37,698 bases of DNA from Methylobacteriaceae bacterium. GTDB taxonomy: Bacteria > Pseudomonadota > Alphaproteobacteria > Rhizobiales > Beijerinckiaceae. Positions within the stretch are counted from its first letter, which is position 1. Each line of letters opens with the position of its first letter. The translations under genes were made by a program, and so were the position numbers. Below the pieces are notes generated by a model. It worked only from the letters and a program-made list of their open reading frames with translations, ran no database searches and was not told the DNA's origin. The stretch is taken from the NCBI GenBank assembly GCA_019233695.1, contig JAFAME010000249.1:1-37698 (forward strand). Reading direction: 5' to 3'. Shown here piece by piece: positions 1-37,698 of the stretch.

Positions 1-274
1 GAACGAGCCGCATGCCGCGATAGGGCTCGCTCATCACGACACCCTGCTGCTCCAGCATGCGCAAGGCTTCTCGCACCGGCACGCGGCTGACGCCCAGAGC
101 CGCGGCGATGTCGTTCTCGACGACCCGGTCGCCGGGCAGCAGCAGCCCGCGCGAGACTGCGGCAAGGATCGCCTCGGCCGCCTGCGAGACGAGCGTGCGG
201 GGCCGGACTTTTTGCCAGCCGGCCGGAACCTCAGGTCCCGCTGCGATGTCCTCGACTGCGCCGATCGATGTCAT
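1..274 (-). CDS. GntR-family transcriptional regulator, N-terminal part (cut by window edge)
   Basis: The reverse strand reads from an ATG at 274 to the window edge for 91 codons with no stop. Residues about 25-90 form a GntR winged helix: a short N-terminal tail, then VSQAAEAILAAVSRGLLLPGD, a helix with ENDIAAALGVSRVPVREALRMLE, and the wing QQGVVMSEPYRGMRL. The VSRVPVREALRMLE recognition helix is the family hallmark and is typical of the FadR/FCD branch, though the effector domain lies outside the window. The gene diverges from the transporter genes starting at 349, with 74 bases between the two starts, so it probably controls them, perhaps in response to their substrate. The ligand cannot be inferred. 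Confidence 0.9.
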   Translation of the reverse strand, partial: MTSIGAVEDIAAGPEVPAGWQKVRPRTLVSQAAEAILAAVSRGLLLPGDRVVENDIAAALGVSRVPVREALRMLEQQGVVMSEPYRGMRLV

Positions 275-294
275 CTCGATGCTGCTGTTGACAC

Positions 295-320
295 CTGTCT
301 ACAATCGTATTCGTATACAA
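295..320. promoter_or_regulatory. Probable GntR operator pair in the divergent promoter region
   Basis: Two similar near-palindromes lie between the divergent starts at 274 and 349: CTGTCTACAA (295-304) and TCGTATACAA (311-320). Their first bases are 16 apart. Both fit the TNGTNNACNA-like pattern of FCD-type GntR operators, in which TTGTATACAA is common. A TTGACA at 288-293 could be the -35 box of the rightward promoter, and the second palindrome overlaps its likely -10 area (TATACA 314-319, spacer 20, longer than ideal). Binding here could repress both directions. The assignment rests on motif and position only. Confidence 0.5.
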
Positions 321-348
321 TCCGTGCAACCTGGAAAAGGGGGTCGTC

Positions 349-1212
349 ATGGGATGGAAAGCTGCACTCGGGCTGTTTGCCATAGTTTCCACTGGTTTTG
401 CGGCGGGGGCGACGGCCCAGGAGTTCCGCTTCGAGGCCGTGCCGCTCTTCGACAATTGCGGGGACGCCTCGCTCCAGAAGGCCAAGACCGACGGGATCAC
501 CCTCGGCATCTCGCCTTCCCCGCCCTATTCCTCGCTCGATCCATCGACCAACAAGGCGGCGGGGCTCGATGTCGACATCAACGAGGCGGCGCTGAAATGG
601 GCGGGCATCACGAAGATCCGCTATGAGGTCATGCCCTTCGGCCAGCTCATCCCGGCGATGCTGTCGCATCGTATCGACGTGGTCGCTGCCAACATTCATG
701 TGACGCCCGACCGGCTGAAGGCAGTGTCCTTCACCGGCCCCGCCTGGTGGTACGGCCCCGCCATCGTCGTCCAGAAGGGCAATTCCGCCGGGCTTCACAG
801 CTTCGATGACCTCAAGGGCAAGTCGATCGGCGCCATCGCCGGCTCGGCGGCCGACGAATATCTGCGCACGATGGGCGTGACGGTCACCGCCTTCCAGACC
901 GACGCAGAGGAATTCGCCGGCATCTCGACCGGACGCGTCCCCGCCATCGTCGAAGACGACGTGAAGGTGCTCGCCTATCTCGACGCCAACAAGTCCGCGC
1001 CCATCGAGATCGTCCCGAACGTGGCGGTGCCGGAAGATCTGATCTTCAAATACGGCTACGGCTATGCCCGCTATGCCCTGCGCAAGGAGGACTGCTCGCT
1101 GCGCGTTGCCTACACGCAAGGGCTTGCCGAGGTGCGCGGCAACGGCGAGATGTCGGCGCTGTTGAAGAAATACGGCCTCTCGAACCGGAACATGTTCTTC
1201 TTTCCGATGTAG
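349..1212 (+). CDS. ABC transporter substrate-binding protein, amino-acid type (family 3)
   Basis: A 287-residue periplasmic binding protein. Residues 1-23 form a Sec signal peptide that probably ends at ATAQ. The mature part follows the family-3 solute-binding pattern: GITLGISPSPPYSS, then GLDVDINEAALKWAG, MPFGQLIPAMLSHRIDVVAANIHVTPDRLKAVSFT in the first lobe, and DLKGKSIGAIAGSAADEYL in the second. These segments correspond to the strand, ligand loop and hinge of polar amino-acid binding proteins. It is followed 21 bases later by the cognate-looking permease and then an enolase-superfamily enzyme, so the ligand may be that enzyme's substrate or a related acid. No ATPase gene is present in this cluster. 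The ligand is unknown. Confidence 0.9.
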   Translation: MGWKAALGLFAIVSTGFAAGATAQEFRFEAVPLFDNCGDASLQKAKTDGITLGISPSPPYSSLDPSTNKAAGLDVDINEAALKWAGITKIRYEVMPFGQLIPAMLSHRIDVVAANIHVTPDRLKAVSFTGPAWWYGPAIVVQKGNSAGLHSFDDLKGKSIGAIAGSAADEYLRTMGVTVTAFQTDAEEFAGISTGRVPAIVEDDVKVLAYLDANKSAPIEIVPNVAVPEDLIFKYGYGYARYALRKEDCSLRVAYTQGLAEVRGNGEMSALLKKYGLSNRNMFFFPM

Positions 1213-1233
1213 CCGGCGCGGCGCACGCCGGGC

Positions 1234-1914
1234 ATGAACCTCTTCGATTTCGACGTCGTCCGCGACTTCGGCACGGTTTTTCTGCGCGGGCTCGCGGTCA
1301 CCACGCTGCTGACGCTCGTGGTCATCGTCCTTGCCGGCGTTCTCGCCATCCCGATCGCGCTCGCCCGCCTGTCACGCAGGCGGGCCGTGCGCTGGCCGGC
1401 CGATGCCTATGTCGAGTTCATCCGGGCGACGCCGCTCATCCTGCAGCTCATCTACATCTACTATGTGCTGCCGAGCGCCGGCGTCCGGCTCGATCCGATC
1501 GCGGCCGCAATCACCGGCCTGACGCTCAACTACTCGGCCTATATGAGCGAGGTATACCGCGGCGGCATCCAGGCGATCGGCAAGGAACAATGGGAAGCTG
1601 CCTTCAGCCTCGGTCTACGCCCCGCCATCACGCTGCGCAAGATCGTGCTGCCGCAAGCCTTCCGCATCGTCCTGCCCGCGCTCGGCAATTATCTGATCGC
1701 CCTTTTCAAGGACACCGCGCTCGCTTCGGTGGTAACGGTGCAGGAACTGATGTTCAGCGGCCAGATCATCGCGGCCAGGAACTACCAATACTTCACGGTA
1801 TACACCATCACGGCAATCCTATACTTCGCGGTCGGCTATCCATCGGCGCTGATCGTGCGTCGCATCGAGACCTGGTCGCGGCGCGGCTGGGTCGAGCCGC
1901 ACGCGCGCGCCTGA
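1234..1914 (+). CDS. ABC transporter permease, amino-acid type (HisM/GlnP family)
   Basis: A 226-residue inner-membrane permease. It begins with an amphipathic stretch, then hydrophobic helices, with YVEFIRATPLILQLIYIYY at about residues 52-70, the typical HEAAs start region. The cytoplasmic EAA loop is EQWEAAFSLGLRPAITLRKIVLPQAFR at about residues 119-145, which docks on the ATPase. The segment LGNYLIALFKDTALASVV is the usual sequence before the last helices. Length is normal for a homo- or heterodimeric HisM-type permease, but only one permease is present, so a homodimer is likely. It sits 21 bases after the binding protein and 15 bases before the enolase-superfamily gene, so the three are probably one transcript. 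Confidence 0.92.
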   Translation: MNLFDFDVVRDFGTVFLRGLAVTTLLTLVVIVLAGVLAIPIALARLSRRRAVRWPADAYVEFIRATPLILQLIYIYYVLPSAGVRLDPIAAAITGLTLNYSAYMSEVYRGGIQAIGKEQWEAAFSLGLRPAITLRKIVLPQAFRIVLPALGNYLIALFKDTALASVVTVQELMFSGQIIAARNYQYFTVYTITAILYFAVGYPSALIVRRIETWSRRGWVEPHARA

Positions 1915-1929
1915 CACCAGAGATATGAT

Positions 1930-3078
1930 ATGAGCCTCAAGATCACGTCGGTCGTGGCCGCGCCGCTGCGCGGCGAAAGCCCGAAGGGAGGATGGTCGGC
2001 CGAAATCCGGCCCGCCGACTCCGTGCACGCCCTCATCGCCGTGCACACGGACGGCGGCATCATCGGCCACGGCAGCGTCTTCACCGACGGCCGCCTCGTC
2101 GAGGCCGCCCTCAAGGTGCTCGAGCCGCTGTTCCTGGGCGAAAAAGCGCTCGAGCCGCAGCGGGTGACGGAGAAGCTGCACCAGAACACGTTCTGGATGG
2201 GGCGCGGAGGCACGCTGACGCACGCCATCAGCGGCATCGACATCGCGTTGTGGGACATCCTCGGCAAGAGCCTCGGCCAACCCGTCGGGCGGCTCCTCGG
2301 CGGCATCTATCGTCGACGCGTACAACCCTATTGTTCGCTTCTCATGGAAGAGCCGCAACGCATGCGCGAGTCGATCGGCGAGTTTCTCGGCAGAGGATTT
2401 CGCGCCTTCAAGATCGGCTGGGGCCCGTTCGGCCGGGCGCTCGATCCAAAGCTCGACGAGGCGATCGTGCGCGCCGCGCGTGAGGCGGCAGGCCCTGGCT
2501 CGCAGCTCTTCGTCGATGCCGGCGCGAGCGACGCCTACTGGCCGCACGGCCTGAAATGGGCGCTGCGCACCGCCGCGATGCTGAAGGACTACGACGTCGC
2601 CTGGTTCGAGGAGGCGCTTTCCCCCGATGCGATCGACGATTTCTGCAAGCTGCGCGAGGCGAGCATTGTTCCGATTGCCGGCGGCGAAGTATTGACCCGC
2701 CGGCAAGCCTTCCTGCCGTGGTTGTCGCGCCGTGCCCTCGATATCGTGCAGCCGGACGTCACCAAGGTCGGCGGCATCAGCGAGCAGCGCCGCATCGCCT
2801 GGCTCGCGGAGGAATTCGGCGTGAAATATGTCGGACACGGCTGGAACACGGCAGTGGGTCTTGCCGCCGATCTGCAGCTCGCGGCCGCCATGCCCCAAAC
2901 CGAGCTCGTCGAATTCATCGGTGGCAGCCCCTATGTCGACGGCATCACCGCCGAGCCGTTCCTCCTCGATAAGGAGGGCTATCTCGCCATACCGGACGCC
3001 CCCGGCCTTGGGGTGCGCCTCGATCCCGACAAGCTCGCTCGCTACACCGACCGGGCCGACGTGCTGTTCAAGAGCTGA
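1930..3078 (+). CDS. Enolase-superfamily enzyme, mandelate racemase/muconate lactonizing type
   Basis: A 382-residue protein with the N-terminal capping domain (about 1-125) and C-terminal barrel of the mandelate racemase group. The predicted metal ligands are D196 (LFVDAG), E227 or E228 (WFEE) and E253 (IAGGE). The D276 (QPDVTKVGG) and H303 (GHGWNT) pair matches the Asp-His dyad of mandelate racemase. On the other barrel face the usual KxK is FKIGWG: K161 is present but the second lysine, the usual second base, is glycine. This suggests one-base chemistry, such as sugar-acid dehydration or cycloisomerisation, rather than racemisation. That is inference; the substrate is unknown. It is the last gene of the GntR-controlled transporter cluster, implying that the imported compound is its substrate or is made from it. 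Confidence 0.88.
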   Translation: MSLKITSVVAAPLRGESPKGGWSAEIRPADSVHALIAVHTDGGIIGHGSVFTDGRLVEAALKVLEPLFLGEKALEPQRVTEKLHQNTFWMGRGGTLTHAISGIDIALWDILGKSLGQPVGRLLGGIYRRRVQPYCSLLMEEPQRMRESIGEFLGRGFRAFKIGWGPFGRALDPKLDEAIVRAAREAAGPGSQLFVDAGASDAYWPHGLKWALRTAAMLKDYDVAWFEEALSPDAIDDFCKLREASIVPIAGGEVLTRRQAFLPWLSRRALDIVQPDVTKVGGISEQRRIAWLAEEFGVKYVGHGWNTAVGLAADLQLAAAMPQTELVEFIGGSPYVDGITAEPFLLDKEGYLAIPDAPGLGVRLDPDKLARYTDRADVLFKS

Positions 3079-3260
3079 TGCCCCATTGAGCGTTCTGCCG
3101 CCGAAATCTTCAAGCGCCGGCCCGGCGGAGCCTGGAACCGGGATACATGCCGGTCGCTCAGCGCCGGCGCGCGCAGAGCATCGACCTCGGGACACGCGTG
3201 TGCTACGGCGGGCGATGGTGTAGGCTCGCCCGGCCCCGAACGGAAGTCCTGCGCGAATCG

Positions 3261-4130
3261 ATGCGCTCGCAGCTCTTTGTGCTCCTTCTCGCCGCAACCG
3301 CCGCCGGACCGGCGGCTGCCCAGCTTGTGCTGCCCGGTGCTGCGACGCCTTCGCCGGTCGGCACGAAGCATCGGCCCCACACCGCCGGCGTCGGGGCGGT
3401 CGATGCCAGCGGCAAACCGTTGCCGAAGATCATGCCCATCCGAGTGCCAAGCGATGACACGCTCATCGGCAGACCGCTTTGGCTCAACGGTGCCACCGGA
3501 CAGATCACCTTCGCGCGGAAGGACAAGGCGCTCGTCGTTGCCGGATTGCAGCTCTCCGGCGACAAGGCTTCGAAACCGGGGGAGGCATGCAAGGTCGATG
3601 TGAAACCGCCGGTTCCGATGAGGCTCAAGCCGCTCGGCAATCCGGCCGGCGTTGCCCGCTATCAGCTCGATCTTGATACTTGTCCGTTCACCTTCGACGT
3701 CCTCGACGGCGCGATCCTTGTGCCGAAGGAAACGCAGGCCTGCGCCTTCAAGGCGGACGATTGCCAGGTGAATCCGGCGGGGCTTTGGGGGCCGGCCGGA
3801 GCTGACTTCGGCGCCGACAAGATCAAGGACATCGAGCGCGGCCGCGCCGGCGCGGAAGCGGCCGAGCGCGACGCCTTCCGCGCGCTTGAGGCGCGCACGA
3901 GCGACAAGGCGGAGATCAAGAAGATCGCTGCCGACCAGGCGGCTTTTTCTTCCGAGCGCGAGGAAACCTGCCGCTCCTACGCCCGTGAATCGCAGCATGG
4001 CTTCTGCGCCACCCGATTCACGGAGGCGCGCGTTGCCGCAATGCAGGCAGCGCTCAACGCGACCGTGCCCGTGGCGCCGGCAAAAAAGCGCGTGTCGAGC
4101 AAGACGGGCAAGCGAAGCGCGACCGAGTAG
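3261..4130 (+). CDS. Secreted protein of unknown function with a Cys-containing C-terminal helical segment
   Basis: I do not recognise a named family with certainty. The frame is open from 3147, but the ATG at 3261 is preferred because it begins a clean signal peptide (MRSQLFVLLLAATAAGPAAA, cleavage about residue 20). The mature protein has a beta-rich middle containing CKVDVKPPVPMRLKPLG and ACAFKADDC. A charged, probably helical segment follows at about residues 180-270, including ERDAFRALEARTSDKAEIKK and SSEREETCRSYARESQHGFC. The spacing of the last cysteines followed by TRFTEARVAAMQAAL faintly resembles the LprI/DUF1311 lysozyme-inhibitor type, but not enough to assign it. The end is basic (KKRVSSKTGKR). 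It stands alone between the enolase-superfamily gene and an intergenic repeat. Confidence 0.75.
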   Translation: MRSQLFVLLLAATAAGPAAAQLVLPGAATPSPVGTKHRPHTAGVGAVDASGKPLPKIMPIRVPSDDTLIGRPLWLNGATGQITFARKDKALVVAGLQLSGDKASKPGEACKVDVKPPVPMRLKPLGNPAGVARYQLDLDTCPFTFDVLDGAILVPKETQACAFKADDCQVNPAGLWGPAGADFGADKIKDIERGRAGAEAAERDAFRALEARTSDKAEIKKIAADQAAFSSEREETCRSYARESQHGFCATRFTEARVAAMQAALNATVPVAPAKKRVSSKTGKRSATE

Positions 4131-4157
4131 CGGTCCCGCAACTTTCCCGCAGACCAA

Positions 4158-4305
4158 CGTGTGAAGAAATCGCTCTGCCCTGTCATCCCGGCCGAAGCGA
4201 AGCGGAGAGCCGGGATCCGGAACATGCATCTTTGCAGGAGTTTGTCCCCGGATCCCGGGTAGCGCTTCGCGCTTCCGGGATGAGAACCGGTAATTTCTTC
4301 GCACG
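4158..4305. repeat. Intergenic palindromic repeat element (nested inverted repeats)
   Basis: About 148 bases between two convergent genes show strong dyad symmetry. The outer arms CGTGTGAAGAAAT (4158-4170) and ATTTCTTCGCACG (4293-4305) pair at 12 of 13 positions. The inner arms at about 4183-4220 and 4248-4283 start and end with TCATCCCGG and CCGGGATCCGG and their complements, with an imperfect AAGCG-rich middle. The whole could fold into a long hairpin with its tip around 4225-4245. This looks like the dispersed intergenic palindromes of alphaproteobacterial genomes, possibly a non-autonomous mobile unit. I did not see a second copy in the window. Confidence 0.7.
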
Positions 4306-4325
4306 CTCAGATGCGGACAGCGGGC

Positions 4326-4829
4326 TTATGGCAGCAGGGACGTCAGGCGGAGAAACGCGATCGTCTCGATCTCGGCGAGCGCGGTGGCAAGCTCGGTCTG
4401 CGGATCGTGCCGCAGCCGCTCTTCGAACGCGGCAAGAATTTCGGCCTTCCTGCGGTTCTTGACCGCCATGACGAAGGGGAAGCCGAATTTCTCCCGATAG
4501 GCCTCGTTCAGCTCCGCGAACCGAGTAAATTCCGCCTCGGTAACCCGATCGAGACCAGCGGCAGCCTGCTCCTCGGTCGAATCGCTTGTCAGCTGCGCGG
4601 CGCGAGCGAGCCGGCCGGCAAGATCGGGATGGGCCCGGACAAGCGCCAGCTTTACCTCGGGCGAGGCGGCGCGCAGGACCGCAACGAAGGCGGCGTGCAA
4701 TCCTTCCGCCGTCTCATTCTCGCGCGTCAGGCCGCGGTCGAAAACGCGCTCGGCAATCCACTTCGAGTGCTCGAAAACGGCGCCAAACCGAGCGACGAAT
4801 TCGTCACGCGAGAGGGCATGCGGCTTCAC
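4326..4829 (-). CDS. uraD: 2-oxo-4-hydroxy-4-carboxy-5-ureidoimidazoline (OHCU) decarboxylase
   Basis: Decarboxylates OHCU to S-allantoin, the third step of urate breakdown. An in-frame ATG exists at 4895, but the GTG at 4829 is preferred: it overlaps the puuE stop codon (GTGA arrangement, a mark of translational coupling) and gives 167 residues, the normal family length. The upstream extension would run 70 bases into puuE and has no family similarity. In the 167-residue numbering the catalytic motif HPDLAG is at 67-72, EEQAAAGLD at about 86-94, and FGFPFVMAVKNR at 115-126, all as expected for an active enzyme. It is the second gene of the leftward puuE-uraD pair. Confidence 0.93.
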   Translation of the reverse strand: MKPHALSRDEFVARFGAVFEHSKWIAERVFDRGLTRENETAEGLHAAFVAVLRAASPEVKLALVRAHPDLAGRLARAAQLTSDSTEEQAAAGLDRVTEAEFTRFAELNEAYREKFGFPFVMAVKNRRKAEILAAFEERLRHDPQTELATALAEIETIAFLRLTSLLP

Positions 4830-5749
4830 TTCGAGGCTGCCGGCGGGTGGCGCGCATGCCAGTGTCGGGCGATGTCGAGGCGTGTTGCGGCCCATACGCG
4901 GTCGTGCCGCTGGACGTGGTCGAGGAAGCGTTGAAGCGCGGCCGCGCGGCCGGGTCTGCCGGCGAGCCGGCAGTGCAGTCCAACCGACATCATCTTGGCC
5001 CGCCCGCGAGCGCCCTCCTGATAAAGCACATCGAACGTGTCCCTGAGGTAGGCCAGGAACTGGTCGCCCGAATTGAAGCCCTGCGGACTCGCAAAGCGCA
5101 TGTCATTGGCATCGAGCGTATAGGGCACGATGAGATGCGGGCCGTTCGGGCCCATGACCCAGTAGGGGAGATCATCGGCATAGCTGTCGGCCGAATAGGC
5201 GAAGCCGCCCTCCTCCATGACGAGATCGAGCGAATGGACCGAGGCGCGGCCCGTGTACCAGCCGAGGGGGCGATCGCCCACGACCTCGGTGTGAAGGCGC
5301 ACCGCCTCCTGCAGGTGGCGGCGTTCCTCCTCCTTCGAAAAATCCTTGTATTCTATCCATTTGAGCCCATGGGAAGCGATTTCCCAGCCGGCTCTTCGCA
5401 TCGCCGCCACGGCTTCGGGATTGCGTGCCAGCGCGGTCGCGACGCCGTAGACGGTCACCGGCAGTCCCCTTTCAGTGAACATCCGGTAGAGCCGCCAGAA
5501 CCCGGCGCGCGAGCCGTATTCGTAGATCGATTCCATGTTGGCGTGGCGCTGGCCGGGCCACGGCTGCGCCGCGACGATTTCGGAAAGGAACGCCTCCGAC
5601 GCGGCATCGCCATGCAGGATGTTGTTCTCGCCGCCCTCTTCGTAGTTGATGACGAACTGCACCGCGATTTCTGCGCCGCCCGGCCATTGCGGATCAGGCG
5701 TAGTTTCACCGTAGCCGCGCAGGTCGCGGGGATAGGGATTTGCCGGCAT
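4826..5749 (-). CDS. puuE: Allantoinase, polysaccharide-deacetylase-like PuuE type
   Basis: A 307-residue cytoplasmic enzyme that hydrolyses allantoin to allantoate. It has the NodB-like fold of PuuE rather than the amidohydrolase fold of classical allantoinases. Recognisable segments are the N-terminal [20 protein letters not shown], then [50 protein letters not shown] (the metal-ligand region with SHG), and [11 protein letters not shown]. The late [21 protein letters not shown] is the usual C-terminal signature. It starts at 5749 and faces uraH across a short gap, and its end overlaps the start of uraD. Together with uraH and puuD it completes the route from urate to allantoate. Confidence 0.94.
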
Positions 5750-5797
5750 CGGATCCTTCCTGGGAACGACTTCGCAGCACTGGCGGACGGCTCGCAG

Positions 5798-5827
5798 TTG
5801 TCATCGCCGCCGCCCGGCGTCTAGCAT
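5798..5827 (+). promoter_or_regulatory. Possible sigma-70 promoter for uraH-puuD
   Basis: TTGTCA (5798-5803) and TAGCAT (5822-5827) are separated by 18 bases in the gap between the divergent puuE and uraH starts, about 50 bases upstream of the chosen uraH start. The boxes are close to consensus, but no start-site data exist. Confidence 0.4.
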
Positions 5828-5877
5828 GCGCAGGGCATCTGCCGAAAGTCGGCGGAAGCCGGGGCCGCGGGGGACGT

Positions 5878-6261
5878 GTGGCGCAGGCATCTCAATCGGC
5901 GACGGTGTGTGGCCGCCTGACGACCCACGTGCTCGATACCGCGGCCGGACGGCCGGCGGCCGGCCTCACCGTCACACTCTACGCGCTCGACGGCAGCTCG
6001 CGGCGGCTGGTTGCCAGCGCAGTGACCAACGCGGACGGGCGCTGCGACGCGCCCCTCCTTTCCGGCCCGGACCTACGGCCGGGCATCTATGAGCTCGAGT
6101 TTCGGGTTGCCGAGTATTTTCGTGGCCGGGGCGCGCCACTCGCCGCACCCCCGTTTCTCGACGTCGTGCCCATTCGTTTTGGTCTCGCCGACGCCAATGG
6201 CCACTATCATGTCCCATTGCTGATCTCGCCCTATGGCTATTCGACCTATCGGGGCAGCTGA
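5878..6261 (+). CDS. uraH: 5-hydroxyisourate hydrolase (transthyretin-like)
   Basis: Hydrolyses 5-hydroxyisourate, the product of urate oxidation, to OHCU. The frame opens at 5740, but the first 46 codons overlap the puuE start and have no family similarity; the GTG at 5878, preceded by a GGGGGA stretch, gives 127 residues. The family signatures are complete: [17 protein letters not shown] near the start (catalytic His), a central strand region with DGRCDAPLL and the C-terminal [19 protein letters not shown] with the diagnostic YRGS tail. No periplasmic signal is evident in the chosen frame. A second GTG at 5908 is also possible. It precedes puuD by 54 bases. Confidence 0.92.
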
Positions 6262-6315
6262 GCACGGACCGTCGAGCTGGCGCTGCAGTCCCTGGTTTCA
6301 TGCGGAGTTGAGAGC

Positions 6316-7536
6316 GTGACGTGGCAGACCCTGCTCTATGAATGGGCGAACTTCGTGGTCCGCTGGATCCACGTGATCGCCGCAATCGCCTGGATCGGCT
6401 CGTCCTTCTACTTCGTCCACCTCGACCTCAGCCTGCGTCGGCGGCCCAACCTGCCGGCCGGCGTCGGCGGCGATGCGTGGCAGGTGCATGGCGGCGGCTT
6501 TTATCACATGCTGAAATACCTGATCGCGCCGCCGCATATGCCGGAAGAATTGACCTGGTTCAAATGGGAGGCGTACTTCACGTTTCTTTCCGGTTTCTTA
6601 CTCTTGTCCATCCTTTATTATCTGAACGCTGATCTGTATCTGATCGACAAGACTGTCTGGGACATGCCGCAATGGCTGGCAGTTGCGCTCGCCATTGTCG
6701 CGCTCGCCGGCGGTTGGCTGATCTACGACCTCCTCTATCGGACGCCGCTTGCCGACAGCGACGATGCCCTCCTCGCCGTGGTCTTCGCTCTGCTGGTTGC
6801 GGCGGCGTTCGGATTGACTAAGATCTTCAGCGGCCGCGGCGCATTCATGGAGCTTGGCGCCATCATCGGCACCATCATGGTCGCCAACGTCGCCATGAAC
6901 ATCATGCCCAACCAGCGCAAGACCGTGGCGGCGCTGTTGGCGGGCCAAACCCCCAACCCGGCCTATGGCAAGGCGGCAAAGCAGCGCTCGCTGCACAACA
7001 ACTATCTCACCTTGCCGGCTCTTTTCCTGATGCTGTCGAACCATTATCCGCTGGCCTTCGCCACGCGATGGAACTGGGCGATTGCCGGCATCGTCATCGT
7101 CATCGGCGCCGTCATCCGGCATTTCTACAATTCCCGCCATGCGGGCAAGCCGTCGCCTTGGTGGACCTGGGGCGTCGCGGCGGCGGGCGTGATCCTCATC
7201 ATGTGGCTCTCGGCCCAGGGCCCCTCCGCCGCGGCCGGCCCGGCAGCCGCCAATCCGCCGGCCGCGACCAAGATCGCTTTCGCCGAGGTGCAGGAGATTG
7301 TCGCCGCCCACTGCGCCATGTGCCATGCGGCAGAGCCGCTTTGGCCCGGCATCAAGCTGCCCCCCAAGGGGGTTCTGCTCGACACCGATGCCGCCATCCG
7401 CCTGCATGCGCGAGACATCGGCCTTCAGGCGGTCTGGAGCCACGCCATGCCGCCGGGAGGCAATGTCAGCGCCATTTCGGACGATGAGCGGGCCGTCCTC
7501 GCCGCATGGCTCGATGCCGGAGCTCCGGCCGATTGA
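6316..7536 (+). CDS. puuD: Membrane-bound urate oxidase with C-terminal cytochrome c domain
   Basis: A 406-residue integral membrane protein that oxidises urate to 5-hydroxyisourate and passes the electrons to its own cytochrome c domain rather than making peroxide from oxygen. It starts with GTG. About eight hydrophobic helices span residues 12-300, with WIHVIAAIAWIGSSFYFVH and HGGGFYHMLKY near the N-terminus and KQRSLHNNYLTLPALFLMLSN later, all typical of PuuD. After a Pro/Ala linker (302-318) the cytochrome domain carries CAMCH at 333-337 for covalent haem and HAMPPGG near the end with the likely distal methionine. It follows uraH in the same direction and completes the urate module, together with the divergent puuE-uraD pair. 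Confidence 0.95.
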   Translation: MTWQTLLYEWANFVVRWIHVIAAIAWIGSSFYFVHLDLSLRRRPNLPAGVGGDAWQVHGGGFYHMLKYLIAPPHMPEELTWFKWEAYFTFLSGFLLLSILYYLNADLYLIDKTVWDMPQWLAVALAIVALAGGWLIYDLLYRTPLADSDDALLAVVFALLVAAAFGLTKIFSGRGAFMELGAIIGTIMVANVAMNIMPNQRKTVAALLAGQTPNPAYGKAAKQRSLHNNYLTLPALFLMLSNHYPLAFATRWNWAIAGIVIVIGAVIRHFYNSRHAGKPSPWWTWGVAAAGVILIMWLSAQGPSAAAGPAAANPPAATKIAFAEVQEIVAAHCAMCHAAEPLWPGIKLPPKGVLLDTDAAIRLHARDIGLQAVWSHAMPPGGNVSAISDDERAVLAAWLDAGAPAD

Positions 7537-7842
7537 GCAGAGGCGTTCAGTTCGCTTCCATTCCAAGCATTGCACGCAGTGGTTGTACGTGCGGTCAAGA
7601 ATACTTCAAGTTGCCCGACGACACTGGCAAATCCGAACCGTGGCCTCCGCCGCGGAACCGCCGCCCAATATGACCCGCTCGCCGAGTTTGATTTTTCCCT
7701 CAGAATGTATTGATCATATGCCGATATTTTCTTTGCTTCCCGGGGATGGCTGTGGCAACCCTCATTGGCTTGTATGGCAGCCGCGGGTCTGCCGCGCGTC
7801 GCATGGATTAAGTCTTCACCACCCATCGAGGGGGATGCATCC
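7537..7842. other. Intergenic region upstream of the oligopeptide ABC operon
   Basis: These 306 bases hold no convincing gene. The middle is AT-richer than its surroundings (around 7690-7735, with TTGATTTTTCCCTC and TATTGATCATATGC), as expected for a promoter region, but no well-spaced -35/-10 pair stands out. The open frame from 7765 only extends the oppA-like gene upstream and does not look like protein. Confidence 0.5.
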
Positions 7843-9435
7843 GTGATCATCCGTCGCTTCGCCGCCCTCCTCGTCTCGTTCGGCCTCCTTGTTGCGCTGA
7901 GTTCGCTCGCCCAGGCCGACATGGTCTATCACCGGGGCAATCCCGGCGACCCCGAGACGCTCGATCCGCAGAAGACCTCGACCATCGTCGAGAGCGACAT
8001 CCTCCTCGACATGTACGAGGGCCTCGTCACCTACGACGCCAAGGCCAATGTCGTCCCGGGCGTTGCGGCCAGCTGGACGGTGAGCCCGGACGGGACGGTC
8101 TACACGTTCAAACTCCGGCCGGACGCCAAGTGGTCGAACGGCGCGCCCGTGACCGCCCAGGATTTCGTCTTCTCGTTCCGCCGGCTGATGGATCCAGCAA
8201 CAACCGCCCCCTATGCCAACGTTCTCTACACCCTGAAGAACGGCGAGGCGGTGAACAAGGGCAAGGCCAAGGTCGAGGACCTTGGCGTCAAGGCCGTCGA
8301 TGACCATACCCTCGAGATCACGCTCGAATCCTCCACCCCCTATTTCATCGCGCAGCTTGCCCACCAGACAGGGCTGCCGGTCTATCCGCCGGGCGTACAG
8401 AAATTCGGCAAGGATTTCGTGAGACCGGAAAACTCCGTCACCAACGGCGCCTTTCAGCTCAAGGAATTCGTACCCAACGACCACCTCACCCTCGTCAAGA
8501 ATCCGAACTTTCACGACGCCGCCAACGTGAAGCTCGACACCGAGATCTTCTATCCCATGGAGGATCGCTCGGCCGCCGTGCGCCGCTTCCAGGCAGGCGA
8601 GATCGACGCCTACAATGATGTGCCGGCCGACCAGATCAAGTATATCAAGGCGACCTTCAAGGACGAATTCAAGTTGGCGCCCTTCCTGGGCACCTATTAT
8701 TTTTGCATCAATACCAGGAAAAAGCCCTTCGACGACGTGCGGGTGCGCCAGGCCCTGTCCATGGTGATCGATCGTGAATTTCTAGCCGACGAGATCTGGG
8801 GCGGCACGATGCTGCCAGCCTATAGCTTTGTCCCGCCCGGCACAGGCAACTACGGCGATCCGGCGACCGTGACGTGGAAGGACATGTCGCCAATCGATCG
8901 CGAGGAAAAGGCCAAGGCGCTCCTCAAGGAGGCGGGCTATGGCGAGGGGGGCAAGAAGCTCACCGTCCAGATCCGCTACAACACGTCCGAAAATCACAAG
9001 AATACATCGGTGGCCCTGGCCGACATGTGGAAAACCATCGGCGTCGAGACCACCTTCATCAACACCGATATAAAGACCCACTACGCTCTGCTGCGCGACA
9101 AGGGCGACTACGACGTGGCCCGCGCCGGCTGGATCGCCGACTATTCCGATCCGCAGAATTTCCTGTTCCTGGGCGAAAGCAGCAATGTCGGGCTCAACTA
9201 TTCGAGCTATTCCAATCCCGAATACGATGCCCTGATGCAGCAGGCAGCCAAGGAGGGCAACCTCGAGGCGCGTGCCAAGATCCTCTACGATGCCGAAACG
9301 ATTCTGATGCACGACCAGCCGGTGCTGGCGCTCCTGTTCTACAGCTCGAAGAATCTGGTTTCCAGAAAGGTCGAGGGTTGGGAAACCAACGTGCTCGACC
9401 GGCATTTGGCGCGGTACATTTCGATCAAGCCCTGA
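7843..9435 (+). CDS. Oligopeptide ABC transporter substrate-binding protein (OppA family)
   Basis: A 530-residue periplasmic peptide-binding protein. The GTG at 7843 is chosen over the ATG at 7765 because a GAGGGGGAT ribosome site lies just upstream and the product then begins with a signal peptide (IIRRFAALLVSFGLLVALSS, cleaved near LAQA). The family-5 solute-binding order is present: HRGNPGDPETLDPQKTST, then YEGLVTYDAKANVVPGVAASW, YTFKLRPDAKWSNGAPVTAQD, then GAFQLKEFVPNDHLTLVKNP, and the late FDDVRVRQALSMVIDRE. The sequence resembles OppA/MppA more than DppA. It heads an operon of two permeases and a double ATPase, so it probably delivers short peptides. Its exact ligand is unknown. Confidence 0.93.
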   Translation: MIIRRFAALLVSFGLLVALSSLAQADMVYHRGNPGDPETLDPQKTSTIVESDILLDMYEGLVTYDAKANVVPGVAASWTVSPDGTVYTFKLRPDAKWSNGAPVTAQDFVFSFRRLMDPATTAPYANVLYTLKNGEAVNKGKAKVEDLGVKAVDDHTLEITLESSTPYFIAQLAHQTGLPVYPPGVQKFGKDFVRPENSVTNGAFQLKEFVPNDHLTLVKNPNFHDAANVKLDTEIFYPMEDRSAAVRRFQAGEIDAYNDVPADQIKYIKATFKDEFKLAPFLGTYYFCINTRKKPFDDVRVRQALSMVIDREFLADEIWGGTMLPAYSFVPPGTGNYGDPATVTWKDMSPIDREEKAKALLKEAGYGEGGKKLTVQIRYNTSENHKNTSVALADMWKTIGVETTFINTDIKTHYALLRDKGDYDVARAGWIADYSDPQNFLFLGESSNVGLNYSSYSNPEYDALMQQAAKEGNLEARAKILYDAETILMHDQPVLALLFYSSKNLVSRKVEGWETNVLDRHLARYISIKP

Positions 9436-9492
9436 CAGGCGTCGGACCGCGGGCCGCCGGGTCCTGCGGCGCCGGCAACCGGAGGCGTTGCC

Positions 9493-10413
9493 ATGGCCGC
9501 TTATGTCGGCAGAAGATTGTTGGCGGCCGTCCCGACGCTGTTTCTGATCATCACCATCTCGTTCTTCCTTGTCCGCGTCGCCCCTGGCGGACCCTTCGAC
9601 CTCGAGCGCCCGCTCGAAGCGAGCATCCTGGCCAACCTGCGCCGCGTCTATCAGATCGATCGGCCGCTCTATGAGCAGTACCTCAGCTACTTGTGGAACC
9701 TCTTTCACGGCGATCTCGGGCCGAGCTTCTACTGGCGCGACTTTTCGGTGGCCGAATTGCTCGGCAAGGCGCTGCCGATTTCGATGCGCCTTGGCGCGAC
9801 CGCCCTCGTCCTCGCCGTTGTCGTCGGCGGCGCGCTCGGCGCCGTCGGGGCGCTGCGGCAGAACAAGTCGGCGGACTACGCCGTCATGACCGCCGCGACG
9901 CTTGGCGTCACGATCCCCAATTTCGTCGTCGCCCCCATCCTCCAACTCGTCTTCGGGCTGGGATTCGCATGGCTGCCGGTCGGAGGGTGGAATGATGGCG
10001 CCTGGCGCAACACCATTCTGCCGATCGTCACTCTGGCATTGCCGCAGCTTGCGGTCGTGGCGCGGCTGACGCGCGCCTCGATGATCGAGGTCCTGCGCTC
10101 GCACCATGTACGCACGCTGAGGGCGAACGGACTGCCGATGCGGGTGATCCTTCGCCATGCGCTGCGTGGCGCCGCGCTCCCGGTCGTCTCCTATCTGGGT
10201 CCGGCGGCCGCGGCCCTGCTGACGGGCTCGATCGTGGTCGAGAACATCTTCGGCATCCCCGGCATGGGACGCTATTTCGTCGACGGCGCCCTCAACCGCG
10301 ACTACACGCTCGTCATGGGCACAGTGATTCTCGTGGCAGTGCTCGTCATCCTGCTCAACATGGCGGTCGATCTCGCCTATGCGCTGCTCGATCCGCGCGT
10401 GCGCTACGATTGA
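9493..10413 (+). CDS. Oligopeptide ABC transporter permease, OppB/DppB type
   Basis: A 306-residue inner-membrane permease. The start is supported by a GGAGG site at 9481-9485. The N-terminal signature is present (YVGRRLLAAVPTLFLIITIS, then FFLVRVAPGGPF). The loop DRPLYEQYLSYLWNLFHGDLG at about residues 55-75 is typical of OppB, and the EAA loop is EVLRSHHVRTLRANGLPM followed by RVILRHALRGAALPVVSYLG. IVVENIFGIPGMGRYFVDG near residue 245 is the usual last signature. It lies 57 bases after the binding protein and its end is separated by only 7 bases from the oppC start. It pairs with OppC to make the channel. Confidence 0.94.
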   Translation: MAAYVGRRLLAAVPTLFLIITISFFLVRVAPGGPFDLERPLEASILANLRRVYQIDRPLYEQYLSYLWNLFHGDLGPSFYWRDFSVAELLGKALPISMRLGATALVLAVVVGGALGAVGALRQNKSADYAVMTAATLGVTIPNFVVAPILQLVFGLGFAWLPVGGWNDGAWRNTILPIVTLALPQLAVVARLTRASMIEVLRSHHVRTLRANGLPMRVILRHALRGAALPVVSYLGPAAAALLTGSIVVENIFGIPGMGRYFVDGALNRDYTLVMGTVILVAVLVILLNMAVDLAYALLDPRVRYD

Positions 10414-10420
10414 GCCGCCG

Positions 10421-11563
10421 ATGAGCGTCGTCGTCGACCAGGCTCAGAGCGGATCGCACAAAATCGCAGCGCCTGCCGGCCGCTCACTGTGGGTGACGGC
10501 CCGTCATCGGCTGGTCCGAAACCGGGCGGCGGTCACGAGCCTCTTCGTGCTCGCCCTGGTTGCTCTTGCCTGCGTCTGCGGCCCCTTCCTGTCGCCCCAT
10601 CCCTTCGATCGCGTCTATGCCGACTACGTGAAAGTACCGCCGCAACTTGCCCCTTATCCCTTGGCCGAGCAACTGCCGCCGGCGCTCGAGCGCCTCGCCG
10701 CGCGGATCCGCGCCAAGCTGACGGCGAGCGAAACGACCGACGATGCCGTCCGGGTGACACTGGAGGGGACGCGCGCCATCGATGAGCGCCTCCTCGCTTA
10801 TTTCGAGCGGTCCGATTTCTTCGGCCCGGCCCGCGTGGTGGACCGGCAGGATGACGGCAAGCGCCTCGTCGTCGAGGCGCCGATCAAGCACCTGCACTTT
10901 CTCTTCGGCACCGACGCCAACGGGCGCGACCTCCTGACCCGCACGCTCATCGCCGGCCGGGTGTCTTTGGCGATCGGCCTGCTCGCATCCCTTGTTGCGC
11001 TCATCATCGGGGTCGGCTGGGGCGCCACAGCCGGCTATCTCGGCGGACGCATCGACATGGTGATGATGCGCATCGTCGACATCATCTATGCTTTGCCCTT
11101 CATCTTCTTCGTCATACTTCTCGTCGTCTTCTTCGGCCGCAACTTCATCCTGATCTTCGTCGCCGTCGGCGCCGTCGAGTGGCTCGACATGGCGCGCATC
11201 GTGCGCGGCCAGACATTGGCGATCAAGCGCCAGGAATATGTGCAGGCGGCCGAGGCCCTCGGCGTCACGACGGGTGGGATCATTCGCCGCCACATCGTCC
11301 CCAACACCCTCGGCCCCGTCGTGGTCTACCTCACCCTCTTGGTGCCGAAGGTGATCCTGCTCGAAAGCTTCCTTTCCTTTCTCGGTCTCGGCGTCCAGGA
11401 GCCGATGACGAGCTGGGGCGTGCTCATCGCCGAGGGGGCCCGCAATATCGAGGGCGCAAGCTACATGCTGATCTTTCCGGCCCTGTTTCTCACCGCAACC
11501 CTGTTTGCGATGAACTTCGTCGGCGACGGGCTGCGCGACGCGCTCGATCCCAAGGATCGGTGA
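10421..11563 (+). CDS. Oligopeptide ABC transporter permease, OppC type, with a long periplasmic insertion
   Basis: A 380-residue permease. The frame is open from 10379 inside oppB, but the ATG at 10421 fits the short intergenic gap and gives a normal N-terminus. The first helix (about residues 36-55, ending FLSPHPFD) is followed by about 110 residues before the next helix, containing LAEQLPPALERLAARIRAKL and a beta segment RVVDRQDDGKRLVVEAPIK. This insertion is much longer than in enteric OppC and leads into FLFGTDANGRDLLTRTLIAG, the normal start of the core. The EAA loop is EYVQAAEALGVTTGGIIRRH and the end is SFLGLGVQEPMTSWGVLI. The stop overlaps the ATPase start by one base (TGATG). Confidence 0.93.
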   Translation: MSVVVDQAQSGSHKIAAPAGRSLWVTARHRLVRNRAAVTSLFVLALVALACVCGPFLSPHPFDRVYADYVKVPPQLAPYPLAEQLPPALERLAARIRAKLTASETTDDAVRVTLEGTRAIDERLLAYFERSDFFGPARVVDRQDDGKRLVVEAPIKHLHFLFGTDANGRDLLTRTLIAGRVSLAIGLLASLVALIIGVGWGATAGYLGGRIDMVMMRIVDIIYALPFIFFVILLVVFFGRNFILIFVAVGAVEWLDMARIVRGQTLAIKRQEYVQAAEALGVTTGGIIRRHIVPNTLGPVVVYLTLLVPKVILLESFLSFLGLGVQEPMTSWGVLIAEGARNIEGASYMLIFPALFLTATLFAMNFVGDGLRDALDPKDR

Positions 11564-13173
11564 TGAGCGAGGACGCAGCGCCGGCGATGCTGACGGTCCG
11601 CGACCTTCACGTCCGCTTTGCGGTCCACGACGGCGAGGTCGAAGCGGTGCGCGGCGTCGACATCGACGTGGCGCGCGGCGAGACCGTCGCCATCGTCGGG
11701 GAGTCGGGCTCCGGCAAAAGCCAGGCGATGATGGCGGCAATCGGGCTCCTGGCGCAGAACGGTCGGGCGGCCGGCTCGGTGAAGCTCGACGGCGAGGAGT
11801 TGGTCGGGCGCTCGCAGGGCGAGCTCAATCGAGTGCGCGGCCGCAAGGTCACGATGATCTTCCAGGAACCGATGACCTCGCTTGATCCGCTCTTTCCCAT
11901 CGGCGTGCAGCTCGCCGAGCCGCTGCGGCATCACGGCAGGCTCGGGCGCAAGGCCGCACGCCAGCGATCGCTGGAGCTTCTGCGCCTCGTCGGCATACCC
12001 GAGCCGGAGCGGCGCCTCGCCTCCTATCCACACGAGTTGTCGGGCGGGCAGCGCCAGCGCGTGATGATCGCCATGGCGATTGCCAATGATCCTGAGCTGC
12101 TTGTTGCCGACGAACCGACGACGGCGCTCGACGTCACGGTTCAGGCTCAGATCCTGGAGCTCCTCGCGGTCCTGCAGCGCCGCTTCGGTATGGCCATCGT
12201 GTTCATCACCCACGATCTGGGCATCGTCCGTCGGTTCGCCACGCGCGTCTACGTCATGCGCGGCGGCAAGGTCGTTGAGACGGGCGCGACCGCCTCCCTC
12301 TTCGCGGCCCCCGAACACGCCTACACGAAAATGCTGATCGACGCCGAGCCGCGCGGCAGGAAGCCCGCCGTGCCCGCGAGCGAGCCCATCGTCCTTGACG
12401 CGGCGGACGTGCGCGTCACGTATCGGCTGCCTGGCGGCGTTTTCAGGTCCCACCATGAGATCGCCGCGGTCGATGGCGTGAGCCTGCGGCTGCAGCGCGG
12501 CCAGACCCTCGGCGTCGTCGGCGAATCGGGCTCGGGCAAATCGACGCTGGGTCGCGCCCTCCTGAAGCTCGTGCCCGCATCGGGGCTGGTGCGCTTCGAG
12601 GACCGGGCGCTCGGCCCCCTCGACCGGGCCGCGATGCGACCCCTGCGGCGTTCCATGCAGCTCGTCTTCCAGGACCCGTTCGGGTCGCTGTCGCCGCGGA
12701 TGACCATCGGCGAGATCGTCGGGGAGGGTTTGCGCGTTCACGAGCCGCACATCGACCGCCGGAGCCGCGAGGACCGCGCCGCCGAGGCGCTGCGGGAAGT
12801 GGGGCTCGATCCGGCCGCGCGCAATCGCTTTCCGCATGAGTTCTCCGGCGGGCAGCGCCAGCGCATCGCCATCGCGCGCGTCCTGATCCTGAAGCCGCGC
12901 CTGGTCGTCCTCGACGAACCGACCTCCGCCCTCGACCGGTCGGTCCAGCGCGATATCGTCGCTCTCCTGCGCCGGCTGCAGCAGGAGCATGCGCTCACCT
13001 ACGTCTTCATCAGCCACGATCTCGCGGTCGTGCGGGCGATGGCCGACGAGATCCTCGTCATGCGCGACGGCAAGGCAATCGAATCGGGCCCGGCAGAGGC
13101 CATCTTCGAGCGGCCGCGGGACGAATATACCCGCGGGCTGATCGCAGCCGCCTATCTTTCCCAACAGACCTGA
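11563..13173 (+). CDS. Fused double ATPase of the oligopeptide ABC transporter (OppD-OppF/YejF type)
   Basis: A 536-residue cytoplasmic protein with two complete nucleotide-binding domains. Domain 1 (about 8-260) has Walker A GESGSGKS at 46-53, a Q-loop in [15 protein letters not shown], signature LSGGQRQRV, Walker [13 protein letters not shown] and ITHDLGIV. Domain 2 (about 275-530) has [51 protein letters not shown] and FISHDLAVV. Each half carries the OppD/F C-terminal YTK/YTR segment. The start overlaps the oppC stop, so the two are translationally coupled. It supplies both ATPase sites, and no separate oppF is needed. The frame upstream of 11563 is open only as a shadow of oppC. Confidence 0.95.
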
Positions 13174-13245
13174 GCCGCCCCGCCGACCGGCGCGCGCGAC
13201 CTTCGTCAGCGGGATAGATGCACTCCAACGCAGCGATCGTCGCAG

Positions 13246-13273
13246 TTGCGGGCGGCAAACATATGATTAAAAT
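13246..13273 (+). promoter_or_regulatory. Possible promoter for the ETR1-like sensor kinase
   Basis: TTGCGG (13246-13251) and TAAAAT (13268-13273) are separated by 16 bases, about 50 bases upstream of the kinase start, in an AT-rich patch (AAACATATGATTAAAATGCC) that contrasts with the surrounding DNA. It would let the kinase be transcribed apart from the peptide transporter operon, whose last gene ends at 13173. Confidence 0.4.
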
Positions 13274-13323
13274 GCCAAACGATTGGCTGAAATGCTTTTC
13301 CATCACCGAAGTCGGGGCGATTG

Positions 13324-14943
13324 ATGCACTTCCTGCGGAGCCTTTTTGATTCGGCCGACCTCGCTCCCCATGGAATCTGCCTGCTTTGGCGCCCGGAGCT
13401 TGTCTGGCTGCATGTCGTCTCCGACGCGCTGATCGGCATTTCGTATTTTTCAATTCCGGTGGCGATCGGCTACTTCGCGGCGAAGCGCTCCGACATCGTC
13501 TACGGCTGGGTCTTCTGGGCCTTTGCGATTTTCATCTGGGCGTGCGGATCGACGCATTTCTTTTCGATCTGGACGCTGTGGTCGCCGAACTACGGCGCCG
13601 AAGGCCTCGTGAAGGTGGTGACGGCAGGCGCCTCCGTCGTAACGGCGGTGGCGCTCTGGCCGCTTCTGCCCAAGGCGCTCGCGCTGCCGTCGAACGAGCA
13701 GTTGCGCCGGGTCAACGACGCGCTGAAGGAGCAGATCAAGGAGCGCGACGCCGCCATGGCGGCGCTCGAGGCCGAAAAGACCGAACGGCTGAAGGCGGAG
13801 GAAATGCTCCGCCAGACCCAGAAGATGGACGCGATCGGCCAGCTCACCGGCGGCATCGCCCACGATTTCAACAACATGTTGACCGTGATCCTGGGCAACG
13901 TCGAAGGTCTCGCCGAATCGGTCGCGGGTGCGCCGAAGCTCGTCACGACGGTTCGGCTGATCGAAGAAGCGGCGGAGCGCGGCGCCGAGCTGACCCAGCA
14001 TCTCCTCGCTTTCGCCCGCAAGCAGCCGCTCGAGCCGCGCCCGACCGACGTCAATGCGCTCGTGACCAGCGCCGAAACTCTCTTCAAGCACGCGTTGGGG
14101 GAGCAGATCGAAATCGAGACCATCTTGGAGGACGGGCCCCTGATCGTGCTCGTCGATCCGTCCCAGCTCAGGGCCTCATTGCTCAATCTCGCGGTCAATG
14201 CGCGAGACGCCATGCCGAATGGCGGCAAGCTGACCATCGAAACGGCCAACGTCGTTCTCGACGAGACCTATGCGGCAAGCAACAGCGAGGTCAGTCCGGG
14301 GCGCTATGGAATGATCGCCGTCAGCGATACCGGGGTGGGTATCCCCGCACCGATTCGAGACCGGGTGTTCGAACCGTTCTTCACGACGAAGGAAATGGGC
14401 AAGGGAACCGGGCTCGGCCTCAGCATGGTCTATGGTTTCGTCAAGCAGTCCAATGGATACATCAAACTCTACAGCGAGGAGGGGCATGGCACGACGATAA
14501 AGATCTATCTTCCCAGATCCGACGAGCAGGCGGTCGAAATCGCCGATGAGGTATCTGCAGTACGGGCACGCGGGGGGAGCGAGACCATTCTGGTGGTTGA
14601 GGATGACGCGCTCGTGCTCGAATACGTCAGCGCGCAGCTGGAAGGCTTGGGGTACACCACCTTGTTGGCGGCCAATGCCGCCGAGGCCCTCGCGATCATC
14701 GAAAGAGGGGAGAAGATCGATCTCCTGTTTACCGACGTCATCCTCACCGGCACGATGAACGGACGCGAGCTGGCCCGGGAAGTGACCGCGCGCGTCCCTT
14801 CGATCAAGGTTCTCTTTACCTCGGGCTACACGGAGAACTCGATCGTCCACCACGGGCGGCTCGACTCCGGCGTTCTTCTCCTCACCAAGCCCTATCGCAA
14901 TTGGGACCTCGCCAACATGGTACGCATGGCACTTCGGACTTAG
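13324..14943 (+). CDS. Hybrid sensor histidine kinase with ETR1-like ethylene-binding membrane domain and receiver domain
   Basis: A 539-residue inner-membrane protein (ATG at 13324; a TTG just before it is less likely). Residues 26-118 form three helices that align with the plant ethylene receptor ETR1: SDALIGISYFSIP matches SDFFIAIAYFSIP, and FIWACGSTHFFSIWTL matches FIVLCGATHLINLWTF. The ethylene/copper residues of ETR1 (D25, Y32, I35, P36, C65, H69) correspond to D34, Y41, I44, P45, C74 and H78. A coiled coil (about 122-165) leads straight into the kinase: H-box GGIAHDFNN with H180, N-box NLAVNARDAM, G-boxes DTGVGI and GTGLGLSMV. A receiver follows (DD 427-428, phospho-acceptor D471, K522). 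There is no GAF domain, unlike plant receptors. Function as an ethylene sensor is inferred. Confidence 0.92.
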   Translation: MHFLRSLFDSADLAPHGICLLWRPELVWLHVVSDALIGISYFSIPVAIGYFAAKRSDIVYGWVFWAFAIFIWACGSTHFFSIWTLWSPNYGAEGLVKVVTAGASVVTAVALWPLLPKALALPSNEQLRRVNDALKEQIKERDAAMAALEAEKTERLKAEEMLRQTQKMDAIGQLTGGIAHDFNNMLTVILGNVEGLAESVAGAPKLVTTVRLIEEAAERGAELTQHLLAFARKQPLEPRPTDVNALVTSAETLFKHALGEQIEIETILEDGPLIVLVDPSQLRASLLNLAVNARDAMPNGGKLTIETANVVLDETYAASNSEVSPGRYGMIAVSDTGVGIPAPIRDRVFEPFFTTKEMGKGTGLGLSMVYGFVKQSNGYIKLYSEEGHGTTIKIYLPRSDEQAVEIADEVSAVRARGGSETILVVEDDALVLEYVSAQLEGLGYTTLLAANAAEALAIIERGEKIDLLFTDVILTGTMNGRELAREVTARVPSIKVLFTSGYTENSIVHHGRLDSGVLLLTKPYRNWDLANMVRMALRT

Positions 14944-15129
14944 AGCAAACGTCCGCACCTCGGCGAGGAGGCGTTCACCAACACCCCTTCCTGGCGGAAT
15001 TGCCGCCAAAAGCGGCAGCTTTCTCTACCCGAGGCTGAGTCCTCCAAGTATTTTGCAACGATTTGTTAGCGGCTGCGATTTAGCTGATAGATGGGTACAT
15101 TTTCGAACGCAGCACATTGAGATCGAGCG

Positions 15130-16431
15130 ATGCTGAAGATGCAGCAACAGCGGTTTCGCTCGCCCGGTGAGCTTTCCGATGCCGGCGCGATCTTGGCCGA
15201 GGCAGCGGGATCGCCGCTGTGCTACGTCGTCGATGACGAGGAAGGCGTCCGCTACGTCATCTCCGACGCTCTGCAAAGCTGTGGCGTGGCCACGCAAGAG
15301 TTCGACTGCGCATCTTCGTTGCTCGAGGCGGTGGCCGAGACCGAACCCCAGCTCATCTTTCTCGATTTGTCGTTGACCGGCTCGGACGCGGTGGACGCGT
15401 TGCGCGGTCTCGCGGCGCTAGCCTACCGGGGCGTCGTTCAGCTGATCAGCGGTCGATTCGAGGCCCTGCTGAAGAACATCAACCAGATCGGGCAGCGTCA
15501 TTCGCTGCGGATGCTTCCGGTCCTGCGCAAACCCTTCCGTCGCAACGCGATCCGGAAAATCGTTCAGGATCTCGGACTGACGCAGTCCTCCCCGGAGGCG
15601 TGGCCGCCGGCCAGATGCAACGCCGCCGGAGATCGGAAGGGCGAATCACGGCCCTCGGTTCGCCTGGATGAGGCCCTCGCGAAAGGCTGGGTCGAGTTCT
15701 GGTATCAGCCGATCTTCGACTTTCGTGCAGACCGTCTTGCGGGCGCCGAGCTGCTGGCGCGGGTCAAGCATCCCGACCACGGCGTTCTCGCCCCGGCAAG
15801 CTTTCTGGCAAGTGCACAACCCGACGACCTGCGCACCTTGGCAAAACAGGCGGTTGTCGCGGCGCTCGATGATTGGTCGGTGCTCTCAGCTGCCGGCGGC
15901 CCGCTGTGGCTTGCCATCAACATCCCGGTGACAGCGTTGACCGCGTTGCCCATCCCGGCCCTTGTGCGGGAGCTGCGCCCGAAGGACAGCCGGTGGCCGG
16001 GCCTCATCCTGGAAGTAACCGAGGACCAGATCATGCGCGACATACCGCTCGCGCATGAAGTCGCCACACAGTTGCGGCTCTACGGCGTCACTCTCGCAAT
16101 CGACGACTTCGGTGCAGGATATTCCTCGCTGTCGCGGCTGCGCGAGATGCCGTTCTCGGCCCTGAAACTCGACGGCAGTTTCGTGGCGAATTGCGCCACC
16201 GACGATCTCAATTTCGGCATCTGCAAGACTGTCGTCGAACTCGCCCACCGGTTTGGCAGCATTGCTATTGCGGAAGGCATCGAGAATGCGGCCGACTTCG
16301 GGGCGCTGCGCCGCATGGGCTGCGACATGGGTCAGGGCTACCTGATCGCGCGGCCCATGCCGAAGGCAGAATTTCTGGACTACCTGGGGCGGCGCCATGG
16401 TTTGGGACCGCGCGGCGCCGCCATAGCGTAG
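15130..16431 (+). CDS. Response regulator with receiver and EAL (c-di-GMP phosphodiesterase) domains
   Basis: A 433-residue cytoplasmic protein. The receiver (about 30-145) keeps the acidic pair D35-D36, phospho-acceptor D79 (IFLDLSL) and K134 (LRKPF). After a variable linker the EAL domain (about 178-420) keeps every residue needed for metal binding and catalysis at the spacing of the RocR phosphodiesterase: E207 (ELLAR), N264, E295 (LEVTE), D325-D326 (IDDFGAGYSSL), K346, E382 (AEGIE) and Q402. The EAL motif itself reads ELL, a common variant. It should hydrolyse c-di-GMP to pGpG when its receiver allows. It lies 186 bases downstream of the ETR1-like hybrid kinase in the same direction and is its most obvious partner. 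Confidence 0.93.
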   Translation: MLKMQQQRFRSPGELSDAGAILAEAAGSPLCYVVDDEEGVRYVISDALQSCGVATQEFDCASSLLEAVAETEPQLIFLDLSLTGSDAVDALRGLAALAYRGVVQLISGRFEALLKNINQIGQRHSLRMLPVLRKPFRRNAIRKIVQDLGLTQSSPEAWPPARCNAAGDRKGESRPSVRLDEALAKGWVEFWYQPIFDFRADRLAGAELLARVKHPDHGVLAPASFLASAQPDDLRTLAKQAVVAALDDWSVLSAAGGPLWLAINIPVTALTALPIPALVRELRPKDSRWPGLILEVTEDQIMRDIPLAHEVATQLRLYGVTLAIDDFGAGYSSLSRLREMPFSALKLDGSFVANCATDDLNFGICKTVVELAHRFGSIAIAEGIENAADFGALRRMGCDMGQGYLIARPMPKAEFLDYLGRRHGLGPRGAAIA

Positions 16432-16435
16432 GAGT

Positions 16436-16455
16436 AGGTGCGCGAGTTGCGCCTT
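16436..16455 (+). terminator. Weak terminator-like hairpin after the REC-EAL gene
   Basis: Five bases after the stop, GGTGCGC and GCGCC can pair around GAGTT with one bulged base, followed by TTTC. The short T run and bulge make this a tentative call. It lies between two convergent genes. Confidence 0.3.
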
Positions 16456-16480
16456 TCGGTGAGCGCACGCCGGCTCGGCC

Positions 16481-17338
16481 TCACGGACGCGGCGATCGCA
16501 TGAAGGCCTCGAACGCGTCCTTGTAGTCAGGGTGCCAGCGTGACAGCGCAGGCCGATTCTTGATGATGTCGTCGATCGCCCATTGCATGCGTCGATTGTC
16601 CACGTCGCGCGTCACGGCATTGTCGGGACAGATCACATAGAAATCGCCGTCGGCCAGCCGCTGCAGCAGAAAGTCCACGACCTCGTCCGGCATCCACGCC
16701 GCGGCGGGTTTTTCCTCACTTCGCGCCGTCAGGCCGGTGAACGTGAAACCGGGCACAAGCAGATGCGCTGTCACCCTGCAGCCCGCAATGTTGCGCAACT
16801 CATGCGCCAGCTGCTCGGTCAGAACCTTCACGCCCGCCTTGGTGACGTTGTAGGCGGCATCGCCGGGCGGCGTGGTGATCCCCTGCTTCGAGCCGGTGTT
16901 GATGATGGCGCAAGGTGAGCCCTGATCGATCATCGTCTGGGTGAAGACCTGGATCCCATTGATGACGCCCCACAGGTTGACCTCGATCAGTCGGCGCCAT
17001 CGGTCGTAGCGCTCCCAGGGTCGGCCGCCGTCGCCGATGGCAGCATTGTTCATCAGAACGGCGATCTCGCCGAACGCCTCCAAAGCTGCGTCCTTGAGCT
17101 TGCGCACGTCTTCCAACCGGCTGACGTCCGTCGGCACGGCGCGGACGCTAGCGGCTCCCTCCGGCGCGTCGCCGGCGAGTGCCATGGCGGCCGCCTGGAG
17201 CCGCTCTTCCTCGACGTCGGCCAGGCAGACTTTCAGCCCCATTCCGGCAAAGCGCCTTGCCGCGGCCAGCCCGATCCCGCTTGCAGCGCCCGTGATGACC
17301 GCCACGCGTCCTGCTGCGATGGCCGGATGGCTTTGCAT
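16481..17338 (-). CDS. Short-chain dehydrogenase/reductase (SDR)
   Basis: A 285-residue classical SDR. The frame is open to 17485 inside the ATPase gene, but the ATG at 17338 is the right start because the fold begins at once with AAGRVAVITGAASGIG (cofactor motif TGAASGIG at 16-23). Other landmarks are D41 after the second strand (favouring NAD over NADP), NNAA at 97-100, S150, and the catalytic YNVTK with Y163 and K167. A longer than usual C-terminal part (WMPDEVVDFLLQRLADGDFY, then a region around RDVDNRRMQWAIDDI) covers the substrate site. It starts 23 bases after the sugar-type ATPase stop and is the last gene of that operon, so it may oxidise the imported sugar or polyol. The substrate is unknown. 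Confidence 0.9.
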   Translation of the reverse strand: MQSHPAIAAGRVAVITGAASGIGLAAARRFAGMGLKVCLADVEEERLQAAAMALAGDAPEGAASVRAVPTDVSRLEDVRKLKDAALEAFGEIAVLMNNAAIGDGGRPWERYDRWRRLIEVNLWGVINGIQVFTQTMIDQGSPCAIINTGSKQGITTPPGDAAYNVTKAGVKVLTEQLAHELRNIAGCRVTAHLLVPGFTFTGLTARSEEKPAAAWMPDEVVDFLLQRLADGDFYVICPDNAVTRDVDNRRMQWAIDDIIKNRPALSRWHPDYKDAFEAFMRSPRP

Positions 17339-17360
17339 GAATTTCTGCCCGGCGTGAGGA

Positions 17361-18134
17361 CTACGCCGCCTTGGGGGCCGCGTCATCGGCCGACAGCGCC
17401 GTTTCGGCGGTCCCGGAGACGATGAGTTCGAGCACTTCCTTCTCGTTGGTGTGGCGGATGTAGCGGTCGCCGACACTCTGCCCACGCTTGAGCACCTGGA
17501 TGCGGTCGCCGACCTCGAAAATGTCGGTGAGGCGATGCGAGATGATGATCTGGGCGACGCCCTGGCGCTTCAGTTCGGTCATCGTTTCGAGCAGGCGCTC
17601 GGTCGCCATCACCGACAGATTCGCGGTCGGCTCGTCGAAAATGACGACCTTCGGATTGAACGAGATGGCGCGCGCGATGGCGACCGATTGCTGGCGACCG
17701 CCCGACAGGCTCTCGACCTTCTGGAACACCGAGTTGACGTCGACCTTGAGCCGCGACAGCACTGTCTTGGCCTCCGCATACATGCGCGGCTTATGGACGA
17801 AGAGCCCGAGCCGTTTGGGCCAGCGGCCAAGGAAGATGTTCTGGCCGATATCCATGTTCCCGCACAGCGCGAAGTCCTGATAGATCATCTCGATGCCGCG
17901 ATCGCGGCTCTCGTGCGGGCTCTTGAAGTGGGTCTCGGTGCCCTCGACCAGCACCTCGCCCTCGTCGCGGATGTAGGCGCCGGTGAGCACCTTCATCAAG
18001 GTCGACTTGCCGGCCGAATTGTCGCCCACGAGGCCGAGAATCTCGCCCGGCATGAGATACAGGCTGACATCCCAGAGCGCCCGCACCGGCCCAAAACTCT
18101 TGCGAATGCCGCGCATCTCGACGATCGGCGTCAT
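17361..18134 (-). CDS. Sugar ABC transporter ATPase, single-domain (ribose/fructose FrcA type)
   Basis: A 257-residue ATPase with one nucleotide-binding domain, unlike RbsA which has two. It has Walker A GDNSAGKST at 37-45, the Q-loop in MIYQDFALCGNMDIGQNIFLG, the signature LSGGRQQ at 143-149, Walker B VVIFDEPTANL from 163, and IISHRL as the H-loop. The wording of the Q-loop region and the signature is typical of the CUT2 (ribose-type) branch. Its ATG overlaps the stop of the fused permease (ATGA), showing translational coupling. The C-terminal tail is short and acidic. It is expected to act as a homodimer on the fused permease. Confidence 0.94.
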   Translation of the reverse strand: MTPIVEMRGIRKSFGPVRALWDVSLYLMPGEILGLVGDNSAGKSTLMKVLTGAYIRDEGEVLVEGTETHFKSPHESRDRGIEMIYQDFALCGNMDIGQNIFLGRWPKRLGLFVHKPRMYAEAKTVLSRLKVDVNSVFQKVESLSGGRQQSVAIARAISFNPKVVIFDEPTANLSVMATERLLETMTELKRQGVAQIIISHRLTDIFEVGDRIQVLKRGQSVGDRYIRHTNEKEVLELIVSGTAETALSADDAAPKAA

Positions 18135-20428
18135 GCGGTTCCTCCGATGGGGCGGCGCTGAGCGGCGCGCCAGCCTTCGACCCAGATGGCGAAGATGTTG
18201 TTTTGCCGCAGCCAGATGTCGCCGACGACGGCAAACAGCAGGATGAGGCCGATGAAGACGTTCATCCAGTGCTGCGGCAGGACGAACGACGTGCCGTCGC
18301 TCCAAATGATCTGCAGCGACAGGAGCGAGCGAATGAGGGTAATGACCGCAGCGCCCGCAAGCGAGCCTGCAATCGTGCCGTAGCCGCCGAAGATCGAGCC
18401 GCCGCCGATGATCACCGAGGCGATGGCGTCGAGCTCGCGCAGCTGGCCGGCCGACGGATTGAACGAACGGTAGTAGGCGACATAGATGACGCCGGCGGCG
18501 GCCGCGCAGAGCGCCGAGAAGACGAAGGCGGTGAAGCGCACCCGCGCGGTGTTGATCCCGGAATAGGCTGCCGCGCGTTCGTTGCCGCCGATGGCATAAC
18601 ACTTCTGGCCGTAGGGCATGTGACCGAGCACGATGGCGGCAAGGACGGCCACGACGGCAAGGAAGATCGTCTGTGCGCTCACCGCCTTGGCGACGGCAAG
18701 CCACAAGCCCCCCGTCGGCGCGATGCCAAAGGCATCGAGCACGTCATAGACGTTGCGGCCGATCAGGTTGAAGGTTTCCGGAAAGCCGGAGAGCTGGCGC
18801 CCGGCAACGAGCCAGGCGGCGAGCCCGCGCGCCATGTAGAACATGCCGAGCGTCGAGACGAAAGCGGGCAATTTCAGCCGCGTTGTCAGCCAGCCGTTGA
18901 TGACGCCGGCGGCTGCGCCCGCGGCAAAGCCGCCGATCACCGCGACGAGCGGCGAGGCATCCATCTCCTTCATCAGAAAGGCAGCAGCCGCCCCGGCGAA
19001 GGCCAGCACCGAGCCAACCGACAGGTCAATGTCGCCGTTGGCGATCACGAAGGTGAGCCCGATGGCGAGCAGGCCGATCTCGGTGAAAGCGAGCAACATC
19101 GCAAACGTGTTGTCGAGCGATCCCCAGAAATCCGGCCGGAACCAGAGGCCGAGCGCCCATAGTGCCACCATCAGCATGATGGCTGCGGCGTCGCGGCGAT
19201 GAAAGAAGGCCCTGAAGCCGCGTGCCTCGACGCCACGAGCCTGCGCCACCGTTCCCCTCGTTTGCGCGCCGGTGATGGCAATGCCCCCGGTTTCGAGCGC
19301 CAGCGGCGGCGGCAGGCCGCGGATGCGGGCCCAGGCGCGCTGCAGCACGCGGCGGCGCACCAGCCATGGCTCGATCAGCACCGAGACAAGCAGAATGAGG
19401 CCGAGGAAGGCGGGGACGGCACCGGCCGGCAGCTGGATCGATCCCTGGACCTCGATCAGCGTCCCGCCGAAATCCTGCGTTCGCGTCACCGGAATCTGCT
19501 CGCGCAGCACCTTGTCGATGAGCACGACGAGAAGCGCGCCGAGGCAGGAGCCGGCGATGCGACCGCGCCCGCCGACGATGGAAGCCCCGCCGACGATCAC
19601 GGAGGCGATGGCGATAAGCTCGGCGCCGAGGCCCTCCTGGGAGGTGAGCCCGTGGCTCTGGGCAACCGTCATCAGGCCGGCGATGCCGGCGGTCAGCGAC
19701 GACAGGATGTAGCTGCGGATGCGCACCCAACGCGTCGGCACGCCGGAATAGCGGGCTGCCTGTTCGTTGCCGCCGGTTGCGTAAGTCTCAAACCCCATGC
19801 GGGTGGAGGCAAGCACGACAGCGCCGATCGCCGCGACGACGAGAAATATGATGATCTGGTTGTTGAAGCCGAGGCTGTTGGTGTCGGCGAGCGAAAAGAA
19901 GGCCGGAAAATCGCGCGTCTTGATGTCGTAGGACATGTTCTCGCCGCCGGTGAGGCCGAGGACGAGCCCGCGCCCGATGAACAGCATCGTCAGCGTGGCG
20001 ATGAATGAGGGCACCTGGAGGACTGTGACGAGAAGTCCGTTGATCAGCCCGATCCCGAGGGCGACGCCCAACGCCGCCGCCGCTGCCGGCCACACGTCCA
20101 TGTCATAGTTCGTCGGGGAAAAGAGGATAGAAAAGACAACGGTCGTGAGGCCAAGCGTCGAGCCGACCGATAGGTCGATCTCCTTGTTGACGATGACGAA
20201 CGTCATGCCAATTGCCATGATGCCGTAGCGTGAGGCGTCGCGGAACACCGCCGAGAGGGCGTCGGTCGTGCCGAAGAAATCCGGGTTGATCCAAACGCCG
20301 ATCGCGTAAAGGATCATCATGAAGACGATGAGCCCCAGTTCCCAGCCGCCGAAGTAGAGCGAGGGGGCTCGTTTCTGTACGGCCACCGGGGCGGGGGCCT
20401 GGACTGACGTAGACGTCATCGAGGGCAA
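18131..20428 (-). CDS. Fused double permease of a ribose-type (CUT2) ABC transporter
   Basis: A 765-residue inner-membrane protein made of two RbsC-type permeases in one chain. Half 1 (about 25-360) has EIDLSVGS at 83-90, GGNEQAARYSG at 219-229 and IASVIVGGASIVGGRGRIAGS near 274-294. Half 2 (about 405-755) repeats the set: DIDLSVGS at 466-473, GGNERAAAYSG at 614-624 and IASVIIGGGSIFGGYGTIAGS. The linker around 360-405 is basic and probably cytoplasmic. The frame is continuous with no sign of a recent readthrough. Usually such permeases are separate chains. The start at 20428 has a second ATG three codons later. No binding-protein gene lies upstream. ATPase and SDR genes follow. Confidence 0.92.
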   Translation of the reverse strand: MPSMTSTSVQAPAPVAVQKRAPSLYFGGWELGLIVFMMILYAIGVWINPDFFGTTDALSAVFRDASRYGIMAIGMTFVIVNKEIDLSVGSTLGLTTVVFSILFSPTNYDMDVWPAAAAALGVALGIGLINGLLVTVLQVPSFIATLTMLFIGRGLVLGLTGGENMSYDIKTRDFPAFFSLADTNSLGFNNQIIIFLVVAAIGAVVLASTRMGFETYATGGNEQAARYSGVPTRWVRIRSYILSSLTAGIAGLMTVAQSHGLTSQEGLGAELIAIASVIVGGASIVGGRGRIAGSCLGALLVVLIDKVLREQIPVTRTQDFGGTLIEVQGSIQLPAGAVPAFLGLILLVSVLIEPWLVRRRVLQRAWARIRGLPPPLALETGGIAITGAQTRGTVAQARGVEARGFRAFFHRRDAAAIMLMVALWALGLWFRPDFWGSLDNTFAMLLAFTEIGLLAIGLTFVIANGDIDLSVGSVLAFAGAAAAFLMKEMDASPLVAVIGGFAAGAAAGVINGWLTTRLKLPAFVSTLGMFYMARGLAAWLVAGRQLSGFPETFNLIGRNVYDVLDAFGIAPTGGLWLAVAKAVSAQTIFLAVVAVLAAIVLGHMPYGQKCYAIGGNERAAAYSGINTARVRFTAFVFSALCAAAAGVIYVAYYRSFNPSAGQLRELDAIASVIIGGGSIFGGYGTIAGSLAGAAVITLIRSLLSLQIIWSDGTSFVLPQHWMNVFIGLILLFAVVGDIWLRQNNIFAIWVEGWRAAQRRPIGGTA

Positions 20429-20470
20429 AGCTCGCTAAAGCAGAAGCAACCGGCCATGGCGATCACGTTC

Positions 20471-20490
20471 CCGGTCCCGCGAGGGACCGG
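20471..20490. other. Perfect 8-bp hairpin in the leader of the fused permease
   Basis: CCGGTCCC (20471-20478) and GGGACCGG (20483-20490) pair perfectly around GCGA. It lies about 45 bases upstream of the permease start, so it could be in its mRNA leader. No T run follows on either strand, which argues against an intrinsic terminator. Confidence 0.4.
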
Positions 20491-20726
20491 CGCGATTGCG
20501 TGAGAAATAGGTTGTCGAACATTGAACTGCGTCGTCCGGCACTTTGTCCAACCCGGTCCCGACGACGCGACGCGGCGCCTCCCGTATGCGGACGCGACGG
20601 CTAGGCGGTCGCCTGCCTGCATCGAAGCCGCGATTTGCAATCGCTGTCAACTCGCTTCCGCGGTCTCGAGCCTGGAAGGCGCGATACCCCGCCGGTTTGG
20701 CGGGTCAGGGCGCGGGTGGATTGGAT

Positions 20727-20740
20727 CGGAAGCGTTTCCG
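20727..20740. promoter_or_regulatory. LacI-family-type operator palindrome
   Basis: CGGAAGCGTTTCCG has the CG-centred symmetry of LacI/PurR/GalR-type operators; 12 of the 14 positions are symmetric. It lies about 300 bases upstream of the sugar-type permease and 230 bases upstream of the DUF6600-like genes. Sugar transporters of this type are often under LacI-family control, but no such regulator is in the window. Confidence 0.4.
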
Positions 20741-20852
20741 AAACCGTCGTTGTGCAGATTACCGACGCAAAAGCCTCAGGGCGCAGAATGCTGATCCTCG
20801 ATGCTGCGTTCCATTGTGTGAATTCTTACGCGGCAAATACAGGTGACCGGCA

Positions 20853-20876
20853 ACCCGCGAATTTTTGTGCGCGGGT
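20853..20876. other. 7-bp inverted repeat upstream of the DUF6600-like pair
   Basis: ACCCGCG (20853-20859) and CGCGGGT (20870-20876) form a perfect inverted repeat around ATTTTTGTG-rich DNA. TACACT follows at 20875-20880 and could be a -10 box for the rightward genes. It may be a regulator site or an RNA hairpin; the sequence does not decide. Confidence 0.3.
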
Positions 20877-20967
20877 ACACTGAGATCTCTCCCCGATCCT
20901 GAGCAAATGGGCGCGTGAGCCTTGGCCACGCTGCGACCGGCATTTCCGGTCTTTCGGGGATACTTCC

Positions 20968-21822
20968 ATGCTTCGCACCGACCTCGGAGCGCCAGAGCGA
21001 TCGCATCTTTCGCGGCGCCGGCTGCTTTCGGGCCTCAGCGGCCTGACGCTCCTCGGCCTGGGTGGCGCTGCCGCGCTCGCCCAGACCTCAGCCCCGCCGG
21101 CAATGTCGGCACCGAATGGCGCACCGCCTGACGATCCGACCGCCGCACCGGCAGGACCCGAGCCCCTGAGGCCGGAGTTTCGCGCCGTCCTCACCCAGTT
21201 CGGCACCTTCACGCAGAAGGCGCCCTATGGAGAGGTGTGGGTGCCGGGAGTCACGCCGCAGGGCTGGCATCCCTATCCGCCCTGCCACTGGATCAACACC
21301 CGCAAGGTCGGCTGGTATTTCGACGACCAGACCCCCTGGGGGCAGATCGTCCATCACTACGGCCGATGGGCTCGCGACGATCAATCCGGCTGGTTCTGGG
21401 TGCCCGGATCGGAATGGAGCCCCGGCTGGGTGCTGTGGCGGTCGAACGACAGCTATATCGGCTGGATTCCGCTGCCGCCCGATCAGGGCGACAAGGACGC
21501 GCTGAAGGCCGCCATCGAGACCGCCGACAGCTGGCTCTTCATGGAGACCGCCAAGTTCGGCACCACCTGCGAACCGGCCGCTGCTCTGCCGTCCGCACAA
21601 AATCCGGCGATCCTGCAGGCCACGAACTTCGTCACCCGCATCGAAGCGGTCGACGGCATCGCGGTCTTCGTCCTGCCCGTCGGCGGACCGGTCATCGACA
21701 TCGATGTGATCGTCGAACCGTGGCCCGTCTGGTTCTTCACGGAGATCGTCATCCTGTGGACCTGGATCTGGCTCCACGTGCTGATCATCGAAATCAAATT
21801 CGTCTGCCTGCCAGGGCGATGA
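20968..21822 (+). CDS. Secreted DUF6600-like aromatic-rich protein with twin-arginine-type signal
   Basis: A 284-residue exported protein of unknown function. The N-terminus carries SRRRLLSGLSGLTLLGLGG (about 14-32), a twin-arginine-like signal, cleaved near ALAQ at 39. After a Pro/Ala linker, residues about 70-175 show a Trp/Tyr/Gly-rich pattern that I recognise as DUF6600-like: YGEVWVPGVTPQGWHPYP, then GWYFDDQTPWGQIVHHYGRWA, then GWFWVPGSEWSPGWVLWR and IGWIPLPP. The end (about 235-280) is very hydrophobic (WPVWFFTEIVILWTWIWLHV), possibly a membrane-embedded or strongly beta segment. It is 15 bases upstream of a paralogue with the same core, so both are probably co-transcribed cell-envelope proteins. 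Confidence 0.85.
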   Translation: MLRTDLGAPERSHLSRRRLLSGLSGLTLLGLGGAAALAQTSAPPAMSAPNGAPPDDPTAAPAGPEPLRPEFRAVLTQFGTFTQKAPYGEVWVPGVTPQGWHPYPPCHWINTRKVGWYFDDQTPWGQIVHHYGRWARDDQSGWFWVPGSEWSPGWVLWRSNDSYIGWIPLPPDQGDKDALKAAIETADSWLFMETAKFGTTCEPAAALPSAQNPAILQATNFVTRIEAVDGIAVFVLPVGGPVIDIDVIVEPWPVWFFTEIVILWTWIWLHVLIIEIKFVCLPGR

Positions 21823-21837
21823 GAAGGAGCTACGTCC

Positions 21838-23451
21838 ATGTACCTGAACGCAAACTTTGGCAGGCCCCTCAAGGCCGCCGTCTCGGCGAGCGTGCTCGCG
21901 ATCGCGATCCTGCCGCCTTCGTCCATCCTGTCGGGCTTCCTTTCCTCGGCCATGGCCCAGGAAACCGGGCAGCCGGCCTCGCCGGCCGGACCCGACGCAA
22001 CGCCCCCGGGAGCGCCGCAAGCGCCAACCCCCGGCATCAGCGATGAGATGCGCGCCACCCTGGCGCAATACGGCCAGTTCGTGCAGAGCCCCCGCTACGG
22101 CGAGGTCTGGACGCCCTCGGCAGTGCCGCAGGGCTGGCATCCCTACATGGCCTGCGACTGGGTCAATAGCCGCCAGTACGGCTGGTACTACGACGACAAG
22201 ACGCCCTGGGGCGCCATCGTCCACCACTATGGGCGATGGGCCCACGACGACGGTCTCGGCTGGATCTGGATTCCGGGCCAGGACTTCAGCCCCGGCTGGG
22301 TCGTCTGGCGCACGAGCCCGGAATGGACCGGCTGGGCGCCGATCCCGCCCGACCAGGACATTCAGGCGATGTCGTCTGACCAGTTCAACAACGGCGGGTT
22401 CTGGACCTTCGTCGAGACGGCGAAATTCGATGCCGGCTGCGGCGGCGCCGCGGCCCCGCCCGACCAGACGCCTGCCTTGCTGCACGAGACGAAGTTCGTG
22501 ACCGACTTCAAGATGATGAACGGCGTCGGGGTCGCCGTCATGCCGGCCTACATCGGCGGACCTTACGTCGACATCAATGTCGTCATCCATCCCTGGCCGG
22601 TGATCATCGTCGAGAAGATCTTCATCGACTTGACGGTGATCTGGACGACCTGGGACATTGTCGTGGAAACGGTCTACATCCGGTGCCCGTCGCCGCCCCC
22701 GCCGCCCCCGCCTCCGCCACCTCCGCCACCTCCGCCTCCGCCGCCTCCGCCACCTCCGCCTCCGCCGCCACCTCCGCCGCCGCTGACGTACGTGCCGTCA
22801 TGCCCGAACGGTCTGCCGCGCTTTCGCGGCGGCGAGTGCCTGCCGCCTCCGACAGGCGTGGTGTGCCCGGACGGCAGTGTTGCCGCGGTCGCAGCGATGT
22901 GCCCGAGGCCGCAGGCAAGGCTGTGCCCCGACGGCAGCGTGGTGCCGGCGGGCGCGACGTGCCCGACGCCGCCGCGGTTCAGAACCTGCCCTGACGGCAG
23001 CCTCGTGCCTCTCGGGGCGATGTGCAAGGTTGCGGGACCGCCTCCGCAGGTGAAGACCTGCCCCGACGGCAGCCTCGTTCCCCTCGGCGCGATGTGCAAG
23101 ACCGCCGGTCCGCCGTTGTCGCGGACAAAAACCTGCCCTGACGGGAGTGTCGTGCCCATCTTCGCGATGTGCCGGCTGCCCGAGCCGCCGAAGCCGCGGG
23201 TGAAGACCTGCCCGGACGGCGCCGTCGTCCCGATCGGCGCGGTATGCACGGTCGAACGCCGCATCGAGCGCTTGGAGCCGGTGTTCCGCCCGCACCTGCC
23301 GAACCTCGTGATCGGGCCGACGCCATCGCCCGGCCCGCGGTTCTTCGGCGGCCCAATCCTGCGCGGTACGTTCGGCGGCCCGATCCTGCGCGGCGGCTTC
23401 ACCGCCCCTGGCGGCCCGGTGCTACCGCCCGTCAGGTTCCGCTTCCGCTGA
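21838..23451 (+). CDS. Secreted DUF6600-like protein with 30-proline tract and CPDG cysteine repeats
   Basis: A 537-residue exported protein, paralogue of the preceding gene. A Sec-type signal (cleavage near AMAQ, residue 41) replaces the twin-arginine one. Residues about 70-175 repeat the DUF6600-like core (YGEVWTPSAVPQGWHPYM, GWYYDDKTPWGAIVHHYGRW, GWIWIPGQDFSPGWVVWR, GWAPIPPD). After a hydrophobic stretch comes a run of 30 prolines (286-315), then a tail with seven C-x11-C units, six of them close to CPDGSVVPIGAMC (about 322-470). The end is rich in Gly/Pro/Arg with two FGGPILRG copies. The proline rod may hold the Cys domain away from the membrane or wall. Function unknown; a start with GAAGGAG 8 bases upstream supports the ATG. 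Confidence 0.87.
   Translation: MYLNANFGRPLKAAVSASVLAIAILPPSSILSGFLSSAMAQETGQPASPAGPDATPPGAPQAPTPGISDEMRATLAQYGQFVQSPRYGEVWTPSAVPQGWHPYMACDWVNSRQYGWYYDDKTPWGAIVHHYGRWAHDDGLGWIWIPGQDFSPGWVVWRTSPEWTGWAPIPPDQDIQAMSSDQFNNGGFWTFVETAKFDAGCGGAAAPPDQTPALLHETKFVTDFKMMNGVGVAVMPAYIGGPYVDINVVIHPWPVIIVEKIFIDLTVIWTTWDIVVETVYIRCPSPPPPPPPPPPPPPPPPPPPPPPPPPPPPPPLTYVPSCPNGLPRFRGGECLPPPTGVVCPDGSVAAVAAMCPRPQARLCPDGSVVPAGATCPTPPRFRTCPDGSLVPLGAMCKVAGPPPQVKTCPDGSLVPLGAMCKTAGPPLSRTKTCPDGSVVPIFAMCRLPEPPKPRVKTCPDGAVVPIGAVCTVERRIERLEPVFRPHLPNLVIGPTPSPGPRFFGGPILRGTFGGPILRGGFTAPGGPVLPPVRFRFR
22693..22782 (+). repeat. Run of 30 proline codons
   Basis: Thirty consecutive proline codons, using CCG, CCT, CCA and CCC in mixed order, with a recurring CCGCCTCCGCCACCT-type unit. 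This is both a protein rod and a DNA tract prone to slippage. Translation would depend on EF-P. Confidence 0.95.
22801..23247 (+). repeat. Seven C-x11-C protein repeats (CPDG type)
   Basis: Units begin CPNGLPRFRGGEC (degenerate), then CPDGSVAAVAAMC, CPDGSVVPAGATC, CPDGSLVPLGAMC twice, CPDGSVVPIFAMC and CPDGAVVPIGAVC. Each pair of cysteines is spaced alike, so seven small disulfide loops are likely in the oxidising periplasm or outside the cell. Linkers between units are Pro-rich and basic. Confidence 0.9.
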
Positions 23452-23456
23452 GTCGC

Positions 23457-23496
23457 TTGCGTTGCCGCCCGAGGCCTTCCCTGGGCGGCAACGCAA
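23457..23496. terminator. Strong hairpin, probable bidirectional terminator
   Basis: Left arm TTGCGTTGCCGCCC (23457-23470) and right arm GGGCGGCAACGCAA (23483-23496) pair perfectly over 14 bp around a 12-base loop. It starts 5 bases after the stop of the proline-repeat gene and ends 20 bases before the stop of the convergent flavoprotein gene, so it could end transcription from both sides. No clear T run follows, but the arm edges are A/T-containing. Confidence 0.6.
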
Positions 23497-23516
23497 CTCA
23501 ATCCGCGTCGGAAATC

Positions 23517-24128
23517 TCAGTACATGCCGGTGCGATAGTTTTCGGCAATTCTCGCGTCGGCCTCCTCGGCGCTGATCATGCCGGTCTCTTCGGCAATGAT
23601 GAGCCCGAGCGAGGGGAAGCTCCGGCGCTCGATATGGCGCGTTGCGTCCCACAGATGGGCACGCTTCAGCGCCTTGGCGCAGTGAAAGAACGCCTGCTCG
23701 ATCGCAACGACGAGCCCGGCCTTCGGAGTCTTGCCCTGCGCCTGACCGCGTTGAAGCAGCGCCGGATCATTGGTCACCCGCGCCTTGCCGTTCACTCTGA
23801 GCGTCTCCTCGATCCCGGGCACGAAGAAGATGAGGCCGACGCCCGGATTGGCCACGACGTTTGAATAGGAATCGACGCGGTTGTTGCCCGGCCGGTCCGG
23901 CAGCAGCAACGTCGTGTCATCGAGAACGACGACGAAGCCCGGCGCGTCGCCGCGCGGGCTGGCATCTGCTCGGCCCTGAGCATCGGCCGTGGCCAAGACC
24001 AGGAAGGGCGAGAGTTCGATGAAGCGCCGGCAATGCCGGTCGAGCTTCGGCATGACCTTGTGCGCGGCCAACGTGTGGATCTCGCCATAAAGGTCGCGCA
24101 GATCGACCTGATCCGAAATGCAGTCCAT
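23517..24128 (-). CDS. PPOX-type FMN-binding flavoprotein (MSMEG_1061-like pyridoxamine oxidase family)
   Basis: A 203-residue cytoplasmic protein of the split-barrel flavin family. The ATG at 24128 is preferred over 24191 because the product then starts directly with the family N-terminus (DLRDLYGEIHTLAAHKVMPKL). Core motifs are RFIELSPFLVLATADAQGRADASPRGD, then LLLPDRPGNNRVDSYSNVVANPGVGLIFFVPG, then ETLRVNGKARVTND, a set typical of proteins annotated as MSMEG_1061 family. FMN should sit near the SPRGD and PGNNR loops. Such proteins may be oxidases or nitro/deazaflavin reductases; the substrate is unknown. It lies 169 bases downstream of truA and convergent with the DUF6600-like genes. Confidence 0.86.
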   Translation of the reverse strand: MDCISDQVDLRDLYGEIHTLAAHKVMPKLDRHCRRFIELSPFLVLATADAQGRADASPRGDAPGFVVVLDDTTLLLPDRPGNNRVDSYSNVVANPGVGLIFFVPGIEETLRVNGKARVTNDPALLQRGQAQGKTPKAGLVVAIEQAFFHCAKALKRAHLWDATRHIERRSFPSLGLIIAEETGMISAEEADARIAENYRTGMY

Positions 24129-24297
24129 CGGCCGTGTCCTTGCCCGAGATTCGCAGCAGTTGCGATAACTGACCCGGTCGGTGCTTGGCAAGGCGATCCG
24201 GTCGATACCGCAGCGCGCGGGAGGCTCGGCGTCTCGCCGACCCGATGGTGCGCGAGACGCGCACCATCCCCGGCTTTCGGCCAGGACGGCGCTGCGC

Positions 24298-25035
24298 TCA
24301 ATAGTCGACGCCGATCAGATAAAGGCCGGCAGCCGGCGCCACCGCTCCGCAGCGCGCCCGATCGCGCGCTTCGAGTGCAGCGGCAAGATCATCGGCACTC
24401 CACTTGCCATTGCCCACGTAAACGAGAGAGCCGACCATCGAGCGAACCTGATGGTGAAGGAAGGAGCGCGCCGTGGTTCGCACCTCGACGTCTTCGTTGA
24501 CGACGGCAACGTCCAGGCAATCGAGCGTGCGCACCGGGCTTGCCGCCTGGCACTCGGCGTCGCGAAAGGTCGAAAAGTCATGACGGCCGACGAGGCGCTG
24601 GGCGGCACCATGCATCGCCGCTGCATCAAGCCGTCGCCTGACGAGCCAGGCCCGATGCAGCTGCAGCGTCAGCGGCGCGCGGCGATTGACGATGCGATAG
24701 AGATAGTGACGCTTCAACGCCGAGAAACGAGCGTCGAATTCGGCGCCCACCTCTTCGACCGCGACGACCGCGATGCGGTCGGGCTTGAGATGCGCGTTGA
24801 TCGCATCGCGGATCGTGTCGGGCCAACTGACGCGGGCGAGGTCCACGTGGGCGACCTGCCCGAGCGCATGGACGCCGGCGTCGGTGCGCCCGGCGCCCCG
24901 AACCGCCGCCGTTTCGCCGCAGAAGCGGGCGATCGCCTCCTCAAGGGCCTGTTGCACGGAGCGTCCGTTGGCCTGCCGCTGCCAGCCGCAGAACGGCGTT
25001 CCGTCGTATTCGATGGTGAGTTTGTAACGCGGCAT
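24298..25035 (-). CDS. truA: tRNA pseudouridine(38-40) synthase
   Basis: A 245-residue tRNA modification enzyme that makes pseudouridine at positions 38-40 of the anticodon arm. The N-terminus [19 protein letters not shown] is the family signature, and the catalytic motif [12 protein letters not shown] puts the nucleophile at D52. Later landmarks are [14 protein letters not shown] (about 107-120), the [12 protein letters not shown] segment and [21 protein letters not shown]. It follows fmt by 23 bases in the leftward def-fmt-truA order common in Rhizobiales, so the three are likely one operon. Confidence 0.96.
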
Positions 25036-25058
25036 GCGGTGCCTCGGGCGACGACAGG

Positions 25059-25985
25059 CTAGGCGAGAACCGCCCCCGGCGCGAGGCGCACGCCGCGCAG
25101 AAACTCCCCGGCCTTCATCGGCGCCTTGCCGGCGCGCTGCACCTCGATCAGCCGCACTGCGCCCGTGCCGCAGGCGATGGTCAGCGCTTCGTCGAGCACG
25201 ATGCCTGGTGGCCCGGTGGCCTCGATGCGCTGCGAGCGCAGGGCCTTCACCCGTTCGCTGCCCCTGCCGAAATCAGCCTCGAAATAGGCGGCGGGAAACG
25301 GCGAAAGCCCGCAAATCCTGTTGTGGACGACGAGCGCGCCGAGCCGCCAATCGATGCGGCATTCGGCCTTGTCAATCTTGAGTGCATAGGTGACGCCTTC
25401 GGTTGCCTGAGGCCGGAACTCAAGGGCCTCGCGCGCCAGCGCCGCCAACGCCCGCACCATGAGGTCCGCGCCGATCGGAGCGAGCCGGTCGTGGAGATCG
25501 CCCGCCGTCATGTTCTCACCGATGCGCATGCGCTCCGCCATGGCGACCGGTCCGGTGTCGAGGCCCTCGTCCATCCGCATCACCATCACGCCGGTCTCGC
25601 CATCGCCCGCCATCACGGCGCGCTGGATGGGTGCGGCGCCGCGCCAGCGCGGCAGCAGCGAGGCATGAAGATTGAGGCAGCCCAGGCGTGGTGCGGCGAG
25701 AACAGGCTGCGGCAAGATCAATCCGTAGGCGACGACGACGGCGACATCGGCGTCGTGGGCAGCAAAGATCGCGGCTGCTTCGTCATTGCGCAGGGTTTTC
25801 GGCGTCAGCACGGGAAGGGAAAAGCGGTCGGCCAGGGCCCCGACCGGGGAGGGATGCAGGTCGAGGCCACGCCCGGCGGGTTTTGGCGCTCTCGTGTACA
25901 CCGCCACGACCTCGTGACGGTGACCGATGATTTCCGACAGCGTCGGCAGGGCGAACTCCGGCGTGCCCATGAAGATCACGCGCAT
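25059..25985 (-). CDS. fmt: Methionyl-tRNA formyltransferase
   Basis: A 308-residue enzyme that formylates initiator Met-tRNA. The frame extends to 26039 inside the end of def, but the ATG at 25985 gives the true N-terminus [15 protein letters not shown]. The 10-formyl-THF and catalytic residues are kept: N105 and H107 in [20 protein letters not shown] and D143 in [10 protein letters not shown]-terminal beta-barrel domain (about 205-308) follows. It sits 16 bases after def, its functional partner, since deformylase removes the formyl group later. Confidence 0.96.
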
Positions 25986-26001
25986 TGGAGCTGCGTGGGG
26001 C

Positions 26002-26541
26002 TCACACCCGCGCTTCGGCGGCGCGCTCTTCCGCTTCACGCTTGGCTGCCTTGGTGAATTTCTTCACCACGCGGTCACGCTTGAGCTTGGAGAGATAGTC
26101 GATGAAGAGGACGCCGTTCAGATGGTCGATCTCGTGCTGGAGGGCAGTTGCCAGCACTCCCTCCGCCTCGATCTCCTGCAGTTTGCCCATACGATCGAGA
26201 AAGCGCGCCCTCACCTTCGAAGGTCGCTCGACCTCCTCGTAGTAATCGGGGATCGACAGGCACCCCTCCTCGTAGCTCGAGCGCGCCTCGGAAGACCAGA
26301 CGATCTGCGGATTGACGAGAAACAGCGCGCGGGGCTCCTCGTCCTTTTTTGCGGGATCGATGACGATGACCCTCTTCGGCACGCCGATCTGGACGGCGGC
26401 AAGCCCGATGCCGGGCGCATCGTACATTGTCTCCAGCATGTCATCCATCAGCGCGCGCACCGCATCATCGACGACGGCAATCGGCTCGGACTTGAGCCGA
26501 AGTCGGGGGTCGGGCAGGCTGATGATGGGACGAATCGCCAT
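26002..26541 (-). CDS. def: Peptide deformylase
   Basis: A 179-residue metalloenzyme that removes the N-formyl group from new proteins. Three motifs are intact: [10 protein letters not shown] (44-53, Q51), EEGCLSIP (91-98, with the metal ligand C94) and QHEIDHLNG (135-143, ligands H136 and H140, catalytic E137). The C-terminal tail is highly charged ([22 protein letters not shown]). It begins the def-fmt-truA operon and faces rmuC across 112 bases. Confidence 0.96.
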
Positions 26542-26605
26542 GGCTCTCGATTTCAGGGCATGCGGGCAGCCGTGAGATAATCACGTAGGACGGCACGGTC
26601 AACAT

Positions 26606-26620
26606 GTTCCACTTTCGTTC
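26606..26620. promoter_or_regulatory. LexA (SOS) box of alphaproteobacterial type upstream of rmuC
   Basis: GTTC-CACTTTC-GTTC fits the direct-repeat GTTC-N7-GTTC consensus known for alphaproteobacterial LexA. It ends 33 bases before the rmuC start and just upstream of a possible -10 box (TAGAAT, 26643-26648). It is 65 bases from the divergent def start. Position and pattern fit LexA repression of rmuC. Confidence 0.65.
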
Positions 26621-26653
26621 GCCTTCCGTCGCGAATCGCGATAGAATGCATGA

Positions 26654-27841
26654 ATGAACGAAATAGTGCTGACCATGGCCGGGATGGCGATCACTCCCTG
26701 GCACCTCCTGGCCCTATCGGCGGCGCTGGCGCTGGGCTTGGTTGCGGCGGCAAGCGCGGTCGTTGTCCGATCCAACAAGCGGCGCGGTTTCGAAGCGGCG
26801 GCCGCCGCAGAAGCCCGCCGCGAGCTTGACGGCAAGTTCGCGGAGCTCGGCGCTCTGAACGCGCAGCTTGCCGGCAGGGTCCAGGCGATGGCCGACATCT
26901 TCGGCACGCGGCAGGCGGATTTCGCGCGGCTCGTGTCGGAGCGGCTCGACGCGGTCAGCCGCAGCGTCGGCCAGGGCCTTGAGACCTCGGCCAAGGCGAC
27001 CGGCGACAATCTCTCTAAGCTCAACGAGCGTCTCGCGGTGATCGATGCGGCGCAGGCAAAGCTCACCGGCCTGACCAAGGAGGTCGTCGGGTTGAGGGAG
27101 ATTCTCGCCAACAAACAGTCCCGCGGCGCCTTCGGCCAGGGACGCATGGAGGCGATCGTGCGCGACGGCCTGCCGGTCGGCGCCTTCGCGTTCCAGGCAA
27201 GCCTGTCGAACGGCACGCGGCCCGATTGCGTCATCCGTCTGCCGGGCGACGATCGCGGCCTCGTCATCGACGCAAAATTCCCGCTCGAAGCTTTTTCCGC
27301 GCTGAAGGATGCGGCCGACGAGGCCGCGCGACGCCAGGCCGCGCAGCGGGTCAGGGCGGACTTCGGCAAGCACGTGAAGGATATGGCGGAACGCTATCTG
27401 CTTCCGGGCGAGACGCAGGACATCGCGGTGCTGTTCGTGCCGTCGGAATCGATCTACGCCGACCTGAACGAGCATTTCGACGACATCGTGCAGAAGGCGC
27501 TGCGCCAGCGCATCATCATCGTGTCCCCTTCGCTCCTGATGATGGCGATCCAGGTTATGCAGGCGATCGTGCGCGACGCGCGCATGCGCGAGCAGGCCCA
27601 TGTCATCCAGATCGAGGTCCGCAAGCTCCTCGAAGATGTCGGGCGGCTGCGCGATCGCGTCGGCAAGCTCGATTCCCATTTTCGCCAGACGCAGGAGGAC
27701 GTTGCTGGAATCCTAATTTCGACGAAGAAGGTGACCACGCGGGCCGAGCGGATCGACGCCATGGAGTTCGAGGGCGAAGGGAAGATGGCGCCGGGCCATA
27801 TGCTCGGCGGATCGGCGCGGCTGCCCCAGGCGGCGGAGTGA
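26654..27841 (+). CDS. rmuC: DNA recombination protein RmuC
   Basis: A 395-residue protein. One N-terminal membrane helix (about 13-37, LLALSAALALGLVAAASAVVV) is followed by a long coiled coil (about 45-145) and then the conserved RmuC nuclease-like domain. That domain has GAFGQGRMEAIVRDGLP, then DCVIRLPGDDRGLVIDAKFPLEAF, with the acidic/lysine DAKFP core, and FVPSESIYADLNEHFDDI. RmuC limits DNA inversions and is thought to be a nuclease related to the PD-(D/E)XK group. A SOS-type box precedes it. It ends 8 bases before the convergent methyltransferase gene. Confidence 0.95.
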   Translation: MNEIVLTMAGMAITPWHLLALSAALALGLVAAASAVVVRSNKRRGFEAAAAAEARRELDGKFAELGALNAQLAGRVQAMADIFGTRQADFARLVSERLDAVSRSVGQGLETSAKATGDNLSKLNERLAVIDAAQAKLTGLTKEVVGLREILANKQSRGAFGQGRMEAIVRDGLPVGAFAFQASLSNGTRPDCVIRLPGDDRGLVIDAKFPLEAFSALKDAADEAARRQAAQRVRADFGKHVKDMAERYLLPGETQDIAVLFVPSESIYADLNEHFDDIVQKALRQRIIIVSPSLLMMAIQVMQAIVRDARMREQAHVIQIEVRKLLEDVGRLRDRVGKLDSHFRQTQEDVAGILISTKKVTTRAERIDAMEFEGEGKMAPGHMLGGSARLPQAAE

Positions 27842-27849
27842 CGCTGGGT

Positions 27850-28623
27850 TCAGGGCTTTCGGGCGACCACGAACAGCCGTGGGAACGGGAGCAGGACCTT
27901 GCCGTCGGCCTGCGGCGGATAGGCGGCGGCGATCGCCTCTTCGTAGCGCGCGAGAAAGTCCCTTCGCTCCGTCTCATCGAGCGGATCGATGAAGGGCCGC
28001 AGGCCGGTTCCCTTCACCCATTCCACGATGGCTGTTGGTCCCGATAGCGCGTGTAGATAAACCGTTCTCCAGAGGTCGACCGAGGCGCACGTCCCGGCAA
28101 GCCAGCGGTAATAGTCGTCGAACGACCCGATCTCGGCGCGCGAGCCGGCCGCGGCGGCGAGCTTTTCCGCCCACGGTCCGGCTTGTGCGACCTCCCGCAT
28201 CAGGACATGTGACGGCTCATCGAGATTGTCGGGCATTTGCACCGCGAGACAGCCGCCGGCGTTGAGCAGCGAGGCAAGGCGCGGAAACAGCATTTCATGT
28301 CCCGGCAGCCAGTGCAGCACGGCGTTGGCGAAGATCAGGTCATAACGCTCTTGCGGCGCCCAGGAGACGAGGTCCGCCTGATCGAATCGCACATGTGGCA
28401 ATCGCTTCCTGGCTGCGGCAAGCATGTCGGGGGAATTGTCGAGACCGGTGATGCTCGCGTCAGGAAACCTCGCGCCGAGCAGTTCGGTGCTGTTGCCCGG
28501 CCCGCAGCCGAGATCGACGCAGCGGCCTGGGTTTTGCAGCGGCACACGCGCCAGCAGATCGAGCGCCGGACGCGTCCGCTCGTCCGAGAACTTGAGATAT
28601 TGGGTCGCGCTCCAGTCTGCCAT
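27850..28623 (-). CDS. tam: Trans-aconitate 2-methyltransferase-like SAM-dependent methyltransferase
   Basis: A 257-residue cytoplasmic methyltransferase. The ATG at 28623 is chosen because the product begins [20 protein letters not shown], the typical Tam N-terminus; the frame upstream to 28695 has no similarity. SAM motif I is [14 protein letters not shown] at about 36-49, motif II TGLDNSP, then [11 protein letters not shown] and [14 protein letters not shown]. The later [22 protein letters not shown] is also family-typical. In E. coli the enzyme methylates trans-aconitate, which inhibits aconitase. The exact substrate here is inferred from similarity only. Confidence 0.9.
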
Positions 28624-28779
28624 CCGTCCTCCTCGGCCGCCCGCCGCAGGGTCCCCGCACAGCGGCTCGGCAGCGGCGCGACCTTTGCCATTCATCGCCG
28701 TTCTGTTAGCGTTGTCCGGGCATTGTATGGACCGGCAATGATCGAAAAAAGCGCCGGTTCGCCGGACAGGGGAACTTCA

Positions 28780-29634
28780 ATGATCCATTCCAATCGACGG
28801 GCTCGGTGCGCGGCCCTGGCTTTCTCAGTTGCGGTTGCGCTGGTCGCGGCGCCTGCGCTTGCTGCGCAAATCGGCAAGTGCGAGCTTTACGGCAAGAAGG
28901 GAGAGTTTTCGCTGACGCCGGCCAAGCCCGGCCAGTTGACGGTCGAAGTCAACCTGCCGGCACCCGGCTGGTGGAACGGCGACACGCCGGAGACCATCAA
29001 GGATGGCTTCGAATATTGCATGGCTGCCAACATCGCCAACCGGGTCGGCCTCGACAAGGTCGAAGTGGTCAACGTCGCCTGGGACGCGCTCGTCGCCGGT
29101 CAGACCAAGGACTACGATCTTGCCCTGTCGCAGGCCTCGATCACCGACGAGCGCAAGAAGGTCGTCGATTTCTCCGTGCCCTACTTCAATTCCGACATCG
29201 GCGTGCTGGTGAAGAAGGGCGCCAAGATCGATGAGAAGTCGATCAAGAGCAAGATCATCGGCGTCCAGGAGAGCACCACAGGCGCCGACTTTGTCCAGCA
29301 GAAGCTGAAGCCGTCGCAGCCTATGAAAGTCTTTCCCGACACGCCCTCGATGTTTACCGCACTCCAGGCCGGGCAGATCGACGTCGCCATGACCGACACG
29401 GCCATCGTCCTCGGTCAGGCCTCCGAGTCGAAAGGGAAGTTCGCCGTGGTCGGCCAGTACAACACCGGCGAGACCTACGGCGGAATCTATCCCAAGGGCT
29501 CGAAGAACGGCGCCACGATCGACAAGGTCATCGAGGCCTTGAAGAAAGACGGGACGCTTGCGAAGCTCGGGGCCAAGTATCTGGCCGCCGCCTGGGGCGC
29601 GGATCCCGCCAAGATTCCGTATTTCAAGCTCTGA
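28780..29634 (+). CDS. ABC transporter substrate-binding protein, amino-acid type
   Basis: A 284-residue periplasmic binding protein of family 3. The frame is open from 28237, but the ATG at 28780 has an AGGGGAA ribosome site and begins a signal peptide (about 1-28, ending ALAA). Mature landmarks: LTVEVNLPAPGWWNGDTPETIKDGFEY, then VEVVNVAWDALVAGQTKDYD, then LALSQASITDERKKVVDFSVPYF (the classical ligand signature) and IGVQESTTGADFVQQKLKP. The WWNG segment is longer than in GlnH-like proteins. Two cysteines near 31 and 70 could pair. It heads a complete three-gene amino-acid ABC operon. Ligand unknown. Confidence 0.93.
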   Translation: MIHSNRRARCAALAFSVAVALVAAPALAAQIGKCELYGKKGEFSLTPAKPGQLTVEVNLPAPGWWNGDTPETIKDGFEYCMAANIANRVGLDKVEVVNVAWDALVAGQTKDYDLALSQASITDERKKVVDFSVPYFNSDIGVLVKKGAKIDEKSIKSKIIGVQESTTGADFVQQKLKPSQPMKVFPDTPSMFTALQAGQIDVAMTDTAIVLGQASESKGKFAVVGQYNTGETYGGIYPKGSKNGATIDKVIEALKKDGTLAKLGAKYLAAAWGADPAKIPYFKL

Positions 29635-29638
29635 CCAG

Positions 29639-30787
29639 GTGGCCGACGCCGAGCCGCTTGCGGCGGCCGAGCGCCATGCCGGATTGCGACTGCCGCTGCG
29701 CACCCCGCGCAGCTGGTCGCCGCAGCCTCCCAAATCGCCGCTCGGCTGGTCGATCGGCGCGATCGGCGCGGCGCTGCTGACGATAGTGGCCGCCTACGCC
29801 ACGGGCGAGGCAGTGCGAAGTGCGCTCGCCGCACCGGATATCGCCGTCGTTTCGCCGGTCATCGACGGCGCCGTCTATGTGGTGACCGCCGCTGCGGCGA
29901 TCCTTCTCGTCCCGGCATTCCGCAGCCTCGCCATCGCGCTGCGCACGCGCAGGATGCTGACAAGCGACATCGCCGAAGCCCGCGCACTCGCGGCGGCCGC
30001 TCGCGGCGCAGCCTGGTACACGCTGGGGTATGTCGCGGCGGCGCTGCTGGTGCTTTTCTTTGTGTTCTTCATCGTCGTCAACGAGCTGGCGGTTGGGACG
30101 ACCTTCTTCAACGTTGAGCTCATCGGCAATACTTTTGGGCTGATTCTCTCGGCCTTCTGGATCAACGTCGAGATCTTCTGCATCGCCCAGATTTTTGTGC
30201 TGGCGTGGGGCCTGATCATCGCCGTCGCACGCCTCGCTCCCGGCGAGGCGGGCAAGCCGATCCGTCTCATCGCGACGGTCTATGTCGACCTCTTCCGCGC
30301 CTTGCCGGCCATCATTTCGATCTACCTCGTCGGCTTCGGCCTGCCGCTCACCGGGCTTCCGCCGTTCGGGTGGATGGCACCCATGTGGCTGGCGATTCTC
30401 GCCCTGACACTGACCTATGGAGCCTATGTCTCGGAGGTCTACCGCGCCGGCATCGAAAGCGTGCATCCGAGCCAGACCGCCGCCGCCCGGTCACTCGGGC
30501 TGAGCTACGGGCAGAGCCTGCGCTTCGTCATCATTCCCCAGGCAGTGCGGCGCATCATACCGCCGCTTCTCAACGACTTCATCAGCCTGCAGAAGGACAC
30601 CGCGCTTGTCAGCGTCATCGGGACGATCGACGCCTTCAACCAGGCCAAGATGGTTGCAAGCAATCATTTCAACCTGTCCTCGGTGACGACAGTCGCCATT
30701 CTGTTCGTCATCATCACCATTCCGCAGGCCCGCTTCGTCGACCGCCTCATGGAGGCCGATCAGCGGCGCATGCGGGCGGGCGTGTGA
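29639..30787 (+). CDS. ABC transporter permease, amino-acid type, with extended N-terminus
   Basis: A 382-residue inner-membrane permease. The GTG at 29639, four bases after the previous stop, is the likely start; an ATG at 29558 would run inside the binding-protein gene. Residues 1-150 are additional to the usual permease and hold about two helices (AIGAALLTIVAAY, VTAAAAILLVPAF) and a third (YVAAALLVLFFVFFIVV). The core then follows the HisM pattern: IFVLAWGLIIAVARLAP, then VYVDLFRALPAIISIYLVGFGLP, EAA loop HPSQTAAARSLGLSYGQSLR, then FISLQKDTALVSVIGTIDAF. No clear ribosome site is seen, so it is probably translated by coupling. Seven bases separate it from the ATPase. Confidence 0.92.
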   Translation: MADAEPLAAAERHAGLRLPLRTPRSWSPQPPKSPLGWSIGAIGAALLTIVAAYATGEAVRSALAAPDIAVVSPVIDGAVYVVTAAAAILLVPAFRSLAIALRTRRMLTSDIAEARALAAAARGAAWYTLGYVAAALLVLFFVFFIVVNELAVGTTFFNVELIGNTFGLILSAFWINVEIFCIAQIFVLAWGLIIAVARLAPGEAGKPIRLIATVYVDLFRALPAIISIYLVGFGLPLTGLPPFGWMAPMWLAILALTLTYGAYVSEVYRAGIESVHPSQTAAARSLGLSYGQSLRFVIIPQAVRRIIPPLLNDFISLQKDTALVSVIGTIDAFNQAKMVASNHFNLSSVTTVAILFVIITIPQARFVDRLMEADQRRMRAGV

Positions 30788-30794
30788 GCGGCCC

Positions 30795-31538
30795 ATGGCG
30801 CTCATCGAGCTGCGCAACGTGACGAAGGCTTACGGACATTTCGTCGTCCTCGATTCCATTGATCTCGATGTCGAGGAACACCAGGTCGTCTGCCTCATCG
30901 GCCCGTCGGGCTGCGGCAAGTCGACCCTGTTGCGCTGCATCAACGGCCTCGAGCCGATCAGCGCCGGCGAAATCCGACTCCACGGCGATCGGGTCAGCGG
31001 CGCCGGCGTCGACGTCAACGCCTTGCGGCGTGACGTCGGCATCGTGTTTCAGAGCTTCAACCTCTTCCCGCACATGAGCGTGTTGGAGAACGTGACGCTT
31101 GCGCCGATCCGCGTGCTCGGCAGGGCGCCACGAGAGGCGAGGGAGCGCGCGATGGCGCTGTTGAAGCGCATCGGCCTCGACCACAAGGCGAGGGACTATC
31201 CGGACCGGCTCTCGGGCGGGCAGCAGCAGCGTGTCGCCATCGTGCGCGCCCTGGCCATGGAGCCGATCGTTCTCCTGCTCGACGAGATCACCTCGGCCCT
31301 CGACCCCGAACTCGTCTCAGAGGTGCTCAACATCGTGCGCGACCTCGTCGCCGACGGGATGACGATGATCCTTGCCACCCACGAAATGGGCTTTGCGCGG
31401 GAGGTGGCGAGCAAGGTGTGCTTTCTTTATGGCGGCGTGGTTCACGAAGAGGGTCCGCCAGAGCAGATTTTCTCACACCCGCGAAACGAGCGCACGCAGG
31501 CTTTCCTCAACCGCATCATCGAGGCGGGCCGACTGTGA
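30795..31538 (+). CDS. ABC transporter ATPase, amino-acid type (GlnQ/HisP family)
   Basis: A 247-residue cytoplasmic ATPase. Walker A is GPSGCGKST at 36-44. The Q-loop lies in IVFQSFNLFPHMSVLENVTLAP, which is the GlnQ-family wording. The signature is RLSGGQQQRVAIVRALAM and Walker B is LLLDEITSALDPELVSEVL, with the H-loop in ATHEMGFAREVA. These mark the polar amino-acid branch. Its position 7 bases after the permease makes it the energy unit for this transporter. It is also the nearest candidate to energise the ATPase-less amino-acid system at 349-1914, which would need it in trans; that is inference. Confidence 0.95.
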   Translation: MALIELRNVTKAYGHFVVLDSIDLDVEEHQVVCLIGPSGCGKSTLLRCINGLEPISAGEIRLHGDRVSGAGVDVNALRRDVGIVFQSFNLFPHMSVLENVTLAPIRVLGRAPREARERAMALLKRIGLDHKARDYPDRLSGGQQQRVAIVRALAMEPIVLLLDEITSALDPELVSEVLNIVRDLVADGMTMILATHEMGFAREVASKVCFLYGGVVHEEGPPEQIFSHPRNERTQAFLNRIIEAGRL

Positions 31539-31571
31539 GCTGCTGGGAGGTGCCGACGATTGCCGAGCGGC

Positions 31572-32618
31572 TCAGCACGATCGGCCTGAGCTCTTGCCGC
31601 GTGCAAATCGACGAAGCAGCAGCGCGGTGAGCGCTAGTGCCGCGACGACAAACAGCGCGGAAACCGTAGCGCTCCCCGCCGCATGGCTCGCGAAAGCGAG
31701 CGCTGCCAGCATGACGTTCAGGCCGAAGACGCCCGCGATGCACTCGGCGGTTGTCAGGCCGCGCACGACGGCAAGCTGATAGAAATGTTCGCGGTGCGCC
31801 TTCCACAAAGGTGCGCCGCGCAGCGCCCGGCGCAAGAGCGTCGAGCCGCCGTCGGCCAGATAGTAGAGCGGCAGCAGCACGGCTGCCGCCAACTCTCTCC
31901 GCAGGGCGAGATCGATCAGGCCGTAGCCGATGAGAAGCCCGATCGGCAGGCTCCCGACGTCACCGAGAAAGAGGCGCGCGACCGGGGCGTTGAACGGCGC
32001 AAAGCCGACCATCGCGCCGGCGAGCGCCAAGGCGATGAGCCCGGTCGAGGGCGGCAGGACGCCAAGCGCGGCAAAGGCGGCCAGCGCCGCCGAGACTGGA
32101 ACGATCTCGGCGACCGTCATCCAGTCCATTCCGTCCATGAAATTCGCGAGATTGACGAAGCCGGCAAGGGCGACCACCAGGATCGACCGCTCGACCTCGA
32201 TCGGGACGGCCTCGACGAGCCGCACGTTTCCCGGAAGCGCCGAGATCGCCAGGGCTGCCAACGCGATCTGCAGCACGAGCCGCGGCGCCGCCGGAAGGGG
32301 GCGGACATCATCGATGCCGCCCACAAGCGTCAGGCCCGCGGCGGCCCCCGAAAGCCGCGCCAGGGTTCGCCAGTCTGCTTCGCCAAGTCCGAGAAACGGC
32401 CCGGCAGCACAGCTCGCCGCAAGAGTAGCGAGCATGACGGCAATGCCCCCGCCCTGCGGAGTCGGCGCGGTGTGCAGGCTGCGCGCATTCGGTCGGGCGA
32501 GCGCGTAGCGCACAAGGAACGGCCGTAGCATCACGATCAGCCCGGCGGTCACGAGACAGGCGGCCGCCGGCACCAGGGCAGGACCGATATCGTCCAGGTG
32601 CGCCGGCATTGGTTTCAA
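31572..32618 (-). CDS. Polyprenyl-phosphate sugar-phosphate transferase (WecA/MraY family)
   Basis: A 348-residue inner-membrane enzyme with about ten helices that transfers a sugar-1-phosphate from a UDP-sugar to undecaprenyl phosphate, the first step of many surface glycans. Catalytic features: the first Asp pair D103-D104 in LVGGIDDVRPL, NLANFMDGMDW with D162 and D165, FLGDVGS with D220, and the loop AHREHFYQL with H275 and H278. The LHTAPTPQGGGIAVML start is typical of the non-murein branch. No glycan cluster surrounds it, so it is an isolated gene, 33 bases from the convergent ATPase end. Sugar unknown. Confidence 0.9.
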   Translation of the reverse strand: MKPMPAHLDDIGPALVPAAACLVTAGLIVMLRPFLVRYALARPNARSLHTAPTPQGGGIAVMLATLAASCAAGPFLGLGEADWRTLARLSGAAAGLTLVGGIDDVRPLPAAPRLVLQIALAALAISALPGNVRLVEAVPIEVERSILVVALAGFVNLANFMDGMDWMTVAEIVPVSAALAAFAALGVLPPSTGLIALALAGAMVGFAPFNAPVARLFLGDVGSLPIGLLIGYGLIDLALRRELAAAVLLPLYYLADGGSTLLRRALRGAPLWKAHREHFYQLAVVRGLTTAECIAGVFGLNVMLAALAFASHAAGSATVSALFVVAALALTALLLRRFARGKSSGRSC

Positions 32619-32766
32619 GTCCCCGTTCGCGAACGCCCTCCATGCTGGCGCGGCAGCATCCGTGACGCAACCCGCGTGCGCTGAAGATGCGGGAAAGCGG
32701 CTTGACTCGCGAGCAGGACAGCTGATTATTTGGATGTCAGGCCAATTGGGTGCCTATTTTGGACTT

Positions 32767-32910
32767 TCAGCGGGTCGAGCGCACGGACGACCTGCCAACC
32801 GACAGCTTCTCCATCAGCTCTCGCTCGGGAGGCAGCTGGTCGCCGGGTTTGAGAACGCCACGGCGAATCATGGCGAGAATCTGTTCCGCCACGCTCTTTG
32901 CCGCGGTCAT
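32767..32910 (-). pseudogene. N-terminal remnant of a GntR-family regulator
   Basis: The reverse strand from about 32910 to 32767 encodes KSVAEQILAMIRRGVLKPGD, then LPPERELMEKLSVGRSSVR. This is the winged-helix start of a FadR-type GntR protein. After SSVR, where the family continues with EAL, the frame reads STR and stops at 32767. So only about 40 codons remain and the effector domain is gone. The 5' side abuts a permease remnant on the other strand. It looks like a deletion scar of a once divergent regulator gene. Confidence 0.75.
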
Positions 32911-32989
32911 CCGCAATACGCCGCTGCTGGTCCAGCTCTTCATCCTGTATTTCGGCCTCCCGAGCCTCGGCATTCGCCTGAGCCCCAAG
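32891..32989 (+). pseudogene. Fragment of an amino-acid ABC permease
   Basis: The forward frame encodes TLFAAVIRNTPLLVQLFILY followed by FGLPSLGIRLSPK, matching the VIRNTPLLVQLFxxYFGLP segment at the start of HisM-type permease cores. Nothing upstream or downstream continues the permease in any frame. Its left edge meets the GntR remnant and its right edge an unrelated C-terminal fragment, so it is an internal piece about 33 codons long left by deletions. Confidence 0.75.
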
Positions 32990-32991
32990 AG

Positions 32992-33138
32992 GCCCGCTGG
33001 CAGCACTACCTCGATGAAATCACGCGCGATCCGGTTCCGCTGAGTTTTCGAAAAGACGGAATCGTCGCCGGCTGCCGCGCGCCGGGCCGCGTGGCGGCGG
33101 GCGATCTCGTGGCTGTCGTCAGCGACATCGCCAAGTGA
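32992..33138 (+). pseudogene. C-terminal fragment of an unrecognised enzyme
   Basis: The frame ARWQHYLDEITRDPVPLSFR, then KDGIVAGCRAPGRVAAGDLVAVVSDIAK ends at a stop at 33136-33138. The wording of the second part resembles the closing beta-hammerhead/barrel strands found at the C-terminus of several catabolic enzymes, but I cannot name the family. It begins directly after the permease fragment and has no start of its own, so it is probably the tail of a deleted gene that once preceded the aldolase-like gene. Confidence 0.5.
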
Positions 33139-33207
33139 TCCCGCTAAGAAGCGGGCCTCAGCCGATGCCGGCTGCGAGGCACACCGCACGCAAGGAGCGA
33201 TGGAGTG

Positions 33208-34329
33208 ATGAATACCCGCCCACCTGCCGAAATCGGCGCCCGGCTGCAGGACGTCGAGACCCCTGCCCTGCTCATCGATCTTGATGCCTTCGAGCACAAC
33301 CTGCGGCGACTTGCCGACAAGACAAAGGGCATGGGCGTGCGGCTGCGACCGCACGCCAAGACGCACAAGTCGGCGGTCATCGCGCGGCGGCAGATGGCGC
33401 TCGGAGCGGTCGGTGTCTGCTGCCAGAAGGTGAGCGAGGCCGAAGCGATGGTGAACGGCGGCGTCCCGGACGTTCTCGTCAGCAACGAGATCGTCGAGCC
33501 GCGCAAGCTCGGGCGGCTTGCGGCCCTGGCACGACAGGCGCGCATCGGGGTCTGCGTCGATGATGCGACCAATGTCGATGCGATAAGTGCGGCGGCGCAA
33601 AGCTACAGCTCGACGATCGACGTCCTCGTCGAGATCAACGTCGGCTCGAACCGCTGCGGCGTCGATCCCGGCGAGCCGGCCCTCGCGCTGGCACAGCGGA
33701 TTGCCCGCTCGCCGGGGCTGCGGTTCCGCGGCCTGCAGGGCTATCACGGCAAGGCTCAGCACATCCGATCCTTCGAGGCCCGGCGCGCCGCCGTCGCCGA
33801 GGCGGTCGAGAAGGCCCGGGACACCCGCGCTCTCCTCGCTCGCCACGGGCTCGATTGCGAAGACATCGCCGGGGCCGGAACCGGCACGTTCGCTTTCGAG
33901 GCGCAGAGCGGGGTCTACACCGAACTCCAGGCCGGCTCCTACATCTTCATGGATGCGGATTATGCGCGAAATCTCGGCGAGGCTGGAGGTCCGGTCGAGG
34001 AGTTCGTGCACGCTCTCTTCGTCTATGCGACCGTGATGAGCACGCCGACGCGCGAGCGCCTTGTGCTCGACGCGGGATTCAAGGCCCTGAGCTTCGATTC
34101 CGGCCCGCCGAAGATCGCCGATCTCGATGACGTCGAATACGTCGCCGGCTCCGACGAACATGGCAACGTTCGGGTGACACCCAGCAATCGCCCGCTGACG
34201 ATCGGCGACAGGGTGCGGCTCATTCCCGGGCACTGCGATCCGACCGTCAATCTGCATGACTGGTACGTCGGATATCGTGGCGAACGCGTCGAGGCGCTGT
34301 GGCCCATCGCGCGCGGCCCCGGCTACTAG
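33208..34329 (+). CDS. D-threonine aldolase / D-threo-3-hydroxyaspartate dehydratase family PLP enzyme (DSD1-like)
   Basis: A 373-residue PLP and metal enzyme of the alanine-racemase fold. The ATG at 33208 follows AAGGAG (33192-33197). The first domain starts VETPALLIDLDAFEHNLRRL, with the PLP lysine K51 in LRPHAKTHKS. The barrel continues VEINVGSNRCGVDPGEPALAL and GLQGYHGKAQHI, with AGAGTGTFAFEA later. Near the end, PGHCDPTVNLHDWY holds H342 and C343, the zinc site of D-serine/D-hydroxyaspartate dehydratases. It should act on a D-beta-hydroxy amino acid; which one is unknown. It is the only intact gene inside a decayed catabolic region. Confidence 0.92.
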   Translation: MNTRPPAEIGARLQDVETPALLIDLDAFEHNLRRLADKTKGMGVRLRPHAKTHKSAVIARRQMALGAVGVCCQKVSEAEAMVNGGVPDVLVSNEIVEPRKLGRLAALARQARIGVCVDDATNVDAISAAAQSYSSTIDVLVEINVGSNRCGVDPGEPALALAQRIARSPGLRFRGLQGYHGKAQHIRSFEARRAAVAEAVEKARDTRALLARHGLDCEDIAGAGTGTFAFEAQSGVYTELQAGSYIFMDADYARNLGEAGGPVEEFVHALFVYATVMSTPTRERLVLDAGFKALSFDSGPPKIADLDDVEYVAGSDEHGNVRVTPSNRPLTIGDRVRLIPGHCDPTVNLHDWYVGYRGERVEALWPIARGPGY

Positions 34330-34449
34330 CCCGCCATGCCAAGCCCGCCGCAGCGACGCTCTCGGCCGCCGTCGCGATCCGAAACGGGGAAGAGACGGCA
34401 AGGAGAAAGTGAATCGCAAATGTCGCCAGGGACGCCGTGCCAAGGAACC

Positions 34450-34610
34450 ATGGCCTCGCGACTGCCGGGAAAGGTTGCGATCGTGACCGGCGGGGGCGGC
34501 GGAATCGGCGAGGCGATTGCGACACGTCTCGCCGTGGAAAGCGCCGCAGTTGCAATCCTCGAACTCGATTTGCTGCGCGGCGAGCGCGTCGCGGCAAGGC
34601 TGTGCGCGTC
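34450..34610 (+). pseudogene. N-terminal remnant of a short-chain dehydrogenase
   Basis: After AAGGA (34442-34446), an ATG at 34450 begins MASRLPGKVAIVTGGGGGIG, then EAIATRLAVESAAVAILELD and LLRGERVAARL: the complete cofactor-binding start of a classical SDR (TGGGGGIG, then ELD). Similarity ends at about residue 52. From there the DNA encodes, in another frame, the middle of an SMP-30 protein. The SDR frame continues without similarity for about 190 codons. It was cut by a deletion. Confidence 0.75.
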
Positions 34611-34613
34611 CGG

Positions 34614-35351
34614 CCACCGGGCGATCTCGTCGGCTCCCTGGCGGTCTGCGACACCGGAGGGCTGCTGGTGGCCGTGCGCGGCGGGCTCAGCTTCTTCGAT
34701 CCGGCCTCCGGGACCTTCGAGATGGTGGCAAATCCGGAAGCCGACCTCCCGGATTACCGGTTCAACGACGGCAAGTGCGACAGGGCAGGACGCTTCTGGG
34801 TCGGCTCGATGCACAACACGTTGCGAGGCGAGTTTTCGGGTTTCCTCTATCGGCTCGACCGGGAGCGGGGCTGCATCAGAATGGCGGACGGCATCGCCAT
34901 TCCGAATAGCCTTGCCTGGAGCCGGGACGATCGGACGATGTATTTTGCCGATACGTACAGGCGCACGATATTCGCGTATGACTTCGACATCGAGAGCGGC
35001 GGCATCGGCAACCGCCGCGTCTTCGCGCCAGCCACCGGCAGGCCTGGCGCGCCGGATGGCTCGACCGTCGATGTGGACAACTTCCTCTGGAATGCCGTCT
35101 ACGGCGGCGGGCGGCTCGACCGCTATGCGCCCGACGGGAGGCTGGACTGCGAGATACGCTTGCCGATGAGCCAGCCGACAAGCTGTGCCTTCGGCGGTCC
35201 GAGCCTCGAAACATTGTATGTCACGTCGGCAACGCAGCACATGCGCGAGGAGGACTTGGCGCGCCAGCCCTTCGCCGGGGCAGTCATCGCCCTCAATGTC
35301 GGGGTGCGCGGCCTGCCGGAGCCGTATTTCGCCCGCTCGGCCAAAGGGTGA
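34614..35351 (+). pseudogene. SMP-30/gluconolactonase-family gene lacking its 5' part
   Basis: From about GDLVGSLAV at 34620 to the stop at 35351 the frame matches SMP-30/regucalcin/gluconolactonase proteins: GGLLVAVRGGLSFFDP, then FNDGKCDRAGRFWVGSM with the conserved Asn, IPNSLAWSRDDRTMYFADT, then [19 protein letters not shown] with the conserved Asp, and [21 protein letters not shown]. About 50 N-terminal residues are missing, including the first strand with the conserved metal-binding Glu. The open frame to 34437 covers SDR remnant DNA in the wrong frame. It is probably inactive, although a truncated product could be made. Confidence 0.75.
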
Positions 35352-35368
35352 AGCAAGGCAGCTTTACG

Positions 35369-35395
35369 TTGCACCGCACGGTCCCCAGGTATAAC
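35369..35395 (+). promoter_or_regulatory. Possible promoter for cysD
   Basis: TTGCAC (35369-35374) and TATAAC (35390-35395) lie 49 bases before the cysD start. The 15-base spacer is shorter than ideal. The -10 box is close to consensus and the region between the decayed SMP-30 gene and cysD has no other obvious candidate. Confidence 0.35.
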
Positions 35396-35443
35396 ACCGC
35401 GCCTTCTCAGAAAAGACGGGCTTCCCGTCCCCTCCAATCATCG

Positions 35444-36352
35444 ATGTCAGCCCCACTCCCGCCCCATTTGCGACGGCTGGAAGCCGAAGCCATCCACATC
35501 ATGCGCGAGGTCGCGGCGGAGTTCCGCAATCCCGTCATGCTCTATTCGATCGGGAAAGACTCGAGCGCCATGCTGCATGTCGCGCTCAAGGCCTTCCATC
35601 CGGCAAAGCCGCCTTTCCCGCTTCTCCATGTCGACACCACATGGAAGTTCCGCGAGATGATCGCCTTCCGCGATGCGACGGCGCGCCGCCTTGGCCTGGA
35701 GCTGATCGTTCACGTCAACGAGGAGGGCCTCAAGCGCGGCATTTCGCCCATCGCCTCGGGCTCTGCTCTGCACACCCAGGTGATGAAGACGGAGGGATTG
35801 CGCCAGGCGCTCGACAAACGGCACTTCGATGCCGCGTTTGGCGGGGCGAGGCGCGACGAGGAGAAGAGCCGCGCCAAGGAGCGCATCTTCTCGCATCGCT
35901 CGGCAAGCCACGTCTGGGACCCGCGCAACCAGCGCCCGGAACTCTGGCGCGTCTTCAACACGCGGATCAAGCCGGGCGAATCGATGCGCGTCTTCCCGTT
36001 GTCCAACTGGACCGAGCTTGACGTGTGGACCTATATCGCGGCGCAGGACATCCCCGTCGTGCCGCTCTATTTCGCCAAGGAGCGGCCGGTGGTGGATCGC
36101 GATGGCACCCTTATCATGGTCGATGACGAGCGGCTGCCGTTGAACGCCGGGGAGACGCCAAGGCTCGAGCGCATCCGCTTTCGCACGCTCGGATGCTATC
36201 CGCTGACGGGCGCCATCCGCTCGCGGGCCGGCACGCTCGATGCCATTATCGCCGAAATGCGCGCTTCCCACTCGTCCGAGCGTCAGGGCCGGCTCATTGA
36301 CCACGACGACGCCGGGTCGATGGAGAAAAAGAAGCGTGAGGGCTATTTCTAG
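35444..36352 (+). CDS. cysD: Sulfate adenylyltransferase subunit 2 (CysD)
   Basis: A 302-residue subunit that adenylates sulfate to APS. The frame opens at 35348, but the ATG at 35444 gives the normal length and N-terminus ([20 protein letters not shown]). The PP-loop SIGKDSS at 35-41 marks the ATP pyrophosphatase fold. Other signatures are [21 protein letters not shown], then [21 protein letters not shown], then [16 protein letters not shown] and the C-terminal [11 protein letters not shown]. It is followed after two bases by cysN, its GTPase partner. Confidence 0.96.
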
Positions 36353-36354
36353 CG

Positions 36355-37698
36355 ATGATGGCCGACGTGCTTCCCACCCTTCGCTTCCTCACCTGCGGTT
36401 CGGTCGACGACGGCAAGTCGACCCTGATCGGGCGCCTGCTCTACGAGCAGCAGCTGATCTACGACGACCAGCTCTCGGCCCTTGAACGCGATTCGAAGAA
36501 GCACGGCACGACCGGCGACGGCGGGATCGACTTCGCCCTCCTCGTCGACGGCCTGGAAGCCGAGCGGGAACAGGGCATCACCATCGACGTCGCCTACCGC
36601 TATTTCGCCACGCCGCGGCGCTCCTTCATCGTCGCCGACACGCCGGGCCACGAGCAGTATACGCGCAACATGGCGACGGGAGCATCCAACGCCGACCTGG
36701 CGGTCATTCTGGTCGATGCCCGCAAGGGTCTGCTGCCCCAGACCTTCCGCCACGCAATTATCGTCTCCCTGATCGGCATCCGCCACATCGTGCTTGCCGT
36801 CAACAAGATCGATCTGGTCGGCTTCGACAAGGCGGTCTTCGACAAGATCGTCGCGGATTTTTCGATCTTCGCCGAGAAGCTGGGCTTCAAGTCGGTGACC
36901 TCGATTCCGGTCTCGGCGCGTTACGGCGACAACGTCTGCGCCGCCAGCGCACGGACCCCCTGGTATGGAGGAAATCACCTCCTCGGCCATCTTGAATCGG
37001 CCGACGTCGAGGATAGTCGGGCGGAGCTGCCGTTCCGCATGGCGGTGCAATGGGTGAACCGGCCGCATCTCGATTTTCGTGGCTTTGCCGGCACCATTGC
37101 CTCGGGCGCGATCCGGCCGGGCGACGAGATCGTCGTTGCTTCCTCCGGCCGGGTGACGCGGGTGGCGCGGATCGTCACCGCGGACGGCGACCGTACCTCG
37201 GCGAGCGCCGGCGATGCGGTGACGCTGACGCTTGTCGACGAGATCGATATCGCGCGCGGCGACGTGCTTGCGGGGGCGCGGGCGCGGCCCGAAGTCGCCG
37301 ACCAGTTTGCCGGACATCTGATCTGGATGGACCAGGACAGGCTGCTGCCCGGGCGCTCCTATCTGATGAAGATCGGCGCCAGAACCCTGCCGGTCGCCGT
37401 CACCGAACTCAAGCACCGCATCGACGTCAACACGCTCGACAAGCATGCCGCGAAGACGCTGGCCCTGAACGAGGTGGGGTTCTGCAACTTCGCCACCGCC
37501 TCCCCCATCGCCTTCGATGCCTACGAGGAGAACCGCGACACCGGGGCCTTCATCCTGATCGACCGGTTCTCGAATGCCACGGCCGGGGCCGGGCTCATTT
37601 CCTTCGCCCTGCGGCGCGCCACCAACGTGCACCGGCAGGATCTTGCCGTGACGAAAGCGGCGCGGGCCGGCCTGAAGGCGCAGAAGCCCGCCATCCTT
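36355..37698 (+). CDS. cysN: Sulfate adenylyltransferase subunit 1, probably CysNC fusion with APS kinase (cut by window edge)
   Basis: The first 448 codons of the GTPase subunit that drives sulfate adenylation. The GTPase motifs are GSVDDGKST at 15-23, EREQGITIDVAYRYF around 70-84, DTPGHEQYTRNM at 95-106 and NKIDLV from 150. Two EF-Tu-like beta barrels follow (about 235-435), ending FALRRATNVHRQD. The last residues in the window, TKAARAGLKAQKPAIL, match the linker just before WFTGLSGxGKST in bifunctional CysNC/NodQ proteins; stand-alone CysN usually ends differently. So an APS kinase domain probably follows outside the window. ATGs at 36355 and 36358 are both possible starts. Confidence 0.94.
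   Translation, partial: MMADVLPTLRFLTCGSVDDGKSTLIGRLLYEQQLIYDDQLSALERDSKKHGTTGDGGIDFALLVDGLEAEREQGITIDVAYRYFATPRRSFIVADTPGHEQYTRNMATGASNADLAVILVDARKGLLPQTFRHAIIVSLIGIRHIVLAVNKIDLVGFDKAVFDKIVADFSIFAEKLGFKSVTSIPVSARYGDNVCAASARTPWYGGNHLLGHLESADVEDSRAELPFRMAVQWVNRPHLDFRGFAGTIASGAIRPGDEIVVASSGRVTRVARIVTADGDRTSASAGDAVTLTLVDEIDIARGDVLAGARARPEVADQFAGHLIWMDQDRLLPGRSYLMKIGARTLPVAVTELKHRIDVNTLDKHAAKTLALNEVGFCNFATASPIAFDAYEENRDTGAFILIDRFSNATAGAGLISFALRRATNVHRQDLAVTKAARAGLKAQKPAIL

Follow-up and report, generated by a model that had tools for sequence, protein, structure and literature searches.

A conserved, fused CUT2-like permease with an apparently detached binding-protein gene in a Methylobacteriaceae genome

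The window, that is, the whole stretch of 37,698 nucleotides analyzed here from contig JAFAME010000249.1 of a Methylobacteriaceae bacterium (GCA_019233695.1), contains genes for a permease, an ATPase, and a short-chain dehydrogenase (SDR), all on the same strand (Table 1). The permease is encoded by one open frame of 765 aa from a TTG start, or of 762 aa from the ATG at position 20419 (the fourth codon), and Pfam analysis predicted two BPD_transp_2 stretches in the chain (E value, 1.2e-86). A first-pass annotation made from the sequence had described two permeases in a single chain, each half with its own pair of motifs, and both points were confirmed: EIDLSVGS at residue 83 and GGNEQAARYSG at residue 219 of the N-half are matched by DIDLSVGS at residue 466 and GGNERAAAYSG at residue 614 of the C-half. 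The two halves share 40.9% identity over 340 aligned positions and are therefore not a recent repeat, as had also been proposed. The coding strand, which had not been given before, was established in this analysis.

Table 1. Features of the permease locus in the window and of the candidate partner gene on contig C54.
Feature	Position	Strand	Basis or remark
CUT2-like permease, a fusion of two BPD_transp_2 halves	18131..20428	minus	open frame and Pfam
Permease N-half, residues about 1-375	19304..20428	minus	
Permease C-half, residues about 376-765	18134..19303	minus	
Single-domain ABC ATPase, 257 aa	17361..18134	minus	Pfam, one ABC_tran domain
Short-chain dehydrogenase (SDR)	16481..17338	minus	begins 22 nt past the ATPase stop
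539-base divergent gap, binding-protein site in most relatives	20429..20967	no strand	
Peripla_BP_4 binding-protein gene	C54:566-1645	minus	best match in the window's genome

The ATPase gene begins with an ATG at position 18134 and shares 4 nt with the 3′ end of the permease gene. The Walker A, signature, Walker B, and H-loop motifs of its product are all in place, and GDNSAGKST, LSGGRQQ, DEP, and SHR are invariant in all eight sequences compared; identity to the ATPases of seven relatives was 77–85%. The protein aligns to residues 1–240 of the 501 residues of RbsA. The SDR gene possibly shares an operon with the permease and ATPase genes, and no close orthologue of it was detected in 26 relatives' loci (best identity, 35%). 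On the other side of the permease gene, the upstream 539 bases had been described as gene-free, and this description held: five ORFs lie in or overlap the gap, none with a Pfam match at E ≤ 0.01. Two cognate binding proteins from rhizobia, used as tblastn queries against the whole window, gave no match (best E value, 0.73), and the idea of a remnant of such a gene upstream of the permease was therefore dropped. Two DUF6600 genes lie beyond the gap on the opposite strand. Pattern scans for promoters and terminators in the permease locus and in contig C54, described below, were uninformative.

The same fusion was found in 40 other distinct loci with identities of about 56–71%. In total, 42 loci other than the window were examined, of which two are duplicates, as the tree showed L033 to be the same as L127 and L034 the same as L129. 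The C-half is the better conserved of the two, with a mean identity of 64.7% compared to 60.1% for the N-half over the 42 loci, two of them duplicates. The minus-strand permease is a genuine fusion; conservation in the 40 distinct loci rules out a sequencing error or a false fusion, and the search among relatives that the first-pass annotation had recommended did not return separate permeases. Within the family, a stop-free single-frame fusion was present in 19 of 396 other genomes (20 of 397 counting the window's own). The copy in G076, one of these family genomes, is cut by a contig end. Among 24 genomes from other families of the order, one (G050) carried the fusion. In a 60-genome sample that included the window's own, it was present in four other genomes, three of them shared with the family scan. 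Among 80 loci retained from the GTDB genomes, at least 19 were fused; their titles were all alphaproteobacterial, and 13 named Rhizobium, Mesorhizobium, or Ensifer. Of 72,556 plasmid records, 33 matched the permease over 80% or more of its length; these came exclusively from Rhizobium, Sinorhizobium, Ensifer, or Phyllobacterium, and three of the 33 are also counted among the 42 loci. Among the matches listed, no genome of the window's genus other than its own appeared. The translation of L046 contains one stop, five residues into the match and ahead of the likely start.

Annotated members of this group carry generic names alone, such as ‘ABC transporter permease’ and ‘sugar ABC transporter permease’. 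As judged from sequence comparison, the fused permease represents a conserved, generically annotated family and is not an oddity of the window's genome. A literature search by title and start of abstract, with subscription papers partly outside its scope, returned no fused CUT2 permease family, an absence that carries little weight. R. leguminosarum CUT2 systems are mentioned in PMC3333776, with no mention of a fusion in the passages concerned.

NCBIfam CUT2 models scored 160–316 bits against the permease compared to 20–72 bits for the Liv/Urt models, which indicates a permease of the CUT2 rather than the branched-chain amino acid type. The CUT2 importers of E. coli (RbsABC, AraFGH, XylFGH, YtfQRT–YjfF, and LsrACDB) have the same BPD_transp_2 halves with alignable motifs and the same Peripla_BP_4 type of binding protein, and the window ATPase is nearest to the first domain of RbsA. 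However, the halves are fused here and carry extra loops, the binding-protein gene is detached, and the ATPase of 257 aa has one ABC domain, whereas those of E. coli have two. In the canonical RbsABC organization, a single permease chain pairs as a dimer; the window differs in having both permease halves in one chain.

The AlphaFold2 model of the permease, built from 18 sequences, was of moderate confidence (best of five models: pLDDT, 72; pTM, 0.72), with mean pLDDT ranging from 72 to 52 across the five models, and the succession of helices occurs twice in it. The sole PDB match found by Foldseek at E ≤ 0.001 was E. coli FhuB (7lb8_B; E value, 5.4e-6), on which the superposition was loose (rmsd, 14.5; TM, 0.45/0.52). 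VIA-align aligned 525 residues between residues 27 and 739 of the model with FhuB (Z, 15.2; rmsd, 5.7), and the other ABC importers of the same fold near the top of its list (such as HmuUV, BtuCD, BhuUV, and PsaBC) are single halves that aligned to the C-half. The model thus suggests that the permease resembles FhuB, in fold only, in uniting the two transmembrane halves in a single chain. FhuCDB has a single-domain ATPase and a separate binding protein, and its fused chain assembles with two ATPase copies. In contrast to FhuB, the window permease belongs to another sequence family (BPD_transp_2; 13% identity) and has another cargo. Pfam at E ≤ 0.001 gave BPD_transp_2 alone, without the FecCD family, and a search of the PDB with the permease sequence profile gave no match at E ≤ 1e-5.

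The N-half carries an extra predicted beta-hairpin (residues 312–331) ahead of its last helix, which is missing from all eight E. coli CUT2 permeases aligned. In the C-half, the loop at about residues 545–585 is longer, and most of the eight permeases are without this extension; XylH has its own, longer insert at that position. The positive residues after the last helix would, by the positive-inside rule, place the hairpin on the periplasmic side, and the two halves may therefore meet the binding protein unequally.

A rapidly computed maximum-likelihood tree with 102 rows, which gave long-branch warnings, was used to analyze the origin of the halves. Four of the 18 prepared fused proteins had been left out by the thinning of close relatives, six of the 68 candidate single permeases had been dropped for open frames of more than 600 residues, and the single permeases had been chosen for their likeness to the fused one, so that the set is biased. 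All 14 N-halves formed one clade and all 14 C-halves another (support 100, starred). The N-half clade was sister to the C-half clade with a support of only 86, and the next neighbor was LsrC (support 82, long branch). Given the monophyly of each set of halves and the sister position of their clades, the simpler reading would be an ancient duplication with a later fusion, although the long branches weaken it. The two clades and the 40 other loci also bear out the earlier view that the fusion is old.

Two further fused CUT2-like permeases are encoded in the same genome, on contigs C160 and C155, and a fusion of CUT2 permeases has therefore probably arisen more than once. The halves of the C160 permease group with YtfT and YjfF of E. 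coli on long branches (supports, 88 and 89), suggesting an origin that is probably separate from that of the window permease. Like the window permease, the C160 protein has two BPD_transp_2 halves in one frame, and a binding-protein fragment lies upstream of the C160 gene, but the C160 ATPase is a full-length two-domain protein of 520 aa. The placement of the C155 permease in the tree was unsure.

When the related genomes were checked for an adjacent binding protein, as had been advised, a gene for a Peripla_BP_4-type protein, the same one throughout, was found upstream on the same strand in 39 of the 42 loci (37 of 40 distinct loci), with 47–249 bp between the match ends. At L126, the end of the binding-protein gene alone is on the contig. 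A substrate-binding protein was also annotated just upstream in all five plasmid regions opened from the 33 matches, three of which are again among the 42 loci. For example, the fused ‘sugar ABC transporter permease’ WP_027667209.1 of R. leguminosarum belongs to the same family, is about 58% identical, and shows the same permease–ATPase order, but its binding-protein gene is directly upstream, whereas that of the window is detached. The sequence kinship of the window permease to the fused CUT2 family of Hyphomicrobiales is clear. In this family, the order binding protein–fused permease–ATPase is common but not required, and the window is without the adjacent binding protein. The unusual part of the locus is the detachment of the binding-protein gene, not the fusion.

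A candidate for the detached gene was found on contig C54 of the same assembly. Its product belongs to Peripla_BP_4 (E value, 6.8e-30) and was the only strong match in the assembly (E value, 4e-157; next, 2e-13); the gene is intact, and the protein is full length and conserved, with 79–81% identity to the adjacent copies of L016–L018 and 62–66% to the others aligned. Eleven further matches in the assembly were 24–31% identical over the matched stretch compared to 67% for C54. Searched against the PDB, the binding-protein profile returned three distant binding proteins (7x0g, 4rxt, and 4ru1). The earlier statement that there is no binding protein is thus correct for the locus but not for the assembly, and the gene apparently lies elsewhere in the genome and has not been lost. 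Since C54 encodes the orthologue of the protein that is normally adjacent, the proposal of a binding protein from elsewhere gains support by inference, and the C54 protein would pair productively with the window permease. The gene is followed by a hairpin after its stop (z, -5.3). Around it lie a convergent gene fragment for an SDR, the xylose isomerase gene xylA, a gene for KDPGal aldolase, and a fragment of a PfkB kinase gene. The main doubt concerns ownership, as C54 is a contig of 4.2 kb in a 514-contig draft with an estimated contamination of 3.87%. The assignment of C54 to the same organism rests on GC content (66.8 against 65.2%), the single xylA in the assembly, and the single strong binding-protein match.

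The three loci without an adjacent binding-protein gene (G102, G129, and G066) all belong to one other genus, and no such gene was present in wider stretches around their permeases. In G102, which consists of three contigs, one contig holds both the permease at 2.99 Mb and the binding protein at 4.34 Mb, 1.35 Mb apart. Two of the three genomes (G102 and G066) thus have the binding-protein gene away from the permease, and it was not found anywhere in the assembly of G129. In this genus, the permease is present in three of four genomes and the binding protein in three of four, both in two and never adjacent; the two single absences concern draft genomes with 430 and 550 contigs. A single clade uniting the four detached permeases was rejected by the permease data (p-AU, 0.00018). 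In the binding-protein tree, the three detached copies were grouped (support 91, not starred), and placing the C54 copy together with that of G081 was not rejected (p-AU, 0.104). The two histories are not cleanly congruent as far as the trees indicate. On permease evidence only, we propose two separate detachments of the binding-protein gene; one old detachment followed by re-joining or gene transfer may also account for the pattern.

Ribose, implied by the earlier label ‘ribose-type’, was dropped as the cargo: no NCBIfam substrate model reached its cut-off (best, GguB with 316 of 450 bits; ribose, 294 of 398 bits), and the neighbors of some relatives suggest a galactonate-type pathway. A divergent SDR/2-keto-3-deoxygalactonokinase/KDPGal-aldolase cluster adjoins the operon in three of six regions (L018, L033, and L034), while L016, L017, and L149 have an SDR homologue (68–73%) and a second CUT2 system without the kinase and aldolase. 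In the window's genome, the KDPGal-aldolase gene and xylA on C54 point in a similar direction, and a 2-keto-3-deoxygalactonokinase fragment is located at the end of contig C359. Against this, rhizobial copies have other neighbors, and in G102 and G066 the detached binding-protein gene has none of the SDR, kinase, and aldolase genes beside it. A sugar of the galactose/arabinose/xylose class would be our best guess, and a tentative one.

It is probable, in our assessment, that the locus encodes an ordinary CUT2-like importer, built as a fused pseudo-dimer with an FhuCDB-like layout and fed in trans by the C54 binding protein. The ancestral operon would have comprised the genes for the binding protein, the fused permease, and the one-domain ATPase, from which the binding-protein gene was later split off. 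One fused chain would form the transmembrane pathway and, together with two copies of the one-domain ATPase, the membrane complex. GGNE-type motifs are the coupling region to the ATPase, and the two copies would be located under the two motifs of the chain. The C54 protein would then hand over its cargo from the periplasm, probably a sugar of the galactose or pentose class or one closely related. We infer ATP-driven sugar uptake by the permease and ATPase, as well as the stoichiometry, the C54 pairing, the direction of import, and the substrate, from sequence-level evidence.

The separation of the two genes could also be an assembly artefact, either through a false join upstream of the permease with the binding protein truly adjacent or because C54 is foreign. 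The fragmented draft with its estimated contamination and the adjacent gene in nearly all distinct loci of the relatives are in favor of this reading, and the missing binding protein of G129, together with the ownership of C54, makes it slightly stronger and the trans-fed importer slightly weaker. However, both the permease start and the C54 gene are intact, and the sequence 3′ of the C54 gene is a hairpin and a convergent SDR gene with no permease; an artefact would therefore need misjoins on both sides, at gene borders. The same separation also occurs in G066 and in the three contigs of G102, and we regard an artefact as quite unlikely. It is hardly likely, either, that the permease has functionally lost its original partner and uses another CUT2 binding protein of the genome, or several. 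Several binding proteins serving one permease have been reported for Dpp of P. aeruginosa (PMC4206461), and the 11 weaker matches would offer candidates, but these are far less similar than the C54 protein, a full-length, conserved orthologue.

A decaying remnant without function would be in keeping with the detachment of the usual upstream gene and, in G129, with the binding protein not being found. Against this, the permease frame is intact, its motifs are invariant in both halves, the ATPase has kept every motif at the identities given above, and the frames are open in three genomes of a second genus in which the genes are also detached. A remnant is thus very improbable, and an importer fed in trans by the C54 protein remains the preferred reading.

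If this reading is correct, a CUT2-like importer can be a fixed pseudo-dimer whose halves are free to diverge, as the extra loops differ between the N- and C-half, and such halves allow one to ask which of them contacts the binding protein. A permease without a neighboring binding protein also need not lack a partner, as the candidate was found by orthology elsewhere in the assembly. A further possibility, which we consider unlikely, is that the binding-protein gene split off at least twice in one family with both parts intact. In that case, the binding protein would have an additional role under its own regulation, such as sensing sugar along with the catabolic genes; alternatively, the fused permease and its ATPase would have become a general core serving several binding proteins. 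Among four stretches folded between the binding-protein and permease genes of relatives, hairpins were predicted in L033 (z, -4.0) and L034 (z, -4.8), with weaker values in L016 (z, -1.5) and L018 (z, -1.9). As a conjecture, an intergenic hairpin would be in keeping with excess production of the binding protein.

The ATPase encoded beside the fused permease carries the Walker A sequence GDNSAGKST, in which serine occupies a glycine position of the common Walker A pattern, GxxGxGK. This sequence was invariant in all eight aligned relatives.

Two further fused CUT2-like permeases were identified on other contigs of the same genome assembly. The halves of the one on contig C160 grouped with Escherichia coli YtfT and YjfF in the tree; its neighbours are an ATPase of the two-domain type and, upstream, a binding-protein fragment. 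The tree position of the one on contig C155, which is followed by an SDR gene, was uncertain.

In three relatives' regions (L016, L017, and L149), an SDR gene flanks a second CUT2 permease and ATPase that adjoin the fused operon; L016 additionally encodes another Peripla_BP_4 protein there. In the other genus, where the binding proteins are detached, a RuBisCO-like protein gene was found downstream of the fused permease/ATPase pair (L137 and L139). In genome G102 (L137), a transposase-type integrase-core gene lies upstream of the detached permease at a distance of slightly more than 1 kb; a recO gene separates the two.

Within the window, the response-regulator/EAL gene is located downstream of the hybrid histidine kinase gene. 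The second of two adjoining DUF6600 proteins contains a long proline run followed by several CPDGS-type cysteine repeats.

Positions of the genes described
Feature	Region	Position	Strand
Hybrid histidine kinase, ethylene-receptor-like N-terminal domain	window	13321-14943	+
Response-regulator/EAL protein	window	15130-16431	+
ATPase of the fused permease	window	17361-18134	-
DUF6600 protein, first	window	20968-21822	+
DUF6600 protein, second	window	21838-23451	+
Second fused CUT2-like permease, 737-aa frame	L113 (C160)	2235-4448	
Third fused CUT2-like permease, 695 aa	L114 (C155)	163-2250	
Second CUT2 permease and ATPase	L016	5013-7954	
Second CUT2 permease and ATPase	L017	4788-7669	
Second CUT2 permease and ATPase	L149	about 12070-13860	
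Transposase-type integrase-core gene	L137 (G102)	6600-7787	
RuBisCO-like protein gene	L137	12079-13326	
RuBisCO-like protein gene	L139	6181-7269
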